64,000 bases of DNA from Diplonema papillatum (taxonomy: Eukaryota; Euglenozoa; Diplonemea; Diplonemida; Diplonemidae): assembly GCA_030068145.1 (NCBI GenBank), contig JAPJBO010000077.1:372001-436000 (forward strand), in the 5' to 3' direction. Positions within the stretch are counted from its first letter, which is position 1. Each line of letters begins with the position of its first letter. The position numbers and the translations under genes were made by a program. The notes beneath the pieces were generated by a model. It saw nothing but the letters and a program-made list of their open reading frames with translations, did not search any database and had not been told where the DNA came from. Of the stretch, positions 1 through 64,000 are shown in pieces.

Positions 1-470
1 TCTGGTATGTGCTGGCGATTGGGCATACGTAGCTATGAAACATAACCAATGCTGGATGGATATGCATTTGCACTGGAAACTCCACTTGTTCAGGGACAAG
101 TGCACAACTACTGGGTCGCGTGCAAGAACTGTGGCTGATGCGAAGGACACATCAGGCGAACCACATCGGAGTGAGTCTGGCGATTCGCCGGTAGGTCTTT
201 ACTCGCTACAGCCAGGTCCAGTAAAGGCATCGGGGGAGTCATCAAGCAAAAGAAGACCAACTTGGAGGGTTGGCTTTTGCTGAAACTGACAGCCCTTGAT
301 GTTGCTTGAGAAACCAGATTCTTCGTTTTGAGTTCGGTTCTGTTTGATTGCCCGCCTTCTCTTTACCCATAGCCTGATGCACGGTTGCAAAGAGGAGAGG
401 AGATGCGAGAGACTAACAACGAAGGTGTCGAAACCTATGTATCGCTGCCAGCTGGCGGTTCTGGACACGT
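1..470. repeat. Gene-flank repeat A, copy 1
   Basis: This stretch matches 4590-5150, 17212-17562 and 19495-19930. Shared blocks include ACAAGTGCACAACTACTGGG, GCCGGTAGGTCTTTACTCGC and GAGTTCGGTTCTGTTTGATTG. No reading frame is conserved among the copies, so it is probably non-coding. Homology continues at lower identity through the 3' flank of each discoidin gene to about 980: the block around 640-720 recurs near 20030-20110, and the block around 785 recurs near 5215. The repeat therefore marks the 3' side of a duplicated gene unit. Confidence 0.7.
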
Positions 471-1040
471 TTCATTGTATGCATTCGCGAACCATTCGCC
501 GTGACAGCGAACGCCCTACAAAATTCGCGGGAATTCTTCCCGCGCCAACAAGACATTTTGGCACTGAGTACCCACTGAGGAGCCTCAGTACGGGTCTGAA
601 GGTTCCCGGCACCTAAAAATGGTCACGCCAAGCTAAAAAGTGCCCCTTTCGGTGAGACGTAACAAAAGGTTGTCGTAGTGTGATACGCATTGGCTCGTCA
701 ACGATCCCGCCAGGCAAGCTTGTTTGAGTATCCGGTACAGCCCCTCATCCATACCACCAGAAGAACACGACACGCATTACACAACGCCGGGCGCTAGCGC
801 CAGGCAAAAGCAAACACGACACCGGCGTAACTGAAAGGTGAGACGAGAGGCACTGGTTCCCGTTTGAGCTGCCGGCTCGCTCGAGCATAAGTCAAAACGG
901 CGCCAGTTTCAAAGGTGTGTGGGTCGAGATTGACACTTTTGCGGCTGTTGTTTGAAGGTTCTTTGTTCCGGCTGCCCACCAAGCCTGTTTTCCGCTAGAG
1001 CAGCTGACCGGCAGCCCCGCGCTTACTCCACCCACGCGCG

Positions 1041-1958
1041 CTAGTACATTTCGATTTCCCACAGAGAGTAGCCGTACCTCGTCTTGCGAGTCTTGCCAAG
1101 GAAACGGACGTAACGCGCCTGGGGGCGACTGAGCAGCTCGATCGTGGCAACGCCACCGTCACCATCCGCTTCAGAAAAGACAGTCGTCCAAGCAACAGCG
1201 TCGTCTGAGACTTGCACGTGGTACGCTGTCGCGTAAGCAGTCTCGAAGTAAAGCACAACTCTGGACACAGTCATTGAAGAGCCGAGGTCGACGTAAATCC
1301 ATTCGTCCCCGTCGGTGTGGGCGCTGGACCACCGAGTGCCCATGTCACCATCAACCGCATATTCAGCAGCAAGCCGCCATTGACCCTCCATTGATGACGC
1401 AACAGCAGGTCGGTTCGCCGCCAAGTTACGTGGTGGTGCAACCGTTGGACCTGACGTGGAGGCGGCAAACACATCGAAACTGAACAGAGAGTAACCGTAG
1501 CCGATGCCCCTGGTGTTACCGAACATGGCCACATATCTGCCCTCCGTCCCAGCAGGTAGGTTGAGTTCATCAACGCCTCCGATAGAGCCAGTCACAAGAA
1601 GTGAAGTTGTCCACGTTGACGCATCGTTGGAGACACGGATATCGTACGAATATCCGTACGCGGTTTCCCAACTGAGGGCCACGCGCTCAAGTCTCTTAAT
1701 GGAGCCCACGTCCACGTAAATCCATTCGTCGTCATTGAAGAAGCTGCCCCAGCGCGTGCCAGAGTTCCCGTCGCAAACATTCGCGGCGACGAACGGACCT
1801 TCGCTCGACGAAGCGACTGCTGTGCATGCAAGTGCTGCACTTGAAGTCACCGGGGGTGGCGTTGAAGGGGGTGCTGTCGGAGGTGAGAGCGTGGCTTCGC
1901 AAAACGACGCGACGGACCAAGCGAGCGCGAAGGCGCCGACGGTGCGTGAGGGGGACAT
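1041..1958 (-). CDS. Secreted protein with two discoidin (F5/8 type C) domains, copy 1
   Basis: A complete 305-residue single-exon frame. It starts with a signal peptide (about residues 1-23, hydrophobic FALAWSVASFCEA), then a short Pro/Thr linker (25-38) and two F5/8 type C domains of about 130 residues (41-170 and 176-305). Both have the family hallmarks: an NVCDGNSGTRW or AVDGDMGTRW segment, WIYVD(V/L)GS, a central VSDDA..W strand and a closing RYV..(F/L)G.TR block. Family knowledge: such domains bind glycans or phospholipids at cell surfaces or in extracellular matrix. No catalytic or membrane segment follows, so a secreted lectin is the simplest reading; the ligand is unknown. From residue 26 onward the protein is identical to the copy at 20251-21168, and it is close to the C-terminus of the GH128 protein at 5458-9270. 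The ATG was chosen because it directly precedes the signal peptide and all three family members align there. Confidence 0.85.
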   Translation of the reverse strand: MSPSRTVGAFALAWSVASFCEATLSPPTAPPSTPPPVTSSAALACTAVASSSEGPFVAANVCDGNSGTRWGSFFNDDEWIYVDVGSIKRLERVALSWETAYGYSYDIRVSNDASTWTTSLLVTGSIGGVDELNLPAGTEGRYVAMFGNTRGIGYGYSLFSFDVFAASTSGPTVAPPRNLAANRPAVASSMEGQWRLAAEYAVDGDMGTRWSSAHTDGDEWIYVDLGSSMTVSRVVLYFETAYATAYHVQVSDDAVAWTTVFSEADGDGGVATIELLSRPQARYVRFLGKTRKTRYGYSLWEIEMY

Positions 1959-1975
1959 TTGGGCTTCTCCTCTCT

Positions 1976-2006
1976 TAAGTATTTATGGGCGTGCAGATTG
2001 GCTGTC
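1976..2006 (-). promoter_or_regulatory. CCAAT plus TATA-like promoter of discoidin gene 1
   Basis: On the minus strand the order is CCAAT (1997-2001), a GCACGCCCAT spacer, and an AT-rich ATAAATA (1980-1986) lying 22-28 bases before the ATG. The same arrangement precedes the other two family genes and the broken copies, while sequence further out diverges more. This supports a core promoter, although a TATA box this close to the ATG is unusual. Confidence 0.5.
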
Positions 2007-2039
2007 AGGTTAAGACTTTTTCGGAGTCAAGAGGTTGCC

Positions 2040-2400
2040 GGGTGCTGATCCCGCCAGCTGAATTTTCTTCTTTAGAAAAAGGCGGCTGCTTGCTCTTTGT
2101 GGGTTGCACGCTGCCACTTGAGTTGCCATGCCCGTGGCCCAGGAGTACCGCCGAATAGGCGGTGCTCGTGGTCCATGCTTTTCCCCATGCAAGCTTTCTC
2201 CGGTGCAGCTGCCCTCCGATCCTCGTGTGATCAGCCGGATCCAGCCAACTGCCGTCTCGCACCTCGTGTGCTGCCTACAACAAGAAACGTTGCGTAGTGG
2301 GGTAGATGCCGTCTTGCCCTCGCCAAAACGGTGCCAGAACAGCGCAGTATTTGAAACGGATCGAGCGCACAGTTTTCATGGAAATTGACAGCCGGGCAGG
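2040..2400. repeat. Gene-flank repeat B, copy 1
   Basis: Matches 16400-16640 and 21240-21510. Shared blocks include GCCCAGGAGTACCG, ATCCAGCCAACTGCCGTCTC and GTGCTGCCTACAACAAGAA. It lies just upstream of the discoidin gene promoter, as in the copy at 21240. Non-coding as far as can be seen. Confidence 0.65.
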
Positions 2401-2639
2401 GTTTCTTCTCAAAATCGGCTGTTCAAGCCCCGCGTGACCCTTTTTCGCGGGTCCGTGCAGCGCTTAATGGGGTGTTGGTGTTGCGTTCGAAACCCAACCC
2501 GCGCCTCGGCTGAGATGTCTTTTTTGCTGGCGAACCAGCAAAAAAACGCTCGGGTACGGCACATGCCGAACTTAGCAGCAGGGTTCCACGGGGGGGGAGG
2601 TCTGGGGGGGGCCGTCCCAATGTAGGCAAAAAAACGAAT

Positions 2640-3060
2640 CCTGGAGCAAAAAAACAGCAAAAAAACAAAAAAACAAAAAAAAACAAAAAAACGCAAAAAA
2701 AACAAAAAAACAAGACCCTCCTGGTGAACCCAAATACTCGTGCACACGCCCGGCCGAACCTTGCTACACCGCACCTAAGCCACCAAAAACGCCTAGCTTT
2801 TCACATCCTGCCCGCCAAGACCATCCAGCTACGCTCAACAATCCTGATAATTCTGCAGAGCTTCTGATAAGTACTCGAAATGCCACCTCACCAGACCGCT
2901 GGCCTGCACGTGGAAGACCCTGGCTCACCCGAGCCAGCAAGAGTGCACCAGCAGACCACCAGGGCAAAAAAACACAAACCTCCAGAGCAAAAAAACAGCA
3001 AAAAAACAAAAAAACAAAAAAAACAAAAAAAAAAACAAAAAAAAAAACAAAAAAGACAGG
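2640..3060. repeat. Two A-rich tracts of CAAAAAAA-type units
   Basis: Imperfect runs of C followed by seven or eight A occur at about 2645-2720 and 2965-3056, separated by about 245 bases. Both begin with GAGCAAAAAAACAGCAAAA. They resemble A-rich tails of retroposed sequence, but no element body is recognised. They lie in a stretch (2400-4055) that separates the B and C flank repeats, which are adjacent in the other two copies. Confidence 0.5.
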
Positions 3061-3333
3061 TAGGGTGCCAACATTGGGCCGTCCTCAGGATACGGACCCC
3101 GAATTTGCCATCACACGCCGATTAGCATCGGGGTTCCGCGAGTCCGGGGGGATCCTCCCCGTCAGGAAAACTGAAGTGAAGAACCCGCGGCGGCCACGGG
3201 GGGGGTCGCACAAAGCTGGCGGACTGGCGCGGTTGAGCATCAGGGGCTCACGCAAACGCCGGACTTAGCAAGAAAGTTCACGCAAATGCCGGCCTGAGCC
3301 ACACGGTTCTTCTAGACTCGCAAAGGGTGTGTC

Positions 3334-3976
3334 CTACTGGGGGGGCCCAAATACAATAGGTATAATATTGTATTTGGAGGGGAAGGATAGAGAAAACCGA
3401 GTTTTCAAACAGTCTGGATGCTGATAGTCTGGGTGCAGGCACTTGCAGGTCAGCATTGGAGGAAATTTGGCAAATATTTTGTGGGGTGGAAAGAGCTACC
3501 CCCCGGCATGTATGGCACCTTTTCTACACTCGATGTGGCCAAAAATCTGGCCCCCAGATGGCATTTCAGACTTTGGAAAAATCACTCCGCCGAGGAATCG
3601 AACCAGCACCCTCAGCATCACATGTGGGTGTGGTGACCGCTGGACCCCGGGCTAAAAAAAAGCGGGCCATTTATTTTTGTTTGGGTGCGGGCCTCAGGAA
3701 TTATTGATCCCTGACTTGAGGAAAATGCCACAGATAGCGAAATCAAGTAGTCGACTCGAACTTTCGGCTTCAGGAGTGTTCCACATTGAACTTCTCTCGA
3801 AAAAGAAGCTGCTCTCGCGAGGGGAAGCCCGTGGAACCCCCTGCAAAACCCCACTGGGGACAAATAATATTGTATTCCGAAACAATGCTCAATGAAACCC
3901 CCATTTCAGCGTACCTACTGTATTCCGAAATAATATTGTATTTGGGTACCTATTTGTATTTGGGCCCCCCCAGTAG
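3334..3976. mobile_element. Non-autonomous TIR element with an internal tRNA-like module
   Basis: The ends are inverted repeats: CTACTGGGGGG, CCCAAATACAA and TAGGTA at 3334-3366 mirror 3945-3976, differing by small gaps. A subterminal AATATTGTATTTGG motif recurs inside. There is no transposase frame, so it would depend on an enzyme encoded elsewhere. No clear target-site duplication was found. The interior (about 3450-3720) shares a module with the element at 10520-11630, including a tRNA-like segment. Confidence 0.6.
3583..3653 (-). other. tRNA-like sequence (polymerase III A and B boxes), SINE-type core
   Basis: On the minus strand GGTCCAGCGG (3638-3647) resembles an A box, and GGTTCGATTCC (3594-3604) is a perfect B box at the spacing of a class I tRNA. 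No acceptor stem pairs, so it is not a functional tRNA. Sequence before and after the tRNA-like part (a T run then AGCCC; further on GGTGGAAAGAGCT-like sequence) is shared with 11346-11417 and its flank. This indicates a dispersed SINE-like family. Confidence 0.5.
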
Positions 3977-4059
3977 CACCCGCGTACTTGCCATTCGTTT
4001 TTCGCGAGGCAGCCTGCAACAGAAGCCGGTGAGACTTCTCGGCATCTATTTGTAGTGGG

Positions 4060-5150
4060 CTGAAGCTTACGTTGGGCACAAGAGGAAACGGCTACACGAC
4101 AGTAAGAGGGGGCCAGGAGCCGACTTGCAACGGATACCCAAGACGATGAGCATACGAACAGGGAGGGAGGGTAAATATGAACGAGAAGGCAAAAACAAAA
4201 AAGGACCCCCTTCCTTCGTGACTACGATGGTCCGCGCCTGGCACGCGTGCGCAGATGTGTTTTGACCCTGTGTCTTTGAGTCTCCGGTTGACAGAGGGGT
4301 CGGTTCAGTTGGATCTGGTTCTGGGAACAAGAAAACTTCGGTTGGGTCGTTTATTGTGAACACGTAGCACATGATCAGCGCGCCCAAAGAGCTTAAGATG
4401 CCGGTCCGGCAAGGTTGGTAGTGAGGTTCTTTTTATGATTCTGGGTCGTTTCAATTCTCTGGAGCTCGTCCGTCGGCAGCGAAGCCGCGGACGTAACTTG
4501 CGCGCGACAAATCTAATTGTCGAACAGTTTGTTTTCCATCCGCTCCGACTGGGAATGGGGGGCGTCTGCAAAAACGTGCACGGCGCACCTGGTACGTGCG
4601 GGCGAGTGGGCAGTAGTAGCTATGAAACATAACAAATGATGTCTGCTATGCATTTTCACTTGGAATGCCGCTTGTTCAACGGCAAGTGCACAACTACTGG
4701 GTCGTGTGCAAGGACTGTTGGCTGGTGCAAAGGACGCACCAGGCGGGCCACATCGGTGTGAGTCTCTGTGGACGCGACAGCGACGTGCGATCGGTTCGCC
4801 GGTAGGTCTTTACTCGCCACAGCCAGGTCTCGCGAAGACATCGGGAGCGTCGCCAAGCAATAGAAGGCCATGGGGGAGGTTGGCTTTTGCTGGAACTGCA
4901 GCCCATGGTGTTGCTTGAGAAAAAGAATAAAGAAATGAGCGATTCCTTGTTTTGAGTTCGGTTCTGTTTGATTGTCCACCTCCTCTTTTCCCGTGGCCTG
5001 TTGCGGGGTTGCGAAGGGGGAAAATTTAGTTTAATGTAAGGGGGAGGGTGCTGCGAGAGATCAACAACGAAGGTGTCAAATTCGCATCGTCTGCAACCTT
5101 GGTGGTTTTGGATCACGTCTTCTTGGTACGCCTTCGCGAATCATTCGCTA
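4060..5150. repeat. Gene-flank repeats C and A (copy 2)
   Basis: 4060-4575 (C) matches 16690-17185 and 22090-22440, for example GAGCATACGA, GGTCCGCGCCTGGCACGCGTG and TCGTTTCAATTCTCTGGAGC. 4590-5150 (A) matches 1-470 and 17212-17562. The joined C-A order is the same as at 16690-17562. Nothing protein-like is conserved in frame between copies. Confidence 0.65.
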
Positions 5151-5457
5151 GAACCTCTATAATAATATCCGCGGGAACTCTTCCCGCGTCAACAAAGCAC
5201 GCGTTGCACAACGCCGGGCGCTAGCGTCCGGAAAGAGCAAACAAGCGTAGGTGACGTATATGAGACGAGAGGCACACTTTTGAGTTGCTGGCTAGCTTGA
5301 TATGTCATAAGTCAAAACGACGCCAGCTTCAAAGGTTTGTGGGCCGAGATTGACAATTTTGCGGCTGTCGTTTCTCCTTTGGAAGTTTTTTGTTCCGGCT
5401 GCTCAGCGAGCCTGCTTTTCGGTAGAGTAGCTGACCGGCAGCGCTTGCTCAATCACG
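5151..5457. other. 3' flank of the GH128 gene, no gene seen
   Basis: Homologous to the 3' flank of discoidin gene 1: the CGCGGGAA.TCTTCCCGCG block, ACAACGCCGGGCGCTAGCG, and AAAACG.CGCCAG..TCAAAGGT about 130 bases before the stop codon. No independent gene is visible. The shared blocks may include transcript ends, but no poly(A) signal can be assigned. Confidence 0.5.
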
Positions 5458-8400
5458 CTAGTAGATTCCGATTTCCCACAGAGAGTAGCCGTAGCTCGTC
5501 TTGCGAGTCTTGCCAAGGAAACGGACGTAACGCGTCTGCTGGGGACTGCGCAGCTCGATCGTGTCAACGTCACCGTCACCATCCGTTTCAGAAAAGACAG
5601 TCGTCCAAGCAACGGTGTCGTCTGAAACTTGCACGTCGTACGCTGTCGCGTACGCAGTCTCGAAGTAAAGCACCACTCTGGACACAGTCATTGAAGAGCC
5701 GAGGTCGATGGAAATCCATTCATCCTCAGTGTGGGCGCTAGACCACCGAGTGCCCATGTCACCATCAACTGCGAATAGTGCAGCAAGCCACTGACCCTCC
5801 ATTGACGACGCAACAGCAGGTCGGTTCGCCGCCAAGTTACGTGGTGGTGCAACCGTTAGACTCGACGTGGAGTCGGAAAACACATCGAAACTGAACAGAG
5901 AGTAACCGTAACCGGTGCCCCTAGTCTTGCCGAACATAGCCACATATCTGCCCTCCGTCCCATCAGGTAGGTTAAGCTCGTCAACGCCTCCGGTAGAGTC
6001 CGTCACAACAAGTGCAGTTGTCCACGTTGACGCATCGTTAGAGACACGGATGTCGTACGCAGATCCGTACGCGGCTTCCCAACTGAGGACCACGCGCTCA
6101 AGTCTCTTAACGGAGCCCACGTCCACGTAAATCCATTCGTCGTTATAATACAAGCTACCCCAGCGCGTGCCCGAGTTCTCGTCGCAAACATTGGCGGCGA
6201 CGAATGGCCCCTGGTTCGACGAAGCGACTGCTGTGCATGCAAGTGCTACACTTGAAGTCGCCGGGAGTGCCGTAGGGGGTGCTGTGGGCGGTGCTGTAGG
6301 AGGTGCTGTAGGAGGTGCTGTAGGAGGTGCTGTAGGCGGTGCTGTAGGCGGTGCTGTGGGGGCAGCTGTAGGCGGTGCTGTAGGAGGTGCTGTAGGAGGT
6401 GCTGTAGGAGGTGCTGTAGGCGGTGCTGTAGGCGGTGCTGTAGGAGGTGCTGTAGGCGGTGCTGTAGGAGGTGCTGTAGGGGGTGCTGTAGGGGGTGCTG
6501 TAGGAGGTGCTGTGGGGGCAGCTGTAGGCGGTGCTGTAGGGGGTGCGGTAGGCGGTGCTGTGGGAGATGCTGTAGGAGGTGCGGTAGGCGGTGCTGTAGG
6601 AGATGCTGTAGGAGGTGCTGTAGGCGGTGCTGTAGGCGGTGCTGTAGGCGGTGCTGTAGGCGGTGCTGTAGGCGGTGCTGTGGGGGGTGCTGCGGGGGTC
6701 ATGGGTGTCGCCGCTAGCAGCTCGAGCCAGTTAACGTCGATGGCAGCGCCGAATGTCACTCGCAATTTGTGGTTGCCGGCGGCCATCGACATAGTCGCAG
6801 CAACGTTACCCCAAGATGTGAAACCGCCAGTCGCGGGCACGTTGACCGTGGATGCGAAATCAGAGCCGACCGCTAGCGTAAGGGCGCCACCGGCAGCACT
6901 GACTGCCCGGACGGTGAGCGTGTAGTCTGCCAGCCGCGGCACCACAATGTTGTATTCCAAGTAACTGCCGGCTTGCGTGTTCCCAACGTGAAGGAACCCG
7001 GAGGAGTCGCCGGTTAGGTGCACGCCACCGCCAGACACGGCAGCATAGTCCTCTGCCTGAATCTTCTTTGGCAACGTGTGGATGCTGGCGTCGCCGTGTA
7101 CGGGCATGTTGAGGTACACACTGCCAAGCTCAGCAACAGCGCCTTTGACAGTGCTGTCGAGAAGGCTGTTGTAAGGGTGGCCCGTGCTACGGCCAATGAA
7201 CCAAGCGTACCGCTCTACAAACGGTGCGGCTTCGAGTGCATCGACAGTCGATGCCAGCATCGCCTTCTGACTCTCGGGCGTGGTGCTTCCTTCCCAAGCG
7301 CAGAACTCGGTGAGCCACACAGGCAGGTTGTACTTGTTGTAGAACTCGTTCACGTACCATGACACAGCTCCAGCGTCCGGCATGTACGCGTGCACAGCAA
7401 TAGCGTCAACCTTGCACGAGGGACAAGCCGCGAAGAAGTCGTCAAGGTAGTCAAACGGACTGTTGTACGTCGTACCTCCTTCGGACGTGCAGCTGCCGCA
7501 GTAGTTCACAGCGGGTGCCACAATCTTGAGGCCGAAGTCCGATGCAATCTTCTCCAGCCTGGGCCATTGTGCGGCGGCTTCCGAAGGCTTCATGTTCGCT
7601 TGATCCAAGAAGTTCGGCTCGTTGAACCCGAGCACATACTTCACCTCGGGGTGACCCTGAAGGTAGTCGGTTATCGAGGCGTCGTTGAACCCTCCATTCC
7701 AAGCCATGGGCAGGAACTCCACGCCGTATAACGACTTGAAATCCTGCGACGGGGACCCAACGCTGCTCTCCGGCTGTGTGCCCCAGTTGTACCACCACGT
7801 GATGCCGTTGCCCAGAACTTCGAGGTCGCCCTGCGAATGCTCGCCGAACGACACGCCGCGCTTCGCGCTCCGGTTCTCGACGATGTTGTTCAGAGACGTG
7901 CGATCCGCGTCGATTTTGACGTAGTTGACGACGCGTTCCTCAACGCTCGCGCCTCCAGCAGCGGAGGATGTTGCGGTGAGAACGACGTGGTAGACGTCTT
8001 CCTCAGCGAATGCATGCGAAACAGTCTCTCCGACAGCGGTGGACCCGTCGCCGAAGTTCCACAGGAACGTGGTGGTGATCCCTGTGGAAGGGTCGTCGTG
8101 CTCGGTCATAGACGCGTCGAACTGGATTTCGACGTTCCTCGGCCCGCCGAACGGAGAAATAGCAAACGCGGGTTCGAGTGTCTGCGGCGCTACGACGGGG
8201 GGCGCACGGGTTGCAGGCAGCGGAGAGAGCGGCGTCAGGAACCGCACGTTGTCGACGTAAAAAATCGCGCCGTTGCCCAGGCCCCACGTGGGGAAGAGCA
8301 TCAGGATAGAGAAGGCGCTCACGTCCACACCGAGTGAACCCAGCTTCTCGACGGGGATGGTGTACCTCTGCCAGGAGCCAAGGGGCGGCGCGACGTTCTC

Positions 8401-9270
8401 GTAGCTCCAGTTCTGGATCGTGTCCTCGGCGGATGTGCCGGCGTCCGCTGATTCTACTTTGATCAGCCATTCCGCTGCGGTGTCGTACGGCTGCTGCTCG
8501 AGCTTGAAATCAAACTCGAGAACGCCGCCGCGCGTCGGGAAACGCGTGAGATCGTACGACACGCCGTCTTCGGCTCTGAACCCAGCGACCGTGGCCTGCG
8601 ACCCTACCGTAAACACGGAGACGCTGCCGTGCGGAGATCCCTCGTCCTGCGTGAACGGCTTGGGCCACCCGCAGCAGTCCCACAGCGGCCACGAAGGCTC
8701 GGAGGTTTCGTCGAAGACGACGAGCTCCGGCGCGGCTATCTCGACGTTGTCGAGCAGGTACCACGCGCCAGCTTCCAGGCCGGCCTCCGGGCGGACGGCG
8801 ACCGTGTTGACGAAGCCGAGGGCCCCGGCGAAGTTGCCCAGCGGGCAGCTGAACGCGGCCCAGCCGCCGCCGGCGGCGCCGGGGCCCGCCCCGCACGCGG
8901 CGGCGAGCGGCAGGTCGAAGGTGCCGACGGTCGTCTCGAGCACTGCGTGCCAGGCGGCCGACGCGTTGCGGGGGGCGGCGAGCAGCTTCAGCTCGAAAAA
9001 CAGGGACGCGGCGCTCGCGTCGCGCGCGTCGACGGGTGCCGGCACGGCCGCGACCGTCGTGTCGAACGCGCCGAAGCCGGCGGCGTCCGAAAACTCGAGC
9101 ACCGCCCCGTGCGCCTCGTCGTCGACGAACGTGGACGCGCCGCCGGCCACGGGCCAGCTTTCGAGAATCCGGCTGTGGAATATCACGCGCTGCGGCGAGG
9201 GCGCGGCTTCGCAGAACGACGCGGCGGCCCACGCTAGCGCGAAGGCGCCGGCGGTGTGCGAGGGGGGCAT
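5458..9270 (-). CDS. Secreted modular GH128 beta-1,3-glucanase with PKD, CBM6-like and two discoidin domains
   Basis: A single-exon frame of 1,270 residues from the ATG at 9270. An in-frame Met 31 codons earlier is less likely because the signal peptide (FALAWAAASFCEA) starts at this one. Order: signal peptide 1-22; two beta-sandwich, carbohydrate-binding-like domains (about 28-180 and 185-345); a PKD domain (365-452, WNFGDGS); a GH128 (Asl1-like) barrel (455-725) with GFNEPN (probable acid/base Glu551) and WLTEF (probable nucleophile Glu655); a CBM6-like domain (735-853, IQAEDYA and W.ELL); an (APPT)n stalk (about 856-1003); two F5/8 type C domains (1005-1270). Family knowledge: GH128 enzymes hydrolyse beta-1,3-glucans such as laminarin. 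The layout suggests an extracellular enzyme tethered to glycan; substrate and location are inferred. The C-terminus is homologous to the small genes at 1041 and 20251. It could serve feeding or remodelling of the cell's own wall or storage glucan. Confidence 0.85.
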   Translation of the reverse strand: MPPSHTAGAFALAWAAASFCEAAPSPQRVIFHSRILESWPVAGGASTFVDDEAHGAVLEFSDAAGFGAFDTTVAAVPAPVDARDASAASLFFELKLLAAPRNASAAWHAVLETTVGTFDLPLAAACGAGPGAAGGGWAAFSCPLGNFAGALGFVNTVAVRPEAGLEAGAWYLLDNVEIAAPELVVFDETSEPSWPLWDCCGWPKPFTQDEGSPHGSVSVFTVGSQATVAGFRAEDGVSYDLTRFPTRGGVLEFDFKLEQQPYDTAAEWLIKVESADAGTSAEDTIQNWSYENVAPPLGSWQRYTIPVEKLGSLGVDVSAFSILMLFPTWGLGNGAIFYVDNVRFLTPLSPLPATRAPPVVAPQTLEPAFAISPFGGPRNVEIQFDASMTEHDDPSTGITTTFLWNFGDGSTAVGETVSHAFAEEDVYHVVLTATSSAAGGASVEERVVNYVKIDADRTSLNNIVENRSAKRGVSFGEHSQGDLEVLGNGITWWYNWGTQPESSVGSPSQDFKSLYGVEFLPMAWNGGFNDASITDYLQGHPEVKYVLGFNEPNFLDQANMKPSEAAAQWPRLEKIASDFGLKIVAPAVNYCGSCTSEGGTTYNSPFDYLDDFFAACPSCKVDAIAVHAYMPDAGAVSWYVNEFYNKYNLPVWLTEFCAWEGSTTPESQKAMLASTVDALEAAPFVERYAWFIGRSTGHPYNSLLDSTVKGAVAELGSVYLNMPVHGDASIHTLPKKIQAEDYAAVSGGGVHLTGDSSGFLHVGNTQAGSYLEYNIVVPRLADYTLTVRAVSAAGGALTLAVGSDFASTVNVPATGGFTSWGNVAATMSMAAGNHKLRVTFGAAIDVNWLELLAATPMTPAAPPTAPPTAPPTAPPTAPPTAPPTAPPTASPTAPPTAPPTASPTAPPTAPPTAPPTAAPTAPPTAPPTAPPTAPPTAPPTAPPTAPPTAPPTAPPTAPPTAPPTAPPTAAPTAPPTAPPTAPPTAPPTAPPTAPPTAPPTALPATSSVALACTAVASSNQGPFVAANVCDENSGTRWGSLYYNDEWIYVDVGSVKRLERVVLSWEAAYGSAYDIRVSNDASTWTTALVVTDSTGGVDELNLPDGTEGRYVAMFGKTRGTGYGYSLFSFDVFSDSTSSLTVAPPRNLAANRPAVASSMEGQWLAALFAVDGDMGTRWSSAHTEDEWISIDLGSSMTVSRVVLYFETAYATAYDVQVSDDTVAWTTVFSETDGDGDVDTIELRSPQQTRYVRFLGKTRKTSYGYSLWEIGIY
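6264..6706 (-). repeat. 12-bp coding minisatellite (APPT stalk)
   Basis: About 36 head-to-tail copies of a 12-bp unit read on the plus strand as GG(A/C)GGTGCTGTA, encoding Ala-Pro-Pro-Thr on the minus strand. Ser and Ala variants occur at intervals. The unit is a multiple of three, so copy-number changes keep the frame. In the protein it is a flexible, probably O-glycosylated stalk between the CBM6-like domain and the discoidin pair. The two short family genes keep only a vestige of it (PPTAPPSTPPP). Confidence 0.9.
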
Positions 9271-9289
9271 GTTTTGGGGCTTCTTTCTT

Positions 9290-9316
9290 TTGGTATATGG
9301 GCGTGCAGATTGGCTG
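9290..9316 (-). promoter_or_regulatory. CCAAT plus TATA-like promoter of the GH128 gene
   Basis: Minus-strand CCAAT (9309-9313), GCACGCCCAT, then ATATACC (TATA core 9294-9298), lying 24-28 bases before the ATG at 9270. The same block precedes both small discoidin genes and the broken copy ending at 10208. Confidence 0.5.
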
Positions 9317-9424
9317 TCAGGTTCATCGGAGTCAAGAGGTTGCTGGGTACGGTTCCCGCACACAGACTAGCAAATTGCATGACTAGTGCGCCAGCTGAGT
9401 CTTCTTCTCATAGGATTATATAGA

Positions 9425-10255
9425 GGGGTGTTTTGCGCCAGCAGGCGTCGCTAAATCGAGATAAACCGTCGGCGCTGGCGATAAATGCCGCGTCGACGGG
9501 GGCGGCTGCGGCCGTCGTGTCGAACGCGCCGAAGCCGGCTGCGCCCAACGCCGCCCCGTGCACCTCGTCATCTGGAAACATGGACGCGACAGCGCCGGCG
9601 CCGGGGCCGCCCCGCACGCGGCGGCGAGCGGCAGGTCGAAGGTGCCGACGGTCGTCTCGAGCACTGGCGTGCCAGGCGGCCGATGCGTTGCGGGGGGCAG
9701 CGAGCAGCTTCAGCTCGAAAAACAGGGACGCGGCGCTCGCGTCGCGCGCGTCGACGGGTGCCGGCACGGCCGCGGCCGTCGTGTCGAACGCGCCGAAGCC
9801 ACGGGGCGGCGTCTGAAAACTCGAGCGCCGCCCCGTGCGCCTCTGTCGTCCAGACACGTGGACGCGCCGCCGGCCACGGGCCAGCTTTCGAGAACCCGGC
9901 TATGGAGGGTCTTGCGCCAGCAGGCCTGCCGCTAAATCAAGATCAATCATCGGCGCTGGCGTCGCGCGCGTCGACGGGCGCGGCCGCAGGCGCCGCCATC
10001 GTGTCGAACACGCCCGCCGAAGCTGGTGTCCGAACACTCAAGCGCCGCCCAGTGCGCCTCGTCGTCGAGGAACCTGGACGCGCCGCCGGCCACGGGCAAG
10101 CTTTCGAGAGCCCGGCTGTGGTATATCACGCGCTGCGGCGAGGGCGCGGCGTCGCAAAACGACGCGGCCCACGCGAGCGCGAAGGCGCCGGCGGTGCGAG
10201 GGGGGCATGTTTTCGGGCTTCTCTTCTTTTGGTATATAGGGGCGTGCATATTGGC
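9425..10255 (-). pseudogene. Broken tandem copies of the 5' end of the GH128 gene
   Basis: Three degenerate blocks (about 9430-9600, 9600-9910 and 9910-10208) repeat the signal-peptide and first carbohydrate-binding region of the GH128 gene. Examples are the antisense of DARDASAASLFFELKLLAAP at 9690-9760 and the PVAGGAS..DDEAH segments. The last block keeps the promoter-like CCAAT/TATATA and an ATG (10208), but a two-base loss just after codon 5 (TCGCACCGCC against TCGCACACCGCC) throws it out of frame. A segment of about 50 bases around CTAAATC.AGAT.AA..GTCGGCGCTGGCG separates the blocks and recurs at 10418-10468. No block reaches the PKD or catalytic domain. Confidence 0.75.
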
Positions 10256-10259
10256 TTGA

Positions 10260-10519
10260 TGGATGCGGTTCCCACTTCAGAATTTTGTAAATTTGCTTCT
10301 TACTAGTGCGTTAGTCATGTGACTAGTAAGAATCACTTGTAAACGACTAGTGAACGGCATGACTAGTGCGCCAGCTGAGTCTTCTCATAGGACGATATAG
10401 ATTATATGGGGTCTCTTGCGCAAGCAGGCCTGTCGCTAAATCAAGATAAATCGTCGGCGCTGGCGTAGCGCGTTGACGGGGGCGAACGATGTGCCGGGGG
10501 TTCTCCTCTTTTAGTATAG
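10260..10519. repeat. Further fragment of the 5' flank of the family, cut by a TIR element
   Basis: 10355-10470 repeats 9380-9480 (GTGCGCCAGCTGAGTCTTCT, then CATAGGA.TATA). The sequence up to 10519 (CTCCTCTTTTAGTATAG) resumes after the TIR element at 11631 (ATAGATTGGCTGCCAGG). This reconstitutes the promoter block seen before the intact genes and shows that the TIR element landed in a promoter copy. Confidence 0.6.
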
Positions 10520-11073
10520 CACCCATTCCACGAAAAAGTGTCACAGATTTCGGCTTTTTTCGGATTTCTGCCGAAAATTTCCATCTGCAGGTCCGAAAAT
10601 GGTCGGTTTCGAGATTTTGAGGACACGTTTGAATCCGTTGAGGACAGGGCTTTCCGAATATTTAGTCGGATAAAAATTTTGACCGACCCCCCCCCCGGAA
10701 ATGGAGGTCGGCACCCGAAAGAATGGGGTCCTGGAGATCGGTTTTTTTCTCTCTGCATCCAGGAGGGGGTCAGATTTTGATCGCTGGGCTAGCTGGCAGC
10801 TTGCCCATAATCGCGCATCCCAGAACTACTCGAAAACCAAAAGATTTCCCAAAAAGACCTCGAAAATAATTTCCAGACGGCTGCTTTTCACACCGAAAAA
10901 TCGCAATAATACTCTCCTCCTCGCCCGTCTCGCTGCTCCGTACTCGCTGCTCTCGTCCTTGCTGCTGCGTGATGTCAGATTGATGGTGCGTAACAAACGT
11001 AGAAAGGTCATGCAGAGATTCTCGTGTGTATGCCACGAACGGTCGAAATAACCAATGGCCAAAAAAAAAATCG

Positions 11074-11141
11074 GACCGGGGGAATCGAACCATGGCCTAC
11101 AGGGGCCCAGGAGGGTGCGGTAACCGTTAGGCTATGTTGCC
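11074..11141 (-). other. tRNA-like sequence within TIR element
   Basis: On the minus strand TAGCCTAACGG (11124-11134) fits an A box and GGTTCGATTCC (11081-11091) is a perfect B box at tRNA spacing. The D-arm region (CTAACGGTTACCGC) resembles tRNA-Glu or tRNA-Asp. The acceptor stem does not pair, so this is a derived, not a functional, tRNA. Confidence 0.5.
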
Positions 11142-11345
11142 AAACCTCGGGCCAAAATTCGCTTTTAGCGCCTGCTCAGTTGGAATTCTTATCGGAAAGT
11201 GCGAGATCGTCATTTACTCGTTTCCAGTGTCCCAGGACGGTATTTCTGCTCTCTCAGAGCTTATTTCGCCCGGTTTGCGAAGAACTCAAAATGAGTCCAA
11301 AAATTCTCACTCGGTAGTGAACAAAAAAAATTTCCGCCATTTTTT

Positions 11346-11417
11346 TAGCCCATGGTCCAGAGGTTACCATACCCACACAGGGGTTTGAGGGTCGGTGGTT
11401 CGATTCCCGCCGGAAAT
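11346..11417 (+). other. tRNA-like sequence within TIR element
   Basis: A box TGGTCCAGAGG (11353-11363) and perfect B box GGTTCGATTCC (11397-11407), 44 bases apart as in a class I tRNA. The acceptor and T stems are poorly paired. It is the same module as minus-strand 3583-3653, including the preceding T run and AGCCC. Its downstream flank reads, on the minus strand, GGGATGGAAAGAGCTATCCC, related to 3485-3505. Confidence 0.5.
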
Positions 11418-11799
11418 CGTTTTTTTGGGTTTTTGAAACAGCCCCAAAACCGACCTTTTGTCCATCTGCACGCCAGATTTTGGTCGCCACGCGAGCTGAT
11501 TGCTTGCCCATAATCGCCAGGGATAGCTCTTTCCATCCCAAAAAAAATTTCCCGAAAATTCCAAAATTTTGACCCAAAACGGGCTGCTTTTCAGACGGAA
11601 AATCTGTGACACTTTTTCGTGGAATGGGTGATAGATTGGCTGCCAGGCTCAGCTTTTTTGTGTTTCCGACGATCCCGTATGGGCGTACAACGACCTTTTC
11701 TTTTTTTCGGAGTCGGAAGAGGTTGCTGCGGATCCCGCCAGCTCAGGGCATTAGCTTCCCCATCCAAATTCCGCCAGCTGACGGTATTTGGAAATCGGC

Positions 11800-13372
11800 G
11801 AGCGGAAAAAAGTATTAAAAAAAAGTGCAAAATTGGTGTGATCCATATGCCCGGTGCAAACCCGGCACAAACCCGGAAAAACTCAAGGGGGGTCCGATTT
11901 TTTATTTTGCACTACCCCTTCAGGTTATGGCACGTGATCGCTGCAATCAAGCTAAACCGACGGCACCAGGGTCCTGTCGAGTAAAAACCAACACCAATTA
12001 ATATGTAAGGCGGCACCGAAAGTGTAGGTCCACCGCAGAAGTTACCCGGAATGCTTTGCCATTGCAGCGCTGAATGCACATCTCTGACAGACAGGAACCA
12101 CTATTTTCCAAAGCCTCCAGAGGGCAAGCCCGGTTGTGCTTGACGCAACGGACTACAACCGACCACCAGACAGCAATTGCTTCAAACTCCCCCGATACTA
12201 CGGGAACCGAGGAGCCTAGTACAAGCAGATTAACCCTCTGCCCTCGCTGTTTCCAAATGAAGCATCAATTCCAAATTCATGTGTCATGCTGGCTCTTGCC
12301 GGATGCTAGCGAGCGAGCTTCGTTACTTCACCACCGCGCCGTAGCCTCCATTGTGCCCTGGGTTCCATGATTGGCTGTTCTCGGCCGGTATGCCCGAGTC
12401 GGTGTTTCCTCGTCTTTACACTTCTTCTTCGATTGTTTAACCCCAACGTCCGGGTCTGCCACTGGTGCGGCCCCGTTTTTCCGCTCCTCTGTCCCTTCTG
12501 CTTCGCCTCATGCTTCCATCCAGGCCTGCCTGCGCTTCCAGTCCGCTGGGTATTGTTCCTGGGGGTGAATTTTCCATTTCGGGTCGCCGTTTTCGAGCGA
12601 CCTGCCTGAGGTACGGCACGCTCTCTCGCTTGCCATCTTGCCTGCTCGCAGAAAGCTGCATTTGCGGCATCATCGTCTGCATCGATGTTCTGCATCCGCG
12701 GTACGTGCTTACTTTTCAGTCGACAACTACTGCTCCCGACACATTGAGCTAATGCTAACTCCACTGCAGAACGAGTGGTGACCTGTCTCTGCTAATTGCG
12801 TGACGCTTGTTGCATGCAGTTGCGCGTCCACGAACGCCACGCACCCATGCTCGGTAGCCATTCCTCCCAGCTGCCGGGGTTGTTGGTACCCGCATTTTGG
12901 AGTGCATCGAAACCCCTGCAGAGCTCAAACAGCGGCTTGGTCAGCCACAGTTTGGGCGGAACCAAAGGTAGCAGTCTGTGCTCAGGCCATCTTAAGCCAT
13001 CCGGGATTTGGAAAACTGATGCAAAATGAAGCTAATAGTCTGCGCCAGCTGAGCTGCTGTAAAGAATAGTTGAGTTGCAGCTCTTGACAAAGATAGATGA
13101 AAAAAATGGCGCTTCCGTTTGTTTGTGCGCACTAGCGGCTTTTCACCTGATTTGGTGAGTTGCTTTTAGTACGCTGCCAACTACTAATTTTTAGTACCAA
13201 CAATGCATTGTTAACACAAAAAAGAAGGTGTTTTTATTAGCGTTATTATTATTTATTCTTCGTTTTTTTCTCACGAACGGGAGTCGGTCCTGCTTTTGGA
13301 TTTGTGGGTTCTCCCGATCGTGGTTAGCACAAACTCAAGAGGTCTAGTCAACTATTCCCTGCAGTATTAGCA
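11800..13372. other. No recognised gene; repeat G at 13100-13225
   Basis: Frames up to about 150 codons occur on both strands but show no known domain and no consistent splice structure. 13100-13225 is a dispersed repeat (G): GTTTGTGCGCACTAGCGG and CAACAATGCATTGTTAACAC recur at 33085-33195 inside kinesin intron 1. Confidence 0.45.
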
Positions 13373-14470
13373 TACCGTATTTCTAAAAATGTTGGCCCCC
13401 CTAAAAAGTTGGCCGGAAAAAATGTTGGCCGGAAAAAATAAATCTGGCGGTTTGGGGGGGGGGGCGCCAGGTTTATTTCCGGCCAACATTTTTTTAGAGT
13501 GCAAGTTCGCTTAGGGATCCGGGGTTTTATAGTTTCCGGGTGACCGTAGTTTTTTGGTAAAAGCAAGTTGTACTCAGCAGATTTCATACTACACCTAGTC
13601 AGGCAGGGCCTTCACCAGGTGCTGTTCTCCCGCCTACAGGATAGCGCAAGGGCTTGCTGGGATCGCTGACGGCTTAGATACACGATCGCCATCATCGACG
13701 GCTTCTTAACCTCCCAAAAGCACGTGCAAGTAGAGTTTTGGTCTTGGAGAGTAAGAGCGGGAATCTGCACGTCGTTGCCGAACTTACCGTTCATGGTTGA
13801 CCCGAGTTTCGTCGGCTCTGCAGCCTTTAGCCACGGCGGACGGACCCGCCAGCGACCGCGCCCGACCTCGCTCCCGCGCGATTACGTTGATCGATCATAA
13901 ATATTGCATGCCTAATACTCTCCAGGGAAAGACTTTCGGAAAGGGGGCTACGGACCTACGGAAGTACGTGGGTTGCTGTCACCTCCCGTCAAAGAAGTTC
14001 TGGACTTGGCTTCTGGGAGGAACCCCGGATCCAGCAGCGGCTGTGCAGCACATCAACGCACCAAAGAGGGACTTCTTCTTATTGTCCTACTCTCGCGATC
14101 CCACCAACATGTTGCACAAGTGTACGCCATGCCCCAACTGTGTTGTGCGCCAAGAACAGCAGCGAACAGAGAAGAATGCATAGATCGGGACATGTCCGAC
14201 GTTCATCAAAGACACGACTCCGCAAGCCTCATGCCAACCACCAGCTGGGTACCGAGTAGGGGCGACGAGCAATTCTAGCATCATAAAGAAAGCCGGATAT
14301 AGGCTTCGGGGGGGCCCCAATTATCTTCCGCGTGCGTTGCGTTCGGGGAAATCTGCTAAGTACCCAAAAATCCTGCAAAAATGTTGGCCGGAAATAAACC
14401 TGGCGGTCTCCCGGTTTTTGAGGGGGGCGCCAGGTTTATTTCCTGGCCAACATTTTTTAGAAATACGGTA
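13373..14470. mobile_element. TIR element with hairpin ends and TA target site
   Basis: The outer ends are inverted: TACCGTATTTCTAAAAATG (13373) mirrors CATTTTTTAGAAATACGGTA (14470), with TA at both extremities as in Tc1/mariner-type insertions. Each end is itself a long imperfect hairpin: ATGTTGGCCGGAA then AAATCTGGCG, opposite CGCCAGGTTTATTTCC then GGCCAACATT, with stems near 13405-13500 and 14375-14455. A further inner match (GTACTCAGCAGATTTC at 13567; GAAATCTGCTAAGTAC at 14348) extends the arms. No transposase is recognised in the interior. Confidence 0.65.
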
Positions 14471-14483
14471 CTTTAAAAAAAAA

Positions 14484-14731
14484 ACGACTACTTGCGATCG
14501 ATGCCTTTGCGGACACAGCCCGTCGCTTCATCCAGGAGACGGTTGATAGCCACGGTACTTCCGCTTTCTGCATGGTCAGCTTCGATCACAGTGAGGCCTA
14601 CAGACAGCTGCGGGCTGGCAATGGGCCCCTCTGGAGGACAGTGGTAGCAGAGGACCGCGATGGCAAGGTAAGGGTCTTCAAGCTGAAGAAGCTCTCACTA
14701 CAACGCGTTCGCAAGACTTCGTGCTAGCGGC
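14484..14731 (+). pseudogene. Reverse-transcriptase-like fragment
   Basis: An open stretch reads ...FCMVSFDHSEAYRQLRAGNG then LWRTVV..DRDGKVRVF before a stop. A catalytic-type FD.SEAYRQL block followed by a G..F strand resembles the first part of the palm of reverse transcriptases in DIRS-like and other retroelements, which have (D)..(D/E)AYRQ. No YxDD motif was found downstream, and a 43-bp direct repeat (14703-14783, ACGCGTTCGCAAGACTTCGT) interrupts the sequence. Decayed; assignment is tentative. Confidence 0.4.
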
Positions 14732-15711
14732 CTGGATCAATTACAACGCGTTCGCAAGACTTCGTGCTAGCGGCCTGGATCAATAACGTGGCGCTGCAGA
14801 GTGTCCTGCAGGGTAGCTCCAGGTCCGCTGAACTCTTCGAGCCGGTGCACTGGTTGTGGGGGTTTTTGGCCAGGGCAAGGGCCACGGCTCGGTGCCTGAA
14901 GAGCAAAATCTCTCTGACCTGCCCAGTCGGCTGAGGTTAGAGTGGGCAGACCAGCCAATACGAGGGGTCATTCCCAGCAGAGTCTTTCCCCGGACCTCAG
15001 TGTTGCAGAGAGCGGTGGGCGACATGAGTGGTGGGTCCACGCGAAGACTTTCTGACTCAGAGCACCGATAGACTGTTGCTGTCTGAGCTGTTTGTATCTT
15101 TTACTCCATCGAGTCGACACCTGTATCAGATAGCATCCTTCGTCAGGGGATCGCCACGGCAACGAGCCACGCACGAGAACCATTGGGAAAAGAGCCATTG
15201 GAAGAGCATTGGGAACGAACCCAAAGGCTCCCGAAAACCTCTGAGGTAACGCTGCGCTCAATATGCTACCTGCGGCGAACCAGTCGCCTGGCAACCTGCG
15301 TGTTACGGATCACCAAGCAGTTTGCGAAACGTAGCAGCGCGCAGAACGCCGCGTACGTGGCAGCCTCGCCTGGCGGCTTGCGTGTCCCAATGCTCTGCCA
15401 AACGAGTTAAAGGAAGTAAACCCGTTCGGCAGGAACCTGTTTGGGAGAATGGGAGTACGAAAGCCTTCGCGGGCTTCGCAATCGACAAACAGGTGCGATT
15501 CTGCTCGTTCCCACCCCCGAGGATGACTTGGGATACATCGGCTGTGGAACACCTGAGTCCCGGGTTTACGGCGGATGAGTGGGACGCCCTGACCAGGTCG
15601 CTGGCGCTTCTAGCTGAAGTGGTGTGGACCGCGTCCAGGGAGGGAAGCGTACGAGAGGTTCAGGGACCTAGCGGCCGAGCTGCCGGGTCGGGAGCTCACA
15701 GTGCGAAAGTA

Positions 15712-15957
15712 AGAGCTCGACCCGCACCTACAACACTGCGCAGAGGGACGCCCTTCGGGCAACAATTGCGAAGCATTCGAGGGAGGAAGCTCGCAGGGCG
15801 ATACGAGACTGCCTGCTGCAGGCTTCGTCCAAGGCGACCTACGCCTCTAGCACGAAGGTGTACAAGGAGTGGTGTGCTGGGATAGGGGTAAGGCCGTGCC
15901 CTGTCGAAGTAGCAATTGCAGCTTGCGGGGACGAATGCTGCCAGACAAGGAGGTAGC
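15712..15957 (+). pseudogene. Tyrosine-recombinase N-terminal-like fragment
   Basis: A frame containing RTYNTAQRDALRATIAK, then LLQASSKATYASSTKVYKEW and VRPCPVEVAIAACGDEC, looks like the helical core-binding domain of a tyrosine recombinase (S..TY..Y...W..). With the RT-like fragment 1 kb upstream this suggests a decayed DIRS-type retroelement. The catalytic R..R..Y region was not found, so the call is weak. The frame ends at a stop at about 15957. Confidence 0.35.
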
Positions 15958-16369
15958 GATCGCCACACAGACATGAGGAAAGTTCACTTCGTTTTGGAAA
16001 CGTTCGGGGCACTCACGGAAAAGAAGTCCGCCTGGAAGGAATGTGTTCCTCCGGTACAACGAGACGACTCAGAAACACTCGGAGACGCCGCCTGGACTCA
16101 TTTCGCCGGAGGATAGAGGGGCCTTGCAGAAGAAGTACCCCAAACCTGAGCAGGAGGAGCCCCTGGGGCTTGCTCAATTAAGAGTGGTCTTCTCAGAAAT
16201 AGAGAGCTCGGCGCAGGCGTCTCCAGCTTCTGGCGGAGCACTTCACCCTGCTACGTACCTCGAGTATGCAGTCTCTGCGGACGTGACGTAGAACTCGGGA
16301 GGGGGAAGGCCAGAAAGAGAAAAGGTGGTGGCGAAGGGGTTTTCAAGCGTACTAGAGTTCGAAGCTATA

Positions 16370-17562
16370 GTTAAATTGTCGATGAGCCTCACAATGAGAA
16401 GTTAACGACTACTTGCTGTTTGTATCTGCGATGGAAATGTTTGGGTCGTGCTGCTGCCATTTCAGTCATCATGTCCACGGCCCAGCGGTACCGCCGAACA
16501 GGTAGAGGACCGTCCGGTACCTGTTCCCACCAGATCCTCGTGTCGGGGCCGGATCCAGCCAACTGCCGTCTCGCGCCTATTGTGCTGCCTACAACAAGAA
16601 GTGTTGCGTAGTAGCAGATGTGGTAGTTGCCATGGTCAGCCAATATTTTTCCATTCGTCGCGACAGCCTACACCGGAGGCGGTCAGACTTCGCAGCTAAT
16701 ATTTGAGTAGAACGGGAAACGGCTTCACGACAGTAAGAAACCTTCGGCGGCCAGGAGCCGATAAACAACAATGGATAACCAGGGACATGAGCATACGAAG
16801 GAGAGGTGTGTGTGAACGGGAAGGGAGATGGTCCGCGCCTGGCACGCGTGCGCAGATGTGTTTTGAGAAACCTGCGACTTTGAGTCTCCGGTTGACATTT
16901 GAGGCGGAGGGGTGGGTTCTTTTCGGTTGGATATAGTTCTGGGAACAACAGATTGGGCGTCTTACCGTGAACACGTAGCACATGAACAGTGCGCCCGAAA
17001 CGCCTAGCATGCCGGTCCGGCAAGGTTGGCAGTGAGGTTTATGCTTCTTGGGTGGGTCGTTTCAATTCTCTGGAGCTCGTCCGTCGGCAGCGAAGCCGCG
17101 GACGTAACTTTCGCGCGACAAATTCAACTGTCGATCGGTTTATTTTCCATTTCCGCCCCGACTGGGGACTAGGGGGATGGGCGGAGGGCGTGAAAACGTG
17201 CCCGACGCACCTGGTATGTGCTGGCTTGTGGGCATTGGTAGTTATGAAACATAACGATGCATGCTGCGCAATTGCGCTTGGAATACCACTTGTCCAACGA
17301 CAAGTGCACAACTAAGGACGCACCAGGCGGGCCACGTCGGTGTGAGTCTCTGAGGACACGACAGCGACGTGGGTTCGTTTCGCCGGTAGGTCTTTTCTCG
17401 CCGCAGTGGTTCCGCACAGGCAGCGGAGGAGTCATCAAGCAAAAGAAGGCCATGGGGGTTAGCTTTTGCTGAAACTGACACCTTGGCGTTGCTTGCGAAA
17501 AAGAATAAATAAAGGAGCGATTCCTCGTTTTGAGTTCGGTTCTGTTTGATTGCCCACCTCCT
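16370..17562. repeat. Gene-flank repeats B, C and A in one uninterrupted block
   Basis: 16400-16640 (B), 16690-17185 (C) and 17212-17562 (A) follow one another without the 1.6-kb insertion seen in the copy at 2040-5150. This copy shows the ancestral B-C-A order. No discoidin gene follows it directly: A is cut by a TIR element at 17561, and a further A-type copy starts at 19495. Confidence 0.65.
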
Positions 17563-18784
17563 CTTAAGGCTAAGTTGGATGGAAACGCCGTTTCTTTTAG
17601 TTTTTTCGAAGTAAGGAAACGGAAACGGAAACGGAAACGTTTCCGTTTCTTTTAAAAGAAACGCCGGAAGGCTCCTCATGCTGAGGGGTCCTATAGGATG
17701 CCATTTCGCGGGTCCTTCTGTGTGTCCGTCGGGTGTCCGTTTCCAGCCAAATTTTGGCTTTCCTTTCAGAGGGCGGGATCACCTTCTTCTTTTGATCTAC
17801 CAGCGGGCACTTCTGTTTCTCCGTCTTCTGGCGGGCTCTCTGACTCTTCAGGCCCTTCCTGGGCTGTTCTTCGACTTGGCTCGGCCCCTTCTTGTGTGTC
17901 GTCGCGGTCTCGTTTGTGCAGAGCAGTCGCTGATGCTCACCGCTTTCTTTCGTCGGCGATCTGACACGAGCCAATAGCTAACCACAAGCTAATGATGACA
18001 GAATGTCGTCACATGCGGATGCTGAGGTTTTCTGACACCAGATTCCACTCTTCTGCCTACCACTTCGTCTTCTGCTGCTTCCAACCCACGTTCTCATGTT
18101 TACTTGTATCGAGTGGGGCTTTTTGAATCTGCCGTCCGATGGTGCCTTCCGGTGACGGTTGCCACCCGCAGGGTGCACTGGGTCAAGCGATGTTTAACGC
18201 ACACGTTACTGCGTGGCCATCGCTTTTCTGGCGGGTTCAACATTGCCCCGGCATACGTGTGCCCTTCTCACCTCCTGATACGGATTGCACTCCCTTTTTG
18301 TCTTACGCCGCCGAAAAACCCCGGTCTTGTAGCCTGTGGCGCGGCGGTGCTCCCGCTGTACTGAACCGTAACTGTATCTATGTTGTCTATTATTGAAAGC
18401 GGATGTGCTTTCCCGATCGTCTTCAGCGCGTTGGCCAACGGCCTCGCATAGCATTGTCGCCACAACAGCCGTTGGTATAAAGAGCTGCAGACCTCAAAGT
18501 CATCACAACCGGACGCGTGTGGTTGCGTCTGCTCCACGCGGTCGCAACTCTTATGCTTCTTTCCTCCCTCTTTTTCGGAGCCTCCTTGTCCATGGTTTCC
18601 CACTGGATTGCGGGGTCCGCCGTTCGGAACACATTTCCGGTCGGACCTTCGGCCAGTATACTAGTGGCATACCAGCCGTTTCTTTTGAAAAGAAACGGCG
18701 TTTCCATCCACCGCCAAAAATAAGGCAACGGAAACGGAAACGGAAACGGAAACGTTTCCAACGTTTCCATCCTACATAGTCTTA
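17561..18784. mobile_element. TTAA-flanked TIR element with GGAAAC hexamer tracts
   Basis: TTAA lies at both ends, inside CTTAAG. The inward-facing ends are inverted repeats: GGCTAAGTTGGATGGAAACG at the left and, read on the minus strand, GACTATGTAGGATGGAAACG at the right. TTAA duplication is the signature of piggyBac-type insertion. Just inside each end lies a run of the hexamer GGAAAC (17630-17645 and 18727-18755), meeting inverted AAACGTTTCC, and a hairpin around TTTCTTTTGAAAAGAAACGGC. The interior has open frames on both strands but no recognisable transposase. Confidence 0.6.
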
Positions 18785-18789
18785 AGGGG

Positions 18790-19490
18790 GGGACCCGGTA
18801 GGGGGGTGCGGTTCTAAGGTTAAAAAACGTGATTTCGCTTTTTTGACTCTTTCTGTAAGACCAACATTATGATGATACTGTGTAAGGTGTCACCCGGGTC
18901 TTCGCAGAAGGCTTATGTTAGCGACGTTCTGACCATCAGAATGCAAATCTACCCGTTCATCTACTCGTAAAAAGCACTCTTCGTGTTTGTCTTGGCGCGT
19001 GTTTGTTTCCTAGCTCAGAAGGGTATAATGAGGAGCCGTACTGTCCTCACTGACACATAGCGTCCGTAAGGGGTCTCGAGCCACAACCACTATGCGTGGT
19101 CGCATGACGATATACTGTGTTTACATGACACACGGCATCAACACACAGCTTCAAGGCTTCCGGTTCGTGTGCTTGCCACTCTGCGTGAGACATGACTTGA
19201 CAATACGGGTCCAAAGTTGAGTACCGGTACCCCAAGTGCAGGTCGGTTTTCAAAGGGCTCTCGGTGTTTTCTGGCTTGAAAATACCCACGGCCACCAGAA
19301 AGTCCTACGAAGCAGGGGGTTGTCCCATTTGGTGCGGTTGCACCGTGATAACCCCCTCCCTCGCGTATTTTTCCTTACAAAAGGCAAAACCACATATATA
19401 TTTTTTTCCTTCGGAACCGCACCTCTCTTGCAGCGTTGTTACAAACCGGCGTTTGTAAGGATTTCCGATTCGTAAGAAACGGAAAACTGC
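18790..19490. other. No gene seen
   Basis: Neither strand shows a coding pattern. The stretch lies between the TTAA element and the fourth A-type flank repeat, and its origin is unclear. Confidence 0.4.
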
Positions 19491-19494
19491 TAAT

Positions 19495-19930
19495 GAGGGA
19501 TAACGTTCGCGGACACCTGTTGCGAGGACTAGGCATTTGCGCTGGGAATCCCACCTGTTGAACGACAAGTGCACAACCAATGGGTCGTGGGCAAGGACTG
19601 TTGGCTGATGTAAGGACGCACCAGGCGGGCCACATCGGCGTGAGTCTCTGCAGACACGACAGCGACGTGTGTTCGGTTCGCCGGCGGGTATATTTTCGCC
19701 ACAGTCAGGTCCCGCAAAGGCATTAGGGGGGGGAGTCATCAGGCAAAAGAAGCCCTCGGAGGGCTAGCTTTTGCTGAAACTCACACCCTTCGATGCCATT
19801 TGAAGAAAGAATATAGAAATGAGCGAGTTTGAGTATGGGTCTGTTTGATTGTCCCCTCCTCTTTACCCGTAACCTGTTGTCCGGTTGCAAAGAGGAGGGG
19901 AGGTGCTAGAGACTAACAACAAAGATGTCC
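19495..19930. repeat. Gene-flank repeat A, copy 4
   Basis: Shares GACAAGTGCACAACCAATGG, GTGAGTCTCTGCAGACACGACAGCG and the closing GAGGTGCTAGAGACTAACAAC with the other A copies. It is followed, as in copy 1, by weaker homology (GTGCCCCTTTTGGTGA.ACGTAAC) up to the 3' end of the discoidin gene at 20251. Confidence 0.65.
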
Positions 19931-20250
19931 ACAGGGGTTCTTCCCGCGTCCACAAGATATGTACCCGCAGCCACAGTGCGAGCCAAAAGATTCCCGTGGC
20001 AGCTTGAAATAGCCACGCCGAGCTGCAAACGTGCCCCTTTTGGTGATACGTAACGAAAGCTTGGCATAGTGTGGATAAAGATTGGCTCAGCAACGGCCCC
20101 GCCAGAGGCAAGCTTGCTTGATTGTGTCGGCCCCTCGTCCCTACCACTAAAAGGCTGCGACATGCATTGCACCACGCCAAGCGCTGCATCAAGCCTGCTT
20201 TCCACTAAAGCAGCTGACCGGCAGCCCCGCGCTTACTCCACCCACGCGCG

Positions 20251-21168
20251 CTAGTACATTTCGATTTCCCACAGAGAGTAGCCGTACCTCGTCTTGCGAG
20301 TCTTGCCAAGGAAACGGACGTAACGCGCCTGGGGGCGACTGAGCAGCTCGATCGTGGCAACGCCACCGTCACCATCCGCTTCAGAAAAGACAGTCGTCCA
20401 AGCAACAGCGTCGTCTGAGACTTGCACGTGGTACGCTGTCGCGTAAGCAGTCTCGAAGTAAAGCACAACTCTGGACACAGTCATTGAAGAGCCGAGGTCG
20501 ACGTAAATCCATTCGTCCCCGTCGGTGTGGGCGCTGGACCACCGAGTGCCCATGTCACCATCAACCGCATATTCAGCAGCAAGCCGCCATTGACCCTCCA
20601 TTGATGACGCAACAGCAGGTCGGTTCGCCGCCAAGTTACGTGGTGGTGCAACCGTTGGACCTGACGTGGAGGCGGCAAACACATCGAAACTGAACAGAGA
20701 GTAACCGTAGCCGATGCCCCTGGTGTTACCGAACATGGCCACATATCTGCCCTCCGTCCCAGCAGGTAGGTTGAGTTCATCAACGCCTCCGATAGAGCCA
20801 GTCACAAGAAGTGAAGTTGTCCACGTTGACGCATCGTTGGAGACACGGATATCGTACGAATATCCGTACGCGGTTTCCCAACTGAGGGCCACGCGCTCAA
20901 GTCTCTTAATGGAGCCCACGTCCACGTAAATCCATTCGTCGTCATTGAAGAAGCTGCCCCAGCGCGTGCCAGAGTTCCCGTCGCAAACATTCGCGGCGAC
21001 GAACGGACCTTCGCTCGACGAAGCGACTGCTGTGCATGCAAGTGCTGCACTTGAAGTCACCGGGGGTGGCGTTGAAGGGGGTGCTGTCGGAGGTGGGAGC
21101 GTGGCTTCGCAAAACGACGCGACGGCCCACAAGAGCGCGAAGGCGCCGACGGTGCGTGAAGGGGACAT
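20251..21168 (-). CDS. Secreted protein with two discoidin (F5/8 type C) domains, copy 2
   Basis: 305 residues: signal peptide (FALLWAVASFCEA), Pro/Thr linker, two F5/8 type C domains with the same motifs as the copy at 1041-1958. The two genes sit exactly 19,210 bases apart with no insertion or deletion. By eye the DNA is identical over the last 850 or so coding bases. All three protein differences lie at the N-terminus (residues 13, 15 and 25, in or next to the signal peptide), and the DNA differences cluster in the first 80 bases and the promoter. Expected role as for copy 1: a secreted glycan- or lipid-binding protein. Homogenisation by gene conversion or a recent copy event could explain the pattern. 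An assembly artefact is less likely because the flanks differ. Confidence 0.85.
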   Translation of the reverse strand: MSPSRTVGAFALLWAVASFCEATLPPPTAPPSTPPPVTSSAALACTAVASSSEGPFVAANVCDGNSGTRWGSFFNDDEWIYVDVGSIKRLERVALSWETAYGYSYDIRVSNDASTWTTSLLVTGSIGGVDELNLPAGTEGRYVAMFGNTRGIGYGYSLFSFDVFAASTSGPTVAPPRNLAANRPAVASSMEGQWRLAAEYAVDGDMGTRWSSAHTDGDEWIYVDLGSSMTVSRVVLYFETAYATAYHVQVSDDAVAWTTVFSEADGDGGVATIELLSRPQARYVRFLGKTRKTRYGYSLWEIEMY

Positions 21169-21179
21169 CTTGGGCTCTT

Positions 21180-21210
21180 TTAGTATATATGGGCGTACAG
21201 ATTGGCTGTC
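21180..21210 (-). promoter_or_regulatory. CCAAT plus TATA-like promoter of discoidin gene 2
   Basis: Minus-strand CCAAT (21201-21205), GTACGCCCAT and TATATAC (21184-21190), only 16-22 bases before the ATG at 21168. This is the best TATA match of the three family promoters. Confidence 0.5.
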
Positions 21211-21239
21211 AGGAAGTTTTACTGAGTCAAGAGGTTGCT

Positions 21240-22440
21240 GATTCGAGAGAAAAAGAAACGACTGCTTGATCTTTAGTATCTGCGATGGGAATATTTGGGT
21301 CGCGCACTGCCACTCAAGTCGTCATGCCCGTGGCCCAGGAGTACCGTCGAACAGGCGGAAACTTTGCCCCTTGCAAGCTTCCCCCGGTACACTTCCGATC
21401 CATCCTCGTGTGGCCAGCCGGAACCAACTGCCGTCTCGCGCCTGTTGTGCTGCCTACAACAAGAATGTTGCGCAATAGCAGATGTGGTAGTTGTCGTCTT
21501 GCCCTCGGTAGTAAAACCGGGTACTTGCATTCAAACGAATCGAGCGCGCGGTATCATGAAACTGTCAAAGTCGAAACAGCATTCGAACGAAGGTGCTGTG
21601 AACAAATGGATAAATGTTGATTCATTGTTGAACCGGGTAAAACCTGGGACACCCCCCAAAATGGGGCTGGGTGTCCCAGGTTTTTGGCATTTCCGGGGTT
21701 TGCGACTTTGCGTACTTTGCAGAACATCGCGACCCTGGTGCTTGCCCGCGCCTGTGTTGGGGTGCTCAATACTCAGCTCGACCCCTAGATGCCGCTGTCA
21801 TAGGAGGCTGCAGGACCACCACTGGTGCAGTCACACAGGAGACGACCTGGGGGTTTCCCAGGTTTTACCCGGTCTGTCGTTTACCCGTTCCAGCATTAGT
21901 CCAGTTCAACACTATTCCACTTACGGTAGCCCAGTTGCCATGGTCGACGAGAGACTCTGAACCCTCAGAGTTTCAAACCCGATTTTCACTCTGAAACAAG
22001 GGTCTGTAAGGCTGTGCTCCGTCCACAAAACAGGCGTCCAGCTGGGCTAAATTTAGTCATCCAATGTTTTTTGGCTTTTACGTCGCAAATCAGTCGCACC
22101 AGCCACAGAGACTTCGCGGCATGTCTTTCTTCTGAGCTGAAGCGTACGTTGAGCACAAGAGGAAACGGCTTCCCGACGTAAGAGACCTTCCGTGGCCAAG
22201 AGCCGATAACAACAATGGATACCCAGGAAGATGAGCATACGAAGGAGGGGCCACAGTAAGAGAAGGGTGTGGTGGACGAGAAGGACAAACAAAAAAAGAT
22301 CTCCTTTCTTCGTGACAACAATGGTCCGCGCCTTGCGCACCACGCCCTTCAGCAGCCTGGTAGGTACCTCTCTCTATGGATTGTGCGGTTGTGGCTGAGC
22401 CGGTCCGTCCACCATTGCGCAATGGACTTTATCCGGTAGT
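21240..22440. repeat. Gene-flank repeats B and C, third copy
   Basis: 21240-21510 matches B (ATCTGCGATGG.AATTTGGGTCG; TGCTGCCTACAACAAGAATG) and 22080-22440 matches C (ACGTTGAGCACAAGAGGAAACGGCT; GATACCCAGGAAGATGAGCAT). The A part is missing; the order before it agrees with the other copies. Confidence 0.6.
21633..21872. mobile_element. 240-bp MITE-like inverted-repeat element
   Basis: The left end CCGGGTAAAACCTGGGACAC mirrors the right end, which reads GTTTCCCAGGTTTTACCCGG. A second inverted copy of the same words (GGTGTCCCAGGTTTT) lies at 21677-21692, so the left end also folds on itself. There is no coding capacity. It is inserted between the B and C flank repeats. Confidence 0.6.
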
Positions 22441-25400
22441 GCTTCCGGAGTTTCCTGCTGGTTCCATTGATAGGAAGCTGAGATATTGTGGTGGGGTGTG
22501 ACGAGCAATTCATTGCGAAGGTTGCTGCTGCGGCCGCCTGGGTGGCAGCTGTGTCAGGTCAAGTGGCGAGATCTGGGGCCTTGTGATGGACCCCAGACAC
22601 CACAGCGGACGTGAAGCGCGCACCGGAGACAAACAGTACGCGGGGCAAGAAGCGACCGAAGCATGACACGACGCGTGAAAAGACACAATACCGAGTCGAT
22701 TTTCTTTCGGGTCGGTCTTTTGGTCGTCCCTGCATACACGAGACGTACCGGCCATGGGCCAGCCCATGCCGTTGGTTAGATTCGACGCATTCTGCCGGGA
22801 AGGGGTCGAAGGACCGGGCGTCCTCACGGGTGCTCGACCATCAGCATGAAGGCGGGTTCTTACCCGTTGGATAAGGACGGCGCGGCAATTTTGCTTGAAA
22901 GCTGGGAACCGCTTTGACGGTTTCAAACCTTGAGTTGGACCGCCGAATGCGCCTGTGGCGCATTAGGCCCGGGTGGCTGAAAGGACCGAAACACGGCGCT
23001 GATAAGACACGGCGCGCACCATTTCAAACACGCTCTTGCACCCCCACCATATGCCTCAGGCCCTCGAAGACTGCGACCCATTCCCACGGCAAAGACGAGC
23101 CGTGCAAGAAAAAGGCGCAACGCACGGTGCACGCTCTCATGCCTGTTGAGAAAGCCTTCGTCGAATAAGTGGTGACATGCACGTCGAAGCAGCACGGTTT
23201 CACACGCACTACGAAGATTTTGGCTCTCGGCGGCGCAGATTGAGCTTTTCTAGAGAACGAAGAGGAGAAACGGGTGGAGGATATAAATCAACCAAACAAG
23301 TCGCGTGTAGTGTTGCAGGTGGTGTATTCTTTTTCCGTCGAGCTGCCGAAGCAGCTGAGAGACAGCAACAAGCACCGGGACCGGCTTCCTTTTGTTGAGA
23401 GTGAAAAGTCCGGGGGGGGGGGGGTGTAATCTCCCGATGACTCTCGGGGGATAGACTTTCTTTGATTCGCAACGTTCCTTCAGCAACGTGGTCCTGGGAG
23501 ACTCACTGGAAACCAAGAGTCCCACAAAGGACCTCCCTGCGAAGGTCGCAACTTTGAAAGAGCAAGCCCCCACCAGTTCGAAGTCCACAATACAATCTCT
23601 CGTTGCCTGTTTCTGGCATGATGAACAGACATCTGACCCGCACCTCTTCGTGGTGCGTGATATTTTGGTCTTTTTTACCGCACGCAACAGCTCCCCTCAA
23701 GAGATGCCTAGTGTCAAGTTAGAAGTAGTGCCAGGTTTGGCATAGTACCGCTGCGCCGAGGTTGGCGGGGTTTTAGAGTATGTCAACATGTGCCGGCCAG
23801 ACATCCACAAGGTGGTGTTTTTGCGGGCTGTGTTTTCGTCACCTGCAGCTACTCGCAGCTACGCTGGCAAGGATACTATGAAACAGCTGCAAAGTGGAAG
23901 CGACTATCCTGATGGTTGCCCGCCTGTTGTAGTTTTTCGCTTCACGGCGGTGTTCTGCTCGTCCGTGCCTTCCACTGTGGCTTCTGACACAGCACCACGT
24001 TTTTCGCAGGTCACCTGTTTCGGCACTGTTTCGCCCCCCCGGGCTCGTTTCGTTATGGGTTATGGCTAGCCTGTCCGGGACTGTTTGTGAATGACACCGA
24101 GTACATTCCTTCGTGGAGTGTAGTCTTGGGCCCCCCACGTTCTACAAGTTTTCCTTAGCGCGAACACTGGGCTTGGGGCGGTGCTGACACGCCTCCGCAA
24201 CTTTGTCCAAAGTAATCGCGGCTTGTGTCACATGGGTCTGCCCTCCCAGCGCCCCCGGCGCCTTCGCGCGCACCTTTGTAAACACCACCCCCCCCCACGT
24301 ATCTTTCCTGGCAACGCTGTGTTTTGCGTTTCTCCGAGAATTTCTTTTATTCTTCCCCCGGCCGACCCCGGTTTGCAGATTGAGACCGTCGGTCTAAATC
24401 TGCGACGTACTAATTACCCTGGATTATTCCCCGGGGTTTGCTGGTGGCTGGCTACCAATGACCCCTGCCTGCTGCACGCCATGGACATCTGCTTGTCGCC
24501 CGAAAGTGTCACCGTTTCGGGCAATGTCTTTGCGCCCTGTCGGCTTGACGTGGCTGAACTCGCAGGCTCATGCCAGACACAGCGATCTCCGACTACCCGT
24601 CTGGAAAGGATGGGTCAAGAGCCGATCACGTGTGCGAGGCAAAATGCTAACCCCATGAGCCACACCGAAAGGAACATGTCATTTACGTTTCCTGGGCCCA
24701 CTCCTGCGCCGGCCGGTGTCGAGCTCCCGTGGCTCTTAAGGGAATAAAATTCTTTTTCCGTGGCTATACTATAGCCTATAGGGGAATATTGAAAATATCG
24801 GGTGGCTATAAGATAATTTGCCCTTGAATATTTTATTAAGAGAGATCGCTCAGGTTGTTCTCAGTCGATTTCAGTGTGTGGGATCCCAATTTCAGTGAGT
24901 TTGGGATTCGTTCGCAGCACTAACAGTTCGTCTGCCTAGGCACGTCACTTTTGAAAAGGCTGCCTCACCTCGACCCTAGCTGGCCCTTGGCCTTTCTTCT
25001 TTTTTGGTTTGGTCTCTTCGAGGAGTCAAGATGATCAGGTAGTGCTGGTCGACCGGTGACAGCAAGCTAGCAGTTTTATTTACCGCATTGGTCGGAGCTG
25101 GTCGTAATTGCAGCGAAAGCGATTTTGGTTGCATGCGGCCTGTGGCCGACGTTCTTTCTTTTTACATGGACAAGTGCTGCGTTGGCATTGATTGTGAGGA
25201 GTCTAGCACGAATTCTAATAAGGGGACGGGAAGGGAACTCCTTCGCGTTCTTTTCGTTTTCTTTGCTTTTTTCTTTCGGTTTTCTTGAGTTTTCTGTCTC
25301 GTGATGGTTGAAGCGCTCAGGATTGGACTTTAGATATTGGTAGGGATACAGTATGAGGGCGCATGTGGGCGCAGACTAACGACAGTGTGTTTGATTGTCC

Positions 25401-27237
25401 ATTTCATTCTCAAGCTAAACGTCGGCCGCTTTAAATAGTAAGTGCGCGAAAATACAGGATTAACATGCAATAGCCCACAGGCGGAGACCTCCAAAGGATC
25501 ACCCCTTTTTTTCAGGCCTGGAGTGTCTAGGTTCACTCTTTAATTGTTGCAGGACCCTTTTCCACCGTAGCGCGGTTTGTTTGTACGTGTCGGGGTAGAA
25601 CTAGTCCGCTAGTGGTTGAATATGACCGATCAGACTACCGGAAGACGGCAAGTCTCCTCCCAAACGCGCCGCCAGCGTTCTCTTTCGAGTCTATAATTCC
25701 TCGTTCATACGAAAAGGAAACTGCGTGTTGCGGAAAAAAATAGAAGGAAGAAGTATATGAGATTCGGACAACGCACTCACACAGGTTGAAGAAGGGACGA
25801 AGGTCGACAGGTTCTCTGTGGTGGGCTTCTGGGGTTCGGGGAAAAGAGAGGCGGAAAGTTCTCTGCGGTTTGCTATCTGTCGAGGGAACCAGGCGAAACG
25901 AACACCCACCAGAGGTCTTCCGGCCGGCGGGGAAAATATACGATCTTCGTTGTGCTAGTGAAACTCGCAGCAGGAACAGCATTGTCCTACTGCAGGAGTG
26001 AGTAGCGGGCGGAGAATTCCGGCGCTGCCTGGGAACGACGTCAAGACTCCCATCCAAAGGCGCGGTGATATGACCAAGCTCCAAGACCACGGGAGCAAAA
26101 CACTGAAGCATGTTCGATAGAAACCCCTCTTCTTCGGGTTTCACCTGATTCAGCTCCACGTTCGAATGGAGGCGAATCGGGAGAGAGCTGCAGTACCAGC
26201 GCAGACCTCGCCACCTTGCAATAGAAAAATAGGTGGCGCGGATGCCCGGGCTCAAGCTCCCCGAATTGGATGGTACGATTTACGATCGGGGACACGGCCG
26301 TGCGGCCTGCCATTCTGGCAAGCGTGACAAAAAGAAGCCGGTTCCCATGCACACGGTTACTAGAGAAAATCCCTCGGAGGGGCCCCCAGGTGCTAACTTC
26401 GACGGAGGCTGGAAGGGGCAATGTCTTTTGTTAGAAACAACAGAGTCTTTTTCGGAGTGCAAGTCCGATGCTTACGCCTTGCGCTAAACCCAGATACCTA
26501 TGTCGTGGCTGCAGCAGAGTCCGGTTTAAACACTACACCCAGGGATGGCCAGCTTCCTTTGCAGATTTGCGACTGGCGGCCTCCTCGAGCATTTCGCAAA
26601 GCAGGTGCGTATTCGAAAATACTCGAGGGGCTGCCTTGCGCTTGCTTCGAAGGAGGCTAGAGGGGGAGAAAACAATACAGGGTCTTTTTTGTTGAACGCT
26701 TACGCCCGTCACTGAACCCAGATTCACCTGTGTTTCGTGTGGGCTACAGCACATTTACCCCCTTTGATCTTTTGCAGCTGGCAGCCTCCTCAAGTATTTC
26801 CTACAAAGCAGGTGCTTATACAAAAAAGTAGATTTCGAGGGGATAGATTCTACCGACCACAAGCGGGAGCAGGGTTCTTTTTTTTTTTGCTGAGAGGAGC
26901 ACGAAACTCACGAAACGAAGAGGAACAACCCATATATGAAAGAAAGCAGAAAACATCTAGATTTACTGTGGGGCGATCCATCGAGCGAGATTCAACCTTT
27001 TCTTCCGCATCTATTACGGTTTCTTGAGAATGCGCCGTTTACAGACCGTACCACGAACCCAGCCGGTTCACTTCGTTCGTGGGGGCACCTCTAGAGACAG
27101 TGCCACATCAAGCTGGGCATACTCGAACTTGTTCACCTCTGTGGCAGTTGCGACGTTCTCGTCTTGCCACTTTACGCTCGGCACGGCGGGTTTCTTTCTT
27201 TTCCTGCGCACCCACTGGACCTTCCAGCACCAGCGGC
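22441..27237. other. 4.8-kb stretch without a supported gene
   Basis: Frames of up to about 200 codons exist (for example 25635-26255 minus and 24181-24747 plus) but have no family resemblance or splice evidence. Recognisable content: a repeat F copy on the minus strand at about 22960-23050 (GGACCGAAACACGGCGC), a run of about 13 G at 23412, and two adjacent repeat D copies at 26430-26620 and 26680-26840. Confidence 0.45.
26430..26840 (+). repeat. Dispersed repeat D, two adjacent copies
   Basis: Both copies have a GCTTACGCC block and a core GGC(A/G)GCCTCCTC(A/G)AG(T/C)ATTT, then (A/C)AAAGCAGGTGC (26575-26610 and 26780-26817). The second ends in an A-rich stretch. Further copies are at 48955-49010 and 51770-51900 (plus) and 35870-35960 (minus). 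The tail and dispersion suggest a SINE-like element, but no tRNA-like or 5S-like head is seen. Confidence 0.55.
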
Positions 27238-27242
27238 ATTTG

Positions 27243-27433
27243 TGAGCCGGTCCGTCCCTATCTCTTGAAACTGCATCGAAGTGCCTGCCGCTGTTAATCA
27301 CAGTGAATCACGGTCCACACCACGGTCTATCAGGTCTATCAGATCCATCCCTATCCCCTAGAGCTGCATCGAATTGCCCGGTGCTGTATTCTTCGGTCTA
27401 TCACGGCCTATCAAGAGGGGATGGACCGGCTCA
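27243..27433. mobile_element. 191-bp MITE (repeat E), copy 1
   Basis: Starts TGAGCCGGTCC and ends GGACCGGCTCA, with the inverted ends extending inward (CCCTATCTCTT against AAGAGGGGATGG). It is flanked by ATTTG on both sides (27238-27242 and 27434-27438), a clean 5-bp target-site duplication. A second copy lies at 59515-59693 and a partial one at 36710-36774. No coding capacity. Confidence 0.8.
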
Positions 27434-27950
27434 ATTTGGTCACCTAATCAACAGACTGGGCCTTCTTTGCCGCTTCGATGCAAGTGGGTGCATTATTTAG
27501 AAGCATTGGAGCGACGCTGCAAAGCAGTGACCACGCCACTCAGTCACAGCACAAAGCAGTGACCGCCCAACTGTTCCCTACGCGCGATACCTTGTGCGGT
27601 GGGTTACGGGGTGCTCAGGACAGCCAGGGGGGCGAGCCCAGAGCCGGGGGTTTCGGGTATGGCAGCGCCTGCCGGCAACTTATTTCTTCATGGATTCCCT
27701 GCACGTCTGCTTACCGATCGTCCCGCTGTCCCATCCCAAGGAGGTCGCTGGTAGCGGTCAGGATGGGGGATGGGGAACGTGAACCAGAAGAAGCATCGCC
27801 TCTCTTGCGACTTGCAGCTACGACAAGTACTGCAGTGTCGACCAACACGGCACAGCCAGACTGGTAGTAGTAGGCCCAGATCCCAGCAGGGCGTTGCTTT
27901 GGTAGCTACTGCAAGGTACCTCAACTGTAGGTTGTGTGGCTCGAGCCTGT

Positions 27951-30900
27951 TTAGGGGTGCTCGGACAGCACGCGGACCGGGGCTTCGGTATGCTTCTCAC
28001 GCTCAATGAGGAGCAGTTCGACGAATTCGAGGACGCCAAGGTCGTCTTCCTGGACTCGTTTGAGGAGGGGCTCGGAGGGCGGGAACAGGACCGACGTTCG
28101 CAGCGCGAAGGCGACGGACTCCTTCGCCGAATCGCGGCGCAGGGTTTGGATGTCGCCCCACGGCCCGTCTTCGAACAGGTCGCTGACGGTGGCCAGGTGG
28201 TAGTGCGACAGCTTCACCTGCGCGAGGACGCTGAAGATCTCCTTCCCGTCTTCGTCGCAGCAGAGCTTCGCGTCGTGGATCCTCTTCAAGCTCGCGCAAA
28301 GCTTCCTCTTCAGCGCCTCGTTGTACGGCGAAAGCCGCCCGTTCGGCCCGCCGGCGTAGCTCCTTCGCTTGGCCTCCATCGACGGGGCTACCGCGATGGG
28401 ATCCGTTTCTTGGTCGAAGTACACTGCCAGGGGCGCAACGCCCTTCACGACGGGGATCTCGCTGGGGTCCTTCCCGAGGAACTTCGACGGCTTCTTCCGC
28501 CTCCCGTCGCCGATCGTGTCGAACATGAGCAGGTCGTCGACGCGCTCGCCGAGCGAGTGCCTTCGCAAGACTTCAACTTCGCGCGTGAACCATTCGACTT
28601 CGCGCTTCCGCGTCAGCAGCTCGGTCATCTGCGGTGGGTGCGTTTTTATCTTGTCTTCTGGGAGGGGGGAATTGGGGGGTAATTGGCGTGAGTGAGGTCT
28701 GCTTTTCGATCCGGCGTGCTAGAAGAACTTGCGGTGCTCTTTTGGGGCTGAGCCCCTGCTGTCTGTTGACTGCTGGCTGCCGTCGTACGTTCGTTCTCCC
28801 GCCCAGCGGTTGCAGACAAAGAACGTTGAAGTCTGGTTGAAGATAAAACAGTGGTGTCACCTGAGGGAGTAATCTCAAGGGGGGATCGTGGTGTTCTAAG
28901 GATAGAATTCGTTGTGCCGTGGGGAGCCAGCCCAAGGGAACAGATGTTGTCCCCTTGGGATGCAAGAAAACACAAATTGAAGATTCTTCGAAGCGAGCAA
29001 TAGAAAGATGGTATATTTTAGCGTCAGCCCTTTGGTTACGTTTTCAGTTTGACTGGGGCTGGGGAGACTCCAGAAACCGGAAGCAATTCTACTCCCAACC
29101 TCACTGCGATGACAGGTTCCCGATAGGACGAACAACTGGGGACTCCGTTGCCGGTCGTTCCCAGGATTTTCAGGTGCTTGCACAAAAATCGCGTGGTGGC
29201 GCAAAAGGAAACGCGTACCCGCTGCGTCCAAGATCGTTTTCGCTGCACTTCTTGCCTTGCCATCTTTTCGTATGCCTCTTCCTCGGCCAGAGACTGTGGG
29301 TGTGGATGTGAGAGGATGTGGGTTTATGTGCACGACTTAAGGTCGGTAAGTAAAGTCCACTTGTCACCTTCATACCAGCGCTTAATTTGGGTCCTGTGAA
29401 TCTTCTCCGTCGGGTGGCATTGTCCTTTGACAGAGTGAGCCAATGAATGGCAACCACGCCACTCCTTCCTTCAAGAACGATCATGCATGGTTGGCCCATA
29501 CGGAAAGGGGCTGAGAATAGAAATGAACGCACCTGGGTGATTCGTTGGACTTCTTCTGACGGCATCTTGAAGACGTCGAGCTCTTTTTGCACGTTTTCGA
29601 TTTGCGCCTGTGGAGGATAATGCGTGAATTCAAGCAAATGCCTTCGGGTAGGTATCTGCCGCAGTGTAATATGGCACGATGACGCCGTACGTCATAAATC
29701 ACGGAGTGGTGCAAGCCAGGCAAACATACCCAACCTACCTCACGGCAGGCCGCGCAGGGAAGTTTGTCTCGAACCCCCACACGTAGGAGTTAACGCGTGA
29801 TTCGACAGTACGAGAGCGTTAAGTGGTTCAGCTTGGACTGACGAGCTTGGCTACTTGAGCTCGTTTAATACCAGACAGCCCTTCAAGCCAGAATACCCGT
29901 GTGTGGGTGTGTATGTGTGTGTGTGTGTGTGGGTTTCGCTCATAGATCAGCATGGATCAACCGGAGGATGTCGGCGATTCGAAGGCGCGGGAGCCGCAGG
30001 CATACCTGGAGCTTGGCTTCTGTCGCGCAGGCATCCTTGAGGGCAGCGGCGACTGCCTGTGCTTTGTTGCTGACCTCTTCGAACTCTCTGTGCGGGGCGG
30101 CGGCCGCCTGCTCCTCGTGCCGCACCTGCTGCTGGACGCCGGTTAGGGCGGCGGAGTTCTGCCGGAGCATCTCGTCCAGTGTCTGCAGCTTCTCCTCCAG
30201 CTCGTCCAGTTTCTTCTTGCTCCCCGCAATGCCCGGGCGGCCCTCCTCCATCGAGCTCACCCGTTCGGTGACCAGCCGCTTGAGCTTGGTGTTGTACTCC
30301 TGGCGGTCTGCCTCCTCGCGCCTCTGGTGGAGCTGCCGGTAGTTCTTCACCTGCACGGCCAGCTCGCCCCTGCGGCCCGGCGTCTTGTGCGCAAGGTGGT
30401 GCTGGAAGCTGGGGTGCAGCAGCTGCGCCGTCCGCAGCTCGGCGCCAAGCTCCGCGCAGCAGCGCAGGTCCTTCAGGTACTCCATCTCCTTCTCGCTGTC
30501 GGTCGTGCGGTACTGGGCGCCTGCGGGCGGTTGCGCGTTTGTTACAGGGAGGGAAAGGACCGTTCCAAGCGGGAACGTGCCTTGCCAAAGTGGCGAGACA
30601 GAGTGGTAGTGTGAAGGTCCATCACACTAGTTCCAGGCTACATAGCCCGGTCTCTGGGCCACCCACTGATCGGTGCGAAAAGCGGGTGCTTGGAATTCAT
30701 CTTCCGTGTCTAGTTTGGTTCCTACGGAGCGACTTGCCCCCGTGCCTTTTCAACATGATCCAGGCTTGGCATGATACAATCGCTCATGTTCCTCCCCAGG
30801 GGAAGCATGCCTGGTTTAAGGGACTAGTTCACTCGCTTGCTCGCTCGATCAATGAACAATGAAGGAAACAAGGACGCGATGATGAAATACGAAGGGAACC

Positions 30901-33697
30901 CCGGGGTAAAACCATAAAACCATCGGTCGTGTTGGTGTGATCGAGAACGGCCAGCACCAGGGCTGTGTTCGTCCAGGTGACTGTCCGCTATTCTGCGACG
31001 AGGGGCACGTATGTAAGCCGGCGTCTATCCCACGGCGGTACCGCTGAACTTTGAAGTTGGAATGCACACGATCCGCAGCGATGGCCTGCATTAGCCACTT
31101 GGAGACTACCTCTTCGATCATTGTGGCCGTGCTTCAGGCGTTCAGCCCGTTTGGAGTTCCAGACCGGTTCCCGTACACTTCCCCATCTTCGATGGCAGAC
31201 ACTCTATTCGCTGAACGATAGTCTCCCCCCGGTGCTCGATCGGATTGTCTGTGGTTCTATGGAAGTTGATACCTGAGGGCGGCTTGAGGTTTTGAATCCT
31301 ATCCGCGAAGTGGAGGGTGCCGGATGTTTCGTTGTAGCTGCTGTCAGCCGGGGCTATGTTGGCGATGAGGAGCGTCCGCGACTGTCCGGAGATGAAGGCG
31401 GACTTCAGGATGCGCGTCAAGCGGCTTTCGCGGAAGGGAATGTGCTTCGAGTTGACCACGATGGCGTTCACCACCTTGCCGAGGGACGTCAAGCTCTTGT
31501 TGACGGCGACGGCTTCCTGCAGGACGGCGCCCTGCGCGCCGCTCTTCTTTGCGCGCTCAGACCCCGCCAGATCGACCATCGTCAGCGTCGACTTCGCGAT
31601 CGGAAACGCGTCTTCGTTGCACGCGTCGGGGAACGGGACCGAGTGCTTGTCCGCCCCCGACGGCTTGCGCATCGACATGCGCTCGTTCCGCCCGCCGGGG
31701 GCACCGAGGGGCGACGTGACGCCGCCGGGTTGGAACCCGGCCTGCGCGTACTGCTTCGCCAGCAGCGCCTCGATGTCCGGCGGGTTGGGGTTCCGCGCCG
31801 TCTTCCGCTGCTGGTACAAGTCGACCATAAACAGTGCGTGCGACCGGCTCGATGTGTCGTTCATGAGGGTGGGTGCCACGGACCGGTTGGCTATGGCGAC
31901 GTTGAACGCGTGGTTGACGTCCGCCTTGTCCGATATGATAAGCATCGTCGGCCGCATCACAACGACGTCGTCGCCGACTTCCTTCAGAGATAAGACCTGA
32001 GAGCGACGGTTCGAAATTGTTTCTGGCGCGGATGACTTCTTTTAGGATCGGGGGGGATTGCAAGAACGTGCTTGGAATGGGTATGTGCTCAACACCGCAC
32101 TGGTCCCGTCCGCGCCGTGTTTCGGTACTTTAAGCCACGGACACATAAGGCGGACCATCATCAGCGTGGAACCTGAGTGTCTGCAGACAGGACTGCGGTG
32201 TGAGTCTGGTTTGTCAGGCGGCTGTTCGTAGCTCGTCACAGCCAGGACCACCCGTGCTACTAGAGCACAGGCGAATCCGTCACGGGGAGAAGGCTCCTAC
32301 AACCGTGTCTGAGCAATCAGTTAAAAAACTCAGGGCACTCGCCCTGATTGTGACTGCGACTCGCTAGGCAGCACTGACTTGTCTTCTTTTTACGGTGGCA
32401 ATCTGCGAAGTAAACTCCGCAGAGCACAGTGGACATGGGGTTGCCGTGTGCAGCACCAATGGTTGAAGTACCAAAAGGAAAAGAGTGCGAGGAAGTAATC
32501 CTGCGTGCTGAGGGCAGCAAGTCGCGTTACGCGAAGTACCCTACTGGAATGGGGGGATTGCAAGAACGTGCTTGGAATGGGTATGTGCTCAACACCGCAC
32601 TGGTCCCGTCCGCGCCGTGTTTCGGTCCTTTAAGCCACGGACACATAAGGCGGACCATCATCAGCGTGGAACCTGAGTGTCTGCAGACAGGACTGCGGTG
32701 TGAGTCTGGTGCGGATGACTTCTTTTAGGATCGGGGGGGGGGGGTCAACCTCTAGAACTGGAAGGACCAAGTACTTACGTACGCCGCTCACCCGCTTCGG
32801 TCGTCGGATCTTTAGGACGATACGACAGTAGTTGTCCAGGTGGTTGGGGGTTCTTCTTCCCCAAGCAGAAAATCGCAAGAGAATGGTCCCGTCGCAGCGC
32901 TGGGGCATTTTTGCCATGCTTTCATTTCTTCGTGTGCGGGTGAGAGTTTCGCTTGAAGCTCTTGGCCTTCAAAGGAGTGACAAAGTTTTAGTTTTGCTCT
33001 TTTTACGTGTTCGTTGTCGGCAACTTGTATTGTGTTTACGGCGCCACTCTAAAAAGAAACGGGGGAGACTGCGTAAAATTTATGGCGCTTTCTCTTGTTT
33101 GTGCGCACTAGCGGGGCTCACCTGCGTAGGTAAGTCTCATGTAGTTCCCTGCCAGCTTCCAACTTTTAGGCCCAACAATGCATTGTTAACACAAGAAAAA
33201 GGGAGGGGGACCTGCTTGTTGTTGAGCAAGTCCTTCAGCTGCTCGTTGTAGATTTCGATGATCGAGAGGGCGATGACGAGGTGGTGAGTTTCTTTGCAGG
33301 TGTCCCTGTGCGCGAGCAGGTCGAAGAGGACGCGCAAAAAGATGCCCGAATCGTCGTCCAGCATGCCGTCGGCCTGGAGCCCGGTGCCGAGCAAGGTGTA
33401 CGTCTTCCCACTCCCCGTCTGGCCGTATGTGAGAATTACGTTATCGACACCTTCCAGGGTCGACTGGGTCATGTCGGAGGCCACTTTGTAGACTTCTTGT
33501 TGTGAGTCTTCTTCGTCCAACACGTAGTCGAAGCAGAACGCGGTCTGCTCCTTCAGCCGCACCGGGTTGACGCACACGCAAACGTTGGAGTCCGCCTTGT
33601 TAACGGTTGCCATCTCGTACTTTTCCTTGCTCCCCAGCTTCGGGCGGATGCGCACCGCGACCGTGACCTTCTTCCGATCCTCATCTCGGCCCTCCAT
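27951..33697 (-). CDS. Kinesin motor protein (five exons)
   Basis: Exons, minus strand: 33697-33212, 31996-31273, 30520-30006, 29607-29533 and 28628-27951. All introns are GT-AG and the phases match (0, 1, 0, 0), giving 825 residues. The motor domain spans about 10-400: VAVRIRP (13-19), P-loop GQTGSGKTYT (92-101), switch I NDTSSRSH (208-215), switch II VDLAGSER (303-310), then NKSLTSLGKV and IPFRESRLTRILK; it ends TLHFADRIQNLK. About 55-60 extra, Pro/Gly-rich residues (roughly 230-290) lie between switch I and switch II. Residues 405-600 are charged coiled-coil sequence (dimerising stalk); the remainder is a tail of unknown fold. Family knowledge: ATP-driven movement along microtubules. The N-terminal motor suggests plus-end direction; the kinesin family is not resolved. 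The 3' end is less sure: a strong alternative donor, GTGAGA, lies about 45 bases before the stop. Confidence 0.9.
32028..32738. repeat. Recent duplication of repeat F inside kinesin intron 1
   Basis: 32047-32209 and 32551-32710 are copies of the same 160-base sequence (GGATTGCAAGAACGTGCTTGG ... GACTGCGGTGTGAGTCTGG) differing at one position that I can see (GGTACTTTAAG against GGTCCTTTAAG). A 26-base word, GCGGATGACTTCTTTTAGGA plus TCGGGG, lies before the first copy (32028) and after the second (32710). More diverged F copies lie at 48515-48665 and, inverted, near 22960-23050. The duplication sits just upstream of the intron 1 acceptor. Confidence 0.75.
33085..33200. repeat. Repeat G in kinesin intron 1
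   Basis: Shares GTTTGTGCGCACTAGCGG, CACCTG...GGT(A/G)AGT, TGCCA.CT.C.AA.TTTTAG and CAACAATGCATTGTTAACACAA with 13100-13225. The palindromic AATGCATT followed by GTTAAC is conserved. Nature unknown. Confidence 0.5.
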
Positions 33698-33919
33698 CGA
33701 TACCCGACCCCCTTCACCCCAACCGCGAGTGCTGGCGCTGGGACCGACAAGCCCCGGCGAGCCCGCTGTGCGAGGGGGTGTCTTGCTGCCTCGCTGCGCG
33801 ATCGATCGTTCCCCGGTTTCTTATTTGTTTTCTTTTTTTTTTTTTCTCTGGTGTGAACAGATTCAAATTTTTCCGGGTTTTGTGCCGGGTTCTTGCCGGG
33901 TGTGGGTGCTTAGGTTTCG

Positions 33920-34352
33920 CCGGGTTTGTGCCAAATATTACTGGGGTCGAGGGTGCGGATCGCACCATCTTTCGTCTTGAAGACTTGGTATTGTGTGGCC
34001 TTATTCGCGCAGGGAACACCGGACAAACCCCTACGCCGAACACGGGGGTTTCACCAGGTTTGTGCCGGGGTCGAGGGTGCGGATCGCACCATCTTTCGTC
34101 TTGAAGACTTGGTATTGTGTGGCCTTATTCGCGCAGACAAACCCCTACGCCGAACACGGGGGTTTCACCGGGTTTGTGCCGGGGTCGAGGGTGCGGATCA
34201 CATCATCTTTCGTCTTGAAGACTTGGTATTGTGTGGCCTTATTCGCGCAGGGAACACCGGACAAACCCCTACGCCGAACACGGGGGTTTCACCGGGTTTT
34301 GTGCCGGGGTCGAGGGTGCGGATCACATCATCTTTCGTCTTGAAGACTTGGT
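33920..34352. repeat. 126-bp minisatellite upstream of the kinesin gene
   Basis: About three and a half head-to-tail units, each containing GGGGTCGAGGGTGCGGATC, CATCTTTCGTCTTGAAGACTTGG and TTGTGTGGCCTTATTCGCGC then CCTACGCCGAACACGGGGGT. The second unit has a 12-base deletion (GGGAACACCGGA lost). A further partial unit lies at 34507-34570 beyond the rRNA-like fragment. The array begins about 220 bases upstream of the kinesin ATG. Confidence 0.85.
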
Positions 34353-34427
34353 ATGGGGCAGCGAAGAGGAATAGCCTCGACACGTACTTAGTACGTTAGA
34401 AGCAATGGACGATAACTAAACCTGTCA

Positions 34428-34508
34428 ATGAACACAATTGGTGGACAAGTCTGGTGCCCGCACCCGCGGGAATTCCAGCACCAATAGCGTATACTAATGC
34501 TGCTGCTA
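34428..34508 (+). other. Fragment resembling the 530-loop region of SSU (18S) rRNA
   Basis: Reads ACACAATTGG, then ACAAGTCTGGTGCCCGCACC, CGCGG, AATTCCAGCACCAATAGCGT and ATACTAATGCTGCTGC. The eukaryotic SSU rRNA has AATTGGAGGGCAAGTCTGGT, GCCAGCAGCCGCGGTAATTCCAGC and CCAATAGCGTATATTAA here. About 80 bases match with scattered changes in otherwise invariant positions; no other rRNA part was noticed nearby. It is not a functional gene. It interrupts the 126-bp minisatellite. Confidence 0.65.
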
Positions 34509-34579
34509 TTGTGTGGCCTTATTCGTGCAGGGAATACAGGACAAACCCCCACGCCGAACACGGGGTTGTCGCACATTTA

Positions 34580-37500
34580 GTACAGCAGCCACTGAGATCC
34601 ACATGCTCCTCCTGAAGACGGATGACCGCCGAGCGCGGAGCGGACAAACTGGCCGAGAAGTGAATTGCGCACCCTGTCAAGCGAGACGGCAAGGAACTGT
34701 TCATTTCCAACCAACGGTCGCCGGACACGGCCCCGAGAGGCTGTGGTGCCGATCTCGCCGTCGCCGTGTCCCTATTCGAAGTGGCATCACCTCACGTTGC
34801 GAGTTTGTGGGAAAGACCAGCTGTCCCCAGGATATACCGGAGCCGTCTTTTCGAAGACAGGCCGAAATGATTCACTAAGGCACTGCTCCGTTTGCTGTTC
34901 TTATTCTTCGTCACTATAGAACCCCCGTCCCAGAACTCTGCCTCAGGCTTAACACATGGGTCATCAATTCGATGGCACGCCTGAGGACACCTTACTTCAT
35001 GTGGTTAATTCTGACTCATTTTGAAATAGTGGTTTCACCTCACACCATTCCTCCCATGCTTTGAACTGCGCTTTTATTGATGCAAACAAACAAACAACTA
35101 CCACGCCGACAAAAGGGGAGAAAAAAGCAGAAGCAAGTTACTCTCTTTCTAAACATCAACACATACAGTGTGTGCGGGCTGGAAGACAAGGGGTCAAAAG
35201 GCGGGGTGGTCGGTGGTGGAGGGTACAACCATAGGAACCAGGTTTGTGCGTGTATTGACGGCTACAGGAGAAGGAATACTATGAGAGGCGGTTACGCTTT
35301 TTACAACTGGACACTTAATGTGAAAACCGGAGAAGGAAAGGGAGGGGGTGTGTGAGGGCATTAGAGAAAGGGTTCAGTACAATGGAAGGTCAAATCGGTT
35401 TGTGGATGGACACGTGACGGGTGATTGGAGCTGAAGTGGCGTGTGGCGGCGACTCCTGTAAAGGAGAAGACATGTAATGCAGCTTAAAAGTGACGTCGCG
35501 AGCCAACGAAGGCCCCTCCCGCCGAGCGGATAGCTATCAAGAGTTCGGATACTACCCTGGTCCTCAACTTCAGAAAACTGCAGACACACTGTCACCACGG
35601 GTCACCTGCACTTCGGCACACAATTCCGGCTTCGAACGGTCAAGCACAAAGAGGCGCACGACCCCCACAGAGAAAGGATCCAGTCGGTCGCTCTACAGTG
35701 ACGGGCTCCCTTGACGGCGCAAAAATCGTTTTGGCACTCAAGATCTATGCGCATTGCTTGCACTTTCTTTTAGGCTGTCAGGGTTGACTGAAAGGGGGAA
35801 GTACAATCCGGAGGAAAGAAATATGGTGCGAGATGCGAGACGGGGGGTTCTTGCTTGTTGGCGTTTTTTTGTTGTGTAAGCACCTGCTTAGTAGGAAATG
35901 CTTGAGGAGACTGCCAGTTCCGATAGACAAAGGAGGTAAATGTGCTGTAGCCTGCGGCGGGCGTAAGCGCTCAACAAAGCTCGAGTATTATTATTTTTGC
36001 TGACACGAGTGGATGCCGCGCCTGTGGCAGGGAAAGAAGCTTGCGCGGTGGACTCCAGCCTCAAAGGCCAGAGTTGAAGAAGGTGCACCCGAAAAGCGGG
36101 TGTTGACACTTGCTTTTCAACTTCATATCCCTAGCTCCAGCTTCTGCTGGACTCCACCGTGTGGCCAACCCGCGAGGTGATTGTTTTTGCGCACGGCTTT
36201 ATTTTGGTTCCTTCATTTTCTGGATGGCAACCGGGGAGTATATGGGTATGCAAGTGGCCAGCGGCCTTCGCTGGGTTCCCTGTTTCTCCCGTTTGCTGGT
36301 TTTCCTACAGCGGGCAACTCCGGGCTCAAGTTGTCTTTCGTGTTATTTCAGCGCATGCTTCCTGCAGCTGCGATGTTATCCGAGACCCGCCGGACTGCTT
36401 CGTTATGCCTTCTTGAGCCCAGTGCCACGGCAGTAGGTGGGGCCAGTCTTCAAGGAGGTATGGAGATCTCTGATCGTCACGCGCCGGCGAAGCTTCTTTC
36501 AAGTGCGGCGCCGTCCTACTGCTTGAAGATTTGCTAAGCTGGTCCACTCCCCCTCCTGACAAACCGTAAAAAACCCGCCATAAATGGCGAAAGTCTCAGC
36601 TAGTGTTCGTGCAGAGCCGTGTTCCCGGCGCTTGCCCATTCATTACCACCACATCTTCTCGGGGTTGCTTGGTGAAAGACATTTGGCATGCGAATTCCAT
36701 GCAGCTCGGGTTGGATCGTGGATAGACAGCGGCAGGCAATGCAATGGAGTTCCAGGTAGAGTGGACCGGCTCAGCGCCATACAAACACGGGCACGCAGCG
36801 GCCACGAACGGCCCAAGCGCGTACGCATTTGCGAGAGAGGCGTTTTTTTCGGGTTTTTTTTTCTTTTTTCTTCTTTATTTTTTTTTGGACATGAACAACA
36901 GCAGCTATCGTGCGTGACGTTGGCCGTTTCTAAAAGCCAACATTCTCAACGGCGTCTAGGGGAAAGGGGTCGCCGCAAAGGGGAGTGCGGGAAGGATAGG
37001 GTGGGAGAAGGGGTGCACTGCACCAGCTAATAATGGGCATCGCTGTATGTTTTCCGCGCGGAGTCAGATCATCGAGAGGCGGCTGTTCACCCTGCGGGAG
37101 TGGAAGGCGTTTTCCAAAAGCACAGAAAGAAAATGCGTAGTTTTGGTTTATTCTTTTTGCGTTTCGTTGTCGACAACATTACTTACTTTCAGCGTCTTTT
37201 CATGCCTTTTAGTGACGGTATTTTGGGTTTTCTTTCTTTGCCATGGATTTTCTGGACTTTATGGTGCCGTAGAGTTGTCTTACTCTCTCTATGCCGCCCA
37301 CGTCATGTAAAATGGGGTGTTGTGAAGGGGCGACGATTTCTTCCATACGAGGGCGGGTGATCTTCCGCCTATTAATGAGACGGAACGGCGGTAAAAGTTA
37401 TATATTCAGTTTCCTAGCACCGGGGGGGTCGCTCTCTGAAAACCCAAAAAGTATGAACCGGGATGTGTGTGCAAAAGTGGCACCCGCGTCGTGCTTCGAG

Positions 37501-38540
37501 ATTGCTGCGAGCGGAGGTTTGATCCATGAGGATTCATAGGTTAAGCCCACACCCACGTGGCGTTGACTGTGGCTGGCGTCGAAGAAGCGACGGCCCGACG
37601 TACACGATCGACGGGATCGTCAAATGTCGCTACTTCCCATTTCTGCACCCGGGATGCGGGCAACGTTCACGCATTTGCCTTGTGGCACTCCTTGGGTAAT
37701 ACCAGTGGTAACTATAGGCGAACACCGCATGGTTTACATAGTAGCGTACAAGAGGGTAGAAAGCACACCTTCGAACAACCGCGAACTAACCCCAGTGCTT
37801 GATGCCCGGCGGCGCGGTGCGATTTCCTTCATCTCCATCGGTACGAAGGCTGCACGATACGAGGTGGTGCCCTGTCAGGTTCATTGGTGTGCGACGACGT
37901 CGACTGCTTTCAGCAAGCGACAAAGAGGGTCAATGTTGCGGTACCGGCGATCGCGTGCCGTCCGTAGTCTTTCGACTTTCTCTCGTTTATTGTTCGCTGG
38001 TTCCATCCGCCCTTGACGCCCCTGCTTGAGGGTAGAAACAAAGTCGCGACACCCAAACCCCATTCCTGAGTTTTCTTCCGCACCCTGGCTCGAAATCGCT
38101 CTCAGAAAATGTTTTGGGACGCGTCTGGGCCCCAAGATACCAGGGCTCGGGCTGGGAAATTCTGAAGCTGGGGAAGTGCACACGGGGATGAGCCCGACTC
38201 GTCCGGTCTGGCAGGCAGAGCGGTTTGCAACAGATTCGAAACTAGCTCAAACGAGGTAGCACGCTCGCAGGGTTAGGGTTGGCGGGAGTAGTTGCACCCG
38301 CCGCGGGAAAACGCCGCGAAAATAGCGGAAATAAGAGCCCGCGCAACCGGCCGCCCGAAGCCAAGTTCGGCGGTACCCGGCGAGGGGTAAATTACGGTGT
38401 TTCTTCTCGGGATGGCGACGAGGTAACAACCTTTGTACAAGTGTTAGTTCTCGTCGGGATTGTATTGATCATCTAGAATCTTCGATCTTATACGACAAAC
38501 CCCCCGAGACACTGAGCGACCGGCCTCTATCGGCTGTGCC
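34580..38540. other. 4-kb stretch without a supported gene
   Basis: No frame shows a recognisable family. Contains repeat D on the minus strand (35870-35960), a partial repeat E (36710-36774, GTGGACCGGCTCAG end), a T-rich run near 36845-36885 and a single GGGTTAGGGTT near 38270. An AT-rich block (37120-37190, TGCGTAGTTTTG and TTGTCGACAAC) resembles 55030-55075. Confidence 0.4.
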
Positions 38541-38550
38541 AAAGCCAAGC

Positions 38551-41500
38551 TCAGCGGTACTCGGGGGTATATCTGCGCGGCACGGATGGTGTTGTGGCGG
38601 GAACGCATACCTCGAAGGGCACTGTCGAGTGCAGCCTGGGCGTGCCGGCCGCGGGGCCGGCGCTCGACGTTGCGTGGGAGAAGCGCCGGATGGTGACCTC
38701 CGGGGCCTTGCCGCCGAACTGCTGGCCGTACGAGGTGCGGCCGTCGAACTTGGCGGTGGTCGAGACGGTCAGCGAGTTCGACCGGCGGCTCATCGGCTGC
38801 CGCGCCGGCGACCGGCCGCCGCCGGTCCGCGCGATCGAGTCGCTGGTCCGCCGCCGCGACGACGCGAAGTCGTCTGCGTACGTCGTCGTGCCCTCGAACG
38901 GCACCACCCCGCGGCTCACCGACGCCGCCACCGACGACCGCCGGCTGCTGCGGTTCACGCTGACGCGCACAGACGTGTGCGTGCCCACACGCCGCTGCGA
39001 CTGGTCTCGGCTTAGACGCCGGGTCGACGGGTCTGCATCGGAGATCCGGCGCTGCGGAGTCGATTCGAACGCCCTGCTCCTGCTCTCGCTGTCCCGGCGG
39101 CGCGAAAGCTTGTCGTCGACGACTCTGCGGTGCGAGCCGGCCGCGCCGACGGGCAGCGTCGCGCCCAGCGGCGAGCCCCCCGCCGCCGGCATCTGCGGGA
39201 ACGCCGTGTACTCCCGCTCCGCCGAGAACGACCGGACCGCGAAGTCCTTCGACTTGTGCGCGGCGGCGGGCACCGCGTCGCCGCGGCGGCGGGTCGGCGA
39301 GACCTGCCGGCTCTCCGCCGCCAGCTGCGCGTCGACGTGCTTCTGGATCACCTTGTCCAGCACCGCCGACCGGCCATCCGCGTACGCGGAGCCATACGTC
39401 GTTTCCCCGTAGAACGGCGCGTTTCCCCACGCGAGTTCTTGGATGGGGGTGCGGCCGGGGGTTCCGTCTGCGCGGCTGTGCTTGTCCGTGTATTGCTCCG
39501 AGTATGCGGTCGCGCCGCCGAACGGCCGCGAAGGGAAGCCCGCGGCCGCCGGCTTTGAAGACGGGCGGCGCGCCTGTTTTTTGGCTTCGTAGTCGCCCTG
39601 GTACGTGGTCACCGCCTCGAACCGACTCTCGCTCACGGTCGTCACCGAGCTCCGCCGCCCCCTGCCGCTGCGCTCGGCCCGCTTCGGCGAGAACTCCTTG
39701 TGGTACAGGGTGTCCGCGTCGAACGGGCGGGAGGACGCCGGGGTCGACAGGCGGCGCCTCGCCGAAGCCGCGCGGGCCAGCTCCTTCTCGACGAAGTCCT
39801 TCTGGTACGTCGTCTCGCCGTCGAAGGCGGCGGCGGCGGGGGCGTGGTGCCGCTCGCGCTTGGGGCGGGCGCGGGCGGCCTCCTTCGCGGTGAAGTCGGC
39901 GCCGTACGTGCTCTCGGCCGAGAACGCGGCGGTGGCCGCGGGGCCGGACGCCCGGCGCTGCGAGTCGCGCCGCTCGGCCCGCTTCGGCGAGTACTCGGCT
40001 TGGTACGACGTCACCGCGTCGAACGGCGCACTGGCCGCAGCCGGCGCCCGGGTTCTTTCCGAATCCCGCCTGCTCCCTTCCTTCGCGACGAACTCGGCCG
40101 CGTACGTACTCTCCCCAGCGAATGGGACGGACGGTGCCGGGTTCCTGTTCCTCTGCTGCGACGTGCGCCGCTCCGTTCTCTTCGGGGAGTATTCGGCCTG
40201 GTACGAGGTGACGCCTTCGAAAGGCGCACTCTGCAGAGCTTCCTGTCGTGCGCGCCCTGACTCCCGGCGGCCGGCTTCCTTCGGGATGAAGTCCATCGCG
40301 TAGGTGCTCTCCCCGGTGAACGGGACGGACGGCACCGGGTCGCGGTGGCGGTGCTGCGACGTTTGCCGCTCGGCGCGCTTCGGCGAGTACTCGGCCTGGT
40401 ACGACGTGACGCCTTCGAACGGCGCCGAGAGCACCGGTCGCGGGCGGCTGCGCGCGGTCGACTGCCGGCCGCCGTCCTTCGCGACGAAGTCGGCGGCGTA
40501 CGTGCTGTCCGCCGTGAACGGCACGGAAGGCATCGGGTCGCGGTGCCGGTGCTGCGACGCTTGTCGCTCGGCGCGCTTCGGCGAGTACTCGGCCTGGTAC
40601 GAGGTCACTGCTTCGAAGGGCACGCTTTGCAGAGGTTCCTGCCGCGTGCGCCCCGATTCCCTGCGGCCGGCTTCCTTCGGGATAAAGTCCATCGCGTAGG
40701 TGCTCTCCCCGGTGAACGGGACGGACGGCATCGGGTCGCGGTGGCGGTGCTGCGACGTTTGTCGCTCGGCACGCTTCGGCGAGTACTCGGCCTGGTACGA
40801 GGTCACCGCTTCGAAAGGCACGCTTTGCGGCGCTTCCTGCCGTGTGCGGCCTGATTCCCGGCGGCCTGCTTCCTTCGGGATGAAGTCCATCGCGTACGTG
40901 CTCTCCCCCGTGAACGGCACGGTGGGGGCAAGCTCCTGCTGGGCGCGTTGGGCAGCTCGTTCGGCGCGCTTCGGCGAATATTCGGCCTGGTACGACGTGA
41001 CGCCGTCGAAGGGGATGTGCTGAGGCGTTTCCGGCCGCGCCCGGACGCTCGCGGCGCGGCCTCCCTCCTTCGGGATGAAGTCCTGCGCGTACGTGCTTTC
41101 CGCTGTGAACGGGATCGTGGGCATCGGCTCATGCGCCGCCCTCGAAGAGGCTGCTTTGTCGGCCCGCTTGGGCGAGTACTCCGCCTGGTAAGACGTCATG
41201 CTGTCAAAAGGGACACGCACCGGGGTATCTCTGCGTGCGTGCATCAACTCCGGGCGGCCGCCGTCCTTCGGGATGAAGTCCATTGCATACGTACTCTCTC
41301 CTGTGAACGGCATGGTGGGTGCAAGCTCCTGCTGGGCGCGTTGGGCAGCTCTTTCAGCGCGTTTCGGTGAGTATTCCGCCTGGTACGAGGTCATCCCGTC
41401 GAATGGTACGTGCACCGGCGTCCCGGCCTTTCGCTGTGCTGTATCGGGACGTCCGCCTTCTTTCGGGATGAAGTCCTGCGCGTATGTACTCTCCCCCGTG

Positions 41501-44500
41501 AACGGCATCGTAGGAGCAAGCTCTTGCGGGGCACGTTGGGCAGCTCTTTCAGCGCGTTTTGGTGAGTATTCCGCCTGGTACGAGGTCATCCCATCAAATG
41601 GTACGTGCACCGGCGTCCCTGCCTTTCGCTGTGCTGTTTCGGGACGGCCGCCTTCTTTTGGGATGAAGTCCTGCGCGTACGTGCTTTCCCCTGTGAACGG
41701 CATAGTGGGTGCAAGCTCCTGTGGGGCACGTTGAGCAGCTCTTTCGGCACGCTTCGGGGAGTATTCCGCCTGGTACGAGGTCATCCCGTCGAATGGTACG
41801 TGCACCGGTGTCCCTGCCTTTCGCTGTGCTGTATCGGGACGACCGCCTTTTTTCGGGATGAAGTCCTGCGCGTACGTGCTTTCGCCTGTGAATGGCATGG
41901 TTGGTGCGAGCTCTTGCGGGGCACGTTGGGCAGCCCTCTCAGCGCGCTTCGGGGAGTATTCCGCCTGGTACGAGGTCATCCCGTCAAATGGTACGTGCAC
42001 CGGCGTTCCCGCCTTTCGCTGTGCTGTATCGGGACGACCGCCTTCTTTCGGGATGAAGTCCTGCGCGTATGTACTCTCCCCCGTGAACGGCATCGTCGGT
42101 GCAAGCTCTTGCGGGGCACGTTGGGCAGCTCTTTCAGCGCGTTTTGGTGAGTATTCCACCTGGTACGAGGTCATCCCGTCGAATGGTACGTGCACCGGTG
42201 TCCCTGCCTTTCGCTGTGCTGTATCGGGACGGCCGCCTTCTTTTGGGATGAAGTCCTGCGCGTACGTGCTTTCGCCTGTGAACGGCATGGTGGGTGCAAG
42301 CTCCTGTGGGGCACGTTGAGCAGCTCTTTCGGCGCGCTTCGGGGAGTATTCCGCCTGGTACGAGGTCATCCCGTCAAATGGTACGTGCACCGGCGTTCCG
42401 GCCTTTCGCTGTGCTGTATCGGGACGTCCGCCTTCTTTCGGGATGAAGTCCATTGCGTATGTACTCTCCCCCGTGAACGGCATCGTCGGCGCAAGCTCGT
42501 GTGGGGCACGTTGGGCAGCTCTTTCAGCGCGTTTCGGTGAGTATTCCGCCTGGTACGAGGTCATCCCGTCGAATGGTACGTGCACCGGTGTCCCTGCCTT
42601 TCGCTGTGCTGTGTCGGGACGGCCGCCTTCTTTTGGGATGAAGTCCTGCGCGTACGTGCTTTCGCCTGTGAATGGCATGGTGGGTGCAGGCTCCTGTGGG
42701 GCACGTTGAGCAGCTCTTTCGGCGCGTTTCGGGGAGTATTCCATCTGGTACGAGGTCATTCCGTCGAATGGTACATGAACCGGTGTTCCAGCCTTTCGCT
42801 GTGCAGCATCGGGACGGCCGCCTTCTTTTGGGATGAAGTCCATTGCGTACGTGCTTTCGCCTGTGAACGGCACGGTGGGTGCAAGCTCTTGCGGGGCACG
42901 TTGGGCAGCCCTTTCAGCGCGCTTCGGGGAGTATTCTGCCTGGTACGAGGTCATCCCATCGAATGGTACGTGCACCGGCGTCCCCGCCTTTCGCTGTGCT
43001 GCATCGGGACGCCCGCCTTCTTTCGGGATGAAGTCCATCGCGTACGTACTCTCTCCTGTGAATGGCATCATCGGCGCAAGCTCCTGCGGTGCGCGTTGGG
43101 AGGCTCTTTCAGCGCGTTTTGGTGAGTATTCCGCCTGGTACGAGGTCATCCCATCGAATGGTACGTGCACCGGTGTCCCTGCCTTTCGCTGTGCTGCGTT
43201 GGGACGACCGCCTTCTTTTGGGATGAAGTCCATCGCGTACGTACTCTCCCCCGTGAACGGCATCGTTGGCGCAAGCTCGTGCGGCGCTCTCTGCGCGGCC
43301 CGTTCTGCTCGTTTGGGAGAGTACTCAGCTTGGTAGGAAGTCATCCCCTCGAAGGGCACCGGCGGCGGCGACTGCGCGTGGCCGTGCGCCAGCTCCGGGC
43401 GGCCGCCTTCCTTCGGGACGAACTCCGAAGCGTAGGTGCTCTCGCCGGCGAATTTAAGCGTGGGCACCGGCTCGTGCTGGGCGCGCGCGGCGTGCCTTTC
43501 GGCGCGCTTCGGCGAGTACTCCGCCTGGTACGAAGTCATCCCGTCGAACGGGACGTGCACCGGGGTCGTCTGCCTGCGCTGCGCGGTATCCGCGCGCCCG
43601 CCGTCCTTCGGGATGAAGTCGGTGGCGTACGTGCTTTCTCCCGCGAACCTCGTCGTGGGGAGGGCGTCATGCTGGAGCCGCGGCTCGTGCCGCTCGGCGC
43701 GCTTGGGCGAGTACTCCGCCTGGTACGACGTCATGCCTTCGAACGGCACGTTCGGCGGCGCGTCCAACCCGCGGTGGGCTGTGTCCGGGCGGCCGCCTTC
43801 CTTGGCGACGAACTCCGAAGCGTAGGTGCTCTCCCCGGCGAACTTGGTCGTGGGCAGCGGGTCATGCTGCGCCCGCAGCGCGTGCCTTTCGGCGCGTTTC
43901 GGGGAGTATTCGACCTGGTACGACGTTGCGCCGTCGAACGGGACGTGGACGGGCGCCGCCGCCGCCCGCGTCGAGTGGTCGGGACGCCCGCCTTCCTTCG
44001 GGATGAAGTCCATCGCGTACGTACTCTCCCCCGTGAACGGCACCGCCGGCGCGAGCTCGTGCGGCGCTCTATGCGCGGCCCGTTCGGCTCGCTTGGGAGA
44101 GTACTCGGCTTGGTAGGACGTCATCCCCTCGAACGGCGCCGGGGGCGACGACTGCGCGTGGCCGTGCGCCAGCTCCGGGCGGCCGCCTTCCTTCGGGACG
44201 AACTCCGAAGCGTAGGTGCTCTCCCCGGCGAACTTGGTCGTGGGCAGCGGGTCGTGCTGCGCGCGCGGCGCGTGCCGCTCGGCCCGCTTCGGCGAGTATT
44301 CGACCTGGTACGACGTCGCGCCGTCGAAGGCGACGTGCGCCGGAGGGTCGAGCGCCCGCCTCCCGGGCTCCGGGCGGCCGCCCTCCTTCGCGACGAACTC
44401 GGCGGCGTACGTGCTCTCCGCAGAGAATTGCGTGGTCGGTAGGGGGCCGGCGGACTTTCGGTGTGTCTCCGCGCGCTCCGCGCGCTTCGGCGGGTACTCG

Positions 44501-45858
44501 ACTTGGTACGACGTCGCGCCGTCGAACGGGACGCGCGCCGCCGGCTCGCTGCGGCGGGTACCCAGATCGGGCCGGCCGCCGTCCTTCGGGATGAACTCCG
44601 CAGCGTACGTGCTCTCCGCGTCGAACCGGGACGTTGGTCCCGGCTCGCGGGCGGGCCGCGCCGCCGGCCGCTCGGCACGCTTCGGCGAGTACTCAGCCTG
44701 GTACGCGGTCGTGCCGTCGAACGGCACGTGGGCCGGCGTCCCCAGCCGCAGCGGCGTGGCGTCTGGCCGCGCGCCTTCCTTCGGCACGTACTCCGCCGCG
44801 TACGTGCTCTCCGCGTCGAACCGGGACGTTGGCCCCGGCGCCGCGGCGCCGCGGGGTGCGGCCGGGCGCTCGGACTGCTTCGGCGGGTACTCGGCCTGGT
44901 ACGACGTGGTGCCGTCGAACGGCGCCTGCGCCGCCGGAGGGGCGCGCGACCGGCGCGGTGACACGTCCGGGCGGTCGGCTTCCTTCGCGAAGTACTCCGC
45001 CGCGTACGAAGTCTCCGCGGCGAACGGGACGGTCTGGGCGGCGGCGGCGCGCGGCTGGGCGCCAGCCGGGCGCTCCGCTTTTTTGGGCGGGTACTCCCTC
45101 TGGTACGAGGTCTCCGCATCGAACGGCACCTCCGGTGCGGCAGCTCGGGGCAAGCCGGTCGTCTCCGGGCGGCTGGTGGCAGCCTGCTTGGGCGTGTATT
45201 CGGCTTGGTACGACGTGGCCGAGTCGAAGGGGGCCTGCGGGTACGTGGTCCCGGAGCCGCGGGCTGTGCGGCTGGGGTATGCGTCAGCGTCCGCCGCGAC
45301 GTACTCGGCGGTGTACGTGCTGGCCGCGTCGAAGGGCGGCGACGGGTGGATTTTGCCGAGCGGCGCGGTGCGGGGGGTCGGCCGGTCGACGCGCTTCGGC
45401 GGGTACTCGATCTGGTACGAAGTTTCGCTCGAGAACGGGGCGGGTACCCCGGGGGGTCCGGACGCCGGGGGGTCGGCGCGGGAAGGCCGCCGCTCTCCGG
45501 CGGCGGGGGGTGCGTAGTCGTAGTCCGAGTGGTACGTGCTCTCGGCTTGGAACGGGTTCGGGGGCGCGGCTTGGGCTTGCCTGTTGGTTCTCGGGTCGTC
45601 GGCGCTTTGCCGACGCTCCGACTGCTTGGCCGGGTACTCTTTTTGGTAGTTCGTGGCCGCGTCGAACGGCTGCGAGTCCGGGTTGGAGTGCCGCGGCGCG
45701 CTGCCGGTGTGCGAGCGGGGGACCTGCTTCGGCGGGTACTCCTTCTGGTAGTTCGTCGTGTGCCCGGCGGCCGGCCGCTGCGGCTGCTGCTGCTGCTGCC
45801 GCTTGCCGGCCGTCGTCGTCACGTTCCCGTCCGTCGTGAACCGCGTGGTGCGCGACAT
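38551..45858 (-). CDS. Giant MAP6/SAXO-like axonemal microtubule protein
   Basis: One exon of 2,435 residues. The frame extends 71 codons further upstream, but the ATG at 45858 (MSRTTRFTTDG) fits better because the upstream part looks like UTR. After a Gln-rich N-terminus (KRQQQQQPQ) come about 60 modules of 32-33 residues alternating between TSYQ(A/V)EYSPKRAER and ESTYA.(D/E)F(I/V)PKEGGRP types; two make a 65-residue unit. About ten units near 41.3-43.3 kb are almost identical in DNA (195-bp repeat). The last 450 residues are less regular and Ser/Arg-rich, ending RRYTPEYR. Family knowledge: the recurring (T/S)xYxxE/DF/Y core resembles the Mn modules of MAP6/STOP and SAXO proteins, which bind and stabilise ciliary or centriolar microtubules. 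Known SAXO proteins are much shorter, so the size is remarkable. Probable role: lattice binding along the axoneme. Alternative: another coiled or filamentous cytoskeletal repeat protein. Confidence 0.75.
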   Translation of the reverse strand: MSRTTRFTTDGNVTTTAGKRQQQQQPQRPAAGHTTNYQKEYPPKQVPRSHTGSAPRHSNPDSQPFDAATNYQKEYPAKQSERRQSADDPRTNRQAQAAPPNPFQAESTYHSDYDYAPPAAGERRPSRADPPASGPPGVPAPFSSETSYQIEYPPKRVDRPTPRTAPLGKIHPSPPFDAASTYTAEYVAADADAYPSRTARGSGTTYPQAPFDSATSYQAEYTPKQAATSRPETTGLPRAAAPEVPFDAETSYQREYPPKKAERPAGAQPRAAAAQTVPFAAETSYAAEYFAKEADRPDVSPRRSRAPPAAQAPFDGTTSYQAEYPPKQSERPAAPRGAAAPGPTSRFDAESTYAAEYVPKEGARPDATPLRLGTPAHVPFDGTTAYQAEYSPKRAERPAARPAREPGPTSRFDAESTYAAEFIPKDGGRPDLGTRRSEPAARVPFDGATSYQVEYPPKRAERAETHRKSAGPLPTTQFSAESTYAAEFVAKEGGRPEPGRRALDPPAHVAFDGATSYQVEYSPKRAERHAPRAQHDPLPTTKFAGESTYASEFVPKEGGRPELAHGHAQSSPPAPFEGMTSYQAEYSPKRAERAAHRAPHELAPAVPFTGESTYAMDFIPKEGGRPDHSTRAAAAPVHVPFDGATSYQVEYSPKRAERHALRAQHDPLPTTKFAGESTYASEFVAKEGGRPDTAHRGLDAPPNVPFEGMTSYQAEYSPKRAERHEPRLQHDALPTTRFAGESTYATDFIPKDGGRADTAQRRQTTPVHVPFDGMTSYQAEYSPKRAERHAARAQHEPVPTLKFAGESTYASEFVPKEGGRPELAHGHAQSPPPVPFEGMTSYQAEYSPKRAERAAQRAPHELAPTMPFTGESTYAMDFIPKEGGRPNAAQRKAGTPVHVPFDGMTSYQAEYSPKRAERASQRAPQELAPMMPFTGESTYAMDFIPKEGGRPDAAQRKAGTPVHVPFDGMTSYQAEYSPKRAERAAQRAPQELAPTVPFTGESTYAMDFIPKEGGRPDAAQRKAGTPVHVPFDGMTSYQMEYSPKRAERAAQRAPQEPAPTMPFTGESTYAQDFIPKEGGRPDTAQRKAGTPVHVPFDGMTSYQAEYSPKRAERAAQRAPHELAPTMPFTGESTYAMDFIPKEGGRPDTAQRKAGTPVHVPFDGMTSYQAEYSPKRAERAAQRAPQELAPTMPFTGESTYAQDFIPKEGGRPDTAQRKAGTPVHVPFDGMTSYQVEYSPKRAERAAQRAPQELAPTMPFTGESTYAQDFIPKEGGRPDTAQRKAGTPVHVPFDGMTSYQAEYSPKRAERAAQRAPQELAPTMPFTGESTYAQDFIPKKGGRPDTAQRKAGTPVHVPFDGMTSYQAEYSPKRAERAAQRAPQELAPTMPFTGESTYAQDFIPKEGGRPETAQRKAGTPVHVPFDGMTSYQAEYSPKRAERAAQRAPQELAPTMPFTGESTYAQDFIPKEGGRPDTAQRKAGTPVHVPFDGMTSYQAEYSPKRAERAAQRAQQELAPTMPFTGESTYAMDFIPKDGGRPELMHARRDTPVRVPFDSMTSYQAEYSPKRADKAASSRAAHEPMPTIPFTAESTYAQDFIPKEGGRAASVRARPETPQHIPFDGVTSYQAEYSPKRAERAAQRAQQELAPTVPFTGESTYAMDFIPKEAGRRESGRTRQEAPQSVPFEAVTSYQAEYSPKRAERQTSQHRHRDPMPSVPFTGESTYAMDFIPKEAGRRESGRTRQEPLQSVPFEAVTSYQAEYSPKRAERQASQHRHRDPMPSVPFTADSTYAADFVAKDGGRQSTARSRPRPVLSAPFEGVTSYQAEYSPKRAERQTSQHRHRDPVPSVPFTGESTYAMDFIPKEAGRRESGRARQEALQSAPFEGVTSYQAEYSPKRTERRTSQQRNRNPAPSVPFAGESTYAAEFVAKEGSRRDSERTRAPAAASAPFDAVTSYQAEYSPKRAERRDSQRRASGPAATAAFSAESTYGADFTAKEAARARPKRERHHAPAAAAFDGETTYQKDFVEKELARAASARRRLSTPASSRPFDADTLYHKEFSPKRAERSGRGRRSSVTTVSESRFEAVTTYQGDYEAKKQARRPSSKPAAAGFPSRPFGGATAYSEQYTDKHSRADGTPGRTPIQELAWGNAPFYGETTYGSAYADGRSAVLDKVIQKHVDAQLAAESRQVSPTRRRGDAVPAAAHKSKDFAVRSFSAEREYTAFPQMPAAGGSPLGATLPVGAAGSHRRVVDDKLSRRRDSESRSRAFESTPQRRISDADPSTRRLSRDQSQRRVGTHTSVRVSVNRSSRRSSVAASVSRGVVPFEGTTTYADDFASSRRRTSDSIARTGGGRSPARQPMSRRSNSLTVSTTAKFDGRTSYGQQFGGKAPEVTIRRFSHATSSAGPAAGTPRLHSTVPFEVCVPATTPSVPRRYTPEYR
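41390..43300 (-). repeat. 195-bp coding tandem repeat, homogenised core
   Basis: About ten units repeat every 195 bases (65 codons), with almost all differences at third positions, for example GTCATCCC(G/A)TC(G/A)AA(T/C)GGTACGTGCACCGG. Units outside this core are more diverged, at both ends of the gene. The pattern suggests expansion or conversion from the centre. Confidence 0.85.
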
Positions 45859-48514
45859 CCTTCCGGTCTCTCCCGCCCGCCCCGCCTCGTCGAGGGGTGG
45901 TGCCGCGTCGAGAAAGGGCCTCCGATCCCGCCGCCCTTTCCTTCCTCGCCCCCCCTCTCTAAAAAAAAGCTGTGATCCACAGTAGAAAACTGAACTTCCC
46001 ATGAACTTACTAAAAACTTCCCAAGTACTTCCCGAGTACCCTTGTACACCCAAGTAAGGCCACCGGATCACATCATTATAGCGCGCATGGGACTACGGTT
46101 TGGCTAGCTCCGCCAATGCTGGGCAGCGCCCAGCACAATGGTGGTGCCCTCTAATTTCGGAGCGGCAAGCCCTCTCGCTCTAAGCTCCTGTCTGAGGACT
46201 CGAATGCAGTCACAAGACGAACCAAATTTGTGGCAAGCTTGTTATTGGCCACCAAAAACCCTCCGGGTTCGGGCGTCCCAGTTTTGTATGTCGCCGGGAC
46301 GCCGCAAGCACAGAGGTGCTTGCAATGGCCTGCCAGTCTGAGCCGTCGCTCCAGCAGCAAATGCTTTTATGTCCGAAAATCAAATTCGAAAGGTTGTCAG
46401 TACACACTTCGACACATTATCTTGCAATGGCGTGGGAGGTCCGTGGTCAGCAGGCCTGCGGTGAAGGTACTCTTCCATTTGCCAGCTCGCATAGCAGGAG
46501 AGTTGATGATCCGTGATTCAGCATCCCCAAACCAACAATCTCCTATGCTGTGGCAGCACTCCTGAAGACTGCACGCGAAGGCTCCGAAGCCTTCTTCCAG
46601 TGTTCCTTGCGCTGTGCATGGAGACCGCTTCTTCTTCATCCATGAGATCAACGAAAATGCAACGGAGGGCGTATCATGACTGAAAGAGGGGGTGAAGAGG
46701 CTAGGTGCACGCACCAGCAGGACGGGAAACGGGGCGAAGCATACGGCTCGCCAAGTTAAGCAAATGCATCATTCGGTTTGTTTCCACTATTCATATTACT
46801 CGCGAAAGCATGCAAATTCCCGCCTAAGGAATAGTTGATTAGATCTCTTGAGTTTGAGCTCACGATTGGAGTCGGAAAACGTGTAACGTGCCCTGAGCAG
46901 GATCGACCCCCCTTCAAAGGTGTTTGAGGTGGAAAGGTCCGGTGTTTTCGAGTCACCGGTTGGCCATTAGTTTTCCTCTCAGTTCCGTCAAGAGCTGCGA
47001 CTCAACTACTCCTCGCATTTCTTTCCTCGTCGGCAAGCCTGTCCCGAATGCATGGAGACGAACCTTCGCATCCTTGCACTGGAACGGAGCCTGTCTCAGT
47101 TTCTTGGAGGACGTGGCCGTTTTAGTTTGCAACCGAACAGCGCATATCAATGGTGTCCCTGTGTCTTGAGCCTGAACGTATTTGGGTGAGCACGGGTGGC
47201 ACACAAATTTGTCTCACCAAAAAACAAAAGGTCTCAGGGGAAGCAGCCAGGTGAGTGCGTCACCTGAACTTCCACGGCAAAAATAATTAGGGCGGCCGCG
47301 GCTACACCAGCTTCATGACGCAAGACAGCACTGGCGCATATCCTAGATAGATGGCAAGAGGACCAACGAGGCTGCAACGGTCCATTCGGGGGAAAGGGGA
47401 GAGGTCGTGGAAGGAAAAGAAGATTGGTCCCGGGCAAGGAAGTTGGCCTTTAGTTGAACCGGACGAATCTTGTAGCCCCGCGGGTATTTCGTCGGAGCGT
47501 TGGCCAGAAGAATACGGTAAGCAACCAGGGACCTTTTCGCCCGGTCCAAAACTTTTCGAGCCACTGTATGCGGACTGCAAGTGACCCATCCCTGTGCGCC
47601 GTCAACGTTTTCAGACCACTGCACCTGCATGGTTTGGTTTGTGAGCGCCAGCGGGATACGAAACGCACACAACGAAAGAATCGCCTTTGAAAGGACCATT
47701 TGTCTCGGTGAAACTCTGTGAACCTTGAAGACGAGGGCTGTAAAACGCAGAGCCGATTATTGCGATGCAAAGGAGGGTGGGCGTTGGAATCCTTCCCGCA
47801 GGCAGTGCACAAGTGTGATGGACCTTTCTTCGGAGGGGCTCACGCACTCAAAGATCGACTTATACGCAGGCAGTGCACAGAACTGCACCGGCCAGGGCTC
47901 GTTTGCGTTCCGGACTCGGGAGAACCGTAGTCGGTGCTCCAATCAGAATACAACACGTGGTATGGCGCGGCTGAATGATTCGGATCGGTGCCCGCCAAAG
48001 ACCATCATTGTGGCATTTCTTGTTGTCCGGAAGGATCCACGCGAGTATGCTGCAGCAAAAAGGAGGCAGGTTCGTGCCGGGTATTGATGAGTGTTCATTA
48101 TTCGGTACTGATTGGGCGCCCGCTGGGTAGTTCTTTCTGGGGGAGGGTGACGTAAAGGTCTCACTTTCTCGAGGCATACACCTGTGGGTAATCGGCTTCG
48201 CACTTTCCAGGCCGGACACAAAACTTCTTGTCTTTGGGCACTCCTAGTTGTTCAGCCGTGACCAATACTTCGGTTACCCTGTAAGAGCGGTGTTCCTTCG
48301 AGACTCGGGGTTCAGCTGCCAAACGGGGGCGGCTTGAAATGACGACTGCATGCCATCTGTGGACATGGTCTGCAGAAAAGCTCCTGCAATATCTGCACCG
48401 AAGCAAGTCCGTTAGTGGCGAGCACCTAAACCTTACCTTGGGACCGACGCGCTGTCAGCCTCTGTTACTGTGTTCGTCTTGGTATTATTGGAGGGGGGTT
48501 AGTAAAATCAAATG

Positions 48515-48665
48515 GGGATGGGAGAGATTGTTGGGACGTGCTTGGATTGGTATGTGCTACATCGTGTCCCATCTGTTCCGTGCTTCGGTCCTTGAAACCA
48601 CGGACACTCAGACGGACCTCGTCAGCCTCATCAGCGTGGAAACTGAGTGTCAGCTGACAGAAACA
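48515..48665 (+). repeat. Diverged copy of repeat F
   Basis: GGGACGTGCTTGGATTGGTATGTGCT, then CCGTGCTTCGGTCCTTGAAACCACGGACAC, matches the kinesin intron 1 copies, which have AAGAACGTGCTTGGAATGGGTATG and TTTCGGTCCTTTAAGCCACGGACAC. The GGAA(C/A)CTGAGTGTC end is also shared. Confidence 0.6.
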
Positions 48666-50093
48666 CACACCAGATAGAAAGAAAGACACGGATATGCCGC
48701 CAGTACTTATTTTGGGACTACAGAGAGAGAACAGCACAATTGGTGTATGCGGCTACTCATCTTTGCTTGCCATCAAAATGAAAACGCCAACATTGAGATT
48801 GCTGTAATTACGAATCGGTTTGTTGTTTAGCAGACGAAAATACCGATTATTTCCGTTCCACAGAAACCCACCCACCAATAAATCGCTGTGTACATATTGG
48901 ATCGGTTTTGTGCAATGGTCCCACCCCGCATGAACCCCGGATGGGTCGTGCTTCGTAATTCGCTACTGGCGGCCACCTCGAATATTCCTATAAAGCAGGT
49001 GATCAAAAAAACAGAATCGCCCTCCCCTGGCTAAAATGTGGACAAGGGCTTCTTTTGTTGGGTTGTGTCCTACACCCGCGAGAGAAGGGCGGCAAGGATA
49101 GACGAGAGAACCGGTGAGAATTGAGCAGATTTCAAAAAGAGAAGGGAGAGGGGGGCGCAGTAGTGAGCATGTTGATCTGCACCGCCAGGGTCAGAAGCAT
49201 TTTTTCGAGTTATTTTCTTCGCGAGAGCTGCCTTTGATTGCCAGGTCAAGCAGAGACCGATGGACGAAAGCGTTTTTTCAGAGTTAAAGTTCGCTAGAGA
49301 TTTCGTAGTGCTAGGGCAGGCTGTTCCTCATCGCGATCATTTGTCCTCAAAGCATCCACACAAGCCCGTGGAGACGGATGGGCACAGGACGGGGTGGACG
49401 GGATTGGGGCACAGTATGCTCAACTCCGACTCGACTCGACTCGAGTTTTTCACGCTGCGGTTGACTACCTTTTGCCCCGAACTTTTCTTTCGAGTCGTCA
49501 TACAACCCCAGCTGGGGGTTGATCTTCGAAGGCGGCTGATCGGCAGCGGGGCTGGAAGTTCGTAAGTACCGCCCGGTATGCGCAACGCACGTGTTCTATC
49601 CACGGACAACCGTGACGGCGTCTGCAGACAAAATAAAGGAGTCTGCGGTCAAGCGACCATTCGCAGCCAGCACAGCGCAGGTGTTCTGCCTGGCTGACAG
49701 GGTGAAAAAAAGCCGGCCGGGACAAAAAAAACTCTGGCCAAGCAGAATCACTCCCTTTTTCTGGTGCCGGCCGGGCTGGGTGCCATCGCTTTTTGGGGAC
49801 CGAGGACGAGTGTGGCGAGTGCGCCGCGCGGTGGAGGTGCCGCGTTGCGGTCGACAGAACCACGTCTTCCAGTCTGCTCTCCGAATCTTGCGCGGATTCT
49901 CCAATCTGCGCATGCAGTCGCTGGTTGATTGATTGGGCGATCCCTCCTCGTGGCGAGACGGGCCGCCTCCTTTCGCGCCTGAAAAAATATGCCGCGACGG
50001 AATAGGAAATGTTCCTGGGCGCGCACGCGCTTTCGTTTCCAAAGCCACGGGGGCGAACGCGGCTGCTACTTCTGTTGCCCGCACAGCGGGAGA

Positions 50094-50221
50094 TATGTGG
50101 TACTACGTATCCTCCGTGGTACATATTTTCCTCTCGTGGTGTATGCATACGTGCTACTATGTGGTACTACGTTTCCTCCGTGGTACATATTGTCCTCTCG
50201 TGGTGTATGCATACGTGCTAC
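50094..50221. repeat. 64-bp tandem duplicate
   Basis: Two adjacent copies of TATGTGGTACTACGT(A/T)TCC, TCCGTGGTACATATT and CTCTCGTGGTGTATGCATACGTGCTAC, differing at two or three positions. Each copy contains the inverted words GTGGTAC/GTACCAC-like and ATGCAT. Confidence 0.8.
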
Positions 50222-51769
50222 TACGTAGACACCTTACCATACTAGTGCACCCGCTATTCGGGCAGGTGCGTGCACGCATCACCACAGCTGAGTATGTGGT
50301 ATCATGTGTGGTACGGTGCAGGTGATACTGCACACAGAGCGGTGCATGCAGTACTCTCTGTTGGTGGATGGTTTTGATTTGCTTTCCTTTTTGGACGCTC
50401 GAATTTCTTTTTTGTACTTTGCGAACTCGCGCTCTACAACCGCGCCGGAGGCCAATATTACGCTTCCTTGCCTGTTAAACCCCGCGAGCTGCATCTCGAA
50501 TATGATATTTGAGCAAGCACTACTGTCCGTTGCGAAAGGCAAAGGATCGTGTGTGTATGAATGTCCTACTGAATCTTGCCAACTGGATGGAATGTTGGAA
50601 AATTTTGTGCGTATGTGCTACCACCTGTATGGTAAGGCCCATGGTCCACATTACGCTGTCAACCGTCACTTTTTGATAATGACAACCGCGGTTGTTACCA
50701 TAAAAAAAAACGGCCGTCGCTAGAAGTAATGCGGTTCGAATTCTGCGAGTCGTTCTGCTTCTGATGCAAAAAGGGACCAAAAACGATGTGGTGGCAACGG
50801 CTTCTGCCTTCGTCGTCCAGCTGCCGCAAAGTCTAGTGCAGACCAGCTCAAACCCCCGGCTAGCATTTCACTGCGCCGAGTCAAAGCGAATGAGAACGCA
50901 ACTACTGCTTGGCGCTGGAAGGAAAAACGTTTCGGCTTTTGTAGAGAAGCCGTATTTCACGCCACAACTCTCAAACATTTTCGTAGAGCGGAAGACTGCT
51001 CATTTCTCGGTGCAAAAAAATGCGTCCAGCCACCGGATCCTGCTTACGGCGAAAACTTTTTTGTTTCCACGACGTCATGAATGACGACAATGCTACTACA
51101 AACGAATCACGACCATTGAGCTCCTCGATACTGGGTGGTTTGCCCGTACACCAAGGACGCCCCTGAAGCGAGGCATTTTGGTTGCCGGAAGGATAATATT
51201 TCCTTTCACTAAAATCTAAGCTGAGTGCGTGTTTCAAGAAGCCGGTGTTTTGTTTAAGGCGGGGCGGGGGGGGTGTCTTTTGAAGTCAAAGTCCGCTTTT
51301 TTGGTTGGTGGACCTGGTTCTGCGAACATGGGTTGTATTTCTATTAGGAAAGAAGGGAATGTGCATATGGATTTCGATTTCTATTTTTTTTTTTCGTTTT
51401 TGTGAAGAACCGGATTGGGGGGAGAAGGGTAGATCTTCGTTTAAGTTCTGCCTCTCATGCATGTTTGATGCTCCAGGCCTCCGAAGAAAATGAGGGAGAA
51501 ATACTCGGAAGGCCGCCCAGTGCTTACGGAGGCTAGATGGAGAAACCTGGTATTGCTGCTGACCGCTATACGCCCCAGATTTTGCCTGAGTTGCGTGTAG
51601 GCAACAGCAAACTTCCTCTTTTGTAGGGGGTTGGGCACTAGCCCTGTGTTAGTTGGGGAGTCATCGGCATCCTGATGAGGACCACACTACGCGGGCCTTT
51701 CGCTGCGGGACTCCAGAACGGGCACTCGCGGTTGCGGTTCAAGCATAGTTGCTGTGGTTGGTAGTGACA

Positions 51770-51900
51770 AGTTCTTCATCCAGAATCCTCGCTTCCTCGT
51801 TTCCGACAAGCGGCACGCCGAGAAGCAGCTGTCGTGTGTTTTGCACATGGCGGCCTCCTCGAGTATTTTCTACGAAGCAGGTGTTTGAAAAAAGAAAGAA
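51770..51900 (+). repeat. Repeat D, further copy
   Basis: TTTGCACATGGCGGCCTCCTCGAGTATTTTCTACGAAGCAGGTGTTT followed by AAAAAAGAAAGAA matches the core of the copies near 26.6 kb and on the minus strand at 35.9 kb, including the A-rich end. Confidence 0.55.
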
Positions 51901-53954
51901 GGGAGCACGAGACTCCGCTAGAAAAAGGAATGACCCCACGAGGAACTGGCCCTCTGGTTACTCGCTTCACCGCGGTGCTGTGCCTTTTCCTGTGTGCGAG
52001 AAATAGGTGTTTTGAAGGCTTGCCGGCTCCGGCGTTGTGGTGCCGGCTGAACCTTCACGACACACACCATCGTCGTCGGCTACCCAGACTGGCTTGTGGT
52101 GATGCTGGAGGACCAACGAGAAAACCCCGCACATCTTGCTGCGGAGATTGCAGAGGCAGGGACGAAGAAGAGACGCTGTTGTTCGCTTGATACCTGAAGG
52201 GCTGGAAAACAGTGGCCCCTTCCTTCCTGGCACTTTGGCGCAGGTTTATCCTCTACGATGCCTTGGTAGATGCGCTGCATCAGGCGGGAAGCACTGCCCC
52301 AGCCTGGGGACTGGTCTTACCATGCACGGATTTTTGCTGTCCTCTCCATAAGGGTCGATGCCTCCTGCGTGCTGCCCCTCACACAGCCCCCCACTGCCAA
52401 GGCTCTGGCTGCTCCTGGCCGTCCCCGTGCCTGGACCACCTGAAGCGCCCACTGGCTCCCGATATATATACAGCGGGTCAGAAAAGCTGGTGAGCCGGCG
52501 TCCCAAGGAACCCCTGGTGCAGGTCTGCGCACTGCATATCTCGGGTGTCGTTGGGTAAAAGAGATAGTTGGCGGTGCTGCGATAGAAACGACAATAAAGT
52601 AGGAAAAAGACGGGTGTGCTTCTTTCAGAGGCCCGAAGCTCGCCGCCCTTCTCCATGGCGAAGCTGGTGGAGAGGAGACAAGACAGCCTGCGATTTCAAC
52701 GGGAGAGCCGACCCAGCGGAGTAAAACTTCTGAGAAGAAGAACTGCGTATTTTTGTTGAACGAAACGAATGTTATCGCCACAATCCTGAAGAAATGTGAA
52801 AACGGGTTTTTGCCTAGAGGCTTTTCGTGTTATTCTGCAGATGCTTTGGGCTATCTTTGTGTCTATGCTTTCAGTTGTCTTCTTAACCATGGTTAAGTGC
52901 GCAAATGGTGTCAGCCGAAGCTGGTAAAGCTTCGGCGCCGCCGAAACGTCGAGACTGTGATGGTGTGTCTTCTCCATGCGTGCTTCGTACAGCTCCAGTC
53001 ACGCTGGCGACCAATAAGCGTCTCGCCTTCACCGTCTCGCCTTCAATCCTGCGGCGTCACACGGACGGCTCTCATGCGTCATTTCCATACGTGTAGGGAT
53101 GGAATACAGAGCACTGGAGAAGGTCAATTCTAGCGTTTGCAGGCAGAGGTTGGGTCAAGGGAAACAGTCTGCGTAGAAGCGCATTGGCTTGTGGCGCAGG
53201 TTCTCGCGTGCTGTTTGCTGGGCTGTCAAAGGCCGAAGAGGTCGATTGGCGGTGCGCCACATTGGCCCCATGGCTCCAAATAGGAGCCCCGGCAGCCGAG
53301 CCATGCCCGGCACACCTTGTTTCCACCCGCTGGTATACAGCGGGCCGCCGCGGACACGCTTGCCTCCTTACGACCCACGTTTGCAAGAGTATGCGGGAGC
53401 AAGCAACAAATCGAGACCCGATGGTGTGTACGATGAGGTTTTCGGAAGGCCGTGTCGCACGCTTTGGGTTAGGAACTTTCATCAGCTGCCACAACACGGG
53501 GGCTGTCTGCGCCTTTTCACAACACGTAGGACGACCCCGTACGAACGTGAGTACCATTAAAAATGTTGCGGTTCACAGGCGCGTCGAAAGCTGGACTTGA
53601 AACGCGCAAACTCCCGTTTACGCCCGCTCGTCGTCGGAGCCGTTGTCTCCGAAGGTGAACTTTGCGAGGCTTGAATACGCGGTCGCTTGCTGCAGGTGGT
53701 TGTGCGAGCATAAGGAATGTGGCGGTGCAGTGCGGCTCCGGCTGGGCTTCCGCCGTTTGCTCGGCGGGGGTGCGCTCCAGATAATTCGTGGGCGGCGCCA
53801 GGAACGTTACTGAATATGGTACGGACAAGTCTCCTGCCGAACACAAACACGGCTGGGTGGTCGTCTCCTTCAAGAAGGACAAGAAGGACGTGTGGGACAG
53901 TTCTCTAACACGGCTTGGATGCCTGAGGACACTTCCTGAACTGGGATACCTTGC

Positions 53955-54050
53955 GACCAGAGCTCTGGATCCAACTGCGAGCAGCAGCATTATATACACG
54001 CGATATTGGTGCTGGAATTACCGCGGCAGACTTGCCCAATTGTGTGCATG
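53955..54050 (-). other. Second SSU-rRNA-like fragment (530-loop region)
   Basis: On the minus strand: CACAATTGGGCAAGTCTG, then CCGCGGTAATTCCAGCACCAAT, GCGTGTATATAATGCTGCTGC and CGCAGTTGGATCCAGAGCTC. It has the invariant CCGCGGTAATTCCAGC and a CGTAGTTGGAT-like continuation, but lacks about ten bases (GTGCCAGCAG) found in real SSU rRNA. It shares CACAATTGG..(A)CAAGTCTG, CAGCACCAAT and AATGCTGCTGCT with the fragment at 34428, so the two may have a common derived source. Confidence 0.6.
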
Positions 54051-54466
54051 GACAAGTTTAGATATCATTCATTGCTTCTACGCTATGATTGTACAGGGGT
54101 CGCGTTCGACCGCATTCGCTTTGATTGGAATACAAAGCATCTGTGGCAAGAACGCCCCCCCCATGGGTCGAAATAAGCGGACGCCGAACGCCACCCCCAA
54201 GTATAGGTGTTCCTCCGGTGGCCCGCGCAGCGGCGATTTTTTGTTTTTTTTTGCGAGCGGGATTTGGGGCCAGGACCTTATGCAGCCCGTTTTTCCCTTC
54301 AGAATAGACACCAAACCGTTTTCTCTGGCGACTCTTAATACAGGGGGGGGTCCGGGGGGCACCGCCCCCCGGGAGACGGTACGGTATACTTTGAGCCTCA
54401 GCTGGCCCCCTCAGGCATCTTGTTAAGAACCATCCATCCATCCATCAGCCGGCTGACCCTGAATTT

Positions 54467-54946
54467 TCTAATGCTGGGTTTCGAGGTCGGAAAACCTATT
54501 TGGACAATTTCCCGAGGTGGGACAATTTTCTAATGCTGGGTTTCGAGGTCGGAAAACCTATTTGGACAATTTCCCGAGGTGGGACAATTTTCCAATGCTG
54601 GGTTTCTAGATCGGAAAACCTATTTGGACAATTTCCCGAGGTGGGACAATTTTCTAATGCTGGGTTTCGAGGTCGGAAAACCTATTTGGACAATTTCCCG
54701 AGGTGGGACAATTTTCTAATGCTGGGTTTCGAGGTCGGAAAACCTATTTGGACAATTTCCCGAGGTGGGACAATTTTCCAATGCTGGGTTTCTAGATCGG
54801 AAAACCTATTTGGACAATTTCCCGAGGTGGGACAATTTTCTAATGCTGGGTTTCGAGGTCGGAAAACCTATTTGGACAATTTCCCGAGGTGGGACAATTT
54901 TCTAATGCTGGGTTTCTAGATCGGAAAACCTATTTGGACAATTTTC
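54467..54946 (+). repeat. 62-bp minisatellite, array 1
   Basis: Nearly eight units of AATTTTC(T/C)AATGCTGGGTTTC(G/T)AG(G/A)TCGG, then AAAACCTATTTGGACAATTT and CCCGAGGTGGGAC. Every third unit (units 3 and 6) carries the CCAATG plus TCTAGA variants, making a 186-bp higher-order repeat that is open in one frame throughout. About 350 bases of unique sequence separate it from array 2. Confidence 0.9.
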
Positions 54947-55093
54947 ACAGTTTCACTGAGGGAGTTGATGCACCACGAAAAGTCGATTAGAGAACTTAAC
55001 ACAGCCTTCAGGGTGTGGTTGGTTGAAAGAGATGCGTAGTTTTGTTTTATTCTTTTACTTGTTAGTTGTCGACAACTTGTTGGTTCAAAGAGA

Positions 55094-58000
55094 AATTCAA
55101 GTTTTTCCATGTCTTCGCCGCTGCCGAATGCCGACAGGTGGGACTACAGGTTCCCTTCTGTGCTCCGCGAGGCCTGGACTCGATCCTTTGCCTATGAGCC
55201 ACCTTCCAAAAGGAAGTTCCGCGTGCGTGAAATGGAGTCTTTCTGCTCCACGTTATTCGGCACATGCGAAGAGGCCGTCACAGACAGGGCCCGCGCGGTA
55301 CTCGCCGTGGGACAATTTTCCAATGCTGGGTTTCTAGATCGGAAAACCTATTTGGACAATTTCCCGAGGTGGGACAATTTTCTAATGCTGGGTTTCGAGG
55401 TCGGAAAACTTATTTGGACAATTTCCCGCGGTGGGACAATTTTCTAATGCTGGGTTTCGAGGTCGGAAACCCTATTTGGACAATTTCCCGAGGTGGGACA
55501 ATTTTCCAATGCTGGGTTTCGAGGTCGGAAAACCTATTTGGACAATTTCCCGAGGTGGGACAATTTTCTAATGCTGGGTTTCGAGGTCGGAAAACCTATT
55601 TGGACAATTTCCCGAGGTGGGACAATTTTCTAATGCTGGGTTTCGAGGTCGGAAAACCTATTTGGACAATTTCCCGAGGTGGGACAATTTTCTAATGCTG
55701 GGTTTCGAGGTCGGAAAACCTATTTGGACAATTTCCCGAGGTGGGACAATTTTCTAATGCTGGGTTTCGAGGTCGGAAAACCTATTTGGACAATTTCCCG
55801 AGGTGGGACAATTTTCTAATGCTGGGTTTCGAGGTCGGAAAACCTATTTGGACAATTTCCCGAGGTGGGACAATTTTCTAATGCTGGGTTTCGAGGTCGG
55901 AAAACCTATTTGGACAATTTCCCGAGGTGGGACAATTTTCTAATGCTGGGTTTCGAGGTCGGAAAACCTATTTGGACAATTTCCCGAGGTGGGACAATTT
56001 TCTAATGCTGGGTTTCGAGGTCGGAAAACCTATTTGGACAATTTCCCGAGGTGGGACAATTTTCTAATGCTGGGTTTCGAGGTCGGAAAACCTATTTGGA
56101 CAATTTCCCGAGGTGGGACAATTTTCTAATGCTGGGTTTCGAGGTCGGAAAACCTATTTGGACAATTTCCCGAGGTGGGACAATTTTCCAATGCTGGGTT
56201 TCGAGGTCGGAAAACCTATTTGGACAATTTCCCGAGGTGGGACAATTTTCCAATGCTGGGTTTCGAGGTCGGAAAACCTATTTGGACAATTTCCCGAGGT
56301 GGGACAATTTTCTAATGCTGGGTTTCGAGGTCGGAAAACCTATTTGGACAATTTCCCGAGGTGGGACAATTTTCCAATGCTGGGTTTCGAGGTCGGAAAC
56401 CCTATTTGGACAATTTCCCGAGTTCGTTGTGGTTGACTCTTCTTCTCTTCTGAAGGGAGGCGACGAGGCCGTTGCTGCCCGTCTCCGGTTTGTTGACACC
56501 TCGTCACCCGATATGGTACGAGAAGTTTTTCTCGGGCTCGTCCCTACTTTCCGGATTTTTCGTGCGAGTACTTTGCTCCGCCGGATTTTTCGTGCGAGTA
56601 CTTTGCTCCGTCGTGAGTTGGCAAAGCTGATGAAAGGGACAGGGGTACAGCCGAGGAACGCTGATGGGAGTTGGCGAATTCGATGGCTTCCGAAATGGCA
56701 GAGGTCACTCGTGAAGGCTTCGGTCATGAGGCCGTGGTGGGTACGGATGTTCGAGACGAAACGGAGTGTTCTCAGACGCACGAAAAGTAAAACGACCAGG
56801 AAGGAAGCAACATCGTTACTGCCCGTTCTGAAGGATCCTCGGTTCGTCGAGAGTCTCCAGTATTTCTGCGACTTGTTTGCGATCCTGGCAGGTCCGCAGT
56901 TGAAGAGCCAGCTAAGTGTGGGCCACGGTGTCCACATTGAGGCTTCCATCGCTCTGGCGCAACAGCAGGTCTCGGCCATGACAACCAAACCTGGGATTCC
57001 CCGGAATCTGAAAGATTTGCACATGAAAGTCATCAACGTCCTTGTGCCCGCGAGCCTTTTTTCCCCCCATGTGCTGGCAGCGACCCAGCTCCTTTCTGCG
57101 GCAGTCCCGCCCCCGACGGCTAAAGAAACTTTCAAAAAGTGCACTGGTGGCGAGTCCGAGGATGAGGGATCCAAACCACTGGCGCAAGCTCAAGCTCCGA
57201 AACAAGCTAAGGTGTCCAAGCTTTCTACGGCAGTCCCGCCCCCGATGGAGAAAGAAACTCCCAAAAAGCGCTCTCCGAGGATGAGGGATCCACACCACTG
57301 GCGCAAGCTCCGAAACAAGCGAAGGTGTCCAAGCATTCCTTGGCCGACAACGCGGAGATCAGGAAAACGGCGTTCGGACCCTGTTTAGCCAACCTGCATC
57401 GGATGCTAGCCGTGCACCCGGTACTGCACTGCCTCCCGGATCACGGAGTCCTGTTGCGAAGGCGAAAATAAGCCCAGCTGCGTCGGGCAACGCACCCCCT
57501 GCAAAAAAACGTCGAAGTGAAGTAGCTCCTAAAGCATCGCCCCCGCCGAGTGGATCTGATGCGCAGACATGCCCGAAGCCCGCGCCGAAAAAACCCACAC
57601 CGAAGAAGACTCTGCAGGCTCAAGAAGGCGCATGGAGAACCATGTGCAAACTCGCGAGAGTCGACACGAGCTTCCGCAAGAAAGACCTGATGAACCAGTG
57701 GGAAGCAGTTCGTCAGAAAGCTGTCCTCAACGAGGGCAGCTATGAAAACTTCTGGTCCGCAACGGTTGCAGAACTCGAACGGACAGAAGAGAAGACAGGG
57801 ATTGCAGTCGCCACAAGCCGAGTTCTACAAGTGGCTCTGTGCTGTAGCTGCCCGAGCAGCTGTGGGATCGAGCGAGACTTTGGGTTGATGTGCGCTCGCT
57901 TGGATCCCGCGAGGATCGAAACGTCGCTGAAAGCAGTCAGCAACGAACTCTTTTTGGTTCGAAACGGACCGAACCCGGCAGAAGCAAGGGAGTTGCTTGC

Positions 58001-58400
58001 TGAGGGGATGCTGAGTTGGGAGTCCTCGAAGAGACGGCGGGCAGCAGGGGGTGGGCGGAAACAGAAGGAGAAGAAGGATGGACACAGTTCGTTCCGTCAA
58101 CTGCTTCAGAAAGTGAAGAAGGGTGAAGACGCTGACGTGACTGGAAAGGCTCTGGCGAAGCTCCGTCCGGCTGTCAAGAAGATTGCTGACGAGAACATCG
58201 TCATAGCAGAAATAATTGCTCTTCTTGCTGTGGTCGCGTCGTTGGTCGACGCGCCTGCGCCAGATGATTGTAGCAGCGAAGTTGACCAACGTGACGAGGT
58301 GATGGACGACATCGACGCCGAGGAGGAGGTGGAGGAAGATGACGCCGAGGAGGAAGATGAAGGGGGGTCCGAAGCGTCGATTCCGTCGTCGTTTGCCTAA
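55094..58400 (+). pseudogene. Decayed hAT-type transposase interrupted by a minisatellite
   Basis: The best part is 57260-58400, an open frame ending in a dimerisation-like region: VATSRVLQVALCCSCPSSCG, IERDFGLM, then R...SLKAVSNELFLVRN, which matches the (P)SSxxxERxFS...R..L....LxN pattern of hAT transposases. It ends in an acidic tail (EEEVEEDDAEEEDE). Upstream, 56425-57300 in another frame reads KDPRFVESLQYFCDLFAILAG, like the middle of such enzymes. Two units of a PPPxxKETxKK..SEDEGS repeat follow, and a one-base change between the units shifts the frame; a second shift is needed to reach the C-terminal frame. 55109-55300 (KRKFRVREMESFCSTLFG) may be the N-terminus, with array 2 inserted after it. 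No DDE triad or BED finger could be assigned, so the call rests on the C-terminus. Confidence 0.5.
55303..56425 (+). repeat. 62-bp minisatellite, array 2
   Basis: About 18 units of the same sequence as array 1, with scattered single-base variants (for example GGAAACCC at 55466 and 56396, CCGCGGTGG at 55427). Variant CCAATG units occur at the two ends (55318, 55505, 56187, 56249 and 56373) while the middle is uniformly CTAATG. The array directly abuts sequence of the hAT-like remnant on its right. Confidence 0.9.
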
Positions 58401-59507
58401 GACTGTTCAGGCAATCCGCGATGTTCAAGTTAGTCACGTCCAACGTTCTTTGTGCCGTGAGCTCCAGGTAGTGAAATTCTCGACGATTTCCGCCCCCTTC
58501 GTTTTCTATCCGCACAAGGAAGCTCTACCCCGTCTTTCATCTTCGAAAAGCCTTCTGTATGCTGTCGTAGGGTTGAGAGGGACATGAAAAGACCGGGTAA
58601 ATGAAAAGGCCACCCAGTTCCCCGGGAGAACGTCCACGTCAGGCATCTCATGCGAGAGTTCGGAAGCGACTTCGCAGCTCCGGATCTCTCACGTGGCACA
58701 GCTGCAAATATTTGCGAACAAGCGCGTGCGCCGCGTGGAGTAGATGACGACTGGCTACTTGTCACTACGGTTTGCTACAAACTGGCGTTTTTACTTGACT
58801 CAGTTGGGCACGCCGCAATGTGCCTCACAGGTTCCCTGCAGTAGCTAGCATCAGGTTTGCCACACAACCAGCATGCTAGCTCCTCTTGGGGCCCGGATCT
58901 GCTGATTCGCACGGGTTTTAAGCTCAGAATTCAGTTTCGCAGGGAGAAAAAGCTGGTGAAATTTTTGAAGTGTGTGACTGATTTCGAAAATTCTCTAAGT
59001 ACAAATATGCCCAGTACGTGGTCACCCCCCACAAAAATAAGCAAACGCCGAACGCCGGCCCAGATTCTTATTTCTGCCTATGCGCCCCCCCCTCATCCCT
59101 CTTTGCTCGTGTTGTGTCGTGCGCTCGCTCAATAACCATCGACAACCCGACACGCCATCCGTCAGAAAAGGGTTGCCGGCGACCGGTCCTATTTTCAAAA
59201 AAAGCATACCTCAGGAGGCTGCGTGCTCGATGCGCCGGATCGTTGCCGCCTGCTGAGGGTCACTCCGCTCAATTCGTTGGCTTCGGTGCCGGTCCCAAAA
59301 GCGGCAAGCCTCTCACGGTGGTTCGTGATGAGGTCGCTCGATGTTGCGGTGTCGTTCATCTTAGGGGAGTGCGAGAGTTCCTTTTTTCCGGTCTCCGGCA
59401 GTATTCACTCAGTTGCCTGGCCCAGGTTGGTGTCGTTCTGATCTGTAGACCCAAGTTTTCAGAAGCTTCTTGCTCAATAACGAAACCTGGCTGAAAGACC
59501 TTATTTA
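58401..59507. other. No gene seen
   Basis: Short frames only. AAATAAGCAAACGCCGAACGCC (59034-59055) resembles AAATAAGCGGACGCCGAACGCC at 54172-54193, a small dispersed word of unknown nature. Confidence 0.4.
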
Positions 59508-59514
59508 GCCACGT

Positions 59515-59693
59515 TGAGCCGGTCCATCCCTACCTCTTGGAACTGCATCGAACTGCCTGCCGCTGTGTATCACAGTGAATCACGGTGCACCACGGTCTAT
59601 CAGGTCCATCCCTATCCCCTAGAGCTGCATCGAATAGCCCAGAGCTGCAGTATTCGGTTTCTCACGGTCTATCAAGAGGGGATGACCGGCTTA
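59515..59693. mobile_element. MITE (repeat E), copy 2
   Basis: Starts TGAGCCGGTCCATCCCTACC and ends AAGAGGGGATGACCGGCTTA. The interior matches copy 1 (AACTGCATCGAA, CTGCCGCTGT, CACGGTCTATCAGGTCCATC). GCCAC lies at 59508-59512 and 59694-59698, a probable 5-bp target-site duplication with two extra bases at the left. Confidence 0.75.
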
Positions 59694-59699
59694 GCCACC

Positions 59700-60408
59700 C
59701 AAAAATCCCATGATCCGCCCACGTCCACCAGTGGTGGGCCGTTGAGGAAACCGACAATTGGCAGTATAGAAAGCGCTGCGGCTACAAGATTGTCAAGGAG
59801 GAGAGCGGCTCCGTTGCGGTACAGGTAGTGTAGCAGCCAAAGGAGCGGGGGTACGATGTCGATAGCAGCCAGCAGGATCTCAAGCAGTGGATGCGTTCAA
59901 TATTTATTAGAACCTCATAAATTCGGAGCGGGACATGTAGGTTCCCAGGATAAGCACACATATCGCCTGTGCCATCCCGGCTTCAGCCAAGTTTACGCTA
60001 CCAGTCTGATCGATAAGAGCAACTGGAAAGAAGGGCTGGGACAGTGGTCGTAGCGATGTGGGGCCGTGTACAGAAAGAACTCGACAATAGAATCGAATTC
60101 AGACGGGCTTGTGTAGTGGGGGAGGAGAAATACACAAGAAAGAGCTCTGCTCGTGACGCAACCTGTCTACACTTTGTGCGTGAACACAACCAGAAACCTA
60201 ACGAGGGGGACAGCCAAATGAGGTGCCTCCCGTGTGAAGACCCCAGTGCTTTAGAAAGTTGCCAGTCTGCAGCCGCACGTCGGAAGGATGTCACTTTGGG
60301 ATACAGAGGATACGGAGTTTTGGTAGTATTGATTGAGTCGCGAGCACGAGAGGTAGGAAGAAGTAACCCGGGACACGCCACCCCCCCGCGGCCTAAGACA
60401 GATGGCGC
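59700..60408. other. No gene seen; 3' side of the PC-esterase gene
   Basis: No supported coding sequence. The proximal part probably holds the 3' UTR of the gene that ends at 60409; no polyadenylation signal could be assigned. Confidence 0.35.
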
Positions 60409-62280
60409 TCAGACGAGGAGCCGGAGGAGACCGTGCGAGTACTCCTTGTACTGGTATGGCTGCAGGTGGCCGATGTAGTCGACGTATGCCCTCGAGCAGA
60501 ACTGGGCTCGTTGGGCTGCAGTCAAGCTGCGGGGGTCAGACACGTTGAACAGCAAATCTCGAGTCTGGCGCCAATGTTGCTCGGTTAGGGCGGCCATGTC
60601 GTAGTGTTTCCAGTGAACACCGTGGGCGCGCGATGCGGTTGTCAGCTCGTGCAGGATCATGTCTTCCGAGACTCGGTCAGCCGGGGTTTTTTCGCAAGCT
60701 GCCACGGTAGACAGCCAGATGCCAGTGGGCCTGGTCCTGCCGCCGCTCTGCAGAAGAAGCTGCGACAGCTCCGCCAGAAGGTCGCGCATGTACTTCGCGT
60801 CGTTCCTCCACCACGGGAACCAGAGCCCGGAGTTCACAATCACGGCATCGAATGTAAGATTCCGAGACAGAAGCGCCTTGCCGAGGTCCGACGGGAGGCC
60901 CGCCCAATTGTTTCCTGACGGGGATGCCGAGGGACCGGCGCACGCCCGGTGGTTCGCATGGCTGCCGTGGCCTCCATATTTTCCGTGCATGAAGTAGAAC
61001 GATGCTTCGAGCCCTTTTTGGGGATGCTCGTAGAACCGATTCTCCTTCTGGCCTGCCCAGTGCCGCACAGTGGCCCGCTTGGCTTTTTTCGAATTCATTC
61101 TCGCCACGTCCGGCTGAGGTGAGCGGTAACAGTCGCAGCACATTCGTGAATTGAATGCATCCGTTGACCCTGCATAGGTTTGCCTTCAAATAGAGGAAGC
61201 TTGTAAGACAGTGGACATCGTGCTAGGGCACGACGTTAGCTCTTTTGCTCTGAGGCGTTGTCCTCACTAAATCGAAGAACCAGAATGCACCGCACGTTGG
61301 TCCCTTTGTCCTGATGCGTCGCGCTGTCCGTTTGGCGCAGTCTCATCGCTTCGCTGAACGTGAGGCACGTACCTTCGCCAACGGCCTCTCTTGCGCAATG
61401 GGCCTCCCATTGCACGCCTTTCGAGTTCCTTGTCCTACGCTTAGTGTTGACAACTCCGACCAGGCGATATCTGACCTTTCAAGAGAGGAAGGGGTCGGGA
61501 AACCTGGTCCAACGGGATCGCGGCTGCTTTGGAAAAGCTCGTGGCAAGCATACCGTTCAAGAACTGCATCCAGTCGCTCCACTCTTTCTGCCAAAACAAG
61601 TTTCGGCCGGTTAATGCGCCCTGCGGTCTTCCCCCTACCTGCAAATCAGCTGAAGCGTACTTCGCGAGCCATTGATTTGAGCTCAATTCTACAAGGTCCT
61701 GGTCGAGTTGTAGTGAGCTTTCGGCACTCCGCATCACGGCGAGGAACAGGTATCGCAGTATGCTCTCGCCTGTGTGCAGTGGATAGTACTGAAAACACGT
61801 CCCCGTGCAACTGCGGTGCAGGAGCTGGTGCAGGAGCTCAAGCAACCTCTGAAGAGGAACTCCGTTGTTCCTAATGTCCGTGCCTGCAGGACCCTGGAAA
61901 TGTACGTAAACAAATAGGGATTAGTGCAAATTAGGCAAGCCGTCCACACCTATGAACAGCAGCCGCTTGCCCGCCACGATACGGTCGATGTCTTCTTGAG
62001 GAAGGCGAAGAGCGGTACCGGATTGGACGATGCGATTCTGCCTTGAGTCCCAATCCGCAAGCAGTCCGGCTTCGCTGTTGAAGAATGGGTGGACAAGGTG
62101 TGGGGTCTTCCCGTCGGGAGAGTTCGACGTCGTGATGAAGTGGATGCTGGGCAGCCGTTTCCGAGCTGCATTTCCTCCGTTATACGTGTACCGAGCTTCA
62201 TCCGGTCGTACGAAGAAGAAGCAGGTCGAACTGAAGACCACAACTCCTGCAAAGAGCACTACAAAAAGCACTTTGAACAT
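60409..62280 (-). CDS. PC-esterase/TBL-like membrane-anchored enzyme (three exons)
   Basis: Exons, minus strand: 62280-61950, 61883-61554 and 61169-60409; introns of 66 and 384 bases are GT-AG and phases match (1 and 1). The product is 473 residues. Residues 1-22 (FKVLFVVLFAGVVVFSSTCFF) form a signal anchor, so a Golgi or ER lumenal enzyme is likely. Joined exons 1 and 2 give KRLLFIG then TDIRNN where PC-esterases have GDSxxRN; later come CCDCYR, NRFYEH, HGKYGGHGSH, DAVIVNSGLWF and near the end DYIGHLQPYQY (the family has DxxH). Length and order suit the TBL/Cas1p-like family, which O-acetylates or de-acetylates glycans. The nucleophile Ser is not evident at its usual place, so activity is uncertain or the splice site is slightly different. 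The ATG was chosen just before the hydrophobic segment. Confidence 0.65.
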
Positions 62281-63357
62281 GGGCACGCTGCCAAACACGC
62301 CCAGTACCCACCGTCAAACCCCTCACATTTGTATATCCTGTGCAATCATTTTGTGAGTCTAGAGGTTACACTTTTTGAAACTGAGAAGGCTAGCGAGCCA
62401 CCCCGTTTTTGTGGGGATAAACGTAGGGTACCCCGATCCATCCTTCTTTCGTGGTAATATTCTGGACTGTTTTCTGTTCTGGCCGGTTCACCGCGAGGTG
62501 AAGAGGCTGGCTGGCTGAGAAAGACTCGCAAATCCAGGTCCCGACCGACCATGTCGTTCGCGACGGGTCAAGATTTAGCTTAGCGGTCGGTGGTTTGGTT
62601 TCACCGATCTGGTACCACCACGAAGTGGCACACAAAACGGAGTGCGGGACTCCGTAAGTAAGGAATGAGGGTGTTGTGCCTGGGCGCACGGCTTGGAATT
62701 GTGGTTCCGACCCGAGCACAGGTCGGCTTGCTCTACTGATAAGATGAGAGAGTCGGGACGGAGCCTGGTGCAACTTTGGCAAAATGAACGGAGACCGGAA
62801 TGCGTACAAAACAATCCGTGTCCTGAGAGCGGAAGCGAGAAAGTGAAGCCTCCCTGGCACGGATCACGTTTGTTGCTTTCCACAACGGAGCAAAAGACCT
62901 TGGGCCAACAGACCCATAGGATCGTTCCTCCCAAGCTGAGAAGTAGCAGGTTAGGTTCGGCTGCTGCTCCTAGACAGCGCGCTTGAAAGGCGGTCACGGG
63001 CGCAGCCGCTTCTGCGAAACCCAGAATTCTGCACGCGCGGCTCCTTCAGCCAGAAGTGAAAAGCCGCCCGTAATATTTTTAAAGGGCAACGCTTCTGCCG
63101 ACAACGCGGACAAGAAGAATGGACATCAGGTTTTCATGAGCTGTTCAGACAGCTGAATTCACGACGGGAACTCTTGTGGTTCAAAACACTTCCGCATCAT
63201 GAACTATAGACAGCGACTTCACGACCAGTGGGTCGGAAGGATTGTGTTCAGAATACGCTCTGTCCGTTCCTGGTGTTAAGGCAACCGATCCGGAAGGCGC
63301 CGTTCGTCCGTGAGACGATGGTTTCAGATGATCTCCCTCCTGCCTGAGAAGTCGCTG
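62281..63357. other. Intergenic, no gene seen
   Basis: Lies between the 5' end of the PC-esterase gene and the 3' end of the monooxygenase gene, both on the minus strand. Frames of up to 156 codons overlap on both strands without any domain. No TATA-like or CCAAT box like that of the discoidin family was found before 62280. Confidence 0.4.
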
Positions 63358-64000
63358 TCACGCTGAGATAGGGGAGTCCAGCAACCTGGAGAGCACCAAC
63401 GAGACCTCTTGTGCGGTGACTGCGTTGCGGCTCACCCAAGCAACGTAGCCGTCCGGTCGAACGAGGACGGCGCGAACGTCGTTAGATATCTCGCGCCAGT
63501 GACTCGACTTTTTTACTGCGATCACGTTCAGCCATCCGGGGAATCCTTTACGGCCGAGGCGACCGTCTCCCAGGCCAAGCAACCCCCAGCGCCCGTCCAT
63601 TTCGAACCGCAACTCGACCCCCGACGAGTCCTCGTATCTCAAAGCGGGCATGCGGCATCCAACAGTGAACGACTCCTCATAGATGGCCACGCCGTCAACC
63701 TTCTTCGGAACCTTCGCGGTGTCCCCCCCCTCACTCTTGGCCAATAAGGCACCTGGAAGGTCGGTGTACGAGACGCCCAGATCGTCGTTGGAAAAGAAGA
63801 GCGGTATGTCTTCCGAGTTGGTTAGAATGGTGTCGACGGCTGACTTTCGGTAGGGAGACAGGCGGGTGAGCTGTCGTCCCAGGGACAAACACGAATGGAA
63901 GAGGGTCGACTGCAGGGAGGAGGGAAAGAGTGTTGGACCGAGGGTGGATGAGGCGGTTTTGATCGTGCGGGTCACGGTGTCGACGGCTTCCATGCGGAGT
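63358..64000 (-). CDS. C-terminal part of an FAD-dependent aromatic monooxygenase
   Basis: A 211-residue frame that remains open to the window edge, so the N-terminus (with the FAD-binding GxGxxG) lies outside. The visible part looks like the end of PheA/TfdB- or MhpA-type hydroxylases: a helical segment after the FAD domain (TVTRTIKTASSTLGP), then a thioredoxin-like C-terminal domain with CRMPALRYEDSSGVEL, GRWGLLGLGDG and the typical closing VRPDGYVAWVS. Family knowledge: these flavoproteins hydroxylate phenolic or polyketide-type aromatics with NAD(P)H and O2. The substrate cannot be told from this piece. The Met at 63993 is probably internal. Confidence 0.7.
   Translation of the reverse strand, partial: LRMEAVDTVTRTIKTASSTLGPTLFPSSLQSTLFHSCLSLGRQLTRLSPYRKSAVDTILTNSEDIPLFFSNDDLGVSYTDLPGALLAKSEGGDTAKVPKKVDGVAIYEESFTVGCRMPALRYEDSSGVELRFEMDGRWGLLGLGDGRLGRKGFPGWLNVIAVKKSSHWREISNDVRAVLVRPDGYVAWVSRNAVTAQEVSLVLSRLLDSPISA

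Follow-up and report, generated by a model that had tools for sequence, protein, structure and literature searches.

A giant Mn-repeat protein of Diplonema papillatum related to SAXO/MAP6/SPM1, with a repeat core apparently kept uniform mainly by purifying selection

The window, a stretch of 64,000 nucleotides, contained on its minus strand an ATG-to-stop open reading frame whose bounds, 38551..45858, were exactly those of the gene in the original prediction. The gene had been described as a single exon, which agreed with a frame uninterrupted over 2435 codons; however, an extra exon may lie upstream (there is a T-run followed by AG near 45960), and the frame stayed open upstream of the ATG to 46092. 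The predicted protein was about 267 kDa, with a pI of 9.4, a proline content of 11.3% and a composition rich in Ala, Pro, Arg, Thr and Ser. Residues 1801–2400 were strongly basic, and the only Cys in 2435 aa was near the C-terminus, with none at the N-terminus. The five other frames carried 11–45 stops each. The features of the gene were as follows.

38551..45858, minus strand: coding sequence, ATG at 45858 and stop at 38551, 7308 nt, 2435 aa
44926..45774, minus strand: modules 1–8, contiguous Mn modules of variable length (33–39 aa), without alternation
39730..44925, minus strand: modules 9–61, type A (xPFDGxTSYQxEYSPKRAER) and type B (xPFTGESTYAxDFIPKEGGR)
41410..43164, minus strand: constrained core, modules 27–44, nine A/B units, protein near-invariant including linkers
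39319..39729, minus strand: modules 62–65, degenerate, the end of the last module set arbitrarily at 34 residues
38554..39318, minus strand: C-terminal tail without Pfam matches, with two isolated Mn modules
38904-38803, minus strand: module 66, isolated, in the C-terminal tail
38754-38653, minus strand: module 67, isolated, in the C-terminal tail

Elsewhere in the window, a kinesin motor exon was found near the giant gene (33140-33820). Three similar stretches (977-2322, 5198-6293 and 20187-21507) had a DNA identity of 86–92%; F5/8 type C (discoidin) domains were encoded at 20254-21168, and 5198-6293 formed the final part of a minus-strand open frame of 1302 codons (5461-9366) that encoded a glycosyl hydrolase core, a PKD domain and a long PTAPP linker. 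At 34332-34487, a short fragment of eukaryotic SSU rRNA that looked degenerate on inspection adjoined a 114-bp tandem repeat (33943-34354). A 62-bp satellite occupied two blocks (54462-54944 and 55307-56422) with copies 96–98% alike, a homogeneity at the DNA level that is unlike the coding array.

About 60 Mn-like modules had been predicted, and the count by core pattern came to 67, 65 of them contiguous, compared to a mean of 0.8 and a maximum of 5 in 1000 shuffles and to zero in each of the other five frames. The published Mn syntax, [TS][TS]x4[YF] (PMC10973386), occurred 63 times in the protein (1000 shuffles: mean 5.7, maximum 12). The 64 spacings between modules 1–65 averaged 33.1 residues, with 84% of them being 32 or 33. 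The 53 consecutive modules 9–61 alternated strictly between type A and type B, all 52 spacings being 32 or 33 residues, and the A/B pair period was 65 residues, or 66 toward the C-terminal side. The alternation with a 65-residue period in the original prediction thus held for modules 9–61, but did not extend to modules 1–8 and 60–65, which showed no odd/even lag difference when analysed as blocks. Within the alternating region, identity over the first 20 module residues was 0.34–0.37 at odd lags and 0.76–0.98 at even lags (blocks 9–24, 27–44 and 47–60). The residues that tell the two types apart were kept in the flank modules 9–24 and 47–60, namely T (A) versus S (B) at position 7 (15/15 A, 15/15 B), Q versus A at position 10 (15/15 A, 14/15 B), Y versus F at position 13 (15/15 A, 14/15 B), and R versus E or D at position 17 (14/15 A, 15/15 B).

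Profile comparisons with Pfam and the PDB found Mn-module relatives, in agreement with the SAXO/MAP6-like character originally proposed. The whole protein matched Pfam PF05217 (SAXO1-2) with 118.5 bits (E 5.3e-34), far above the gathering cut-off of 26.5, and neither a reversed control nor a control in which one permutation was applied to every unit gave a SAXO match at E values up to 1. These controls drew unrelated Pfam matches (best E 7e-4 permuted, 9e-5 reversed), the reversed one (23.2 bits, E 9e-5) sitting at the own cut-off of that other family. Pieces of 260–265 aa scored 23.4 and 24.5 bits, under the SAXO1-2 cut-off, and 44.3 bits, over it. The lowest score, that of a 260-aa core piece, was close to that of the spurious reversed match, which indicates that the strong SAXO1-2 score depends on the long array. 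Since two of the three pieces were under the cut-off, it is the whole protein and the PDB comparison that carry the family case. In the PDB, a phmmer search (E up to 1) matched the Chlamydomonas flagellar-associated protein 8glv_zj (3e-21), SPM1 twice (1e-19 and 2e-19, the alignments covering SPM1 residues 143–318 only) and DMIP1/STOP (2e-7). A module profile built from 25 four-module segments and run against the PDB at E values up to 10 matched eight sequences, all eight being Mn/STOP or flagellar-associated chains: SPM1 (twice, 9e-26), DMIP1/STOP (8e-13), SAXO1 (2e-12), a STOP axonemal protein (2e-9), FAP363 (2e-9), and two further matches labelled only as flagellar-associated protein, one of them 8glv_zj (6e-25). 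On these comparisons, the giant protein is securely assigned to the Mn-module proteins related to SAXO/MAP6/SPM1.

Pfam PF22595 (CFAP107) was also matched, with 51.3 bits against a cut-off of 27, the best stretch covering only 25 of 169 positions. As two Mn units are present in CFAP107 (PMC10973386), this match shows the Mn unit and not membership. Matches to RTC_insert (over the cut-off, whole protein) and SspK (just under) were taken as chance, being short single stretches multiplied by repetition, with similar matches in the controls. No Pfam match was found in the N-terminal 100 aa or the C-terminal 255 aa. The protein shares with SAXO proteins a linear repetition of Mn-like modules (65 contiguous), a high proline content and a basic pI. 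Nevertheless, it is not a SAXO protein under the strict definition of PMC3280300, because the N-terminal cysteine-rich motif 1 is absent from the protein as predicted, the single cysteine being close to the C-terminus, as is the Cys-Pro motif of the last Mn module, modules 65–67 being without cysteine.

The 271-Mb assembly (2910 contigs), which was eukaryotic by gene content, contained three PF05217 matches, two in the giant gene and one in a second gene.

G000:C440:25904-26209 (L002:1033-2142), minus strand: second PF05217 gene, L002, found by profile search

L002 encoded an N-terminal WW domain, a cysteine cluster, CICEICECGRHHC, which resembled SAXO motif 1 when compared by eye, and a few Mn-like motifs, a combination that is unusual to our knowledge. 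No second giant array was found in the genome; a search with a 265-aa query at E values up to 0.01 gave at least 14 matches, of which 14 out of 14 fell in this gene. DM10 domains were matched 17 times, and at least two frames carried three of these domains each. With DM10-domain proteins and another SAXO gene encoded, the genome appears to possess the machinery of axonemal inner proteins. Short-peptide pattern scans of IMG/VR (two scans, 8 and 0 stretches) and of GTDB genome contigs (8 matches) yielded no confirmed relatives, these being non-eukaryotic collections searched with few peptides.

The middle units had been described as almost identical in DNA, a claim that failed for the core. Over its nine A/B units (eight adjacent pairs, 36 pairs in all), adjacent units had a protein identity of 92–98% and a DNA identity of only 86–91%, the best unit pair reached 97%, and exact stretches did not exceed 80 nt. 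The eight adjacent pairs had pS values of 0.34–0.53 and pN values of 0.01–0.05; pooled over the 36 pairs, dS was 0.48 and dN 0.025, giving a dN/dS of 0.05. Units 35 and 43 were separated by 20 synonymous differences and not a single nonsynonymous one, and synonymous variation was seen in 30 of the 54 degenerate codon columns of the core whose amino acid was invariant. At a similar pS (0.35–0.49), six neighbour pairs in the flanks had a pN of 0.16–0.23, and even the flank pair least diverged in protein (units 49 and 51) had a pN of 0.12 at a pS of 0.52. GC3 was 0.55–0.63 in the core units, 0.78–0.98 in the units of modules 9–24 and 47–60, and 0.66 and 0.68 in the border units 25–26 and 45–46, respectively.

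The contrast between core and flanks was found in both parts of the unit. The dN/dS of the Mn part was 0.03–0.06 in the core and 0.09–0.28 in the flanks, and that of the linker 0.06–0.07 and 0.5–1.0, with the flank values inflated because synonymous sites there were nearer saturation (pairs of unequal length were dropped, leaving 16 of 28, 28 of 28, 15 of 21 and 28 of 28 flank pairs). On non-overlapping pairs (8 of 8 in the core, and 11 of 14 in the flanks after three of unequal length were dropped), the ratio of nonsynonymous to synonymous changes was 6:36 for core linkers against 124:59 for flank linkers (Fisher P 3e-10), and 7:45 against 58:69 for the Mn parts (P 3e-5), these P values being approximate since units share history. 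As synonymous sites have diverged while nonsynonymous ones are nearly unchanged, the uniform core, linkers included, is maintained mainly by purifying selection, and the flank linkers drift nearly freely.

The original prediction had attributed the uniform core to ongoing unequal exchange, a cause that we regard as improbable. The best unit pair (35 and 41, 97% identical in DNA) does point to past duplication or conversion, and in polyubiquitin genes a slow form of concerted evolution may operate even where synonymous differences are numerous, its weight relative to purifying selection being debated (PMC10457151). Nevertheless, exact stretches above 80 nt were absent, the units 35 and 43 were separated by synonymous changes alone, the pooled dS was high next to dN, and flank pairs at similar pS had much higher pN than core pairs. 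Ongoing DNA homogenisation was rejected as the main cause of the uniformity on the ground of this synonymous divergence. The gene is a clear case in which selection keeps a repeat protein uniform while the repeat DNA diverges.

The same data bear on the integrity of the locus. Tandem arrays are often misassembled, so that an assembly artefact or a pseudogene has to be considered, but either is hardly credible here: the long frame is intact, selection on the core is strong as judged by its dN/dS, and the core units are told apart by synonymous differences, making collapse or spurious expansion less likely.

Past duplication was nonetheless visible. The core units fell into roughly two DNA sets (27, 33, 37 and 43 versus 29, 31, 35, 39 and 41, unit 39 being intermediate), which, with the 97% identity of the best pair, indicates duplication in blocks of units. 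Modules 1–65 shared no exact stretch longer than 80 nt, and the 20 longest exact repeats listed all lay at even lags, ranging from 4 to 16 modules. Distances among A modules correlated more strongly with those of the preceding B modules (Spearman 0.77) than with those of the following B modules (0.58), which suggests that the copied unit may have been the B-A pair. Block duplication therefore seems to have occurred, though not recently. Adjacent core units differed synonymously slightly more than expected from random orders (P 0.047 over every possible order of the nine units); we do not take this as a sign of selection for codon differences between neighbours, as block duplication explains this value equally well.

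These observations raise a second reading of the alternation, namely that it is a trace of two-module duplication and that both types bind every dimer alike. At a little under an even chance, it is a serious contender: the even lags of the 20 longest exact repeats listed, the A distances that follow the preceding B, the two DNA sets repeated as blocks, the lack of alternation in modules 1–8 and 60–65, and the lack of significant alternation in SPM1 all speak for it. Against it, the type-specific Mn residues were kept in both diverged flanks, where the linkers had a dN/dS of 0.5–1.0. Because these residues persist beside linkers evolving nearly freely, separate constraints seem to act on types A and B.

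Given its relatives, the giant Mn-repeat protein is most likely located within microtubules, probably those of the axoneme, running along one protofilament with one module of 32/33 residues per 8-nm dimer. In SPM1, FAP363 and SAXO proteins, Mn motifs are described as short helices at the intradimer interface, placed 8 nm apart along the length of the lumen (PMC8144581, PMC9564825), and SPM1 puts one repeat on each 8-nm tubulin dimer (PMC8144581). By analogy, the Mn helices of the giant protein would occupy the alpha/beta intradimer interfaces, with the linkers spanning from one dimer to the next. Since the modules have the spacing of SPM1 repeats (32/33 here, 32 in SPM1), the 65 contiguous modules could span about 520 nm, bracing the protofilament lengthwise, and a molecular ruler along tubulin dimers, as in the original prediction, is plausible. 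No Mn protein in the literature consulted is near this length, so that binding of all the modules in register is putative. Through the alternating types, neighbouring dimers would be marked A, B, A, B, which would create a 16-nm period readable by partners. The likeliest place for a partner to bind would be the 18-module core with its strongly selected linkers; TrxL1 is reported to pack on SPM1, and SPACA9 on the Mn motifs of SAXO, so that, by analogy, the constraint on the core linkers points to a partner.

Two other locations were weighed. The protein might line stable microtubules outside the axoneme, such as cortical bands or flagellar roots, in the manner of SPM1. The absence of the SAXO cysteine motif would fit this, as would the place of SPM1, from the subpellicular microtubules of Toxoplasma, among the closest solved relatives. 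We consider this location possible but unlikely, as the Chlamydomonas flagellar-associated protein 8glv_zj scored as well as SPM1 and the genome encodes proteins with DM10, an axonemal inner-protein domain (PMC10973386). Alternatively, the protein might be a disordered, MAP6-like stabiliser of the outer surface rather than a lumenal filament, to which its Ala/Pro/Arg/Thr/Ser-rich composition and the basic residues 1801–2400 would be suited. This is very unlikely, given that the solved Mn-motif relatives in the literature consulted are lumenal and that the regular 32/33 spacing fits lengthwise lumenal binding.

The boldest form of the lumenal reading, a true ruler in which a polypeptide of more than 0.5 micrometre imposes a 16-nm A/B register in the lumen and includes an 18-module zone (about 144 nm) of added selection in which a partner docks on every second dimer, is doubtful. 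A general 16-nm rule is without support, because two-module alternation in SPM1 was not significant (P 0.2). For SPM1, papers on Toxoplasma structures state that the similarity of its repeats obscures the true period and that the lumen might take its periodicity from a longer repeat (PMC12819142, PMC8144581); whether repeats in register set a periodicity beyond 8 nm has been raised as an open point (PMC8144581). With 53 alternating modules and apparently selected type-specific residues, the present protein makes that question testable.

Among known systems, the giant protein is close in design to SPM1 of Toxoplasma (PDB 7miz, 7tnq), with which it shares tandem Mn repeats, of 32 residues in SPM1 and 32/33 here, and a signature of PF, an S/T-rich turn, Y, E/D/Q, F/Y, and PK or AK. 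The aligned SPM1 stretch comprised five complete 32-aa repeats and one cut short; SPM1 has six repeats, and its homologues are stated to have 5–13 across species, compared to 65 contiguous modules here. SAXO1/2, TbSAXO and PfSAXO are likewise proline-rich and basic, with linear Mn modules and PF05217, but carry the N-terminal cysteine motif and the CP motif that are absent here. TbSAXO has six modules and PfSAXO and MmSaxo1 have 12 (PMC3280300), and human SAXO1/2 are given as having 10 or more. The few to a dozen modules originally ascribed to SAXO/MAP6 proteins are thus close to the published counts (5–13, human SAXO1/2 10 or more), and the giant protein is far above them. With 13 being the highest number stated in the literature consulted, apart from the "10 or more" for human SAXO1/2, it appears to be an extreme variant among Mn-repeat microtubule proteins, new in size, and eukaryotic relatives of similar size may exist. 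FAP363 of Chlamydomonas is similarly a Mn-repeat inner protein, in doublet microtubules; its chain and that of 8glv_zj have 286–391 aa and hence no giant array. MAP6/STOP is distinguished by palmitoylated N-terminal cysteines, whereas the predicted giant protein has no N-terminal cysteine, and by calmodulin-regulated Mn/Mc modules. In its evolution, the core array resembles polyubiquitin genes, whose coding units are near-identical in protein with diverged synonymous sites (PMC10457151), but the constraint here is found in the core only, while the flank linkers drift.
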